Below, in pieces: positions 1 through 64,000 of a stretch of DNA of 64,000 bases. The DNA is from Crambe crambe (Eukaryota; Porifera; Demospongiae; Poecilosclerida; Crambeidae). The notes beneath the pieces are model-generated. The model was not told where the DNA came from, made no database searches, and saw nothing but the letters and a program-made list of their open reading frames with translations. Position numbers and translations under genes: made by a program. Position 1 is the stretch's first letter. Each line of letters opens with the position of its first letter. The stretch is taken from NCBI GenBank assembly GCA_963924555.1, contig OZ004589.1, positions 4,712,001 to 4,776,000 of the forward strand. The letters are read 5' to 3'.

Positions 1-407
1 AGACATGGGAAAAATCAATGCTAAGTAAGCTTATAAGTGTGTGCATGCATAAAGACTCTCAAACTAGTGCTCCTCCCCATATATAGGAATCCATTGGATC
101 TGTGGAAACAGGCATACTGCAGCTTCTTCCCCCAAGTATGTCTATTGTGACTTCCATTTGTGACTTTATGACCCTTTACCAACCCAATGAAAGGTAAAGG
201 GTCTTTCCAGTTGTCCCCAAATCTGAAACTAGGAAGGGTCTTCGAACTTTGAAAGAAGCATGTGGAAGGTTTACAGAAATCTGTATTGGTTGGACAGGAC
301 ACATACTGTGGCCAGTACCCTGTGATATGCATGTGGTCAACAATTGGAGTTATCATTGACCATCAGTTATTTCTATACCAATCCTTAGACATCATTTTTT
401 TACATAG

Positions 408-720
408 GTATCATCTCAACCAGAAGTTGCTGCTGACCCTTGCAAGGACACCAAGTACAAGGAGGAGGCTGTGGACACCATGAGGCATCAGAAAGATGAG
501 GTAACTAGTAACTACATACATAATAATGTACTTTAGAAGTTCTGTACAGTAAAACACAAGGCGACTGTTACAGACACATACCCTACCCCCTACACATTAT
601 CCTTTCTGGTAACTGTTATGTTTCTGCATTATTTTATAGGAGCTGGAGAAGTATCGACTCGAGTGTGAAAAAAATGCAAGGGAATTGGCACGACAGAGAG
701 GGGAAAAAATACCTTCATGA
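408..720 (+). CDS. 3' end of an unidentified spliced gene (two last exons)
   Basis: Two exons are supported by splice sites and phase. The first is 408-500, preceded by a T-rich tract and TACATAG and followed by GTAACT. The second is 640-720, preceded by TTTTATAG and ending in TGA. Each begins and ends in phase 0, so they join to about 57 codons of highly charged, Glu/Lys/Arg-rich, probably helical sequence, ending ELARQRGEKIPS. Two cysteines lie in the piece. I do not recognise the family, and the upstream exons would be left of the window or in 1-400, where I could not place one. The short helical charged tail resembles many small mitochondrial or coiled-coil proteins but nothing specific. 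What is solid is the spliced coding character, not the function. Confidence 0.5.
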
Positions 721-2738
721 TGTATAATCTTCAACTCTGAGCCATTGCACATGATGCAGACATTATACTATGCATTCAATCTTCTCATCATCAATTATTA
801 CTGTACCCTGCAGTGCATACAATTATAATTACCCTGTACTGTTAAAAAATAAGAGCAAGCTACATCAAATCCTACACAGCTTTGGTATTATCCTCTTTTT
901 GTAGAGTACATTGTTAATAAGATATAAAGGCTAGCTTTTGAAAGAACATGAACCACAAAACATAGTTTGGACTTAATTGGGGGGCAGGACTTTTATAGAG
1001 TAGAAGACTTCCTTTGAGTGAGTCCAGCTGTACGTGTTGTCAAACTTAACCACATCTGCATGGAAACAATAGATTATTTGCTTATTGCAGTCCCAGATAG
1101 GTATCTATTTAACATTCATTTGACCACTTCTTCTAGTAGAATTTTCATCCACTCAATATTATAACAAATTAACAATAATTATTATATCCCAGTTGATGCC
1201 CACCATGTGTGCTTATACCCAATGAAGGGTAAAGGCTAGGGCTTCACCAAAAAGATTGTCAAGATGATAGCACGTCACCAACTTAGCAACTGGGGGCTGG
1301 AATTTGGTGTGGAAAATAGCCCAATCACATAGGAGAGAAATCTGTGACACTTTTATAAAACGATGCTTGAGACAGTGATGTGGCTAGTAGAAATACTTCT
1401 ACATAAACATTTGGTAAAGGGACAGCAGGTTTAAATGTTCATCTCGGATTTTAATTACTTCCAGCAGTATGCTATTGTCTTACGTACATGTTCCTGAAAC
1501 TTCACAACAGTGGTGGCCAGTCTGGGGGACCAGGTGGCTTGAATTACGACATGAAGGATGCTACAATTCAGAAGAAAAAAACAATCAGGTTAACAATGCT
1601 TAGAAATGAAGCAACACATGACACCTTCTGAGATTTATTATGTACACAGCTGAAGGAGCCATTTTGACTTCACTTATTAAAGGCAATAGAAATTGTAAAC
1701 ATTATAGCAATGGAAATGAAAAGGTACTGGGTACTGTATACCTACAAATGACATTTTGGATACCTAATATGTACACAGCTAAAGGAGCCATTTTGACTTC
1801 ACTTATTAAAGGCAATAGAAGTTTATAAACATTGTAGCAATGGAAATGAAAAGGTACTGCTGCATTATGAATAAAAGTTATATGATTCTGCCCATACACA
1901 ATACACATACACACAACAGATTGAAACGATGCCTATAGACTTTCTGTCTGCCCACATGCAACTGATCAACATCACACTGTCTCATACTGATCAAACTTTT
2001 TACTTCATAAGTTATGAAGTTAGAGTTTATAGTATGAAATTCTCCTTTTTAATTCAGGAACAGCCTCAAGTTTAAACAGCTCTTTTAGATTTTGCATCTT
2101 ACATTGGACAACCGACTTGCAATTTACTGTATGAGTGGTCACATCATTATCTGTTGCTAATGTTGTTATTTTTTTCAGTTGAATACTAGTTGAGCTGCAT
2201 AATAATAGCTATAGTGTTAGAAGCTTTCTTCTAGTTTTGAAAGTAAAAACTCAACCCACAAAATACGCTGTTAATATTACTTGAGTGGGAGATGGTATGG
2301 TCTCATAGTATACAGCGCAGTACATGGATGTTAGTGTCACTTGCTGACCCTTTACCAATCATCCTGTCCAAGGTGATGCTTACAGGTTGATCTGGCTGTC
2401 ATGTACGTACCACTTGATGCCCATGCAATAAAGGTTTCAAAGTGCTCTGCTACAAGCATACTATAGAAGTACAGATTCTACCCTTCCTACCTCTTAACAC
2501 AGTTCAGACAAGACTATACATGTACTCACAACTTTGCTGATTTGCAATGCATTATTGGAAGGCCTTTCCCTCCACTCTCAAGCACTTGCTCACAATAACA
2601 TTCTATTATTGTCTGGACATGATTATTTAATAGCAGTTTTAAATGTATAGCTATGAGATAGAAAAAATTGGTTAAACAAAGGCAGAAAATGACCAGATAA
2701 ATGAAGAAATTGACTGGAAAATGTCCTGTGACTGACTG
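721..2738. other. intergenic stretch, no gene seen
   Basis: This stretch is AT-rich spacer between the 408-720 gene end and the SEC14-like gene's 3' end. I see no convincing exon on either strand. Its one notable structure is the tandem duplication at 1640-1859, listed separately. The GOLD domain of the SEC14-like gene is shorter than in vertebrates, so a missing terminal exon could in principle lie here, but I could not find one. Confidence 0.5.
1640..1859. repeat. tandem direct duplication, about 90-bp unit
   Basis: A unit starting ATGTACACAGCT at 1640 recurs starting at 1769, with only a few substitutions, through to AAAAGGTACTG. About 40 bp of unrelated sequence separates the two copies. 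It is visible as a repeated peptide in one frame, but no gene context supports coding. Confidence 0.8.
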
Positions 2739-5700
2739 TTATAATGAGCCCTGTATTTCTATATTGGACATCCAGTGCACTAAATCGCTCACAATTATAA
2801 CTCTGTCCTTCTTGCTTGCTGATTTGATGTACACCTCATAGGAGATGTCGTAAGTGGTGGTAAAGAATTCCCACTGAAGCGTGCTTCCAACCTGTTCGAT
2901 CTCATATACAACATTGTGTGCCGAACGTCGTCCCACTGTGATCCTCTCCATCTCATCCCTGCTAGTCTCTGTTTGATTGGTCAGGTAGAACCTCGGAGGA
3001 ACATTCCCACCTTGCCGGAGATAATTGGAACATTGGTCATCTGGTTCCTGTCGGGTTCCCCCGTACATAACTGGCAGCTGATCCGGACTGATATACTTCT
3101 GCAACTCCTCCTTCCAGTTACCTGTAATGTCATGTGACAATCATGATGTCATGTGATGACCAATCATGTCAAAACCACATAATTATTGTAATTGCAGTCC
3201 CAGGTATGTAGTTACTAGGTCTTGATACATCATTATAGGTTTATTACGATTATTGCAGCACTTTCAATTCTATATTGAATTACTTTATTTCCAGACCCTT
3301 TCCGTATTGGTTGGCTCCAATATAATTCGCTGTGAAACCTCAACACTTTCAGGAACAGGAAAAGTGTCCTGATTATAGAGAGGTGGACGTCCTTATTTCA
3401 TAGCCTATGCTCGGGAACCCCCCCCCCCCCCCCCCAAAAGTAATATTTGTAAATAGTACAGTAATAGTTTGTGTTTACCTAAGGACCCCCTGGCATTTTC
3501 ATGACATGCGCAACTTACTGTTGATTCCCAAGACCACAATCTTCTTCCTGTCTCTCTCCTCCAAGAGATGCTTCACAATGTTATAGCAAAATGGAAATAT
3601 TGAGGGGGCTGCAGTGGAATGAAGGAGGCGTTAATAGAATGGGAAAATTGAGGGGGGTGAGGAATGGCATTGGGTTGTAGTGATTTTCATGGAATCGAGG
3701 GGGAATTAATAATGTTCTGGAATGAGGTGGCATTAAATAGAAAATTAAGGGGCTGCATGCAGTGATTATCATAAAAATTGGGGAGGGGGAATTAGTAGAA
3801 TAATTGAAAGGGGCAACATGAGGGGGTGGATACTCGTGTAGTAAAGTAGAGTGTGTGCACATAGGGTTGTTATCTATACTTACTTTTCAGCATTATCACT
3901 GTCTTGGCTCGTTCTGGGTTATTTGCTTCATCTGCAGCCATCAGCTAAAATAACATAACAAAGATATCGTAATTAAGTTTTGTTAGGGAAGCACCAACAA
4001 TGTGTGTACACAGGCAGAGCAGCTTGGGGAAAAGATTATCAGTAAAATGGGAGAGCCTATGTTATCCTTGTTGCCACGTACTTCATGTGCAGTACATAGC
4101 CAATTCGATTCGGTGCTGGAATTTGGTGTGGAGATAGTCCAATCATTATAGAACACATGAGATTTCATAAAAGCATACATGTGTGAAAAAGTTTCTCCCA
4201 GGGGCTGGCAACAGATTATGGCCAGGAAGTATAACAGATTCCTGGTCATTTTACAAAACATTTCACAGAAAAAAAAGTTTAGAGTGTACATGTCTCACAA
4301 ACATGTAGTGATATACCTTATGCTATCATTACTGATTGCTTACTTTTTTAAATTGGTCGATGGCAGGCCAGTATAAGTGTTTCTGGAAGCTCAGGTCTTC
4401 AAAGTCAAGTACAGCAGTGACCGTCTCTATATGTTTCCCTTTCTGCATAATAATGTATATAGAAGTCATTCTAGTATGCTGTATAATGTTATGGGCTCTG
4501 CATGTTCTTGTATAGTGTCATGGACTCGGATTATGTCATGGGCTCTGTATATCCCTGCATAATGTATCATGGGCTCTGTATACTCCTGCATAACATATCA
4601 TGGGCTCTGTATATCCCTGTATAACGTGTCATGGCCCCTGTATAACGTGTCATGGGCTCTGAGTGTATATCAAATTTTGTATCATCATGTGCTCAGTTCT
4701 TTTTCTGGGAGGAAAATCAGGGTTTCATAAAGAGGGTAGTGCACATACCTTTTCAGAGAACTCTTGACAAATCTTGTCCATTCTCTCACTCTTGTAACAC
4801 TTGTACTTCATAAAATCTTCAAGCTGTATTGAGCGGTGTAGCCCTAGGGCATGAAGAACATGATTATAATATGTAAGTCATTCTTGCTCATTGCAAGAAA
4901 GACAACATTAGCGAGTGACTTGGGACTGAAATTTGTAGTTTTAAAAAAGAAAAGGTCCCTGTATAGAATGGTCTCTTTACATAAACTATTGGGACATAAC
5001 CAAAGTGATTCTTTAAAGAGAAATGGTCTCTGAATGGGATGGTCTCTTAATAATACAGGTTTCACTGTATGTTAGTAGTAATTTAGGTACCTCTGGGGTC
5101 CAAGATACCAAAGTTGTCATAAATTACTGGATGTCCATCTAGGTCTTCTCCAAAGTAGCCTCCCGCTAAGCAGTGTGTGAGGACCTCAGGGGGAGTGTAG
5201 TCGGTGAGAATCGTGTCAGCTCCATACTTCTTCCGGTACTCCATGTGCTGCAGGAAATGTGTAATGTTCAGAGAAGGAAATCATTGCTGGGAGCAGGGCC
5301 CACTATACATCTTCCCTTTGATGTGGTCAATAGATTAACCACCTGCACGAACACTTAAAATAGTGTTCTTGAGTGATATACCACCCAAGGGGGTGCAAAA
5401 TGAAGGTTAAGCAAAATATGGAATGGAGGGGGGGGGGGGGGGGGGGGGGGAAGAGTCATATCGTCATATCCGTACACTTGTGTTTGGGAAATTTTTTGGC
5501 CTGACGACACCCATTTTTGCCTAAATGATGTATTACCTGCACATCATATCACCTATCAATATGTGTGCAGAGGAAGCTATTCCAGCTCTAAAGGTGTATC
5601 TATCTATGCCTATAAAAGTTACCTTTAGAGCTGGTACCTATTACCTCTATTACATTTGCTTCCCATTATCATTGTACATGCATGACCTTTAACCTCTATT

Positions 5701-5969
5701 TCATTACATGGCATAACCTCAAGCATGACACCATAAACATAAAATGATCAAATCAAATCACATGACTTTCTGATGCTCTGGCCAGTCGGTGGACTTACAT
5801 TTCTGAACATTGTTTCTGCTTTGTGGATGTCAAACTTCCTAGCCCTGAGCCATCGGAGGAAGTAGTGGTCAGAATCATTTGGTTTCCTGGGAATATCCTG
5901 GATGGCCTCCTTGAACTCAGCCAGCGCAGCTTCCTGCTGGGGACTCAAGTCTCCTACATAGCCACTCAT
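2739..5969 (-). CDS. SEC14-like lipid-binding protein (CRAL-TRIO plus GOLD domain)
   Basis: Cytosolic phospholipid or hydrophobic-ligand transfer protein of the SEC14L2/tocopherol-associated protein family. I can trace seven exons on the minus strand: 5969-5799, 5247-5091, 4843-4749, 4424-4344, 3944-3884, 3608-3519 and 3121-2739. All have AG/GT borders and consistent phase, giving about 345 aa. The start [12 protein letters not shown] matches the family N-terminus. The CRAL-TRIO N domain carries [12 protein letters not shown]; the lipid-binding domain follows with the LDGHPV strand, [20 protein letters not shown] and [26 protein letters not shown] leads into a GOLD domain in the last exon. 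Human SEC14L2 is about 403 aa, so the GOLD end here is roughly 50 residues short: a genuine short form or a missed terminal exon. The family assignment is firm; the exact ligand cannot be read. Confidence 0.88.
3418..3435. repeat. poly(C) run in SEC14-like intron
   Basis: Eighteen consecutive C residues on the plus strand, within the intron between the last two coding exons of the SEC14-like gene. Its length is likely to be unstable and error-prone in assembly. Confidence 0.9.
4485..4670. repeat. minisatellite, CATGGGCTCTGTATA-type units, in SEC14-like intron
   Basis: About five imperfect copies of a unit near 36 bp built from TCATGGGCTCTGTATA, then CCCTGCATAA or CCTGTATAACGTG. It lies wholly in an intron of the SEC14-like gene. 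Confidence 0.8.
5428..5450. repeat. poly(G) run in first intron of SEC14-like gene
   Basis: Twenty-three consecutive G residues on the plus strand, between exons 1 and 2 of the SEC14-like gene. On the transcribed strand it is a C-run in the pre-mRNA. Confidence 0.9.
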
Positions 5970-6364
5970 CCCAGCCTTTCATTCACCCCAAGTCCAGTCA
6001 ACCTCTCTGTAAGAGAAAAGAAACAAGTCATTATTTCCATATGGCAGGAGGCCCTATTATAACAATTTGCTGTTGATTGATCATTCAGGATACTAGCCAA
6101 CAAACTGTATCTCAGGATACTATGACACATGCTCTGTATATTACATGCACTATCTCAGGATACTATGTTAAATTAACAACTGTATCTCAGGATACCATGA
6201 CACATTATTAATATCACGTCAGCTAGTAGTACCAATTTACCCTGTACCAAGTCCAATGTACATGACCCATTGATTTCACAAACAGTGAAGTGAAACCCAG
6301 GAATGAGTCACATTAACTGCCTCATGTACAGTACAAAGTAGTATATCAGTAGGCTTTGGTCTTC

Positions 6365-6368
6365 ATGC

Positions 6369-6399
<31 letters not shown>

Positions 6400-6456
6400 T
6401 GTATGTATGTATGTATGTATGTATGTGTGTGTATGTATGTATGTATGTATGTATGG
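6365..6456. repeat. ATGT tetranucleotide microsatellite
   Basis: A near-perfect run of TATG/ATGT units of about 90 bp, interrupted once by GTGTGTG. It lies upstream of the SEC14-like gene start. Confidence 0.95.
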
Positions 6457-6959
6457 ATAGATGTATACCATGAAGTCAAGTCCCACCAGTGGTGACACAA
6501 TGGTGTTTATCCATCCTTTTCACCAGCATTAATTTGCCATCTAATGCCATATGCCACCAGTCCACCCAGCTGAAATTGGGTACCTGGATTTTCCAGGGTG
6601 CAAATCAAACTAGCTATCTCTCCGATATCAGTTGTTGTCCAGGTGAGACTTTGGGTGCCCACACAACAGTAGCCTTAGAGTTGAGTTTGTGTAGAGATAG
6701 AATCGTTATAGAATACAGGAAATTATTGACATTGCATTGAAAGGTTTCACTGTTTCAATCAACTGTTCCTATAAGTAAGTGATAAGTAAGGTGATACAAT
6801 GAGTAACTTATACAAACGTTATGGAAAGTAACCCCCTTGAGATATCATTGAACAAAGTACAGAAATCTTGGAATCGTAACAAACAAATTAGTAGGGTCAT
6901 TTCTGGGAGAATCAGTGGAAGAAGTATGTACATAGATATGTCCATTACATGGGGAGTCG

Positions 6960-7400
6960 ATAAAGTGAAGCATTTATTCCTTTGAAGAACCAGCATTAAA
7001 AGTAGCTAAATAGGTATGAGCAGTAATGAGTTGATAAAGCATGTGAAGCTTTACAATCATGCATTCAGATGTGAGCAGATAAAGTGTGAAGCTTTTATTC
7101 CTTGAAAAAGTAGTAGATGTGAGCAGTAACATGAGTTGATAAAGTGAAGCATTATTCCCTGAAGAATCAGCATTGGGTATGAGCAGTAACATGAGTTGAT
7201 ACAGTGAAGCATTATTCCCTGAAGAATCAGCATTGGGTATGAGCAGTAACATGAGTTGATACAGCACGTGAAACTTTACATGTGAGCAGATAAAGCATGT
7301 GAAGCTTTATTCTTTGAAGAAGTAGAAGTAGGTAGAATGAAGCATTATTCCTTGAAGGATCAGTAGAAGTAAGTGGCATTACACAGGCAGTAAATTAATA
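6960..7400. repeat. minisatellite array, 60-bp core unit
   Basis: Degenerate tandem units carry GATAAAGTGAAGC, ATTATTCC(C)TGAAGAA, CAGCATTGGGTATGAG and CAGTAACATGAG. Two adjacent units at about 7140-7260 are virtually identical with a 60-bp period. Flanking units are shorter and diverged. The open frame through it on the minus strand is a by-product of a period divisible by three. Confidence 0.85.
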
Positions 7401-8930
7401 AAGACCTTTACGCCTTGAAGAATTTCCTTATTGTATTAGTATACCCATAGTGTCTGTACTAATTATAAAGCAGGTGGCCATAGTTGGAGGAAAGAACTCA
7501 TCATGTGACACTTGAATCCTTCCTGATTATCTTGTCTGTGTGTGTCATTGTTTCATGTGTCGGGATCACATTCTGCATGCTGCTATATATTTATTTCATA
7601 TGTACATCTGTTCTATTCTTCCTTGGGTAGACTGGGCATGTGTGCTCGTCCCACAATGCTTGCATTGGGAAAGGGATGCTCTTAACCAAATTAATCATCA
7701 AATTTAATCATGCATGTAGGGATCATAATCACTCTCCAAGGGCCTAGGCTAGCATGAAGAGACTACTCATAAAGACTCATTTTAAAGAGAGCAAACCAAC
7801 TTTGTTAATCTCAACAAAGTGACAAGCAAGCAAAAAAAGTGCAATGTAAATGCCCAAGGGCATAATTGTTAGACCAAAATAATGGTAATGAGATGTGTAA
7901 TGAGTAAAGGGCTTGGCATGGACAAGAATACCATTCAAGCTACCAAAGGTAAACTGCATCTCACTCTTAAGCACAGAAACATGCCTAGCTATTGAGTTAC
8001 AATGGACAAAACTAACTAACTCTCACTGTTGTTATTATGGGCCACTCATTGCTAGCAACCTACTAGATAGAGAAAAGGGAATGGCAAAGCTAAAATATCC
8101 ACTTAGCCGCATCTAGGTATACACACCTATTAACTTCCTTAGCTGATGACAAAGCTAGCTAGCATGCAGCTGGCTTACTTAATCAATGGATCTCAGTTTT
8201 CTCGATGAATTGACGTTACAATGGGCTAGATCACACTGAATGTCAAGACTGTAACATTTCTGCGAATAAAGGTAGCTAGCTATCTATAGATTTATACTAT
8301 GTAGTCAAAAAAGAATTTAAGTAAAGGGTCGTCACTTTAAAAGCTATTCATAGAAGGTGCTCATATGTTTATAATCACACCTTTCCAGATTGTGTTAGCG
8401 CAGCACAAGTGCAAAGAGTGATGGTCACACCTTTCTAGATTACAATTAGCTGAGTGGTGCCCCCCCCACTCTATCCCCACCCTATAATTAGTATAGTGGA
8501 ATATATCATTTCATGTTTTGGACCCTATATTTCAGAAGGCTCAAGGACTTATAGATGTGGTGCCTGGAAAGGAACATACACACAGTGCTCAATTAGCTAA
8601 ACACAAAGTCAGAAATCGAAGCTGAACCTGGAAAAATAGCTTGGACCTGTTTGCATCAGATCACATCTTTAGGCAGCGGCTTGTAAGGATCTGTGTGCTA
8701 CACAATATCACTACAGCCACCTTTAAACTATATATTTATTCTTATAGGTACATACATATAAACCCATCCCTAGGACTGCCTTCTCACAGTAATTCCATAA
8801 ACAGTTGCAGTTCTCTGATGCCAACATTTCTGACTCCTAGATACTGGGGTGGCTGGCTCTTCGCATTATCTCACACTCTTGTTGGAACTGCTGGAATACT
8901 TTCTCGGGCGGCTTGTCACATTTTGAAGCA
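7400..8930. other. intergenic stretch, no gene seen
   Basis: AT-rich spacer with scattered TAGCTAGC runs. I find no exon with convincing splice sites and family similarity on either strand. Short open frames here lack recognisable domains. Confidence 0.5.
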
Positions 8931-10110
8931 TAAACCCAGATAGTGATATAGTCTATGGATATCCATTGACAAATATCTCAGTACTTAGTTTATGGAGATC
9001 CCTTGGAACTGATCACTTTTACATGTACAAGACTAAAACCACATGCTATGCATATTAAACTGCCACAATAACTCACAGGTCTAAATCTTGAAGGAGGTAC
9101 GGGAACAACCTCCAGAAAGAACACATCAAGAGGACTGATGTTTTGACCACACCTCTTAGTTGGCAGATCGGTAACTCCACCTTCTTCTTGAGCACGCTTG
9201 TCCATTCCACCGACACATCCTACAATGGACTCTTCTGATTCCCCCAAATCTTGCTGATGTGCTCTTTGGCCTCAAGAGGAGTGACATAGCTCTGCTTCGT
9301 AGAGTGTCCAGATTAGGCATTTCAATCTTTTCATCCCCTTCATCCATTTCTTTGCCATCTTGTGTGATTCCACTTCTTCTCTTCAACTCTTCACCTAGCT
9401 CTGGCCATTCCCCATGTTTCAGCATTCTTCTTCAAAAGAGCCTTGAGGAAAATTCTGCTGTGGTTCTCTTGACAAACAGTGCGGATGGGAGCCGAATAAT
9501 AAATGCACTTCTTCAAGCCACGGCTACACTCTCTGATAAACTCGACAATGATTGTGGTCTTGAATTCAACCAAGTTCTTTTCACTGTCACGTCAGCATCC
9601 TCGGCTTTCCACTTACAAAATTATCTATGCTCTCCACAATACTATCAGGAGAATCAATCATTAATTTTTATCAACAACGTCAGAGTCTTGCATACTAGCT
9701 ATGTTCTCTATATCACATAGCAACCCAAGTTCTAAAAGCTTCAATGGGATTTGTATGGAGTACATAATAAGCGGTGGCAGTTCCAGCAAGTACCTCTCAG
9801 GATATTATACGAATACTGGATGGTATGCAATGGGATATGACCAAGGTGCCCCGCAATGAACGTAATTGAGTCCACAAGTCACGGCCCTAGGAGCTGGATC
9901 ATACAGGCCACCAATGTTGGGATGGAGCAAGCTGTCAAAGGTATTGGGGTTGGTGCAGCTTATTCATTCGATTTCTTCCCCCACATACGTCAAGAGCTTC
10001 ACAGAAGTCAGGCGGATGAAAACGAGGGTCCAGGCCACACCATGCTCATTGCTGCTGGCCCATAAAAAAAGAGATAGCAACAACTTCAGCTATATAGTCT
10101 CGCTGTAGTT
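8931..10110 (-). pseudogene. decayed inverted copy of POLR1A exon 1 with 5' flank and start of intron 1
   Basis: Read on the minus strand, this region repeats the POLR1A sequence of about 55800-57105. Near the start it has the GLYDPAL-type segment, then the cysteine pair region, VCQENHSRIFLKAL, and the PPSRFRPVS end. The frame is broken by several small deletions and insertions, for example around 9700-9870, so no single frame survives. The match continues past the exon 1 donor (the GTGAGT is retained at about 9073-9078) into intron sequence, and some upstream flank is also shared. It is therefore a DNA-level segmental duplication, not a retrocopy. It lies about 46 kb from the parent gene, in inverted orientation. 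No function is expected. Confidence 0.9.
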
Positions 10111-10619
10111 GGTAAAGGGTCTGGCCACGCGCGCGAGACTGTATTATATTATTATGTATGTTGATTTTACTTCCCTTGGAACTTCCGTGAATATATATCC
10201 GTGGGGCGCGGCTCGTGATAGAGAGGCGCTATCTCCACGCGCGCTCTTTGCACAAGAGCTAGTTCAGAATATCGAATAGAAAAAAACACGGAAGTTCCGA
10301 ATGAAGTGAAAACAACAGTAGCCACGTGGCCATCAATTGGTAAGCGCGCTTTCACCATTTCTCCCTGCGGCCCGGCGAGGGACTGAAAGACAATGCATTG
10401 TGAAGCTGGGACTGCCTCTTATTAAGATAAATTATTTCTGACCATTACATGTAATTGTTGGATGTTACAGTAGCTATCATCATAACTGTCTATCATTCAC
10501 TATCAATGTTACTAAAGGAATGCAGATATTCTTCATTCTAGTGGTCTGATCTATGGCAACCTTGATATGGACTTAAGAATAGAATAAACTGTTGGTCTGC
10601 ATTGCAGCCATTGAGAGAG
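10111..10619. other. spacer, no gene seen
   Basis: Includes a locally GC-rich patch (about 10110-10380) with CGCGCGCG and GCGGCCCGGCGAG. It follows the POLR1A-like copy and could be displaced promoter sequence. I see no coding region. Confidence 0.4.
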
Positions 10620-11110
10620 TTAAAAAGAATGGGGGGATGGGAAGTGTTGAAATAATTCATGCAAGGACATAAAAAATGGAATGAACACACGTTTGAACTT
10701 GGCCAGAAAGTTTTTGTATAGAAAATCCTGTAAGTTATGTTTGATGGTGGTTAATGATAGTTTTAAGTCTATTGAAGGGACTGAGTTCCATAGCCTTGGA
10801 ATGCGAGTGAAAAATTCGTTTCTGGAAGAATTTGTAGAGGTAAAGCGATGTAACATCCTTGATGATGACATCATGTGGTAGATCTTGTCCCATGGTCACT
10901 GAATTCAACATACTTTTTGATGTCAAAATCTCTGGAGGGAGACTTCAGACTTTTGACACAACATTAGCTAGGTCATTGAGTTCAAAGATGTACATGAGAG
11001 GTAAGATGCCCATATCAGTCTTGATTTGTAGCTAATCTGAGTCGCTAAGGATGTATTTTGTAGCCTGACGCTGGACTCTCTATGTCCCGCAGCAAGTAAG
11101 GTCGCCAAAC
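10620..11110 (-). pseudogene. C-terminal remnant of a non-LTR retrotransposon reverse transcriptase ORF
   Basis: On the minus strand the terminal frame contains FFTRIPRLWNSVPSIDL followed by LTTIKHNLQDFLYKNF. This is the conserved tail of CR1/L2/Jockey-like reverse-transcriptase polyproteins (family knowledge). Upstream, in other frames, lie VQRQATKYIL and LPLMYIFELNDL, also typical of that tail, separated by stops and a frameshift. The catalytic reverse-transcriptase core is absent. It is a 5'-truncated, dead LINE fragment. Confidence 0.75.
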
Positions 11111-11339
11111 CTGCGAACAGTAGCTAATATTAACTGAGATCTCACCAAGGAGATGTAGCTCATAGTGACACCTAAACGGACAGTTAACAAAGTTGTGGTT
11201 TTTCCCGGCGGGTTAGCGAGTGCAAGGAAGATTGCAGGGGGGCTTTGGATAGCTATGGGCCTACCTCGCTCTATCCAGGCAGGAAGCTAAGCAAGTCCTA
11301 TTATGCTGATTTCTGGGAGAGATTTAGAGTAGGCGCCTA

Positions 11340-12121
11340 CTGGAGGCAGTTAACGGACAATAGAGGCAGTTGGCGGACAGCTCTTAAAATGAAGGTAAAA
11401 TGGCTGCACATGTGCTTATTATTGTAATGATAATGATAATAGAAGATAACATGATTCAGTTTCTTCTTCTATCATTAACACAGGAGATGGTCCAGGACTT
11501 GAAACTTGCTTAACCTTCAAGCTGGAGTGATCATGTGCCATGCTCTTTGGTATACAATATTTTGCTGCTGCTTCTCTGACAGACACCTTCCCCTCTCTAA
11601 CTTCCTCTGCAGCTCTCTCCAGATCTTCGGATTTCCAATTTCTCCGCTTCCTTGCTGTTGCCATGGCCTATTATAAAGATCATTACCCATTATTATTCAC
11701 TGTCCAGTAACTGCCTCCACAATAAGAATCTATTTACGCCAAAATTGCTGATACTGTGTCAGTCATGTTATTTTATGAAGGGTACATTTGGAAAGAGCAA
11801 TAAATTTGCTCTTTATTGATATATAATGTTTTGTGTTTACATGTAGTTTTTGTTTACTATGTGCAGTTATAAAGTTGGTTTTTCTTACAGTCATTTTTTC
11901 CATGCCTCATTATTTGACCGAGATACTAACTATGATCATGCAAAGCAAAAATTGAGCAGGAAAAAACTACGCAAATTTACTGAATTAGCTGTAGATTCTT
12001 ACTCTTAAAAAATCACTACTGTCAGCAAAATTTGAAATCTCCCGCCTAATTGGTACCAATTTTACCATGGGTCAAAGTCTAAAGTGTCCGTAAACTACCG
12101 CTGTCCGTAAACTCCCATCGC
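11340..12121. mobile_element. 782-bp TIR element of Tc1/mariner-Tigger type, flanked by TA
   Basis: The left end reads CTGGAGGCAGTTAACGGACA after TA at 11338-11339. The right end, reverse-complemented, reads GCGATGGGAGTTTACGGACA after TA at 12122-12123. Both ends carry a second GGCAGTT/GGTAGTTT and CGGACA block about 20 bp further in, so the terminal inverted repeat has an internal direct repeat. A TA flank and CGGACA-type termini fit pogo/Tigger-like members of Tc1/mariner (family knowledge). The interior encodes only a psq-type HTH fragment on the minus strand, so this copy is not autonomous. Confidence 0.7.
11419..11664 (-). pseudogene. psq/CENP-B-type HTH N-terminus of a Tigger-like transposase (fragment)
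   Basis: An 81-codon frame starts MATARKRRNWKSEDLERAAEEV and continues with SVREAAAKYCIPKSMAHDH. This is the pipsqueak-type helix-turn-helix that opens many pogo/Tigger/Jerky-like transposases and some host genes derived from them. After about residue 50 the sequence becomes Ser-rich and stops. No DDE catalytic domain follows. It lies inside the TIR element 11340-12121, so a deletion derivative is the simplest reading; a splice into a distant exon is less likely. Confidence 0.65.
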
Positions 12122-12295
12122 TACTCTACTTAGGAAAGGCTTAGTCCTGGCATCTAAAACTGGCGATAAAAGATAGAAAGCTTCCTTCAAAGGAGCTACA
12201 AACTATCCAAATAATTGTAGCAATAAGCATCACACCAACAGCATCAGCCAAACAAGGACACCTTTCCACGCGGTCGAATAGCCATTTTTAATAAA

Positions 12296-12347
12296 ATTAT
12301 GACGTAATCGTGCAAATTGCATAAATTACCGCTGGCGTAACGACTGT
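12296..12347 (-). repeat. transposon terminus of the CAGTC-CGCCAGC family (copy 1)
   Basis: Read on the minus strand from 12347: TACAGTCGTTACGCCAGCGG, then ATGCAATTTGCACGATTACGTCATAA. The same terminus plus a near-TGACGTCAT box recurs at 36493 and 39940. TA precedes CAGT, as expected for a Tc1/mariner-type insertion. Confidence 0.55.
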
Positions 12348-12604
12348 ACGCTGGAGTTCCGGAAGTGCTTGGGGCTGGCTGCGCCAGACTATAATTATCC
12401 ATAGTCTAATTGGCGAGCGAGCGAAGCGAGCGAAGCCCCACACTAATTGGTCAAAATGGAAAATTGCGATATTTATATGTTACACGTACGTCACTCAAAA
12501 TGCGCATGCGCTTACGCATGCGCATGAAATAGCTACTAAGCAACGTCATAATAAGCAATCATTTTCGTTAAGCTTGAAGTTGAAACACTATTGTAGCGAG
12601 TATT

Positions 12605-12970
12605 ATGGAACCCAGAGAACCAGAAAACAAGCGAAGGAGGGCCCCAGAACACCCTCTAGAAACTGACCAGCAAAGAAGAGCGAGACCTCATGAAAGAAAT
12701 GAAAGAGACAGAGCTAGAAGGAGAACAGAGTCAAAGGAACAGAGAAAAACAAGACTAGCAAAGAAATGCGACAGATAGAGCCAGGAGGAGGGAATGTACA
12801 GAGTCAGCAGAAGATAATGCTGAAAGAGCAGAGCAAATGAGAGCTAGAAGGAGAGCAGAGTCAGCAGAACACAGAGCTGCCAGATTACAGCATATGAGGG
12901 CTCATTATTTGAGAGACTGGCTACTGAGTCTGAACAGGAGTGGTAGCCTGGGTTCAGAGAAGACACTCTA
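12605..12970 (+). pseudogene. Arg/Glu-rich STPR-like repeat protein remnant, frameshifted
   Basis: Starting with ATG at 12605 is a frame rich in RRR/E and A/E/Q repeats (RDRARRRTESKEQRKTRLAK) that stops at about 12776. In another frame the same pattern resumes (RARRRAESAEHRAARLQHMR) to about 12970. The near 23-residue periodic R-A-R-R-R-E-S-x-E-x-R pattern resembles the STPR repeat found in some DNA-binding proteins and near helicase-bearing transposons (family knowledge). One small indel explains the break. No helicase or other domain follows before the LINE at 13256. Confidence 0.5.
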
Positions 12971-13255
12971 ATGCTAACTGGGAATGCACCAAGTCAGTTA
13001 ACAACCTGAATAGCTAGATATTGAAAGTCACTGTTGGGGCTATATAATCATAAGTGAGGGAGGAGCACATTGAAATGACCACTGGCTGCTTGCTCGCCCA
13101 ACTAATGCTATACGAGCATCTCTAGTTATTCATGATACACGTATACGTCAAAACACGTACGTCAAAATTTCATTGTAAAGCCCGCAAGGGATACATACAG
13201 AGAGAACATAATATGAAATAACCAGGCTTATGATGTGACATGATACAATAACTTG

Positions 13256-15687
13256 CTATAGAGTTGTGTGCAATATTGTTCTAAGTGATAGTGCCTTTTC
13301 AAAGGTTTCCTCGCAAGGAGTTGTGAGAAGGTGCAGCAGGTGCTTGAGTTCGCAGCCGAGGTGAACCTTGGTGATGTGGTCCGCAGGAAGGTTGCTCCTG
13401 CCGTACTTGTGCCCGCACACAGGACAGGCAAAGTCATCTGTGAACACTGGGATGGTGATAACGCGAAGGACTGTGGCAATTGCCCTGGCGCCTCGAATAC
13501 CTTGCTCCCTGGCCTCATCCCATAGTCTCATCCAACTAATATCACGGGAGAGAGCAGCAAGGTTCTCACGTGAAGACACTAGGGACCAAATGTAGTCACG
13601 ATCAGCAGCCTGGAGTTTGTCTTTAACTGCTCTCAGGGTGAGATGATTTTCAAAATTCTTTTCTTGCTGCAAAATAACTTCTGTCAGATTGGTCTTATAA
13701 ACCTGCTCCAGGAACTTGCACTGCTGAATCACTAGTGGCTCAGAATCTTTCTCCCTCAGACAGTTGAATACCTCCACACTGATGGACACCTTTTTGGGGT
13801 GTAGGAGACGCCAGAGGAAACTGATCTTGCGGTGAAGGATACGAAGTCTCATAGTAGGCCACTGGAGTGCAACTAGTGGGATGAGATTGGAGTGATGTTT
13901 TGGAAGGTTTAGGATTTTCTTGCCGAGTTCACCTTGGAACTGATCCAGCGATGAGATCATTGGCTCTGTTAAAATCCAGTTTTCTGAGCCATACAGACAG
14001 ACAGGTAAGACACAGACCTCGAATAGTTCACTGGATGAGAGCGGGTTCTGCTCACCATAAGCTATGCCATTAGCTCGGTGGGCGAAGAAGGCTTGTCGTG
14101 CCTTAGCAATGTTGTGATTAATTGACTCTGTTGGAGAGAGGTCATGTGACCACTTTACACCCAGGCAGGTAGAAGAACTCGCAGATGCAATGGTTGTCTC
14201 ACCTATGGACATAGTACTTGGCTGAGGTCTACGTATGGAGAACTCTTGAAGCTCCAGTTTATCTTCATTCAGTCGGAGGCCATTATCAACTGTGAACTGC
14301 CTTACAATAGAGGCTTGTTGTTCCAAGATATCTAAGTTTGGAGCCACGCCTCTCAGATCGTCTGCATGGCCAAGGGAGCCCAGATAGTGACCATGGATCG
14401 AGACTCCCAATCCTGTAGATTCTAGCTCCTCAAGGAGAGAGTCTATCACAAGTAAAAATAATAGCGGAGACAAGACTGACCCCTGCTTCACACCACGCCC
14501 AAGGTGGAATGCCTCGGAGTAATTCAACCCAAGACGGACACTGGCTGTGGCATCGTCGTAGAAGGCCCCAATGATCCTCCATGCCTTACCATTGATACCA
14601 GCTCTGTACAAATGATTGAGCAATACGTTGTGCTCAATGGAATCGAACGCCTTTTCCAGATCGTAGAAGCATTGGAAGACTGTTGCACCACCATCAATGT
14701 AGCTTCTTATCACCTCCTGTACCACCTCTGTTGCATCATTGCAGGACAGGCCAGCCTGGTATGCCGTCTGGGTGTGGTGTGGGATTCCTTTCTCTTCAAG
14801 TATGGGTTGAATCCTCAATAGTAGTACTCGTTCAAATAGTTTTCCGATCACGGATGAAAGTGAAATGCCCCTATAGTTCTTCGTCAAGAGTGGGTCTCTG
14901 CCCTTACCCTTGTAGATAGGGATAATGATCGTGTCCTTGAAACTGGGAGGTATTCCTTCCAGACGTATAATCTCATTGAAGATCTTTTTCAGCCACAACT
15001 CCAGGTAGTCACCTCCATAGATAACATGTTCAGACAAGATTCTATCAGGACCGCATGCCTTTCCTTTCTTCATCGATCTGATACAACCTTGAATCTCTTC
15101 AATGGTGACATCACAATCGAGAATCAAGTCTTCATTGTCAAAGGATGCACGCCTGTAGGATGAAATAACTGATCGCAGGTTCGTGAGGGTTAGAGATCCA
15201 GATGCCTTGGATGTACTGAGGTGTTTGAAATGATTGACCCATGCATTCATAACCTCGTCTTTATCTGTGAGGATGTTTCCATTTACATTTACCTTTAATC
15301 CTTGAGTAGTGCCAGTCCTGGGCAGTTTGAATCTCCTGCTGTCCTTTTCCCGGAATTTGTCATCCAGCTTTTCACTTTTGAGTCGGTCCGTCTTGCACGT
15401 AATGTGTTTAGTCTCTTCTGTACTTCCTTTTTAGCAGCCTTCCAGTTCTCCCATAGTTTGCCTTCGCGTGGTCTGCCTGCTTGTTGCCAGACTCCCCATG
15501 CAGCCTTACTTGCATTACAAAGTTCTCGCAAGTGATCATCCTTGAAGTAATCTTTTCTACTCCTTTTCCCTTGTTTTACCTTCGGTAAGAGGTTGTCCGC
15601 AGCCAGGATGATCGATTTGCTGACATGACAGATTTCGTCATCAAGTTTCGTCACAGTATCATTTGTGGCGTCCAATAGGGGTATCAC
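13256..15687 (-). pseudogene. 5'-truncated non-LTR retrotransposon: reverse transcriptase with C-terminal zinc finger
   Basis: The main minus-strand frame (15250-13256, 664 codons) holds a full reverse-transcriptase domain: GKACGPDRI, FKDTIIIPIYKGKGRD, NYRGISL, a palm motif FYDLEKAFDSIEHNVLL, GVKQGSVLSPLLF, and HADD in place of the usual YADD. The C-terminus has CPVCGHKYGRSNLPADHITKVH, a Cys2His2-like finger. A second frame upstream (15687-15295, KSIILAADNLLP, KDYFKDD) is the linker that normally sits between endonuclease and reverse transcriptase. The two are offset by one frameshift between 15295 and 15250. The endonuclease is missing, so the copy is 5'-truncated and dead. The clade cannot be fixed by eye. 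Nearly intact codons over 650 residues suggest fairly recent insertion. Confidence 0.85.
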
Positions 15688-15971
15688 TATGGTATGGTAT
15701 CACTATGATAATTAATTAACGCTTGCGCATGCGTTTGAGATATGTTTATCCCAGCCACACCCCTCGCACCCACACCAAAGATTTCCGTTGAAGTGTAGCC
15801 ATAGCTCGTTAAAGTTTACAGTCTACTTTGTACGTAGCACTAGATCAAACCTAGTGTGTGTATACCGCCCGAATTTGACTTCGTTCAGGGGCTGGGGGCT
15901 CATACCGATCTTCTCCAACTTTCAGCCACTCTCTCGATCTCTTTTATATAATAGCTGTAGTCATTTAATAA
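15688..15971. other. spacer upstream of the death-domain gene
   Basis: Between the truncated LINE end and the first in-frame codon of the 2A-bearing exon. It contains TATCACTATGGTATGGTATCACTATG at the LINE boundary and no coding sequence I can support. It may hold the promoter of the death-domain gene. Confidence 0.4.
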
Positions 15972-18387
15972 GACACTAGACTACGTAGAGTGTCCTTCCT
16001 CATCCAGACACTTTATCTCTTGATCAGTGCTCTTTCTTCCCCCCACTCCATAAAGACACCTTCCACTTCCAAGTTCATCTGGTCACTGGTGGCCACCTTC
16101 AACCTGTACATGTCCTTTGCACAGATACATAGTTCTCCCCTCCCTCTTGAAACTCGTGACATCAAGATGAATCCTGGTCCAAAGAGTAAGTCCATTACTT
16201 AACCGGAACTGGAAATAACTCATATGGAGCATGTGCACTAGCTAAATTTAACAGTACATGATAGCTAGCTATAACTGAATTATGTACCATGTACTGCATA
16301 GCTACTGTAACTACAGCTACAGGAAAGTTAGGTATGCTAGAGAGTGGCACTGAATTATGCAGCTTCTTGCTTTATTTTCTTGGGGCGGAGATTTTCTGCC
16401 CCAAGCTTCCCAATTGAAAAATCCTCTCTCCTATATGATGTACATGCTCAACATAATTATTTGTGATTACTAGAACTTTCTTATCTGGTTATTGGACCAA
16501 TAGCCATTAATAAGCATCACTTATAATTATTAAGGGGCATGTCTAATTTGAAAACACATGCTTAACACCATTAACAGGATGTCTAGCCTTAGGTCACAAC
16601 AATTTTTCAATTTGGAGATGTCCCCTTACTTAGTACATTAGTTATAACAAAATCAATAATTGTATTATACTAAGAAGATAAGAGATAATAAAACAACAAC
16701 AACAACAGCAACAACAACAACAACAACAATGACAATGATAACAAAGCCATTAATAAGTGTGTGTGCAGTATACGTAGCTCTCCCTTGACAACCCTTATCA
16801 GCCAATGACCAATGACCAATGATCATTTCTATCATGTCCTTCAGCTGGGTTGGTGACAGATGACCTGAAAGAAGTGATGAATTGTATTTGGGATGTCCAA
16901 GTGAAATGGTTTTATTTGGGGATGGAATTGGGACTGCGTCCTTCCTCTCTTGAAGCAATAAGAAAAAAATTCAAAGACGATCCAGTAGAGTGTTTCGGCC
17001 AAATGCTGATGGACTGGTTGGCAGGTCAAGGTTCAGAACCAACATGGAAGAATCTCTCCTCTGCACTGAAAGCACTACCAGTTAACCATCCAGCAATAGC
17101 TAAGGTCATTGAAGAGAAATACCTCCAAACTTCTCATCCACCAGGTATAGCCACATAGCTGACACAGTGTACAACACAAGAATTATTGTCACATGACTTT
17201 GTAATTTTGTAGATATTGAAGCTCTCTTCCCTTACTTATCCAAAGACATGCCTGAACATGTCCGAACCAACTTCATCTTTCGTTTATCTAAAGATACTGA
17301 TGATATTAAAAACAAATTCATAGCTCTTGAGATTCGATTGCGCAGAGCATTGAAATCGGAAACAACAGCTGAAGAAATCATTCGAATTATTTCCAAAAAA
17401 GATGACAAATTTCGTGAAGTATTTAAAGATTATGACACGATTGATAAACTGCTTGATGAAGCAGAGCAACACTGGTCATTCTTTGATTATAATCTGACTC
17501 AGTTGTTCATCGATTGCATCTTTGAAGAAGAGCATCAACTCATGGTTCGGCTAAAATCTTATATAACACTATTCAAGGAGTATGCAAGACGCAGAATATG
17601 TGAGTGTCCAAGTAACGTCTTTGAGGATGAGAAGAAGAATGGAAAAGTCGTTGTGTTCAAAATAGAGGAATGCAACTTTGAAACCATGACTGTGGATGAA
17701 TTGAAGAAGCTTTGCTTTCAGCTCAACTCAGCAATAGGCTCTTACAACTTGAGATTGCTAAAAACAGATCCCGGCTGTGTCCAACTGACCTTCAGAGCCT
17801 TGCCCAGTGCAGACGAGATGATCCAGAAGCTAACCAGAGAAGAGCAGCAGGCTCTGAGGAACATGGGAGTCCTCAGCATCACCTATGGAGAACAAATATT
17901 GAACCTTGCATCTCCATCAGAAGAAATGTCTGAACATGAAGAGGCAACAAAGAAGACCACATCAGGTATACTAATTGCTAGAGAATGGGAAATCAGTTCT
18001 TGTATGTGCCTTTTACTATAGCAACTCTATTAATTTTGTAGACAAAGTAGATGCATGAAGTATTTTAATGTTGCAGATCTCACTGTTGAAGTTACTGAAA
18101 GTGAAGGTGAAAACAGTGACAGTTCAGACGCAAGTATGAACAGTGACAATCCAGTAAAATATTTTCTTTCTCCCTGCCCAGATCCTCCCTCCCCTACCCT
18201 CTCTCTGGAGGAACCAATGGCTGCCCTTCAAGTCAAGGATTATGATGATGATGCTGATTCAGCATTTGGTACGATCAGTGACATAACTAGAACAAGTGTG
18301 GGCACTCGTTCAACATATGGTGGAAGCATAGTAACTTCAGGACTGGGGACTGACATCTCCGATGAGTCCAAGGTAAGGAGCAAATGA
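15972..18387 (+). CDS. 2A-like leader plus death-domain protein (5' exons of a probable death-domain/ankyrin gene)
   Basis: Four exons join in consistent phase: (up to) 16185, 16845-17144, 17213-17965 and 18077-18372. Exon 1 has no stop from 15972; its first ATG is at 16108. It ends LETRDIKMNPGPK, a 2A-like motif (D-x-x-x-NPGP), immediately followed by GTAAGT. Exon 2 encodes a death domain of about 90 residues (WFYLGMELGLRPSSLEAI, QMLMDWLAGQG, TWKNLSSAL, IEEKY). Exon 3 is about 250 residues of mainly helical sequence I cannot name, with WSFFDYNLTQLFIDCIF. Exon 4 is Ser/Asp-rich and ends in phase 0 at AAG/GTAAGG. Reading through instead gives a stop at 18387. The phase-0 end fits the ankyrin exon at 21288. 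The likely role is cytosolic signalling in innate immunity or cell death (inference). The 2A exon might alternatively be a LINE relic; the phase match and donor argue against it. Confidence 0.72.
16692..16732. repeat. CAA trinucleotide microsatellite
   Basis: An ACAACAACA run with two interruptions, in intron 1 of the death-domain gene. Confidence 0.9.
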
Positions 18388-19413
18388 CAGAGTGGGAACT
18401 GGGTCTTTTATTTGACTGGTATATAATCATAGTTGGACTCTTCAAGATGTTTTACTCAAAATAGCTGCCTAGTTTCATTGTCATCAAACTCGGCAGCTTT
18501 TCTTTTTTATGTTGAATTCTTGCTACTGTCATGATAAATTAATCTGCCGTTGGAAAGATTTCATCTTTTGTGGACCATCAGTCATAGCTAGTGCAGACAA
18601 GTTCCCATTGCAATTATTCCTCGTAGATTTGTTTGAAATAGCTTTGAATAATGTTAGTATTTAGTCCAGTATTGAATTCAAAAAACAGAGTGGCAAGGGG
18701 ACATACGTATAGCTTTCATGGGGGTATCACTCCATGAAAACAAATAATTATTATAATTATAGAAAAAATCATGAGTCAGTTTCTTTCTGCCTAGCATCAT
18801 TCATCATTCATTTTCATCACCCACTAGCTACCTACTATATTATTGTCAGCTATCTATTGTCTGTCACAAATGCAAGTGTATCATTAATTTTATTATTAAG
18901 TATCGTGTGCTTGCTGGGAAGTGCAGCTGTTCTGTTCTGTTCCTATTTAGTTTTGAATGTTTAGTTTCGTGGCTTGTAGTTTCTAGCTCAGAAGTGATGT
19001 CAGCATGAGGAATAGAAAGGTTGAGGCAGCAGTCAAAGTGTGGGAAAGGAGAAAAACAAAACCTTTACAGTCCAACAGGCCCAAGAAGTCGAAGGCATAA
19101 TCTGATGAGTCGCATGGTAGTTGGGGATGAAACTATGAGCACAGGTAAGGTTGCTTGTACCATTAGGATTCCTCCATCTACACTGAAGGATGAAGATCGA
19201 GACCAAGAACATTTTTCTTTTTTAATAGAAATAATATTCAAATGATAAATGAAATTAAACTAGCTATACCTTTACAATTTTCTATCCTTGTTTGTTTGAA
19301 TTATAAGTGCACTAGTGACACCAGAACTGGCGATATTTCCAATTATCGCCCAGCCCTTGGCAATAATAAGATTATCGCCAATTTGTTATTTTTAACTAAT
19401 AAACAATAAACAT

Positions 19414-19500
19414 ATTCAATAGAATTAGTTCTCATAAAATTAGCTTATGAAACAAACCACCAACATTTCGACCAGAATACTCTAGCCTTCATCAGGGTGA
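19414..19500. repeat. single arm of the foldback palindrome found at 35267-35449
   Basis: From ATTCAATAGAATTAGTTCTC through CCAACATTTCGACCAGAATACTC to CTTCATCAGGGT, this matches one arm of the palindrome near 35.3 kb with very few differences. It shows that the unit is a dispersed repeat. Confidence 0.8.
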
Positions 19501-19689
19501 TCAAACAATTAAACAAGTAATAACTACACTGGCTGTTAAGCTATATGGAGCTTGAGCAAAATTATGTACCCAGCAGCCACATTCGTCACGATCGACTCAA
19601 AAGACGATACTTGCTGCCAGACCTTCAGGCTCATTACGATGACACAATGCACATCACTTTCATCCCTAAAACATGACGTAGGAAGATGT

Positions 19690-20436
19690 GTACTTCAACT
19701 AGGTCGGATGTTTGCTCCCGGGTCAGACTCACTGGTATCTTTTGCAGATGTCATGTGAGATGTAGAAGGACTTTGTATAGGTGGAGGGTCTTCATCATCA
19801 CTACACAACAGCCTTGTCACAGAGTGCTCCGTTTGCGTTTTGCATTCTTTTCTCTCTCTGCTTCCTTTCTTTCTTCTTTTCTTCCATTTCTTTCTTCTTT
19901 GCCTCCTTTTCTTTCTTCTCTTCCCTTTCTTTTTTCTTACGTTCTCTTTCTTCTTTCTTATCTTACTTCAATTTTTCAGCATCTTCTTTTTTTTTCTTTC
20001 TCTCTTCCAACAGCATTTCAGAAAAGTCATCTGCAGTTAGAGCTCTAACTCCTGTAATTCTTTTAGTACATTTCTTTGAAATAGCTGCATCCTCTAGTGG
20101 GGCAGCAAGAATATCAGAGAGGTCCTCTGGGATTAACCCAGCGGACACTAATGGGTTTACTATAGGAGAAGCCAGTGTGGGAGATATCTGAGGAAGGGTT
20201 GGATGTAAAGAGCTCACTGAAGAAGCCAGTGTGAGAGATATCTGAGAAAGGGTTGGACCTGAAGAAGAAGCAAGCGTGGGTGGAGAGCTCACCAGTGTGG
20301 GAGATATCTGAGGATGGGTTGGACCTGAAGAACTCACCGAAGAACCCAGTGTGGGAGATATTGATGGATGTGAAGAGCTCACCGGATGTTCTTGTAATAG
20401 TGGGGTGCTATGATTGGAAGGCGAAGGAGAAGCCAA
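19690..20436 (-). pseudogene. C-terminal tail of a Tigger/Jerky-like transposase (remnant)
   Basis: The minus-strand frame 20436-19963 is Ser/Pro/Thr-rich with a repeated PQISPTLASS-type unit, then KKCTKRITGVRALTADDFSEMLL and a long Lys/Glu helix. It stops, and in a neighbouring frame continues as pure KKER repeats and DDEDPPPIQSPSTS to about 19690. The R-A-L-T-A-D-D/E plus charged helix is what I expect at the C-terminus of pogo/Tigger-like transposases (family knowledge, from memory). No DDE core is present. It may come from the same family as the psq-HTH piece at 11419-11664. Confidence 0.5.
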
Positions 20437-20907
20437 TAAACGTTCATGTAAGGAACTAGAAATTGAGGAGGATCTTGTGTTAAGCTGCCATACATCGCAG
20501 CTAAAGAGTTAGAAACCAGAGGAGGATCTCGTAGAGAATAATTTTGTGGGTTGCTAGTAGGTCCTACATAATATTTGAAGGGTATAATTATATGGTTAAT
20601 AATGTATCTGGCAGTAATTGGAATACGTCAGTATAGTGAGAGTGGTATTATACTATAAAAAAATGTTTCTCTATACTGAAAGGGAAAAGAGATCACTGTA
20701 CTATTTTCTTACCTGAGCATCTGTTTCATTGAAGGGTAGAGGGGAATGTCAAATGAAAACAGACTGTAAAATTTCCAGAAGACAATTCACTTGCAGATGA
20801 AAGGTCTTGCAGGGTTGAAGAGTCATTTTATCCTTGGTATAACATCCACACTTTTAAACCCAGATTTGTTGGTTGGAATAGAAAATGCTCGTTCAAAGCA
20901 GCTTGGT

Positions 20908-21018
20908 GGGAGGCAGTGATGTAGGGATTATTATTGAAGGCAGCATTATTTTGATTTTTGTTGACAGAAACTGTTAAAGTACAGACTAACCCTACATGGC
21001 CTTTTTATTTAGCATAAT
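20908..21018. repeat. dispersed repeat, copy 1 (second copy at 62488-62596)
   Basis: GGCAGTGATGTAGGGATTA, then GACAGAAACTGTTAAAGTA, ACTAACCCTACAT and GGCCTTTTTATTTAGCATAA recur in the same order and orientation at 62488-62596, with point differences and small indels. Confidence 0.8.
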
Positions 21019-21287
21019 TTTTTTTCCTTTGATTAACGAGCGTGGGTGTTTTGAATTGAAAGTGGGCGTGGTCATCCAAAAGCGGGTTTGGTTTGCCCTT
21101 GGTCAATCGAAAGTGGGCGTGGTCAATCGAAAAATTCGCAAGCGCGCGCGCAGTATGCATTCCAATAACCCACTACAATCCATCATAGATAGATCAGACA
21201 AACAATCAATCAACTTACACATTCAAACTAAACACAAAACCGTAATTATTACTACTACAGTCACATTTTCCTTCCCTCACATCACAG

Positions 21288-22877
21288 GACAACAGAGGGA
21301 GAGACTTGGACGACCCACGTCTGGACATGTTAGACTCGGCACACACCACAACAGGGCACAATCAACAACTACACCATGCAGCCAAAGAAGGAAACCTAGA
21401 ACAAGTCAAGCATCTCATCATAAAGGGGCTCAATCCCTTGATCAAGGATAGGGAGGGTGATACAGTACTGCACGTTGCAGCCGACTACGGCAGACTGGAG
21501 GTGCTCAAGTACCTAATCGACGAAGTTCAATGCAACCCTGCACCTTCAGGGTGGCATGGAACTACACCTCTCCACAATGCAGCTGAAACAGGGCATCTCT
21601 CAACAGTCGAGTATTTAGTAGAAAATCATCAAATGGATCCACTCGACCAGGACGAAGATGGCTACTCATCTCTACATAGAGCCTGCAATGGTGGAAATTT
21701 AAAAACTGTAAAGTATTTGATGGAGAAGATGCTTCAGTACATGTCCATTCAGGACATATTTTCAGACTCCACCTCACACAAGACCACTCCCATACACGTG
21801 GCAGCACTGAAGGGGCACATCGATATTGTAAAGTATCTGATCAAAGACTGTCGATGTGACCCCAACCTCCCTAGTGGTGTGGATGGTAGAGGACCTCTCT
21901 TTATGGCTGCCCAGGAGGGTCACTTGTCCATTGTCAAGTTCTTGATAATGGAGTGTGGCTGTCACCCTGCCAGTAGAGACAACAATCAAGTCACCCCCCT
22001 ACATCTCGCTGCACAGAAAGGACACTTATCTACTGTCAAGTATTTATGTGAAGAGAGAAAGTGTGATCCACTCAGTACAGACAATGATAACACCACACCA
22101 CTTCACGATGCAGCCCTTCATGGACATAGTGATGTAGTAGACTATTTAATAAATGTCATGCATTGCAGTCCTAATGTTCCCAGTTGGCAAGGAAGACGAC
22201 CACTCCATGATGCTTCTCAAGAGGGTCACCTCCACCTCGTCATCAACTTGGTTGAGAGGCATGGCTGTGACCCTGCCAGTAGAGACAACAATCAAGCCAC
22301 CCCCCTACATCTCGCTGCACAGTTCGGACACTTATCTACTGTTAAGTATTTATGTGAAGAGAGAAAGTGTGATCCACTCAGTACAGATAATAATAACAGC
22401 ACACCACTTCAAGATGCAGCCCTTCATGGACATAGTGCTGTAGTAGACTATTTAATAAATGTCATGCATTGCAGTCCTAATGTTCCCGGTTTGCAAGGAA
22501 GACGACCACTCCATTCTGCTTCTCAAGAGGGTCACCTCCACCTCGTCATCAACTTGGTTGAGAGGCATGGCTGTGACCCCAACAGTCTGGATGACAATAA
22601 TGTCACACCTCTTCACATGGCAGCTAGGAATGGACACCTCTCCATCGTAAACTACTTAACCCAAAATAAAGGATGCAACTCGATGTGTCAAGATGTGAAT
22701 GGAGACACTCCGCTCCATGCAGCAGCCGAATATGGTCATCTTGCAGTCGTCAAGCATTTCATTGAACACATCCATTGCCCCCCAACCATCAAGAACAAGT
22801 TGAACGAGACACCACTCCAGTTGGCCCTAGAGAAGGGTCACAGTGAGGTGGTGGAATACTTACTCACTAAACAATGA
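21288..22877 (+). CDS. ankyrin-repeat exon (about 14-15 repeats), probable 3' exon of the death-domain gene
   Basis: Begins after a CATCACAG acceptor in phase 0 (DNRGRDLDDPRLDM) and is open to TGA at 22877, about 529 codons. From QQLHHAAKEGNLEQVKHLI onward it is an unbroken series of 33-35-residue ankyrin repeats with the TPLHxAAxxGHLxxVKYL signature, which form protein-protein interaction solenoids. Cysteines recur at repeat ends (KCDPL, HCSPN). Units at about 21971-22276 and 22277-22582 are nearly identical at DNA level with a 306-bp period, i.e. three ankyrin repeats duplicated together. No start ATG is needed if it is spliced to the phase-0 exon ending at 18372; otherwise the first ATG in frame (21327-21329) could start a stand-alone ankyrin protein. 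The fusion is favoured by phase but unproven. Confidence 0.85.
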   Translation, partial: DNRGRDLDDPRLDMLDSAHTTTGHNQQLHHAAKEGNLEQVKHLIIKGLNPLIKDREGDTVLHVAADYGRLEVLKYLIDEVQCNPAPSGWHGTTPLHNAAETGHLSTVEYLVENHQMDPLDQDEDGYSSLHRACNGGNLKTVKYLMEKMLQYMSIQDIFSDSTSHKTTPIHVAALKGHIDIVKYLIKDCRCDPNLPSGVDGRGPLFMAAQEGHLSIVKFLIMECGCHPASRDNNQVTPLHLAAQKGHLSTVKYLCEERKCDPLSTDNDNTTPLHDAALHGHSDVVDYLINVMHCSPNVPSWQGRRPLHDASQEGHLHLVINLVERHGCDPASRDNNQATPLHLAAQFGHLSTVKYLCEERKCDPLSTDNNNSTPLQDAALHGHSAVVDYLINVMHCSPNVPGLQGRRPLHSASQEGHLHLVINLVERHGCDPNSLDDNNVTPLHMAARNGHLSIVNYLTQNKGCNSMCQDVNGDTPLHAAAEYGHLAVVKHFIEHIHCPPTIKNKLNETPLQLALEKGHSEVVEYLLTKQ

Positions 22878-25800
22878 CACTTCCCTCACTATTGTGTTGT
22901 GCTCATTTGTGCTTTCCCTCACTCAACACTTTCATTTGGTCACTATAATTATCTTGAAATTATGCTGTAGCTTTTTGTACACTTCATGCTAACACAATTT
23001 CTGTATCGTTCATAAAAAATTATCTAATTTGTAATGTACTTATTAATTATTAATTTTTGTGACAAGAACTTTTTTTGACTATTAAATATTTTCTATTGGG
23101 AAGAGTGAAATGAATGGTACTGGCTACATGTGATTATTATGACATCTCCATGGTGACTTAATGACAAAGTTGTACTCTATTGCTTTAGGATAAGAAGATG
23201 ATGTATTTTCCTTTTATGTGGAGGATCTCTCACTAGAACAATTTATCAATTTATCATAAACAATCACACACTGAGAGTCGCTAATACAGTCACCAAAACA
23301 ACCACAAGACCATAATTACATTAACTAACCACAAACCACAAGAATCAATTGCACACACTATAATTACACAATGTTCTAACTACACAATGTTCACTAAATC
23401 CTTCACATTCTACTTGAACATGATAAAGTTACCTTAATCTATTGCGAGAATAACTGTGAGAGGCTTTCAGTGGTACTCATGCATTCTTGTCATCCAGAAT
23501 GCCACATGAAGCTCTAATGCCTTCGTACTCTCATCAAACTGGTTTGGCTACATTATTTCCTGGCAAACAGTAGAAAACCAATCGAGCAAAGTGAGTGACA
23601 TTCTAGAGTTGCCCACATATATCACATCTTTTAGCTAAAGGCAAGAGCTAAAGGCAAAATTAATAGTATCATTATCTCTCCCCTGACTGTTTATTTCTTT
23701 CCAATCCTGAGAATAATGATAACACAAATGTCCATGAACATACTAGTCTGATATAACAATGGTTTTAGAATGAGGATGTTTAATTAAACAGACAGATGTA
23801 GTAGATATCTTTAACATAATTGAAGGGATAAATCATAGCTAACCTAGTTACAAGCATTATGGACTACCCACTTCATCTCCCCTTGTAGCTATGGTAACTG
23901 CATAGGTATTGTATAGCCACTCACCCATTTTCTCACTTGTGGATGTGGACCAGTAGACCCCATGAGGGTATATAGGGAGGCAGTCATCATACAGTTCCCT
24001 CATCCCCTGCTTTCTTACAATCTTCTCGACATTCTCTGTGACTCAAATCCAGCCTGGGCTTGCATTATGATCTTGAATGATGATCCATGGTAACACTGGT
24101 AGCTATGTGGTCTCGTACAGCTACCACACCATCAGACCTGCACAGATAGAGACGAGATTACTGAAGGACACACTTGGGAAGACTTATTTTAATCACTCAC
24201 ATATATAGCTAATACATAATTATACAATGGATCTGATTTCTCCTAACATTTTCAATTCTTTGCGTGAGAGATATGAGGTTTAGTGTACTAAATAGTTAAC
24301 TAAGGAACAATTATATGCATGTGTATTTGTTGTTCACCCTATAAATGCATGCACATTGGCTATTCATCCATCTACTCCATTCACAGAAGCTGCAATAGCT
24401 AAGCTTTAAAGCATCAAAAGGAATGTAGGTCTGACATTTCCTACATGACTGTCTTTGTCTTCTGGTGTACATGATAGTAAGTTGTCTCAACTTCTCCCTC
24501 CATGATATGCAGGCCCAAACTACTCTACCACTATTATTCCACCCCAGAGTGCTGCAGAGATGTCATTATATCCCAATCAGTTTTAGACTGATTGTATGAA
24601 ATGAGATCCTTCAGGAGAGAAAGTAGTTGTGTGCAGATTTGTGGAAGACCTTGCATGTCAATTAATAAATGCAATCCTTGCTAACTTGCTGTCGAAGCCA
24701 GTCCAAATGAAATGGTCATGTGAGCTTGATATCATGTCTCTCTAAAGTAGCTACGTATGATTAATACAGCCATTGCAAGATTGGCCGCTTAGTTGGCACA
24801 AAGTACCCTTCCTGTTTGGTTCACTGTCAGTCTTCTGAAGATGATGTTGCATGGATGACATATGCTATTGATGGTCACATGATGCACAAGCCAGACTGAG
24901 GTCCACTGCTTCCTCTCATCTCAAGGACTGCCATGCTAGCTATGTAACTTCAATGCATTTGGGGAGGAATATACTGAGCTCTCATATCAGCAAGCTCTGC
25001 TGCAGCCACCAGAATCCAGCACACCATCCAAATATCCTCTGCACTACATCTTGCACCGTAATATTGAGGCAATAGTCCAGTGATAGAGAACTGCGCATGC
25101 ACCTATTAATATCGTATAGCCACGTACCCACTAGCTCCGCCTTTTCTATCTTGAGCTAACGAATCTGAGAGATCTGAAACAGCTGAGCTACGTAGCTGGA
25201 GGATGTACGGAGGAGCTCATTGTGGGGGATCTATCACGATCCAAGGAAGACCCGCGAACAAGAACAGTAAGCATTTCTGATAGTACGAATACTACAAATG
25301 TACCTGAGTTCAGGTCCCCAATAATGAAGTTATGCTTCATGTTCATTTTAACTAGCTATGGTACGTGATACTCTTAACTTTTCTGACCCCTGTATTTGAT
25401 GAAAAATCTACAACTTGTAAGCAGGTATGTAACAAAAAAAAAAAGAAGTACATCCTATAGGCACCAAAGTACTAATTTTTGATCTGTAGGCAGTCCGCAG
25501 GTCTGATACAGTCCAAAAATATGGACCTGTTACAGACCTGTTAGATTTTACTGACCTGTTGCAGACCCTGATATGTGGAGCAGTCAGGGGGAGGTCACTC
25601 CTATTCACTCTGTATATACGTTCGCGACCGGGGTCAAGGTTTTTGACCACCCAAAAATCTATGTTGACCTCTTGACCGTGCACAGAAATTTTCTTTGACC
25701 TGTTGACCGTACCTAATACCTTTTCTTGACCGGTACCTTACGTATTACGCATGCACAATTATTGGGAATAAGCCATCATTCAAGTGAGTAGCACCATAAT

Positions 25801-26480
25801 TCAACAGGATATCATGAATCTTATGTAAGACTACCAAGATGTAGCTAGCTACACAAGAAGCAGCAGTAAAATTTTCCGCTCAGAACTTCTACAAGCATGC
25901 GCATGCGCAGAGCAGAACTTATTATGATTACATCATATTACAACGTCATGATATTTTGATATATCGATCGATCGCTCGATCAGCAGTTTGGTTATTATAA
26001 TAAGCTATTAGTATTATAGAGACGACTAAATGTAAGCAAATGTATCTAGCTACTTTAGTTGTTTGATAACAGCATTGGGAAGACTTCAGTCCTGAATCAT
26101 ATCTTGACCCTTGACCTGTCACGAAAAATTTGGACCGGGGAAAAAATTGGACCGGCGGTCCAGTTTTTTCCATGAAAAAAAGACGTTTTAGTGTCATAAA
26201 ATGACGTTGTCTTGTTTAATTGTCATAGCAACACCTCGCGCGAAGAAAAAAATGGCCTCCCGATCCCGTAATACTTATGGTTGTTATAGCTACCTCACGT
26301 CATTAAACGTCATAACGCGTCAGTTAATGATATTCATCGTTTTAGCAGGATTTCTGCTAAACGGGAACAAGTCAAAGTATTGTGTGTTACAGTGGATTTA
26401 CGGTCCGTTCGAATATTCCGTATGCTGTATTGCGTATTGCGCATTGCGCATACCGTTGCCCAACATCTAATCATACAGAC
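22878..26480. other. long stretch without a supportable gene
   Basis: The first 200 bp are probable 3' UTR of the ankyrin exon. On the minus strand at about 24145-23925 there is coding-looking text (ENVEKIVRKQG, ELYDDCLPIYPHGVYWSTS) with frame breaks on its upstream side, perhaps a decayed exon. A plus-strand ATG at 25203 with GTAAGC after 22 codons could be a first exon but has no partner. The rest is AT-rich spacer with TAGCTA runs. Confidence 0.4.
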
Positions 26481-26500
26481 ACTGCAAGAGTATCGTGTGT

Positions 26501-27571
26501 TTAAGAGTTTGTCACTAAACTTGTGGCATTGGAGAGATCCCCTAATCGTTTTCGAACTCGATCGATGCCTTGTTGCGACACCTGTTTGCGATCGTACACC
26601 TGACCCAGCAGAGCCATAAGATCAAGGATGATGGTAGTCATATTCAACTTTGGACCCCACTCACTTGTGGCATAGTCGTAAGGAAAGGTGTGATGGTAGT
26701 TATGCCAGCCTTCTCCAATGGCTGCTATGCACACGAATCTGTTGTCGCTGGGACTGATGGTCTTGTCGTAAGGATGTGCTCCCCAGAGGTGTGCTGCACT
26801 GTTCACAAACCACGTCGAGTGTAACGTCATGATATAGCGAAACAGAAAGAGCACATAAAAGCTGATTACAGGGTTTTCCCCCCAGAGTAACCATGGGAGG
26901 AACATAGGGAGGAACACGCTGAAGAAGAAACAGAGAGGAAGATAGTGACGGTGTTGGAACATGACCATTGGGTCCTTCTTCAAATCGGATATGTCTACAT
27001 CTTTTCCCTTTATGAAGACATCTGGATGTTTCTTCATCATCAACCATCCCATATGTGCAAACATGAATCCTCGCAAGGCATTATGAGGGTCTGCATTGGT
27101 TTCAGTATACTTGTGATGCACTCTGTGGTCTCGACTCCACTCAATGATGTCGTTCTGCATTGAAATACAGTTGAAACACATCAGGGCGACTTGGAAGGGC
27201 AGCTTTGCCTTGTAGGACTTGTGAGCCCAATAGCGATGAGCGCCTGCAGTCACTCCCAAACCACTAAACAAGTAGAGGACAAGGTAGAAGATCCAGCTGA
27301 GCCAAGTCGCACGGGGAGAATACACCACCGTCCCATATACCATTAATATGTGACCTATCAGTGCTATCACTACATTATACCACACTATAGGAGCTTTGAA
27401 TCCAAATGTCTGTTCAAACCATGGAAGATTGTCAAACTCCTTAATCAGTTGCTGAATTCTTGGGCTGAGGGAGTTATTATCTTGTGCAGACACTGAGGGC
27501 TTGTCACCACTAGAGGTGATTGTATCAGAAGCTTCAGCTGAAGCTACTTGTGTCCTAGAACCTGGAGCCAT
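26501..27571 (-). CDS. SCD: stearoyl-CoA (acyl-CoA delta-9) desaturase
   Basis: A complete 356-aa single-exon frame. It introduces the cis-9 double bond into palmitoyl- and stearoyl-CoA in the endoplasmic-reticulum membrane, using a di-iron centre fed by cytochrome b5. The three histidine boxes are present in order and spacing: HRYWAH (112-117), HRVHH (149-153) and GEGWHNYHH (286-294). Hydrophobic pairs surround residues 64-108 and 212-255, as expected for four membrane segments. The length matches animal SCD proteins (about 330-360 aa). Start MAPGSRTQ at 27571 precedes a Ser/Thr-rich cytosolic leader; no longer start is evident. Intronless structure is unusual among the spliced neighbours and may reflect an old retrocopy, though no poly(A) scar is visible. 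A truncated retrotransposon sits within about 180 bp of the start codon. Confidence 0.95.
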   Translation of the reverse strand: MAPGSRTQVASAEASDTITSSGDKPSVSAQDNNSLSPRIQQLIKEFDNLPWFEQTFGFKAPIVWYNVVIALIGHILMVYGTVVYSPRATWLSWIFYLVLYLFSGLGVTAGAHRYWAHKSYKAKLPFQVALMCFNCISMQNDIIEWSRDHRVHHKYTETNADPHNALRGFMFAHMGWLMMKKHPDVFIKGKDVDISDLKKDPMVMFQHRHYLPLCFFFSVFLPMFLPWLLWGENPVISFYVLFLFRYIMTLHSTWFVNSAAHLWGAHPYDKTISPSDNRFVCIAAIGEGWHNYHHTFPYDYATSEWGPKLNMTTIILDLMALLGQVYDRKQVSQQGIDRVRKRLGDLSNATSLVTNS

Positions 27572-27747
27572 TAGTCACTCACTACTTCAGACTTGTTACT
27601 ACTGGTTGCAGATAGCTACGTATGAACAGTTCCAGTCCTTTATGTTGATAGCAGTACGTCCGTGGGCAAGTTATATTATCAGGTGACGACTACCCCAGCT
27701 CAAACTCCAAGCACAAATATAGGAAATAGCACTGCACGCACCGGACA

Positions 27748-29517
27748 GTGTTCCGAAGGCAGCATCCCCGCATCCCCACCCTTTCTGCCTGGATTGAAGC
27801 ATGCTATTCCTGCCAACCTTTCCTCTTTATGGGCAAAGAAACCATCCGCAACTCCTGTGGTGTGCAGCAAGGGGACCCCCTAGGTCCATTGGGGTTTGCC
27901 TTATCTCTCCACCCTCTGATAGAGAAGATCAGGGATGAAGTCCCTGGCCTCTCCCTCAATGCTTGGTACCTCGATGACGGCACCCTCATGGGTCACCCTG
28001 AGGACCTGGCTGCTGCCCTCCAAATCGTTGAGAGAGAGGGCCCCCTCTTGGGCCTCCACCTTAACAGAGGAAAGTCTCTTCTCTTCATTCTCAAGGAAGC
28101 GGATCATTCGCAATCTCCACTACCAGCCGACATTCCCATCACACGACGGGGCTTCTCCCTCCTTGGCTGCCCCATTGGACCACCTGATTTCTGTGAGGAA
28201 ATCTTTCAGGCTAGGCTGACAAAAGTGAGGACTTCCCTGGGTGCTCTGCGAGACTTAGGTGACTCCCAAGCAGAGATTACTCTCCTACGTTCCTGTCTCG
28301 CACTCCCCAAGGTCTCTTTTGTCCTCCGAGCCTGTCCTCCCAGCCATATACAGCAATCCTCGTGTGATTTCGACCAAGCCATCCGTGACACCCTGGAATC
28401 TATCGTGGGTGGTCCGTTGTCTGATTGGTCATGGCTTAAGGCAAGCCTCCCCAGCAGTCATGGTGGCCTTAATCTTCGCAGTGCCTCACTACATGCTCCA
28501 GCTGCTTTTTTGGCCTCTAGCACAGCCTCCAAGCATCTGGTGGAGCGCATCCTTGGTCACCCGCCTAGCTCCACACTCCACACCGTCCCTGCCGTGAAGG
28601 CCCTTGCCACCACAGCAGCCCGTTCTGACTGGCAAAATATTGATGATATCGATGTCCCTCTACGGCAACGCTCTCTTTCCCACAGCATTGATGAGGCCTC
28701 CTTCCAGAACTTACTCTCTTCTGCCCCCACCATCCGCTCACGAGCTCTGGCATACTCTTCAAGTCTGCCTCATGCAGGGGACTGGCTTAATGTGGTGCCA
28801 TCAACATCACTGGGTCTTCACCTTCAAGACAGAGAATTCCAATGCTGCCTGCGGTACTGGCTGGGAATTCCTCTCCAAAGTAATCCACTTCCTTGCCCAG
28901 AATGCCGGGACACTGCTGACATCTTTGGTGATCACCAGGTTGGGTGTAGTGGAAACGGTGACCGCATTTCCCGGCATAATGCCATACGTGACGTGGTCTT
29001 CTCTGCAGCCCAGTCTGCAGCCTTGGCCCCTTCCAAGGAGACCCCTGGCCTCCTTGCCAGCTCCCTCTCTCGCCCAGCTGATATCCTTCTACCCAATTGG
29101 AAAGGGGGCCGTCCTGCAGCTCTGGATGTCCATGTAATCAGCCCCCTGCAGCAGCAGACTCTAAATGAAGCCTCCTTCACCCCAGGCCATGCCCTTCAGG
29201 TGGGAGTGAACCGCAAGCTAGCATCCTCTTTATCAGCTTGCTGCTCGGCAGGCTTGCACTTCATTCCTCTGGTAGCAGAAACATTAGGGGGCCTTGCTGA
29301 CGACACAATTCAAACTGTTCGCTCCATTGGCAAGGCCATCACAGACAGAGTGGGTACTACAGATTCCTCCAACTCTTCCAAGCACCTCTTTGGTCGACTA
29401 GCCATCGCCCTGTGGCATCGCCCTGTGGCGTGGCAACGCCTGTTTATGGCTACATCGCCTCCCAACTCTCCCCCCCTCTCTAGACAGAGTGCCATGACTT
29501 GGACTTGCCCAACATAG
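27748..29517 (+). pseudogene. 5'-truncated non-LTR retrotransposon: reverse transcriptase with restriction-like endonuclease end
   Basis: A 589-codon open frame that begins inside a reverse-transcriptase palm domain. GVQQGDPLGPLGFALSLHPLI is near residue 35 and the catalytic WYLDDGTL is at about 73-80. The fingers and N-terminus are missing, so the copy is 5'-truncated at about 27745. After the thumb come CPECRDTADIFGDHQVGC (a CCHC-like knuckle) with RHNAIRD, then SRPADILLPNWKGGRPAALDVHVISP. The latter has the spacing of the PD-(D/E)XK nuclease found at the C-terminus of R2-type elements (family knowledge). There are no internal stops, which suggests recent insertion. The clade is uncertain. 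The base composition is more GC-rich than the spacer DNA around it. Confidence 0.8.
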
Positions 29518-29725
29518 CAACACAGATTTTTCATGGCGACTCGGTTTCCGACTTCAGGTTAGCAATAATTATCATTGTGCTAACTTGATGCTTATTTTCA
29601 GCTAGCTAATAGCGTAGTGAGCTATAGCTATAATATTTATTAGACCAGTATAATAGTTATAGCTAGCTATTTAGCTACCTACCATCTCTATTAAAATCTA
29701 TAACTAGCTATGTAGGCAACATTCT

Positions 29726-29896
29726 TGTGATAACTGACTAATAACTTATTTTAATCACTAATTAAGGCATGCATGCACTTGTGGTTTTGTGTCACTTCCT
29801 TATGTTGTAGTATAAATTATAAGCTGTAGTTATAGTTTGTGTGTCATTGTTGAGTTCAAAAAAAGTCATTACTAGCCGTGCGACTCGGTTACCACA
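29726..29896 (+). repeat. 5' LTR
   Basis: 171 bp, TGTGATAACTG to GGTTACCACA, preceded by ATTCT. Contains TATAAATTATAAG as a likely TATA region at about 29811. Identical to the 3' LTR by eye. Confidence 0.97.
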
Positions 29897-29915
29897 TCTG
29901 GCGACGAGGAGAAAA
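29897..29915 (+). promoter_or_regulatory. probable primer-binding site of the LTR element
   Basis: TCTGGCGACGAGGAG directly follows the 5' LTR. TGGCGACGAGG is at the expected place for tRNA 3'-end pairing. I did not identify the tRNA. Confidence 0.55.
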
Positions 29916-29939
29916 AAAAAGAAACAACAACAGTGAACT

Positions 29940-32900
29940 ATGGCTACCTACGGCAAAATCAAGCCCTTTCAACCGTCTGTAGACGACTGGACTATTTACC
30001 AGGACAAACTGAAGTTCTATTTTTCCGCTAATGGCATCGTGGACGACACCAAGAAGCGTGCGATTTTGCTCACGGTCTGTGGCGACCCTGCTTACAAACT
30101 GCTCCGCAGTATGGTTCCCAATGGCGAGCTAGACGCTGATGGTATCACTTACACTTCTCTTGTTACCTTACTTAAAGACCATTACGCTCCTAAGACGTCG
30201 GTTATAGTGCATCGCTACAATTTCAATACTCGTTCAAGGAATCAAGGTGAATCCATTGCTGACTACGTTGCCGTCCTTCGAAATCTGGCTCTCGATTGCA
30301 AGTTTGGTCCGACAGAACGACTTGAAGAGATGCTCAGGGACAGGCTCGTTTGCGGAGTGAACCATACGGGAATACAACGCAAGCTGCTCTCTGAGAGTGA
30401 TCTTACCTACAGTACTGCCCTCAAGCTGGCCCAAGCAGCAGAAGCTTCAGAACAAGATGCAAAGAAGCTGACTGGTGGATCACCGCAGCAACCCTTCCAG
30501 GACAACAACCCTGATCTCCACTACACTACTTCAAGCCGCCGTCCTGAAGGTACACCTGTCAGTTGCTACCGATGTGGCGGACCTCATCTTGCGCCCAAGT
30601 GCAAGTACAAAGAGATTATCTGCAATTTCTGCAGGAAAAAAGGACATTTCGCTCGGGTGTGCAGGTCTAGGAAGTTACAGACCCAACCTTCTCAATCACA
30701 GGAGAACAAGGACTCCAAATACTCACGAACAAACCACATTGAAGCAGAGTCACCATCTGCTGAAGCTGAATATGATTTGTACAACCTCCATGATAATCAT
30801 ACTGAACCTTATCACATAATGGTAACCCTCAATGACCTTCCTGTGCAAATGGAATTGGACACAGGAGCTGCCGTTTCTGTAATCAGTGAAGCTACCTACA
30901 ACTCCATTCAGAGAGAATCACAGGCCTTGGAACCATCCAACAGCAGGCTTCGCACTTACACAGGAGAAAGCATCCAGGTGTTGGGCACTACCAGGATCAA
31001 AGCGAGGTATGATAAGAAAGAGTTGTCATTGTCAATACATGTGGTACCAGGGAGTGGCCCCAATTTATTGGGTAGAGATTGGATCTCTCAGTTGGAGGTA
31101 GACCTCAAAAGTATTCACATGGTTACATCACTTACTCCCTTGCAAACTCTGCTAGACACCTACAGTGCTGTTTTCACAGATGAGCTTGGCTGTTTGAAAG
31201 GTGTTAATGTACAGTTAGTGGTGCATGACCAAGCCAAGCCCAGATTCCACAGGCCACGACCCCTCCCCTTCCTACTGAAACCTAAGGTGGAAGAAGAACT
31301 CAATCAACTGCAGGAAAAAGGAATAATTTCTCCCGTTCAGTTTTCCTCGTGGGCTGCACCAGTAGTCCCTGTGTTAAAACGGAATGGCAAAATTAGGTTA
31401 TGTGGGGATTACAAACTTACAATTAACCAAGTATCCCCTACCGAAACTTACCCTCTGCCTCGTGCAGAAGAACTGTTTGCTAATCTTTCTGCAGGAAAAT
31501 TTTTCTCAAAGCTGGACCTCTCCAATGCATATCTCCAGTTTCCCCTGGATGAACAATCGAAACAGTACGTGACAATTAACACTCATAAAGGTCTCTTCCA
31601 ATACAACCGCTTGCCATATGGTGTGGCATCTGCCCCAGCAATTTTCCAGCGTCACATGGAGATGCTCCTGCAGGGTGCCAACGGTGTCAGTGTCTACCTG
31701 GATGACATCCTAGTTGCAGGGACCACCATGGAAGATCACTTACACAACCTCAAAGAAGTTTTGAAACGGCTAGATGATGCAGGTCTACGCCTTAACAAGG
31801 AAAAATGCTTTTTCCTTCGTCCTAGCATTGAATACTTGGGACATGTGATTGATAAAGATGGCCTACGTCCCACAGGATCAAAAGTTCGTGCAATCAAGGA
31901 AGCCCCTCACCCCAAGAATGTTACCCAACTTCGATCATTTCTCGGGCTCATTAATTATTATGGTAAATTTTTGCCTAATCTCTCTGCTCGACTCAACCCC
32001 CTCTACTCCCTCCTAAACAAGGATCAAAAATGGCAGTGGAATTGCGAGCAAGAAGAAGCTTTCCAGTCAGCAAAAGAGGCCCTGCAAGCAGATTCCCTCC
32101 TCACCCATTATGACACTACCAAGCCGTTACTTCTGGCATGTGATGCTTCCGATTACGGCATAGGTGCTGTGCTCTCGCATATTGGTGATGACAGTCAGGA
32201 ACGTCCAGTTGCGTATGCCTCAAGAACCCTATCTTCTGCCGAAAAACACTACTCGCAGTTGGAGAAGGAGGCACTAGCCATTGTCTTCGCAGTGAAAAAA
32301 TTCCATCATTACCTCTGGGGACGTCACTTCATGATCGAATCAGATCATCAACCTTTGAAATCATTGTTAGGTGAGAATAACAGAGTCCCATATATGGCCT
32401 CATCCAGGATACAACGATGGGCAGTTACACTTTCTGCATACCGTTATACAATACGCCACAAGGCAGGGAAACATCTCTGTAATGCAGACGCACTTAGCCG
32501 CCTGCCTCGCCCAGTCACTACGTCCAGTGATTGTGTGCCGCAGGATCTGGTACTGGTCATCAATCACCTCTCGTCCACAACAGTCAGTGCTGCCAACATC
32601 AAGCAGTGGACAGCTGAAGACCCAGTCATGTCTTGTGTCCTCAGATTTTTAATGTCTGGATGGCCTGACGAGCTCTTGGACAAGGAGTATCGGCCGTACT
32701 CCTCACGTAGGAGTGAACTTAGTGTCCTTGATGGATGCCTTCTTAGGGGATCTCGTATCATCATTCCTCCACCAGGCAGACAACTCGTCCTCGATGAACT
32801 CCATGAAACCCATCCAGGAACAAGCAAAATGAAAGCTCTAGCACGGTCATATCTCTGGTGGCCTGGCATAGATACTGCGATTGAACAAATGGTGAAAACT

Positions 32901-33911
32901 TGTCATGTATGTCAAGAGTCCCGACCCGCACCAGCAGCCGCCCCGCTCCACCCATGGGAATGGCCACAACAGCCATGGAGCAGGCTTCATCTCGATTTTG
33001 CTGGCCCATTTCTTGGGCACATGTTTTTAGTGCTTGTTGACGCACACTCAAAATGGTTAGATGTGCACTTGATGAACTCTATTACTTCTTCAAAAACTAT
33101 TGAAACACTCCGTTCTGTATTTGCCACCCATGGATTGCCACACAAAGTTGTAACGGACAATGGTCCATCATTTACGAGTGAAGAGTTTAACACTTTCTTA
33201 TCCAAAAACGGCATTACACATACAACCACAGCTCCCTACCACCCTTCCAGTAACGGCCTTGCCGAACGTGCAGTCCAGACCTTCAAAAGTGGACTTAAAC
33301 ATACACCAGGAGCTTCAATTCAAGAAAGACTTTCTAAATTTCTATTTAAATATAGAATTACTCCTCATACCACAACCGGAATTCCTCCAGCAGAACTGCT
33401 GATGAACCGTCGTCCCCGATCACGCCTGGACAGACTGTTTCCGGACATTTCCCATCGTGTTGAGCGGCAGCAAGCAAAGCAAGCTGAGCACCATGACAAT
33501 CACAAACCACTCAGGAGTTATCATGCAGGTGATACTGTGTATGTGAAAGACTTCTCAACCACTAAGAATACCTGGCTTCCAGGTAAAATAACCAAAATTA
33601 CTGGTCCACTCTCCTACCATGTTGAGTTAGACTCTGGTCGTACTGTACGTCGTCATATTGATGCTGTCCGTAGCAGGAATATTGCTCCTGTTCCACCCAG
33701 TGAACCTACCACTGAAAATGATATCTACCTTCCTGATTTGCCTCCTGCCACAGTAACCACAGCACCACCAATAGATCCCGACAATTCAGCTGTTCCTGCA
33801 TCACCACTGCACCAACCTCATACACAGCAGGCATGCTCGGTTAACAGTCGTGCCACTCCCACTCGACAGTCGAGTCGACACTGCCGACCCCCTGAACGAT
33901 TTGGATGGTAA
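29940..33911 (+). CDS. gag-pol polyprotein of Ty3/Gypsy-type retrotransposon
   Basis: 1323 codons in one frame starting with ATG at 29940; no frameshift separates gag and pol. In order: a gag-like region to about residue 200; two zinc knuckles (CYRCGGPHLAPKC and CNFCRKKGHFARVC, about 209-240); an aspartic protease with LDTGAAVS near 306; a reverse transcriptase with VYLDDILVA near 585; an RNase H with LACDASDYG near 733; and an integrase with an H-H-C-C finger (HETHPGT to CHVC, about 954-990) and a D-D-E core at HLDFAGP (about 1017), TDNGPSF (about 1072) and GLAERAV (about 1107). A GPLSYHVEL-type SH3-like C-terminal module follows. No chromodomain is apparent. All catalytic residues I can check are present, so the protein looks functional. 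Expression would be driven by the LTR. Confidence 0.96.
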   Translation: MATYGKIKPFQPSVDDWTIYQDKLKFYFSANGIVDDTKKRAILLTVCGDPAYKLLRSMVPNGELDADGITYTSLVTLLKDHYAPKTSVIVHRYNFNTRSRNQGESIADYVAVLRNLALDCKFGPTERLEEMLRDRLVCGVNHTGIQRKLLSESDLTYSTALKLAQAAEASEQDAKKLTGGSPQQPFQDNNPDLHYTTSSRRPEGTPVSCYRCGGPHLAPKCKYKEIICNFCRKKGHFARVCRSRKLQTQPSQSQENKDSKYSRTNHIEAESPSAEAEYDLYNLHDNHTEPYHIMVTLNDLPVQMELDTGAAVSVISEATYNSIQRESQALEPSNSRLRTYTGESIQVLGTTRIKARYDKKELSLSIHVVPGSGPNLLGRDWISQLEVDLKSIHMVTSLTPLQTLLDTYSAVFTDELGCLKGVNVQLVVHDQAKPRFHRPRPLPFLLKPKVEEELNQLQEKGIISPVQFSSWAAPVVPVLKRNGKIRLCGDYKLTINQVSPTETYPLPRAEELFANLSAGKFFSKLDLSNAYLQFPLDEQSKQYVTINTHKGLFQYNRLPYGVASAPAIFQRHMEMLLQGANGVSVYLDDILVAGTTMEDHLHNLKEVLKRLDDAGLRLNKEKCFFLRPSIEYLGHVIDKDGLRPTGSKVRAIKEAPHPKNVTQLRSFLGLINYYGKFLPNLSARLNPLYSLLNKDQKWQWNCEQEEAFQSAKEALQADSLLTHYDTTKPLLLACDASDYGIGAVLSHIGDDSQERPVAYASRTLSSAEKHYSQLEKEALAIVFAVKKFHHYLWGRHFMIESDHQPLKSLLGENNRVPYMASSRIQRWAVTLSAYRYTIRHKAGKHLCNADALSRLPRPVTTSSDCVPQDLVLVINHLSSTTVSAANIKQWTAEDPVMSCVLRFLMSGWPDELLDKEYRPYSSRRSELSVLDGCLLRGSRIIIPPPGRQLVLDELHETHPGTSKMKALARSYLWWPGIDTAIEQMVKTCHVCQESRPAPAAAPLHPWEWPQQPWSRLHLDFAGPFLGHMFLVLVDAHSKWLDVHLMNSITSSKTIETLRSVFATHGLPHKVVTDNGPSFTSEEFNTFLSKNGITHTTTAPYHPSSNGLAERAVQTFKSGLKHTPGASIQERLSKFLFKYRITPHTTTGIPPAELLMNRRPRSRLDRLFPDISHRVERQQAKQAEHHDNHKPLRSYHAGDTVYVKDFSTTKNTWLPGKITKITGPLSYHVELDSGRTVRRHIDAVRSRNIAPVPPSEPTTENDIYLPDLPPATVTTAPPIDPDNSAVPASPLHQPHTQQACSVNSRATPTRQSSRHCRPPERFGW

Positions 33912-33930
33912 CTATTGATGCACAAATCTT

Positions 33931-33942
33931 AGAGGGGGGAAG
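33931..33942 (+). promoter_or_regulatory. polypurine tract of the LTR element
   Basis: AGAGGGGGGAAG lies immediately before the 3' LTR, the expected primer site for plus-strand DNA synthesis. Confidence 0.85.
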
Positions 33943-34113
33943 TGTGATAACTGACTAATAACTTATTTTAATCACTAATTAAGGCATGCATGCACTTGTG
34001 GTTTTGTGTCACTTCCTTATGTTGTAGTATAAATTATAAGCTGTAGTTATAGTTTGTGTGTCATTGTTGAGTTCAAAAAAAGTCATTACTAGCCGTGCGA
34101 CTCGGTTACCACA
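33943..34113 (+). repeat. 3' LTR
   Basis: 171 bp, identical by eye to the 5' LTR, followed by the target duplication ATTCT. Confidence 0.97.
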
Positions 34114-34127
34114 ATTCTAATGAAATC

Positions 34128-35161
34128 TAGTGCCACAGTAATGTCCTTATCATTAGACCAAATTGTGGTGGATGGTAGTAAGGCAATTTCTACCACTGTA
34201 ACCCAGATTGAGATTGAAAGTAGTCCAGTATCTAGTGGTTTTTATGAATGATCTGAGTCACCAACAAAGGTGGGTGTGTAGCATTGCAATAATGTTCTAT
34301 GTGTAATCATTATATCTATATCAGGAAGATTACATTATTTGTGACAGCGGTAATGAATGTTCATTTGATAATGATAAACCTGTGCTGAAGAAAAGATATT
34401 CTTATTCATTTAAATTGGTCAACTCAATTAAAAAGTCAGATTATAGGATATATAATATCAGAGAAGGTGTTAAGTTCGATGGAATAGTGTCTCTAGAGAA
34501 TTTTATTAAGAGTACTTTCAAGGAATTTCATGACTGTGATAATGACTTGCGTATTGGCTATGTTGAGCCTGGGCATGGTTGGAAGGGAAGACAACAATGG
34601 ATTAATAGTGATGAGGATATGAATGAACTATATTCTGTCTATAAAGATGCAAAATGTATTATGTTATGGTGTTACCTTCCGAAAAAGGATAATCCCAAAA
34701 GAAAATCAAGAAAATCTACAGATGAGCCAGTAAGCAAACGTGCTAAATGTGTTGAAAATAATGATGTTAAGATAAATGAAGCAAATTTTTTTTTTGAAAC
34801 TCTTAAAATGAAGCATGAGAAACTATATAAAACAGAGCAATTACATGCCTGGGCACAGCTTATCCAGATGAAGAAGCATGAGTCATTAGAAGATCCTCCA
34901 GACTATCCTTTTTTCAAAGGTAAGAAACAAAGAAAGCAAAAATTCGAAGAAACATCTACTTCTGATGAATGTGAGTGTGCTCCCATTAGATTGAATTGCA
35001 GTCAAAATGTTGGAATTTCTCCTGGAAAAAGAATTCACATGCGAACTGAATGCATAGAACAGCTGCAGAAGATTGGTCAACTGCTTGAGAATGGCATCAT
35101 TTCTCAATTACAATATGATAAACTTCAAGAAACTATCATGAAAGATGTGAATAAATTTTAA
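34128..35161 (+). CDS. uncharacterised Lys-rich protein, probably two exons, possibly transposon-linked
   Basis: The main exon begins after TATATCAG at about 34325 in phase 0 (EDYIICDSGNE) and is open to TAA at 35161, about 278 codons. An N-terminal 100-residue region (YSYSFKLVNSIKKSDYRIYN, GIVSLENFIKSTFKEF) could be a small alpha/beta fold. It is followed by a basic nuclear-localisation-like stretch (KKDNPKRKSRKS, KRAKCVE) and a C-terminal helical piece (LLENGIISQLQYDKLQE). A possible first exon (ATG at about 34120, donor AAGGTGGGT at about 34270) also ends in phase 0 but contains an in-frame TGA, so this copy may be damaged or start elsewhere. The LTR element is inserted directly upstream. 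I recognise no family. Confidence 0.45.
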
Positions 35162-35266
35162 ACCATATTATTATAGCTAAAGATACTATACACATGTGAG
35201 ATAAATGTTTGATTAATATTATTTTAAACTCTGCTTATTTTTCTCAGCTAGCTAACATGATAGAAA

Positions 35267-35449
35267 ATTCAATAGAATTAGTTCTCATAAAAATTAGCTT
35301 ATGAAACAAACCACCAACGTTTCGACCAGAATACTCTAGAATACTCTAGCCTTCATCAGGGTCACCCTGATGAAGGCTAGAGTATTCTGGTCGAAACGTT
35401 GGTGGTTTGTTTCATAAGCTAATTTTTATGAGAACTAATTCTATTGAAT
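35267..35449. repeat. foldback palindrome with arms of about 85 bp
   Basis: ATTCAATAGAATTAGTTCTC to CATCAGGGT on the left is answered by its near-exact reverse complement ACCCTGATGAAGG to CTATTGAAT on the right, with almost no spacer. The left arm has an extra 11-bp AATACTCTAG duplication. The single-arm copy at 19414 shows that the arm is an independent repeat. It ends 9 bp from the transposase stop at 35459. Confidence 0.95.
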
Positions 35450-35458
35450 AGCATTTAA

Positions 35459-36295
35459 TTAGAAGTAGCCACTATGTGTGATCCACTGTGAACAGTGATT
35501 TGTTGATGTGATGCTATAAAAAGCACTTTCCACAATAGAACAAGGGTTATCAATAGATTGCAGAATATCATCGTGTTTTCTTAGGTAAGATTTGACATAG
35601 CTGAAAGCCTCTTCTATAGGGTTGTAGTCAGGGCTGTAAGGCGGAAGGAAAAAAACAGGTATTCCTGAATCCTGAAAGATGCGTTTGACTTCTTCTACGT
35701 GGTGAATGGAACAATTATCCATGATTGCTATCGATTTTAGACTTACACCATCAAATGCAGTCATCTGTGGAATCACTTTACCTCTAACAAAATCAAAAAA
35801 TAGGTCAGAATTAACATTTGAGGTGGTTAATTCAAGTGAAACCAGGCCATCTGTTGCAATGGCAGCAATTGCTGATATTCGTTGACCTCTGACTAATAAC
35901 CTGTGACACTCAGGCACTTGACCTTTAAGTGCATATGCATACTTTCTCATATAACTACGATTATCACATCCAGTTTCATCCATCCATACAAACATTTCTT
36001 TCTTATACAATAGGACTTGGGCTATGAATTCTCCCCGTAAAGATACTGAGCGTTGTAGAGCAACTTGTCTAATTTTCTTTCGAGTAAATCCATGTCTATG
36101 TAACAGCTTGCAAATAGTTGACTCACATACATTAACACCACTCCTTTCCTTCACTTGTGAACATAACTCTTTCAAATAAAGAGAAGGCGTCTCTAGTATC
36201 AAGCCTATAATAAACATCTCTATATGATCATCCAGCTTCTTGAGGTATATTTTTGGTCCTTTATTTCCCTTAGATTCCACGTCACCTGTTTCCAT
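35459..36295 (-). CDS. IS630/Tc1-type DDE transposase
   Basis: A 278-codon open frame with a DDE_3 catalytic domain: first Asp in FVWMDETGCD, second in SIAIMDNCSIHH, third acidic position in PPYSPDYNPIEEAF. The piece upstream of the catalytic core (LKELCSQVKERSGVNVCESTICKLLHRHGFTRKKI) is the second helix-turn-helix. The first HTH is missing. Just 5' of the ATG, after one in-frame TGA, the same frame reads PDARWRLD, which resembles the conserved DLRWR start of the family's first HTH (seen in copies near 40 kb and 63 kb). So the N-terminus is decayed or supplied by another exon. The catalytic residues are intact. I see no matching terminal inverted repeats immediately around it. Confidence 0.85.
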   Translation of the reverse strand: METGDVESKGNKGPKIYLKKLDDHIEMFIIGLILETPSLYLKELCSQVKERSGVNVCESTICKLLHRHGFTRKKIRQVALQRSVSLRGEFIAQVLLYKKEMFVWMDETGCDNRSYMRKYAYALKGQVPECHRLLVRGQRISAIAAIATDGLVSLELTTSNVNSDLFFDFVRGKVIPQMTAFDGVSLKSIAIMDNCSIHHVEEVKRIFQDSGIPVFFLPPYSPDYNPIEEAFSYVKSYLRKHDDILQSIDNPCSIVESAFYSITSTNHCSQWITHSGYF

Positions 36296-36308
36296 GAATT
36301 GTGCAAAT

Positions 36309-36324
36309 CAGTCTAATCGCCAGC
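36309..36324 (+). repeat. CAGTC-CGCCAGC family terminus-like sequence (copy 2)
   Basis: CAGTCTAATCGCCAGCG. On the minus strand it is also the RWRLD codons upstream of the transposase at 35459, so it may be transposase-coding rather than a terminus. It lacks the TGACGTCAT box. Confidence 0.4.
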
Positions 36325-36492
36325 GTGCATCCGGTTGTATTTACGCAATACAATTTCATTTACATGCTCATCACGCGGAATATACGGACACTAGGATACT
36401 AGGAAATTTTTATGACCTTGTATCTCTGGATTCTGTCAACATAATTCAACAAGACTTGGGCGGCAGTTTTAGGCCGGCACAGATGACCTTTA

Positions 36493-36549
36493 CAGTCTAA
36501 TCGCCAGTGGACGTAATTAATTACCACGTATTAGCGATGACGTCATAAA
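36493..36549 (+). repeat. CAGTC-CGCCAG family transposon terminus (copy 3) with TGACGTCATAA box
   Basis: TA precedes CAGTCTAATCGCCAGTGG, and GATGACGTCATAAA lies about 45 bp inside. This is the same architecture as at 12347 (minus) and 39940 (minus). Confidence 0.6.
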
Positions 36550-36586
36550 TTGTAGTCGAAAAACAGAAATTGTGCTGGTGTTTTGT

Positions 36587-37416
36587 ATGGACTGTAACTG
36601 CCTCTTAGAAGCCGAAGAAGCAATATGGAGAGCACTTTCTGCTAAAGATGAAACCTAGGTAAGTATTACTGCACAGTAAACATTGTTGCAAGCTATAAAC
36701 AGGCAGAAAATTCAGCTATATGTTGCCTCTGTTGCTTGGCTAGTTTCATCACGTCATAGTGTTTCTTGCTAGAATTTTCGTTCCTAGCAGTGGACACTTC
36801 AGATTCTAGCTGGATCCTGTGTAGTATTGCTTGTATAATATACAGTAGCAATTTTGTGGATGTAAGTATTGCAAAATGCAAATGTCACACCCATTCATCT
36901 TGTCTTTCATTTAGTTCATGTTCTTCATCACTCTCTGTATTATCTCCTATCAATTCTTCGTTCTGTTTCTGAAGTCCATCAATGTTTACAGCTCCATCAC
37001 TGCTTCAGGATGATTGAGACTGTTGTTATAGCTATTTAAACAGTTGACACACTTGCATCCTGGTCCACATTTGTATGCTTGTCAATTTTCAGCCACACCC
37101 ATTGAAAACAAAATCCTGAACTCTTGCCATGTTTTCAGGAACGTCTAAGACACTTTGGACTTTTCCATCCAACCATTTCCAGCTATATAGGTAAATGTAT
37201 GTGTGTCAGTGAGCTAGAAATCGAATCTTAATTACATTTCTCAAACAGCTAACTTACCTGGAAGATCAATGTCGTTGGAAGTTGCATGATGCCACATCTC
37301 TAATACACAGGGAGCGATTCCAGTGGAGCTTTAGAGCTTCGGTAGAGGGCATGGTCATGTCTGCTCACTCCCACACTGTTCTCCTGATGATAGTGCAAGT
37401 CATGGAGAGACTCTGA
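36587..37416 (+). CDS. candidate exons of an unidentified host gene
   Basis: The strongest exon is 37249-37416: acceptor CTCAAACAG, frame TYLEDQCRWKLHDATSLIHR then ERFQWSFRAS, stop TGA at 37414, and AATAAA about 10 bp later. An exon at 37139-37204 (acceptor GTTTTCAG, frame ERLRHFGLFHPTISSYIG, donor GTCAGT) is phase-compatible with it; the better-looking donor at 37191 is not. A possible first exon starts with ATG at 36587 (MDCNCLLEAEEAIWRALSAK), but its only good donor follows an in-frame TAG at 36656. The three peptides read as one continuous helical protein, so either the gene is slightly damaged or I have misplaced a junction. I do not recognise the family. Confidence 0.45.
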
Positions 37417-37419
37417 TTT

Positions 37420-39780
37420 CATTGAATAAAAGAGGGTGATTGGTGAAGATTGCTGAAATCATGATAAATATACTCTAAAATATCCACAGCCAACAAGTTG
37501 GAGGGAAGGGGAGGCAGGATCTGCTGTCACTTGTCCTAGTGAACCACACAGTGTTTCATTATTGATGAAGGAGAAAAATGATAGAATGTAGAGAGAAAAC
37601 TGGTATTCTCGATCCCATGAAAAAGGAGTACAGACATTAAGTGTGGTAGTAGCTCTTCTGTGATAGTGTTCAAAGAGAGATAAGGGCATTCTGATTCAGG
37701 AACCTATAGCATCTTTAGGATGAAAATCTTACTCCCAGGAAACATAATAGTATCAAACGTATGTGATACACATCTGTACCTATCAAGAGAGAATATCAAC
37801 TTTATCTGGGGTTGGCCTGGGGTATTAAAAGATTGGTGGTGCTGTATGTCAGTTTTTTACAGTTCTGAATACAATAAATTGTTTCTGTTCGTAGCTACCT
37901 GCTTGGTTGGGCAGCCATCAAGGATGGAAATTTTTAATGTTAGCTAAGGGTTTTCCTTTTGATTTGCTTCATGGAAGCCTGGCAGAGGTATCCGTGTCTG
38001 AAAGTGTCCCATGATGATTAATAGTCAATCAATATTTTTAAGTGTGTATCTGAATGATCACTGCTTACAGAGTGACATGGTCCATGGGCAAGGGTTGTCA
38101 TTGCTATAGTGTGTGTATAGCTATAGTAAAAGATTTGGATGGACTACTGCTAGCTAATAGCTAATACCAACACACCATTCTTATTCAGTAGGCCATTATA
38201 TTCAATGAACAGTATAGCTTCAAGCTATGAGTAGCATTCAAAGGCTCTATAAACCAAAGGCTGTATTACAGACATGCACTAATGGACAGTTAATTTTATT
38301 ACGCATAACATGCCACTTATAATAGGAGGAGCTCTACATACCTTCGAAGTAGTGGCAGGAAGTGTGAAATACAAATGTCACAGCCCACAACACGATTGAT
38401 TATCACAATATCAAAGACCACAAAAATGTAGCAGCTGCTTCGCGCGTGCAGCTGCATTTGCTATTAAAATTATAGTGGAGTTAGTACCGTGTAAGGTGCA
38501 GCTACAGGCAGCTTTATGCCTTCTGTAAAGGGAAAATCTCGGCACTACAACTAAAGGAAGTGAATTTGACCACAAACACTCTCTCCGGATACTTCCGTAA
38601 ACTGGTGAGTGATAAAAGTGCGTGTCTGTGCAATTAAAGTTGTATTAGCCCTATGGGCCTCGCCGACGCTGGCGATTAGACTGTTTAGTGTGAATTTGGT
38701 ACACGTAGCTATTACCACTAGAGAGTTATCAAGCCATGTCTCAATTTCAAGTGTATTGTTGGATTATAGGGCCATTTCCTGTAAACAAGTTATTTCATTT
38801 TGATACCAGGTACATTCTATAGAGGAATACTTACTGCATGTATAAATCCAACAATCATTTCTGTTCAAACATAATAACACAGTATAAATGACACCACATC
38901 TTTGCCACAAATAAATCACAATACACACCACAATGACTACAGTCTTGACAGCTTTGTTTCTTGAATTTCTACATCAGTGCCTGCAGTGATCAATGACAAG
39001 TAAAGTACATCAGAGTAAACGTGGCCCCTGCTACATTTGTGTCATAAGGAGAGCGTGCAGTATACACATCCAGAGAATATGGAACAAATATTAATTTTGG
39101 ACCCAATGTCAAGCTTGCTATAACCGAGTAGCAGGAAATGTAAATTTTCACCCAGGACCGAAGGCCTAAACCAGTAACTACTGGTATATTAAACTGCAAT
39201 GCAAAACAGGGTCTACAGGCATACTAACATAGCCACACCTTCTAACAGGGAAATAACTGGTGGCGTTCACTGTGAATAACACAGTAAACACACTTTCAAG
39301 GAACACTACATTCAGGTTTACAGTACCGTGCAACTTGCAAGCTCATAGGGAGTGAATGTGTATCAGATCCAACACAGAGAACAGTACTCTAAATATTGCC
39401 CATCACCCGACATATCAACCCTTATTTGAGCCAGATCAGTAATGAACAGTCTACCCTATCAAAGTAGACATGAAAATTATTTGAGACAGATGAAAAATTC
39501 TAACTTGAGAATGATTCTAACACTGCTATGATTATATTAAACATACACTTATATATACAAACATGGGCCATTTGCTGTAAAATGTAAGTATCAACCTAAA
39601 GTATGGACATACATGTTAGAATACATACTGACTATATGTTTGTAGTAAGATAACTTCTGTTCATCTCTCTGAAGGGCCCTTAAAAGCCATCTAAACTTCC
39701 ATGACTCTCAACCACCATGGCTATTCTATGCTAAAAATAGTTACTGTTTACTTACATAGCGGATGGTAAGGTAGAATAAG
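37420..39780. other. stretch without a supportable gene
   Basis: AT-rich spacer. An open piece at about 38540-38604 ending in CTG/GTGAGT could be an exon but has no identifiable partner. A CAGTC-family terminus-like sequence lies at 38667-38683. No other structure was recognised. Confidence 0.4.
38667..38683 (-). repeat. CAGTC-CGCCAGC family terminus-like sequence (copy 4)
   Basis: CGCTGGCGATTAGACTG, the exact reverse complement of the 36309 copy. The pair would bound 2.4 kb, but no TA duplication or interior similarity confirms an element. Confidence 0.4.
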
Positions 39781-39884
39781 CCTATCACCATCTGTTGAGA
39801 ACAAACCTACCACCTATAAGGTATCTAGTCTGATGAAAAGCCGAGCTCAAGAGATGTACCTCAGCGGCCATTTTCTCAAAAATT

Positions 39885-39940
39885 ATGACGTCATCATGTA
39901 ATACAAAAAGTATTGTAAATGTACGCTGGCGTGTAGACTG
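39885..39940 (-). repeat. CAGTC-CGCCAGC family transposon terminus (copy 5) with TGACGTCAT box
   Basis: Read on the minus strand from 39940: CAGTCTACACGCCAGCGTAC, with ATGATGACGTCATAA about 45 bp inside. It starts exactly where the HTH coding piece 39938-40078 breaks off. Confidence 0.6.
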
Positions 39941-40078
39941 AAATGTTCTATGAGCTGTACTTACGGCTATTTCTAGCTTTCTGGCAATTTCCAAAAAACT
40001 AAGCTCTTTACTTATTCGAAGCCATATTATTCGCCAGCGTAAGTCCGTACTGTAAGGAGCTCTACGTCCTGGTTCCAT
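39938..40078 (-). pseudogene. N-terminal HTH of an IS630/Tc1-type transposase, truncated
   Basis: An ATG at 40078 opens a 47-codon frame MEPGRRAPYSTDLRWRIIW continuing LSFLEIARKLEIAVSTAHRT. This is the first helix-turn-helix of Tc1/IS630 transposases, with the DLRWR signature. Homology stops abruptly at 39938, where a CAGTC-family terminus begins. No catalytic domain is present. The retrotransposon at 40150 lies immediately on its other side, so this is a nest of insertions. Confidence 0.7.
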
Positions 40079-40149
40079 AGACATTATTCGGCTCGATCGT
40101 CGCTCGTTGCTATGTATGTGCGCATGCGCACTACTAACCATCAATTGCA

Positions 40150-42801
40150 ATGAAAGCAGCCACTGTACAACAACAGCTTCTTTTGCAAAAACCGAGTAAG
40201 ACCAGTAAATCCAAGGATCACATTCGTCATCTACAACGACGTCTTGATATGTGGCAGAAAGGTGATCTTGACACACTTCTACATGAGGGACAGAGTATAC
40301 AAAAAAGGCTGAAGTCAAAAATTACTACCAGAAGTGAAGAATCCACAGCTCGTTCCTTTGGCAGACTCATGAAAGAGGGGAAAGTCCAGGCAGCCTTGAA
40401 ACTCCTAACAAAACAAAAACCAGGAGGGATTTTAGATTTAAATGACAAAGTAAAGTGTGGTGATGATCAACAAACAGTTCGTGATATCTTGGCCAAGAAG
40501 CATCCACCTAAAGTTAATCCTCCAGCAGATGCTCTTCTCCCAAATCAAATGACTATTCCTCATGATATTGTGTTTGACAGTCTGGATGCAAACCTTATTC
40601 AAAGAGCTGCTATAAGAACCAGTGGTGCAGCTGGTCTCTCTGGGCTTGATGCATTTGCCTGGCGCCGTCTGTGCACCTCTTACAAATCTGCCTCCACCAA
40701 TCTATGCAAGGCCATGGCAGCTGTGGGCCGCCGGATCTGTACCTCCCCTATTGATCCTCTATCTATATCTGCTTTCGTTGCCTGCCGTTTAATTCCTCTT
40801 GATAAATGCCCTGGAGTTCGCCCCATTGGCATAGGTGAGATCCCACGGCGCATTATCTCAAAGGCCATCCTATGGATTCTTTCAATTGACATCGAATCAG
40901 CAGCCAGCCCCCTACAGACATGTGCAGGACAGGTGGGAGGCTGTGAGGCAGCTATTCATGCAATGAAGAAGATATACCAGAACCCCGAGATTGAGGGCAT
41001 TCTGCTGGTAGATGCTGAAAATGCATTTAATCACCTAAATAGATCTGCTGCTCTCCACAATATCAAGTGCCTGTGCCCTCAATTCAGTACCGTCCTGGCA
41101 AACACCTACTCAGATCCAGTTCCAATGGTGATCCCCGGCAGTGGTGAGATAAGTTCAAGTGAGGGTACCACTCAGGGTGATCCCTTGGCAATGGCCATGT
41201 ATGCATTAGCAGTCACCCCGCTGATAGGTAAACTACATCACCTCGTGCCAACTTGCAAACAAGTATGGTATGCAGACGATTCCACTGCAGCTGGCTCCAT
41301 AGGAGATCTCAGGAAGTGGTGGGATGAGATCTCCATAGTAGGCCCAGGATATGGGTATTTTCCAAATGGCATTAAAACCCATCTCACTGTGAAAGCAGAA
41401 TATGCGGAACAAGCCCATTCTCTCTTCTCTGGATCAGGCATTGAAGTGACAACAAGAGGCCACAGACATCTTGGAGCAGTAGTGGGATCAGCAGCCTTCA
41501 GGGAAGAGTATGTAAGGAAGCGTGTTGATGAGTGGGTCAGTGAAATTCGATGCTTATCAAAAATCAGCCAAACACAGCCTCATGCAGCTTATTCAGCTTT
41601 TGTACATGGTCTAACGGGTCACTGGTCTCACATAATGCATACAATTCCTGACATCAGCCACTTACTAACCCCCCTAGAGAATGTCATCCATCAAGAATTT
41701 ATACCCTCACTGTCTGGCAGACCAGCCAGCTCTAGCTTGGAGAGGAAGATTTTTGCACTGCCAGCAAGATTGGGGGGATTAGGTCTCATGAATCCTGCTA
41801 CTTGTTCGGACCGCACTTATCAGTTTTCAATTAAACTAACAACCCCATTGGTGGACTTAATAGTTTCTCAACAATTATCTGGTGAGGTAGATCTGGAGAA
41901 TACACTATCAGCCAAGAAAGAAATCAAAGAGCTGACTAGACTATCTGCCATTCAACAGGCAAGTGATGTTGATGAGATTTTGGATCAGCACCAAAAAAGA
42001 CTCGTGACCTTGTGCAGGGATAAAGGGTCGTCCATCTGGCTCACCTCCTTACCCATTGAGGAACATGGTTTCCACCTACATAAAGGGGAATTTAGGGATG
42101 CACTTTGTTTGCGATATGGATGGACCATCCCCAACACTCCTCAATTCTGTATCTGTGGAAACAAATTTGAAATTGACCATGCTCTAAGCTGCAAGAGAGG
42201 TGGCTTCATGATCCAGAGGCACAATGAACTTCGTGACTTTACAGCTACCCTCCTAACTGAAGTGTGTCATAATGTATCCACAGAACCCCCACTCCAACCA
42301 TTGCAAGGAGAAATTTTCAATTATCGAACTGCTAACACCGACTCTGAAGCGAGGCTTGATATTAAAGCTAGAGGATTCTGGAACCGAGGCCAGGATGCAT
42401 ACTTTGACGTTAGGGTTTTCAACCCAAATGCTCCTAGCTATCGCTCCCAGGATCTGACACATTTATATCGAAGAAATGAACAAGAAAAGAAGAGAGAGTA
42501 CAACCAAAGAGTCCAGGAAGTAGAGGCCGGTGTGTTCACCCCCCTCGTTTTCTCAACCTCAGGTGGCATGGGGAAAGAGAGTAGTGTGTTCTACAAGAGA
42601 TTAGCTGATTTTTTATCTACGAAAAGAGACATGCCATACTCAAGGACAATGGGATGGCTTCGATGCCGCCTCAATTTTACCCTACTACGCTCTGCCATTT
42701 TATGCATAAGGGGTTCTAGATCAACAAGAAAAAATCCACTTCTCGAGACTGACATTAATCTTGCCTCAGCGGAGAGCAGACTATCACCAGACCCTGATTG
42801 A
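40150..42801 (+). CDS. non-LTR-type reverse transcriptase with C-terminal restriction-like endonuclease
   Basis: 883 codons, open throughout. The reverse transcriptase spans roughly residues 130-480: GVRPIGIGEIPRRIISKAIL, GILLVDAENAFNHLNR, EGTTQGDPLAMAMYALAV, and catalytic WYADDSTAAG (YADD at 374-377). The C-terminal half has a CICGNKFEIDHALSC knuckle followed by QRHNELRD, then EARLDIKARGFWNRGQDAYF and DVRVFNP, the D...D-x-x arrangement expected of a PD-(D/E)XK nuclease. Such proteins are common in cnidarian and sponge genomes (family knowledge). The N-terminus looks short compared with what I remember, so the copy may be slightly 5'-truncated. An A-rich tail at 42891-42912 is consistent with target-primed insertion. 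Intact catalytic motifs suggest recent activity. The clade name is left open. Confidence 0.85.
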   Translation: MKAATVQQQLLLQKPSKTSKSKDHIRHLQRRLDMWQKGDLDTLLHEGQSIQKRLKSKITTRSEESTARSFGRLMKEGKVQAALKLLTKQKPGGILDLNDKVKCGDDQQTVRDILAKKHPPKVNPPADALLPNQMTIPHDIVFDSLDANLIQRAAIRTSGAAGLSGLDAFAWRRLCTSYKSASTNLCKAMAAVGRRICTSPIDPLSISAFVACRLIPLDKCPGVRPIGIGEIPRRIISKAILWILSIDIESAASPLQTCAGQVGGCEAAIHAMKKIYQNPEIEGILLVDAENAFNHLNRSAALHNIKCLCPQFSTVLANTYSDPVPMVIPGSGEISSSEGTTQGDPLAMAMYALAVTPLIGKLHHLVPTCKQVWYADDSTAAGSIGDLRKWWDEISIVGPGYGYFPNGIKTHLTVKAEYAEQAHSLFSGSGIEVTTRGHRHLGAVVGSAAFREEYVRKRVDEWVSEIRCLSKISQTQPHAAYSAFVHGLTGHWSHIMHTIPDISHLLTPLENVIHQEFIPSLSGRPASSSLERKIFALPARLGGLGLMNPATCSDRTYQFSIKLTTPLVDLIVSQQLSGEVDLENTLSAKKEIKELTRLSAIQQASDVDEILDQHQKRLVTLCRDKGSSIWLTSLPIEEHGFHLHKGEFRDALCLRYGWTIPNTPQFCICGNKFEIDHALSCKRGGFMIQRHNELRDFTATLLTEVCHNVSTEPPLQPLQGEIFNYRTANTDSEARLDIKARGFWNRGQDAYFDVRVFNPNAPSYRSQDLTHLYRRNEQEKKREYNQRVQEVEAGVFTPLVFSTSGGMGKESSVFYKRLADFLSTKRDMPYSRTMGWLRCRLNFTLLRSAILCIRGSRSTRKNPLLETDINLASAESRLSPDPD

Positions 42802-42990
42802 CTATTGTGTTTTGTTTTTATAACCTTACATTCTCATCATCCTTATATTCCCTTTGCCATCAAAAAATTGACTGTACTGTTGTTTTCAATGAAAAAAAAA
42901 CAAAAAAAAAACCATCAATGAATATCATTACGGGATTTGATTACGGCAAATTTTCAATTTTCGAACGCTTAGTAAAATTGCTGTATACTT

Positions 42991-43119
42991 GCAGCTCCGT
43001 TCGAACATTCCGTATGAAGCATATGGTTTGTGCGTGCCACAAATAGAAGTGTTGATATGCCTAAATTTGTATGGCCCGCACAAACCATACGCTTCCGACG
43101 GAAATTCGAACGGAGCTGC
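42991..43119. repeat. imperfect inverted repeat, arms of about 45 bp
   Basis: GCAGCTCCGTTCGAACATTC through GCATATGGTTTGTGCG on the left is answered by CGCACAAACCATACGC through GAATTCGAACGGAGCTGC-like sequence ending at 43119. A related CCGTTCGAATATTCCGTATG occurs at about 26405, so the unit is dispersed. Confidence 0.8.
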
Positions 43120-43215
43120 AATCGTTTTCGATCCGTGTGTGTGTCCGTGCCGTGTGTAGTCTTCAGTTCTATTTGCTAGTTAGATTGGTAGTCCGCCTCA
43201 GGGAGAACAGTCCGG

Positions 43216-43560
43216 CTGCCCTATTATTGTACTCCTGGTCTTCAACATCTTTCCAATGTTTCTACTACTTATGTACCCCACTAAACCCTTTCAAAAGTTA
43301 CTCAATTGCTTCCCCCGAATGCGTTGCACATATTCATGGATTTCTTTCAAGGGTGTTACAAAAACAACTTTGCTGGATTTTACCTCCTCATTAGATTCAT
43401 AAACCACATCAGTAGAGTCCACAGTGATTGGTCATACACCATAGTCATTTGAACCATTCTTTCCCTGACTGTCTTGATTCTGTTTGGAGTTTTATGACCA
43501 TACAGAAACGATTTCTATAACAGAGTAGACTGTATCTTCTTTGGATTACTAACAGAGCAC
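43216..43560 (+). pseudogene. broken fragment of the cysteine-rich multi-pass membrane protein family (plus strand)
   Basis: Matches the C-terminal half of the genes at 44255 and 47767, from the LLVFNIFPM membrane segment through YPTKPFQKLLN and FPRMR to the RKDFYNR region. It has small deletions (after FPRMR and within the NGTNNTLDYRY segment), in-frame stops and frame changes. Confidence 0.85.
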
Positions 43561-43577
43561 CTGTTATAGCTATATGT

Positions 43578-43740
43578 AGCTGAAGAATTTTTTGAGTTTA
43601 ACTATGAGAAATTATGGACACACTGTTGATGTCATGCAAGTTCTGTAGCAGTATCAATAGTGTGTAGGACACTGCAATAAGATGACTGCAAGGTTTCGAA
43701 GATGGAGGATGTATTGGTTGCACAGTATGCACATAGCTAT
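43578..43740 (-). pseudogene. C-terminal fragment of the same membrane-protein family (minus strand)
   Basis: The plus-strand text from GAAGAATTTTTTGAGTTT onward parallels 44255-44400, i.e. the last coding stretch of the minus-strand gene, with many substitutions. It abuts the oppositely oriented fragment 43216-43560 tail to tail. Confidence 0.75.
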
Positions 43741-44254
43741 GGCAAATTCAACGGAGTGTTTATTCTGCAACCAAAAGTTGATACTTTGCTTCTGTATAGA
43801 ATTACTGAGGGTATCACAATGAACAAACTCACATGGAAATCACGATAATGTTACGTAGCTATTGTGCCCAATTTTTAGAAGTGGCAAGTAGAAAAACAGG
43901 TGCGCATATCCTTTGACTAAAGGGTGCATGGGTTTTACTTAAGGGATAAAGGGTGATGAGGAGGTGGTGTGAAGGGAGGTGTGAGGGCTGGGGTGTGAAG
44001 GGGAAAGGTGAAGGGTTGGGGGAGAAGGCATATATGGGGAGGGGAGAGGATGAGAGGTAGAAGGGGAAAGAATAGGAGAAGAAAGAAGAGACATGCAGTA
44101 TCCTTTGATACACAACAAAAAACACTCCATTTTTAACAAGGACGGACAGTATTTAAAGTCAGAGTTATGAAAAGGAATGCATCTTTTCTATCTACAGTAG
44201 CTATCACAAATAAGTAGCTATATAGTTAGTTATCATAAAAGTGTTAGCTATTAC

Positions 44255-45895
44255 CTAAAGAATTTTTTTGAGTTTGACTATGAGACTTTGTGGACACACA
44301 ATTGATAGTAAGTTCTGTAGCAGTATAAACAGTGTGTAGGATACTGCAATAATTCCAAAAAAGTATACTATGACTGAAAAAACTTGTAGATGGATGATGT
44401 ATTCGTTGCCCAGTATACATACAGCATCCAATGTGAGCAATCCAAAGAATGCACAGTCTAATCTGTTATAGAAATCCTTTCTGTATGGTCGTAAAACTCC
44501 GAACAGAATTGAGACTGTCAGGCAAAGAATAGCTCGAATGATCATGGAATATGACCAATCACTGTGGATTTTACTCATGTGGCTTATGAATCGAATGAGG
44601 AGGTAAAGTCCAGCAAAGTAGCGATAGTCCAGAGTGTTGTTAGTTCCATTTTTGTAACACCCTTGAAAGCAATCCATGAATATGTGAAGGTAATCCCAAC
44701 GCATTCGGGGGAAGCAGTTGAGTAACTTTTGAAACGGTTTCGTGGGGTACAAAAGCAGAAGAAACATTGGAAAGATGTTGAAGACCAGGAGCACAATAAT
44801 GGCCAGGATGAAGTAAGGTTTATGGTCTTCTCCAAGGTATGGCACTGAAGCATTATAAAGAGTATATCGCGTTCCACTCGAATATCCATTGTTCTCATAG
44901 AGCTGTGTAGGACTAAGAAGGATGAAATTTGTGTACAATATCTTGCAGTAGGCTAAGATGATGAAAGTAGCAAATGCATTCAAGACATTCAATTTCGCAT
45001 TTATGTGAAGTTTCACAGACAAATGCTTCTGAATGAAAGACAGACATGATCCAAAAGGTAACCAAACTGCTCTGAACAGTCGATAGTTCTTGTCATATAA
45101 CTCAATGCAAATGTATGTGATTATCAGGAGAGCTAGTGGATAGAAGGCATTGATGTAGTCAAATGATAATACTCTCAAAGTTGAGTAGTTTTTATCAATG
45201 CAGAATGGAGGGAAAGTATACTGAAAAAAATCCAAATTCCAAATGCCCAATAGGGTCGCAGCAAATTTTTCAAAGTTTGTATTAATTCCACTTATTAGAC
45301 CGTTGATGCTGTAGAGTGCAATCTGTACAATGCATATGAATCCATTCATGTGGGCTGCTGTTGCACGAATGTTGCAGACTATAATGATGAGGAAGAATAT
45401 TGTGACTGGAACAAGTACGAGGGTGAAATAAAGCAGCCATCCATAGATACTCCCCAGACATTCCACACACTCATACCTGTAGGATAGCACAGCAACTCCA
45501 TGTGACCAATTCCTGCAGTGACTGCACAAAAGGCCAGTTCGATTCAACCAGCCACAAGTGAAACTATCCAACTCTGTCACAGCAATGGGCTGCTCGATGA
45601 AAAAATCATTGTTGTAGCTGCCTAAAGGACTGTACATGCATTTTCCTGCAACTGTGACTTTACTTTTATTATCATAACTCATACATGTCCAGGCAATAGT
45701 AGCAACTGTCTTATTTGGCTTACATATAACTTTATCTCTCAAGCGTACACCACATTCACACTGGCCAGCAGAGTTAGTGTGGTACCACGTGGGACAAATC
45801 ATCTCCTTAATATCTGATTCTTCCTGATATTGAATATCTCCTGAGGCCTCACTACAAGGAATAAGTAGCAACAAAAAAAAGAGTCTACAATCCAT
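44255..45895 (-). CDS. cysteine-rich, nine-pass membrane protein, gene 1
   Basis: A 546-aa single-exon frame. Signal peptide MDCRLFFLLLLIPCSEASG; then a Cys-rich extracellular domain of about 130 residues with CPTWYHTNSAGQCECG, CGWLNRTGLLCSHC and YECVECLG and several N-glycosylation sequons. After it come about nine hydrophobic segments, the first at LLYFTLVLVPVTIFFLIIIV and the last at VIVYFFGIIAVSYTLFILL, and a short basic tail (VKLKKIL). The Cys-rich knot immediately before the first membrane segment resembles large uncharacterised receptor-like families in sponges and other early animals (recollection). A role as a surface receptor or channel is inference only. It is about 90 percent identical to gene 2 at 47767, in the opposite direction; the two start codons face each other across 1.9 kb. 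Confidence 0.88.
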   Translation of the reverse strand: MDCRLFFLLLLIPCSEASGDIQYQEESDIKEMICPTWYHTNSAGQCECGVRLRDKVICKPNKTVATIAWTCMSYDNKSKVTVAGKCMYSPLGSYNNDFFIEQPIAVTELDSFTCGWLNRTGLLCSHCRNWSHGVAVLSYRYECVECLGSIYGWLLYFTLVLVPVTIFFLIIIVCNIRATAAHMNGFICIVQIALYSINGLISGINTNFEKFAATLLGIWNLDFFQYTFPPFCIDKNYSTLRVLSFDYINAFYPLALLIITYICIELYDKNYRLFRAVWLPFGSCLSFIQKHLSVKLHINAKLNVLNAFATFIILAYCKILYTNFILLSPTQLYENNGYSSGTRYTLYNASVPYLGEDHKPYFILAIIVLLVFNIFPMFLLLLYPTKPFQKLLNCFPRMRWDYLHIFMDCFQGCYKNGTNNTLDYRYFAGLYLLIRFISHMSKIHSDWSYSMIIRAILCLTVSILFGVLRPYRKDFYNRLDCAFFGLLTLDAVCILGNEYIIHLQVFSVIVYFFGIIAVSYTLFILLQNLLSIVCPQSLIVKLKKIL

Positions 45896-46480
45896 GCTGG
45901 CAACTAACTAGCTAATTTGCTAGCTGCTATGTATTCATACAGTAGACCAGAGCAGAAAGACACAGATAATGTTATCACATACGTGCACAGGATCATGTGG
46001 TTTTTTTATCCCATTATCATATCCATAGTGCAATTAACTAGATACACTCAACAAACTTTAATACCAATAACAATAACTAAGTAACTGTATAGCTAACATA
46101 ATCATGTACATCAATGAAATTTCAAAAATAAGCATGCACACTTGATGGTAACTAGCTACATCTAGCTACATGCATGGGTTTACCTTGAAAGAACATAGCT
46201 ACATCTTGTCCTTTTCTTGGCCCATAATACTGATGAGGTTCAAGCCTATGGATATAGGATACCCTCAGGACATGAATTTATCCCCACACATACAGCATGA
46301 TAGATACGTACACACTCAGCATTGAAGGTTTTTATCAAATAGGGATACCACGTGTGCTTATTCTGAATTTTTATTCATGCTATAGTAACTGTTGTTGTTA
46401 TTGCTATTTGCTAGCTAATGGTTGTTTGAGTGTATCTAGCTAATAGCATGGATGTTTATTAACAGAAGAAACAACACGCA

Positions 46481-46545
46481 TTAGTCTGACGATAGCCATA
46501 GCAAGCTAGTTAGTTGTAAGCATGGATTGTAGACTCTTTTTTTTG
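46481..46545 (+). pseudogene. orphan 5' end of the membrane-protein family (promoter-proximal flank and first codons)
   Basis: TTAGTCTGACGATAGCCATAGCAAG, then TAGTTAGTTGTAAGCATGGATTGTAGACTCTTTTT, matches the start-codon region of the gene at 47767 (about 47724-47785). It then runs into unrelated sequence. It is a relic of a third copy between the two intact genes. Confidence 0.8.
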
Positions 46546-46597
46546 TGACCACTATAAAACCTAGGTAAAAACCAATAACACTCTACATATATACAAA

Positions 46598-46830
46598 CAT
46601 TACCCAGAATACCACCCATTTCTGGTGGGACATTGCCCACACCCCCACCACCCATTTCTGGTGGACAACCACACCTACTCTATAGGAACATTACCCACAC
46701 CCCAGGCCCAACCACCCATTTCTAGTAGATAACCACACCTACTCCATAGGGTCATTACCCACCAACACCTACTCTATAGGGACATTTCTGGTGGATACCC
46801 ACACCTATTATCCACACCATCATCAGATCC
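46598..46830. repeat. minisatellite with CACCCATTTCTGGTGGA units
   Basis: Imperfect tandem units combine CATTACCCACACC, CACCCATTTCTGGTGG and ACAACCACACCTACTC/TATAGG, in the spacer between the paired membrane-protein genes. Confidence 0.85.
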
Positions 46831-47766
46831 ATTTCTATTCCATACCTTTAGCCCCTCCTTTGACCTAACAAAGGTTTTATCCAGAGAGCAGAGGAAGAAG
46901 ATCCAGCACTGTATCCTTCATGATCTAGTTCTTTAAGTAGCTACATGGACATAATGATTATTGTGGCTTCATTCATGATAGATACACACTCGGCATTGAA
47001 GGCTTTTGTTGAACAGGGAGACATTGACCTTCCTTAATTTTAATAGCAATGCTATTAGCATGTAGCTGCACTGTATGCTCTCTTTTAAGTGCACCCATTG
47101 GATACTATAGACAGGGCCGTAGGAAGGCATGAATGAATAAACAAAAGCATGAGTCACATGTCCTGATAGTTGTGCAGCTGCTCAGAGTCTTAACCACAAC
47201 TTTCCTTGTAGTGACACTGTGAGGCCTCATAAGATATCACTTTGCACAAAGGGTATTAGCTACTCAGTCATGCACTATTTTAGGGAATGACCTCAACTAG
47301 TTAGCAATAGCTACTGACAATTAGCAAAATAAATTTCTTTTCCCAAGTTTAGCTATACTGATAAGCTGATAACTTTTCCCAAGTGACAATTAGCAAAACT
47401 GTTTTTTCTGCTATTATCATAAGACATGAATCATTGAGAATAATGGGAGAATAATAAGGGCTAGAGAGAAATTTTACCCATAATCTGCAGAGCACTGCCC
47501 ATTTCACATGTAGCCATGCACCTTTGCGTGGGATCACACTCTCTTACATGGCCCATCCCAATATTTGCTAAAAAAATACAGCATGTTTCCTTATTTCCTA
47601 TTATGAAATATGCCGTGCCCTTGCATATCTTACACTATTTCCTACATTTCCTTCAAGTTTCTCTTGGAAACACTATATTTTTTAAAGTGATAACATATAT
47701 GTGTAGAACAGCCTACATATAGCTTAGTCTGGCAATAGCCATAGCAAGTTAGCTAGTTTTTCAAGC

Positions 47767-49398
47767 ATGGATTGTATACTCTTTTCTTTGTTGCTACTTA
47801 TTCCTTGTAGTGAGGCCTCAGGAGATATTAAAGAGATGACCTGTCCCACATGGTACCACACTAACTCTGCTGGCTGGTGTGAATGTGGTGCACGCTTGAG
47901 AGACCAAGTGATGTGTAAGCCAAAAAAGAAAGTTGCTATAGATGCCTGGCTGTGTATGAGTTATGATAATAAAAGTAAAGTCACAGTTGCAGGAAAATGC
48001 ATGTACAGTCCTTTAGGCAGCTACAACAATGATTTTTTCATCAAGCAGCCCATTGCTGTGACAGAGTTGGATAATTTCACTTGTGGCTGGTTGAATCGAA
48101 CTGGCCTTTTGTGCAGTCATTGCAGGAATCAGTCACATGGAGTTGCTGTGCTATCCTACAGGTATGAGTGTGTGGAATGTCTGGGGAGTATCTATGGATG
48201 GCTGCTTTATTTCACCCTCGTACTTGTTCCAGTCACAATATTCTTCCTCATCATTATAGTCTGCAACATTCGTGCAACAGCAGCCCACATGAATGGATTC
48301 ATATGCACTGTACAGATCGCACTCTACAGCATCAACGGTCTAATAAGTGGAATTAATACAAACTTTGAAAAATTTGCTGTGACCCTATTGGGCATTTGGA
48401 ATTTGGATTTTTTTCAGTACATTTTTTCTCCATTTTGCATCGATAAAAACTACTCAACTTTGAGAGTATTATCATTTGGCTACATCAATGCCTTCTATCC
48501 ACTAGCTCTCCTGATAATCACATACATTTGCATTGAGTTATACGACAAGAACTATCGACTGTTTAGAGCAGTTTGGTTACCTTTTGGATCATGTCTGTCT
48601 TTTATTCAGAAGCATTTGTCTGTGAAACTTCACATCAATGCTAAATTGAATGTCTTGAATGCATTTGCTACTTTCATCATCTTAGCATACTGCAAGATAT
48701 TGCATACAAATATTACCCTTCTTAGTCCTACACAACTCTTTGAGAGCAATGGATCTCCATTTCCACTGAGTGGAACACGATATACTCTCTACAATGCTTC
48801 AGTGTCATACCTTGGAGAAGAGCATAAACCTTACTTCATCCTGGCCATTATTGTGCTCCTGGTCTTCAACATCTTTCCAATGCTTCTTCTGTTTTTGTAC
48901 CCCACGAAACCCTTTCAAAGGTTACTCAACTACTTCCCCCGAATGCGTTGGGATTACCTTCACATATTCATGGATTTCTTTCAAGGGTGTTACAAAAATG
49001 GAACTAACAACACTCTGGACTATCGCTACTTTGCTGGACTTTACCTCCTCATTAGATTCATATACTACATCGGTATAATCCATATTAATGGATCGTATAC
49101 CATCATCACTCAAAGTATTCTTTACCTGACTGTCTCGATTCTCTTTGGAGTTTTACAACCAAATAGAAAGGATTTCTATAACAGATTAGACTGTATGTTT
49201 TTAGGATTGGTAATATTGGGCAGTGTATTCATACTATGCAATGAATACATCATCCATCTAAGAAATTTTTCAGTTATATTATACTTCTTGGTAATGATTG
49301 GAGTGTCCTACACACTGTTGATACTGCTACAAAACTTGATATCAATAGTGTGTCCACAAAGTCTCATAGTCAAACTCAAAAAAATTCTTAACATGTAG
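47767..49398 (+). CDS. cysteine-rich, nine-pass membrane protein, gene 2
   Basis: A 543-aa single-exon frame, paralogue of the gene at 44255-45895. Signal peptide MDCILFSLLLLIPCSEASG, the same Cys-rich ectodomain (WYHTNSAGWCECG, CGWLNRTGLLCSHC) and about nine membrane segments. Differences: a 9-residue deletion after the signal peptide (the IQYQEESD stretch is absent), a 5-residue insertion near GSPFPLSGTRY, and a more diverged C-terminal 80 residues (IHINGSYTIITQSILYLTV). Long central stretches are identical in protein and DNA, while the ends differ, which looks like gene conversion between inverted copies (inference). ATG at 47767 follows a flank shared with the other copies. Ligand and function are unknown. 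Confidence 0.88.
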   Translation: MDCILFSLLLLIPCSEASGDIKEMTCPTWYHTNSAGWCECGARLRDQVMCKPKKKVAIDAWLCMSYDNKSKVTVAGKCMYSPLGSYNNDFFIKQPIAVTELDNFTCGWLNRTGLLCSHCRNQSHGVAVLSYRYECVECLGSIYGWLLYFTLVLVPVTIFFLIIIVCNIRATAAHMNGFICTVQIALYSINGLISGINTNFEKFAVTLLGIWNLDFFQYIFSPFCIDKNYSTLRVLSFGYINAFYPLALLIITYICIELYDKNYRLFRAVWLPFGSCLSFIQKHLSVKLHINAKLNVLNAFATFIILAYCKILHTNITLLSPTQLFESNGSPFPLSGTRYTLYNASVSYLGEEHKPYFILAIIVLLVFNIFPMLLLFLYPTKPFQRLLNYFPRMRWDYLHIFMDFFQGCYKNGTNNTLDYRYFAGLYLLIRFIYYIGIIHINGSYTIITQSILYLTVSILFGVLQPNRKDFYNRLDCMFLGLVILGSVFILCNEYIIHLRNFSVILYFLVMIGVSYTLLILLQNLISIVCPQSLIVKLKKILNM

Positions 49399-49592
49399 TG
49401 ACACTTAGCTATAATAGTGGAAATAGCTTTTTATTTTTCGTGTCTCACCTCTCAACCTAGTCACAAATTTTCCCTCACCTTCATTCCCAGTTATGATAGG
49501 ATGAAGTATTTTGATAAATTTTTGTAATAGCTACAATTTTCAGTACATTCACATGAGTATTTTTGCATGATTCCAGGAAGTTCAAAGTTCAG

Positions 49593-49612
49593 CCCCCCCC
49601 CCCCCCCCCCCC
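49593..49612. repeat. poly(C) run
   Basis: Twenty consecutive C residues about 200 bp past membrane-protein gene 2. Confidence 0.9.
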
Positions 49613-50110
49613 AAATTTTTGGTCGTGTCTAAGCCCCTGCTCCTATTATTGCCCTATTCATAATGCAGGTTGATTTTATGATGAATACAGAGCATTTTAT
49701 GTCAATGTTTCGTTGCAAATGTTACAAGGAAGTGAAACATGCTCGAATTTTGGAGTCCTGTATCAAATTTTTGAAACTTATTTTGTGGGATGATGAAGAA
49801 ACTGAAGATAGCTAGCTACAACACCCAAGAATTTCAGAGAAGTATATAATTATACTCCAAGGCCCTATTGAATTCACATGAGTAGTTACTATTGTCAACC
49901 CTCAACAGTTATAGTGTGTGGATGCATGTGTGTGTGTGTCTAATGTCTATTCCATAGCCAGTAGCTATTAGTCTATATTTGATGTACTCTCCAGTGAAAA
50001 AGGCAACTTCATACTAGCTAGCTATAATTCTGAGGTTAGGAATGGATCGTATTCAATTGAATAAATGTGCTGTACTATATACATATACTTTCCTTATTAC
50101 ACAAGTCAGA

Positions 50111-50205
50111 GTGGAATATGGCGAGTTATTTTCACTAGTAAGGCGGCCATATTTTCATGAGCTGAAGGCAAGTGAAAATACAGCCTACAAGTGAAATGAC
50201 TCGCC
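50111..50205. repeat. imperfect foldback repeat, arms of about 25 bp
   Basis: GGAATATGGCGAGTTATTTTCACT on the left is answered by AAGTGAAATGACTCGCCATATTCC on the right. The interior has a second, weaker pairing (CCATATTTTCA and AGTGAAAATACAG). Confidence 0.75.
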
Positions 50206-50954
50206 ATATTCCATGACGAGTGTGATAAATAAGTTATGGTTAATTATAGCTGATCATCGGCTACTAGGCAGCTGCACACACAAAGAAAGCTGTAATGCTT
50301 ACCTACTATCTTCTACAGACAAAAGGAAATCAATCAATTGCCTTGGAAATTATGCCTGTGCACATGCTCAGTACAGATACTATTGTAACAATATCAAGTA
50401 TGGAATAAAGTGGTTTATTTGCCTACTACTATAAATTGTCGATGTTAATTTATTTTCGTGGTCATTATTCAACAATGAACACATGAAAAATAATTATATA
50501 CCTTGTACAAAAATAGTGTAACATTGTAAACATGAATTATTATTTAACGAAAATTACCCAATTTACTTAGCGGAATCAACTACTTCGAAGAATAGCAGCT
50601 ACAGTTAGCAGTATTTCTAAATTATGAACCCTTACCTGAGCCATGTGAAAACTATGCAAAACTAAAACCATAATTCTACTTATAAATATTTGCAAAGTAA
50701 AGTTTATATAGTTAGCTAGCGTGCTGCACCCATGCACACGTTATGAGATAAATAGAGGTAACTCCAACAGATTTCAAACTGAGATTCTAGGATAACTTTG
50801 GAATAGAAACGGTTATGATCGAACAGAATAAAGCTGAATTCCTCTTCTATTGAATGAATGAAAATGATCATTCTAGCACTTACTCTTGTGAAGTTATGGA
50901 GTAAAATTTGGAGCTGGTTAAAATTGAGGTTTGGGTAACTCTGGACACTACTGT

Positions 50955-51034
50955 TAGCCTTGTCCCCAGGCTCTCGTGTGCGCACAAAAGGGGGGGGGGG
51001 CTTCTGTGCACACGAGAGCCTGGGGACGAGGCTA
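50955..51034. repeat. strong hairpin, arms of about 33 bp around a poly(G) loop
   Basis: TAGCCTTGTCCCCAGGCTCTCG then TGTGCGCACA on the left; TGTGCACACGAGAGCCTGGGGACGAGGCTA on the right; about ten Gs between. Pairing is nearly perfect. The CCTGGGGACGAGGCTA end looks like a MITE terminus. Confidence 0.9.
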
Positions 51035-52084
51035 CAACTGATGATGATTGAAAATGAATTGTTGTATATAATTATACTGTTTTCTTATAAACACCCTGTA
51101 AGTGTTCATCAATGATCTCCTGCTCAACACACACACAATTGTATTGACACTATTATTATAAGCATGCACTCTTTGTGATAACTGTGCTGCTGAGCCACAC
51201 TTCAGTACTTTTATTTTTCATGCAGCCACATTGCAAAGTCCTTTCAAAAGTCTCCCTCCCCCAGAAACATAGCTATCTACTCTAGTTCAACAATAAACTT
51301 TGGCTATGTGTCTGCAGAAAAAAAATACATGCTTATTCAACTAGCAGACATTTTCTTGAAGCCATAATGCTGACAGCAAGAACACTCTCTTGGTGGTTTG
51401 AATGCATGGCTCTGCCTCAGTTAATTCGATCATTAAAATTAACCAAATTGGGAGCTGTTCAAGTTATAGGTTTATATTATAGCAGGGTATTGAACTCTAG
51501 TTATAATTGATAATTCTTTTATGTTGTGATTCTAGTTGATTTACAGGTAGCAATATAATAGAAGCTGCTCAATAGCTAGTCAGGATAAGTGCATAATTAC
51601 ATCATAGGCCATGACATCTCAAGGGCTTGTTAGCTGCCAAAAGCAGGTATCTAGTGTAGACAACATTTTAGAATCATTCATCAGGATTATTGCAGTAAAA
51701 GTATAGCTACTGGCACTCTTAGCAATACTTTTGGTTTACATTCTGACTAGGAAATACAGAGTTGCAAGCCTTCTCTTGCCTTTGGTGGTCAATAAGCCTG
51801 TAGATTGGGAGATTTTCGATTATTTCGTGGTCATGTTCAACAATGAAGATTAATTTTAATTACCTTGTACAAATTAATTAGCTACAAGTAGCTAAGCTGT
51901 AACAACAAAAATAAAATTTAACATGAAAATTGTAAACATGAATTTATTGGCTGTAACCACCATTAATGATTTTTCCCAAAATACAGATCCAAAGGAGAAA
52001 GCAGCAGACTATACATAGAAGACACTCTGAGACAGCTCTCTAAGCATGATTGACTATTATTATAAAGCTAAACTTATTGTTATT

Positions 52085-52125
52085 ATTTTTGTTGTTGCTG
52101 TTGTTATTGTTGTTGTTGTTATATT
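52085..52125. repeat. TTG/TTA trinucleotide microsatellite
   Basis: An interrupted run of GTT/ATT units (TTGTTGTTGCTGTTGTTATTG...). Confidence 0.85.
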
Positions 52126-52764
52126 AGTTAGCACTAAGGCTTTCATGTTGGTTTTCTTCCAGAACTTTCTCAAATGATTGTTAACTTCTTGTCTCACACT
52201 AGATTCACTCCTAGACCCTAGACCCTGCTAGCTAGCTAGTGCATGGCTGAAGTAGTCTGGTCAAGGTCATGCGCATGCATATAACCATTTGCACATGCTA
52301 CTAATAAGACGTATGTACCATAGATCCAGCACTCCTTGGCACTTTGGTACTAAGGCTTCAGAGTAGTTTTACTTGGAATGTTAATTGCTGTGAATCTTAT
52401 TTGTCTATCACTATAAGTAGCTAAGTAATCAGTGATACATGCATGATCTCCAAACTTAAATTAACACCATCGCTATATTACATTCCTATAATAGAGTCTC
52501 TTCTTCACATTCCCATGGAATAATTTTCTCCACATACAAGTTGAATCAAATCTGCCCTCAACCTCCCTACCCTCTCCAACAACAACAACAATGGCAGCAA
52601 CCAAATGATTGGATTCAGAAAGCATTGTAACTGCTGTTGAACACTCCTGCCTAGTCTCTACAAGATGGCACACGTGACACTCTGAGCATGTGCAGTGGTA
52701 CTTATAGCATTTCACCATGCACATTATGGCTGCTGTATGAATAGTCACTGTGAAAAATTAATGA

Positions 52765-55585
52765 CTACAAAAGAATGCATAACTTGCTCCTAGCAGTTCC
52801 ACTCTGCTCATCATGGTCAATAAAGGCCTTGATGTCAGATGTACTGATAATGTTAGCATCAGATGATGCTGATGAATAACATGCCTCTCTTTCCCTATCC
52901 TTGTCCTCCATGTTCTTCTTTTCCTCATAAATCTTGATGCATTTCTTGTGCGTTAGGATTCTGTATGTACCTGCAGTGGGTGTATTGGGTTCTTCCTGGT
53001 AATCTAAATCTTTATTCTGAACTGGCAGGCCAATGTTCTTTATTCTCTGCACCACTTCTTCCTCCACAGCTTTGTCTAAGACATCATAAGCCACTGATAC
53101 ATTATGTGACTGGTCTTTTAATGGGTTGCACTCAGTGAGACTAATCTCACTAATTTCAGAAGAGAGACTGAATTTAGAAGCCAGCTTGGTCAGCAACTTC
53201 TTCTGTGGGTTGAGAATTCCTGTTCCTCCTCTCAGCCACACACTACCAAGAATGTCCTCCATCTTGAAACGCTGCTTGATATCAACTTCAAGAAGTCCAT
53301 TAATCAGTGTCTCACAGGAAGGTGTCGAGTTCTCAGGCATTTTGAAGCCGTTATTTATATTCTCTTTGATCTCGAGGAGATCGCTGCCACGAAAGGGCAT
53401 GTTTCCACTCAACATGAAGAAGAGAGTGACTCCAGTGGCCCAGATGTCCACATGCTGACCAATGTAGGTTTGATCTGTGAGGAGTTCTGGAGCAGTGTAG
53501 AGAGGCGATCCACAGAAGATCATCAAGGATTGAGAGATGTGGCTGTAAGTGCTAAAGCCAAAGTCACCGATCTTAATGGTTGATTCGTTCTGATAAAAGA
53601 TATTTTGTGCTTTGATGTCACGATGAACGATATCGTTATTGTGCTATAAAGAAAAAAAATTAAATTTGCTTAATTGCCATGGTACCAAATGGAACATCTT
53701 ATAAAATAGCTAAGTACTGCATGCATGTCCATAATGAATTAAAGATAGGACCGACTTGACTTGACCTTTGTAGAGAGGCTAACTCATAAAGTTGAAAAAT
53801 ATTTTGCTACGTAACAATCTACAAAATAGTTTTGGCTACAAAAATATGCCAAATATTATTTTGTGGTGGTTTGGTAGAGTAAGAGTATTATAAATAAACA
53901 AATCCAATAGTACTGGAATTTGATCCGTCACTGATCTTCTTTAACATGCATGACTGACATGTGTTTATACACATGCATGCCTGCACACATGACCTCCCAT
54001 TGTACCTTTAGCTCACTTTTCATAAACACTTCAAAGTGATACTTAAAGCCATCCCAACTCAATACCAGTAGCTAACAGGCCTCATTCTCTAAGAATTTAG
54101 TGGTAAGCTTAGCTATGACTGTTTTGTTATCAGGTTATTCCTCTGAGTGATATATACAAGAAATGTGGGTTTTCAATATATTCATTATTGTAGCTATTAT
54201 GTTTCCATAACAAAGATTTCTCTCTTAACAGAATCACTATCAGCTATGAAATCGCAGCAAAATATAGGTCAGCAAACTGAAGCTGTGTACACATTCATGC
54301 AAAGTTCTGATTTGAAGAATCATCTTGTTTTAAATTCAAATTACAGGAGTGCTATCAGCTATGAAATTGCGACAAAATAAGGCCATGAATGATTCAGCTC
54401 ACTGAAGCTGTGTACACACACATATGGAGTTCCATTGTGAAGTTCTGCTTGTTTTGAATTCAAACTATAGCAGTGCAGGTTGTGCAATACAACTACTTCA
54501 ATAAAGCACATTGTCTAATAGGTTTGCAGATTTCTGCCAGAAGCAACTATTGGAGTCATGAACTGCTTACCATATAACTGACAGCAGCAATGATCTGTGC
54601 AAAGACATTTCTGGCCTTGTCCTCCGTATAGCAGCCTTCTCTCATCACCTTGTCATACAAGTTGCCTTCACTTGCAGTTTCCATTACCAAGTACATGTAT
54701 GAAAATGACTCGATAACCTACAGAAATATGCATAGCAATTAGCTACTATCACTTCTTCATCTCTTGTCAAATTTATAATTATAATCTAGGAAACAACAAA
54801 ACACGAAGGCTGCATGGGTTCCAAGTGTGTCCATATAATCATTATTTGCATGTTCCATTGTACAACTTTATACCCAATGTTAAGATGATTTATACAATTT
54901 CCAGTGCATTACCTCAAAGAGTTGGACGATATTAGGGTGATGGAGTTTTACCATGCAGTCAATTTCCTGAGTGAGAAAGTGACGGGTTTTTTCATCCTGA
55001 CCTGCCTTGTTGATGATCTTGATGGCAACACGTTCTGTGCATAATAATAAACAACATGCAATTTTATTGCCACGCTATGGAAATATTACAGATGATTTGA
55101 TCGTGCAAACTGCATTTAGTTAGTAACTTGACAAGCTGCAAGTGATAAATTTCTTTCCCATTGATCAGCCTAACCCCACAATGCCTTGCTTTATTGGGGA
55201 GAAAAGTATTGTAGAATATTTTATCATGCAGGCTGCTTTGGTACAAGTGATAAATTCTTTCCACTAGTGTAATGTATAGCAATGCTTAAATATGTACACA
55301 CCTAGATACTGAGTAAAAATACATTCAGATTTCACAGCTAAGTATTTATAGATGCAAGATCAAGTAGGAATCATTGATTTTACACTGACCATTGGTGAGG
55401 AGATGGACACCCAGCTTGACACGAGCAAATTTCCCAGCTCCAAGCTGTCCTCTCAGCCGATAAAATCCAATCCGCTTGAAGAGAGATACCTCTTCCTGCA
55501 CAGTGGGATCTGTCTCAAGTTCATGCTTCAGACGGTCATAAAGAGTCCTTTTACTCTGATTGGTTCCCTCTGCTATATCAGACAT
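52765..55585 (-). CDS. NIM1K: NIM1-type serine/threonine protein kinase (AMPK-related)
   Basis: Four exons on the minus strand: 55585-55390, 55034-54913, 54717-54571 and 53643-52765. Borders and phase agree throughout, giving 447 aa against about 436 in vertebrates. The N-terminus has the NIM1-like HELETDPTVQEEVSLFKRIGFYRLRG leader, then glycine loop GAGKFARVKLG, VAIKI lysine, HHPNIVQLFE, catalytic HRDIKAQN, DFG in KIGDFGFST, and the CGSPLYTAPEL activation-loop end with DIWATGVTLFFMLSG. The C-terminal tail ends in KLCILL, like the FCSIL end of vertebrate NIM1. Exon 1's donor is GTCAGT. The kinase core is complete, so activity is expected. The loop Thr phosphorylated by LKB1 in many relatives is not conserved (MIFCGSP where others have T-F-CGSP), so upstream activation may differ (inference). 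Confidence 0.92.
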
Positions 55586-55858
55586 CTCACCTTGAGGTAG
55601 CTAGAAACTAGTTTCTGACACCTAAAATTGTTGGAATGATATCCAGGATCTGATCTTCAATTTGATGGTACATTCTCTCATGACATCCTTAAAATAACTG
55701 TACAATTGTCAAAATATAATGTCAAGACTGTTGTTTATGAAATCAACATTGCGAACGCGCGCGGAAAGCTTACGATTCGTACCAATTGACCACGTGGCTA
55801 GTTCTGAGCCTTGTGAAGTTGTTGCTCTCTCAGTTAACGAATTGTATGGGCCAGCAGC
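55586..55858. promoter_or_regulatory. shared 273-bp divergent promoter region of kinase and POLR1A genes
   Basis: The two start codons face away from each other with only this interval between, so both promoters and 5' UTRs must lie here. A GCGAACGCGCGCGG patch at about 55750 is the only CpG-rich piece. No TATA box is obvious. Confidence 0.6.

Positions 55859-64000
<8,142 letters not shown>

Follow-up and report, generated by a model that had tools for sequence, protein, structure and literature searches.

Cellular leaders ending in a 2A (StopGo) motif have been described on the NLR genes of the sea urchin (PMC4981915; also PMC12846837 and, as NLRs, PMC11512398), and PMC12846837 calls the use of StopGo by cells rare. 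No other cellular 2A leaders, nor any in sponges, were found in the open-access literature. A sponge paper considered as a '2A-like' report (PMC5890393) was rejected, the term being there an unrelated gene name.

The locus described here lies in a stretch of 64,000 nucleotides of the sponge Crambe crambe (hereafter the window; G000:C12:4712001-4776000), and its relatives were searched for in the genome at large (143.1 Mb, 119 contigs). The sea urchin SpNLR2A genes (PMC4981915) likewise have an N-terminal 2A leader on death-domain immune genes, and the canonical relatives of the window copy share with them the D(V/I)ExNPGP core following a hydrophobic tract. One gene, at G000:C12:668135-669482 (L102), has the sea urchin layout, with a 2A motif followed by a death-like domain (15.8 bits, below the cut-off) and a NACHT domain (86 bits), as in an NLR-type gene. 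Unlike SpNLR2A, however, the window copy itself is without the glutamate and the hydrophobic tract, and seems to start inside the motif. A further difference is that the leader is here an exon with a phase-1 end, standing before death domain-ankyrin, death domain-Ig, Ig and death domain-NACHT genes, with 208 motifs in all. By analogy with PMC4981915, the canonical relatives probably behave like SpNLR2A leaders: skipping would free a cytosolic protein starting with P, and a failed skip would keep the leader and make a secretory route possible.

Compared with the viral StopGo/2A sequences of PMC12846837, the canonical relatives fit the core and resemble the L-rich upstream motifs, but they are cellular and far more numerous than expected of cellular genes, and the window copy fails the core. 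As for the gene behind the leader, Amphimedon has a vast expansion (357) of NCOA6-clade proteins with a death-like domain, a TRADD-N domain and ankyrin repeats (PMC8195603). The window gene shares with this clade the domain order and a large lineage-specific expansion, although its TRADD-N match is below the curated cut-off; the terms '2A-like' and 'signal peptide' are not present in the text of PMC8195603.

The window gene and its first exon

A preliminary description of this DNA had exon 1 end in RDIKMNPGPK and join, in frame, the death-domain exon that starts at 16845, which is borne out. The last base of exon 1 is 16185; its end reads ...LETRDIKMNPGPK plus one base, then the GTAAGT donor, in phase 1, and the acceptor of the death-domain exon reads ...CCTTCAG/CTGGGTTGG, also in phase 1. 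The match of phases is a reading of the sequence, with copies that recur in the genome, and supports in-frame splicing of the two exons. The motif by itself would say little: NPGP occurs once in the six frames of the 64 kb, where a Markov model gives a mean of 0.53, and at least one NPGP turned up in 24 of 60 simulated windows. A lone NPGP per window is therefore at chance level and the case for exon 1 rests on its relatives; it is the recurrence of both exon and junction elsewhere in the same genome that argues for exon 1 being real.

The end first given for the gene, at 18387, does not hold, the stop there being one of read-through past an AAG/GTAAGG donor at 18372/18373, after which the frame resumes in the ankyrin exon at 21288 (Table 1). 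Spliced from 16167 to 22874 over the five exons, the frame without the stop amounts to 985 aa. On the exon 2 frame the death domain (PF00531) scores 25.5 bits against a cut-off of 22.6, and in a 456-aa piece 22.4 bits, just under that cut-off, while the death-domain profile of the family matches the death domains of PIDD, FADD, RIPK1 and CRADD in PDB (best E=1.7e-5). TRADD-N (PF13820) was matched in 4 of 11 family members, with a best E of 0.012, below the cut-off. NACHT is absent from the scanned parts of the window gene, which has ankyrin repeats instead and so is without the death domain-NACHT-LRR layout of SpNLR2A. Judged by these matches, the window gene is a member of a large, tandemly expanded family with a death domain, a TRADD-N-like region and ankyrin repeats.

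Table 1. Exons of the window gene and parts of its exon 1 (positions in the window)
Feature	Position	Strand	Remarks
Exon 1, upstream part	15972..16166	+	probable relic of a 2A leader, now mostly 5′ UTR; frame open here; aligned with intact C9 leader
6-base insertion (exact placement ambiguous)	16104..16112	+	creates the sole upstream in-frame ATG (16110); from alignment
Probable decayed 2A core, D-I-K-M-N-P-G-P	16158..16181	+	C9 relatives: D-V-E-S/T-N-P-G-P
Exon 1, coding part, MNPGPK + 1 base	16167..16185	+	proposed start codon 16167-16169; donor GTAAGT at 16186
Exon 2, death domain	16845..17144	+	PF00531, E=1.4e-5
Exon 3, helical-looking, then weakly TRADD-N-like region	17213..17965	+	PF13820, 0.012, below cut-off
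Exon 4, acidic linker	18077..18372	+	donor GTAAGG at 18373; similar exon in C9 gene L054
Exon 5, ankyrin repeats and stop	21288..22877	+	Ank_2, 4e-123; TGA 22875-22877

Judging from its residues, the window copy very probably does not work as a 2A element. In place of the core (D/G/C/N)(V/I)ExNPGP it has DIKMNPGP, with K at p14, and in place of an upstream hydrophobic or other known tunnel motif and the G at p11 it has PLPLETR before the D. In 2,465 viral octapeptides p14 is hardly ever anything but E; H is tolerated there and E14Q is 26-56% active, and altered upstream motifs led to near-complete loss of activity in almost all cases tested (PMC12846837). K at p14 was not among the variants seen in that paper. 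Over the 12 residues that precede the core, mean Kyte-Doolittle hydropathy is -0.7 in the window, whereas all 30 canonical relatives read lie between +1.5 and +2.8. With K at p14, R for G before D and this low hydropathy, the window copy is presumed inactive. Two features once attributed to it have to be given up. The hydrophobic leader is one of them, as no in-frame ATG lies upstream of 16110 and the stretch beginning there is not hydrophobic. The other is the pair of protein forms expected from skipping, given the K for E at p14, the loss of the LLxLxG tract and a family start that seems to be the M inside the motif.

The window also holds frames of other kinds. An intact frame of 1324 aa at 29937-33908 (+) is of LTR-retrotransposon type, with protease, RT, RNase H and integrase; further RVT_1 reverse-transcriptase frames lie at 13259-15430 (-), 27730-29514 (+) and 40138-42798 (+), and a transposase frame (DDE_3, HTH_Tnp_Tc3_2) at 35462-36307 (-). 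Two similar long frames in inverted orientation, at 44258-45907 (-) and 47728-49395 (+), have a signal-peptide-like start (SMDC..FLLLLIPCSEASGD); the former matched no Pfam family in the scan.

Paralogs of exon 1 and their canonical relatives

A DNA search with exon 1 gave at least 40 scored matches in the genome, and several types of query brought the number of exon-1 places to 51 among the loci retrieved, of which 45 are of the window type and six are canonical ones on C9. Most of the window-type copies belong to a single tandem array (C10, 0.14-1.26 Mb), and all 45 are followed, on their own strand and at no more than 4 kb, by a listed death domain. Conversely, a window-type exon precedes 29 of the 30 best death-domain places by 4 kb at most; the exception is C18:3207659. 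Exon 1 is thus multicopy, but it is not a part of a multicopy LINE consensus only.

The preliminary description had considered exon 1 an exapted LINE 5′ exon, that is, one donated by the 5′ end of a non-LTR retrotransposon bearing a 2A sequence. Such sequences are known in non-LTR elements (PMC4981915), and the reverse-transcriptase frame at 13259-15430 (-), with an adjoining frame to 15699, has its nearer end about 270 bases upstream of exon 1. However, the minus strand of the window lacks NPGP, reverse transcriptase was found in 0 of 20 Pfam-scanned ORFs near the sampled canonical sites, and the exon sits in tandem arrays of death-domain genes, each window-type copy ahead of a death domain. 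A LINE donor is therefore unsupported here, and we consider it very improbable.

What the window-type copies have in common is a start codon. ATG stands at the x position of the motif in 45 of 45 (44 by script, and C16:1660212 read separately), with A at -3 in 44 of 44. A GTRAG donor in phase 1 from this ATG follows in 44 of 45, a count that depends on phase 1 having been a condition of the donor script; the 45th has GTAGG at equal spacing. Exact NPGP is retained in 13 of 44 copies, MNPGQ is found in 22 and MDPGP in three, and the remaining six have S, A or K substitutions, a 3-base insertion or a 9-base deletion, yet the variants without exact NPGP all keep the phase-1 donor from the motif ATG. 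The leader frame itself has decayed. Read from a conserved anchor, it runs without a stop or shift as far as the motif region in 7 of 37 copies, and is broken or shifted before the motif in the other 30 (seven of the 44 copies, without the anchor, were dropped from this count).

An in-frame ATG upstream of the motif is found in just three of 44 copies, namely the window copy, where ATG 16110 is the first after 15972 and has T at -3, and two with identical exon-1 DNA. This ATG would be the starting point if the window copy were a functional 2A variant, with partial skipping at NPG/P giving forms with and without a short leader. Its being in frame, the intact NPGP and the canonical state of the homologous leaders would all fit; but ATG 16110 sits in a 6-base insertion and upstream in-frame ATGs are confined to these three copies, read-through from upstream into the motif is impossible in the 30 copies with broken frames, and the K at p14, the R before D and the lost hydrophobic tract speak against activity, which makes such a variant very improbable.

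The exon-1 DNA of the window (16000-16198) is 100% identical over 199 bases to C10:774,633 (L065) and 946,595 (L066), and the death-domain exon differs by about 4% in the same pairs. A recent exchange or conversion of exon 1 between the C12 gene and the two C10 genes is possible. Two more matches to the decayed start motif, at G000:C5:4616098 and C5:7263289, stand beyond the copies examined.

The homologous exons on C9 read LLILCGDVE(S/T)NPGP-E/GTAAGT, with an intact leader in 8 of 8 copies read (L054-L059, L091 and L092, out of 19 located in the array). A small upstream exon predicted for them gives MKEA(EKT)LK-VLVGDLSSPTSNTFCVQSDLGDHGSLLNLSFAQTVLPSLLILCGDVE(S/T)NPGP-E/GTAAGT, with variants; this exon 0 was cut by script at the intended donor in seven of the eight, and the donor of L058 was read by eye. 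All eight leaders are open in frame and keep an identical spacing of 60 bases, their changes of length are multiples of three, and over the last 26 codons replacement differences (0.008) are lower than silent ones (0.032), the differences being few and non-independent.

The roughly 60 bases upstream of the window motif align with the coding leader of these C9 exons, at an equal distance to the phase-1 donor; owing to one gain and one loss of 4 bases each, the LLILCG of the C9 leader reads PLPLETR in the window. This alignment is what a chance origin of the motif has to face, the protein in that case merely beginning with MNPGP and having no 2A ancestry. Although a single NPGP in 64 kb is close to the chance level and half of the paralogs (22/44) have MNPGQ, a fortuitous motif would hardly lie at that same distance behind a stretch matching leaders that end in a perfect GDVE(S/T)NPGP, and we hold it to be improbable.

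The C9 genes resemble the window gene further downstream as well: four of them have an exon-3 homologue of 30-33% identity, and L054 has also a similar exon 4 and ankyrin repeats. Their death domain is of a different subtype, with a profile-profile match to the window type of 94.1% (E=1.3e-7). Searched against PDB, its profile hit nothing better than a designed helical repeat protein and a chain of 56 residues (E 0.03 and 0.9), and its assignment as a putative death domain is based on the profile-profile similarity and on weak Pfam scores. In another array, at 4.1-4.4 Mb of C10, the three genes sampled all start MDPGS...LNLSFSLVLL(S/C)ALLMLSGDVELNPGP-E/GTGAGT, with DVELNPGP as core, and the death domains of this array are 52-65% identical to that of the window. 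A canonical copy at C8:6309246 (L088) has M at the x position, GDIEMNPGP; one base away from K at p14, it is a plausible intermediate between the canonical and the decayed form.

Given the exon and its phase, its paralogs, its homology to canonical leaders, the decay of the frame and the conserved ATG, exon 1 is very probably a decayed 2A leader whose motif site now serves as start codon. The ancestor would have been a StopGo/2A leader, its hydrophobic N-terminal peptide closing with GD(V/I)ExNPGP and encoded by an exon that ended in phase 1. Along the window lineage K would have replaced the E of the core and ATG the x codon, and frameshifts and stops would have erased the hydrophobic tract. 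Translation would now start from the motif ATG and give a protein beginning with MNPGPK, in a single cytosolic form, so that the product once freed by skipping would be made permanently from a start codon. The sequences suggest, rather than show, that the motif ATG is used, that the protein is cytosolic, that the canonical relatives are active and that the change ran from canonical to decayed. The conserved ATG, the rarity of upstream ATGs and the broken leader frames indicate that RDIK and the preceding part are mainly 5′ UTR and that NPGP makes up residues 2-5. As the active tract is about 25 aa (PMC11512398), a nascent chain only four residues long would be unable to do 2A skipping. In the window and the two identical copies, some ribosomes could start at the in-frame ATG 16110 and give an N-terminal extension with the altered motif; and, as MNPG is fairly conserved after the ATG, the N-terminus could still matter.

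The decay may not have been a single event. A death-domain tree of 35 chosen rows and about 100 residues, many near-copies being left out, needs two changes between the canonical and decayed labels, one change sufficing in 3% of 200 bootstrap trees, and sets the canonical array at C10:4117k beside some decayed genes (84/93). This would fit two separate losses, or an exchange of exon 1 among genes. Comparably close death-domain places at C6:1759419 (75%), C21:724458 and C6:153151 (60%) were left out of the first-exon reading.

Canonical 2A leaders across the genome

At the DNA level, D(V/I/M)ExNPGP occurs 208 times in the genome and the reversed pattern 0 times, the chance expectation estimated from codon counts being about 0.3. 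Among the 162 sites that were located, 119 are in arrays of at least three sites with neighbours within 100 kb, and 25 are single. Measured against incomplete lists of 300 death-domain and 103 NACHT places, a listed death domain starts within 1 kb downstream on the same strand in at least 26 of the 162, upstream or on the opposite strand in 0 of 162, and in shifted controls within 1 kb in a mean of 1.7 (maximum 6). Within 10 kb, listed death domains lie downstream of at least 32 located motifs vs upstream of nine. Listed NACHT places are found downstream of at least one motif within 1 kb and of at least four within 10 kb, and upstream of none.

Thirty sites were read, comprising six on C9, 20 spread over arrays and four chosen for a neighbouring death domain or NACHT. 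The canonical relatives at these sites have the core (by selection, except in L103, L105 and L106), the hydrophobic tract and an open leader frame, with an in-frame ATG in the unspliced open frame at 26 of 30; the remaining four are L058 and L059, both on C9 and with an exon 0 predicted, and L074 and L083, which are open. A GTRAG donor follows within 18 nt of the motif at 23 of the 30, always at an offset of 1, 4 or 7 and thus in phase 1 (23/23), against a background of 2.3% for GTRAG at any offset.

What comes after the leader varies among the 20 sites spread over arrays. Seven have a death domain that reaches the Pfam cut-off (L075, L077, L078, L083, L087, L082 via L096 and L084 via L097), and another seven have a death-like exon, below the cut-off or by similarity only (L076, L080, L085, L086, L088, L091 and L092). 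One continues with Ig domains alone (L074 via L094), one with ankyrin repeats alone (L090 via L099), and four have no family assigned downstream (L079, L089, L093 and L081, the latter with a helicase match below the cut-off). In L081 (C5:5002626) the frame in question is RecQ/DEAD-like, some 460 bases past the canonical leader and below the Pfam cut-off. The gene with Ig domains was sampled from an array of canonical leaders at G000:C1:3553873-3988060, and no death domain was noticed in the about 3.7 kb downstream. A 2A leader on death-domain genes, as first proposed, thus appears to be real for the relatives of the window gene, not for the window copy.

The wider implication is one to which we give an even chance: StopGo would operate here on the scale of an immune repertoire, with about 200 leader exons of phase-1 end shuffled onto death-domain, NACHT, Ig and ankyrin genes and receptors split between secretory and cytosolic forms, whilst in at least the window lineage the skip site would have become a start codon, point by point, locking the product in the cytosol. 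If true, the 208 canonical motifs, many of them before death-domain exons, would make StopGo a regular feature of an immune-type repertoire. The window gene itself teaches that an NPGP without the E and the hydrophobic tract is not a 2A. Together with its relatives it would form a natural series, running from the intact leader through x = M and the loss of E to a bare start codon, and along this series dual targeting, like its loss, may be compared gene by gene.
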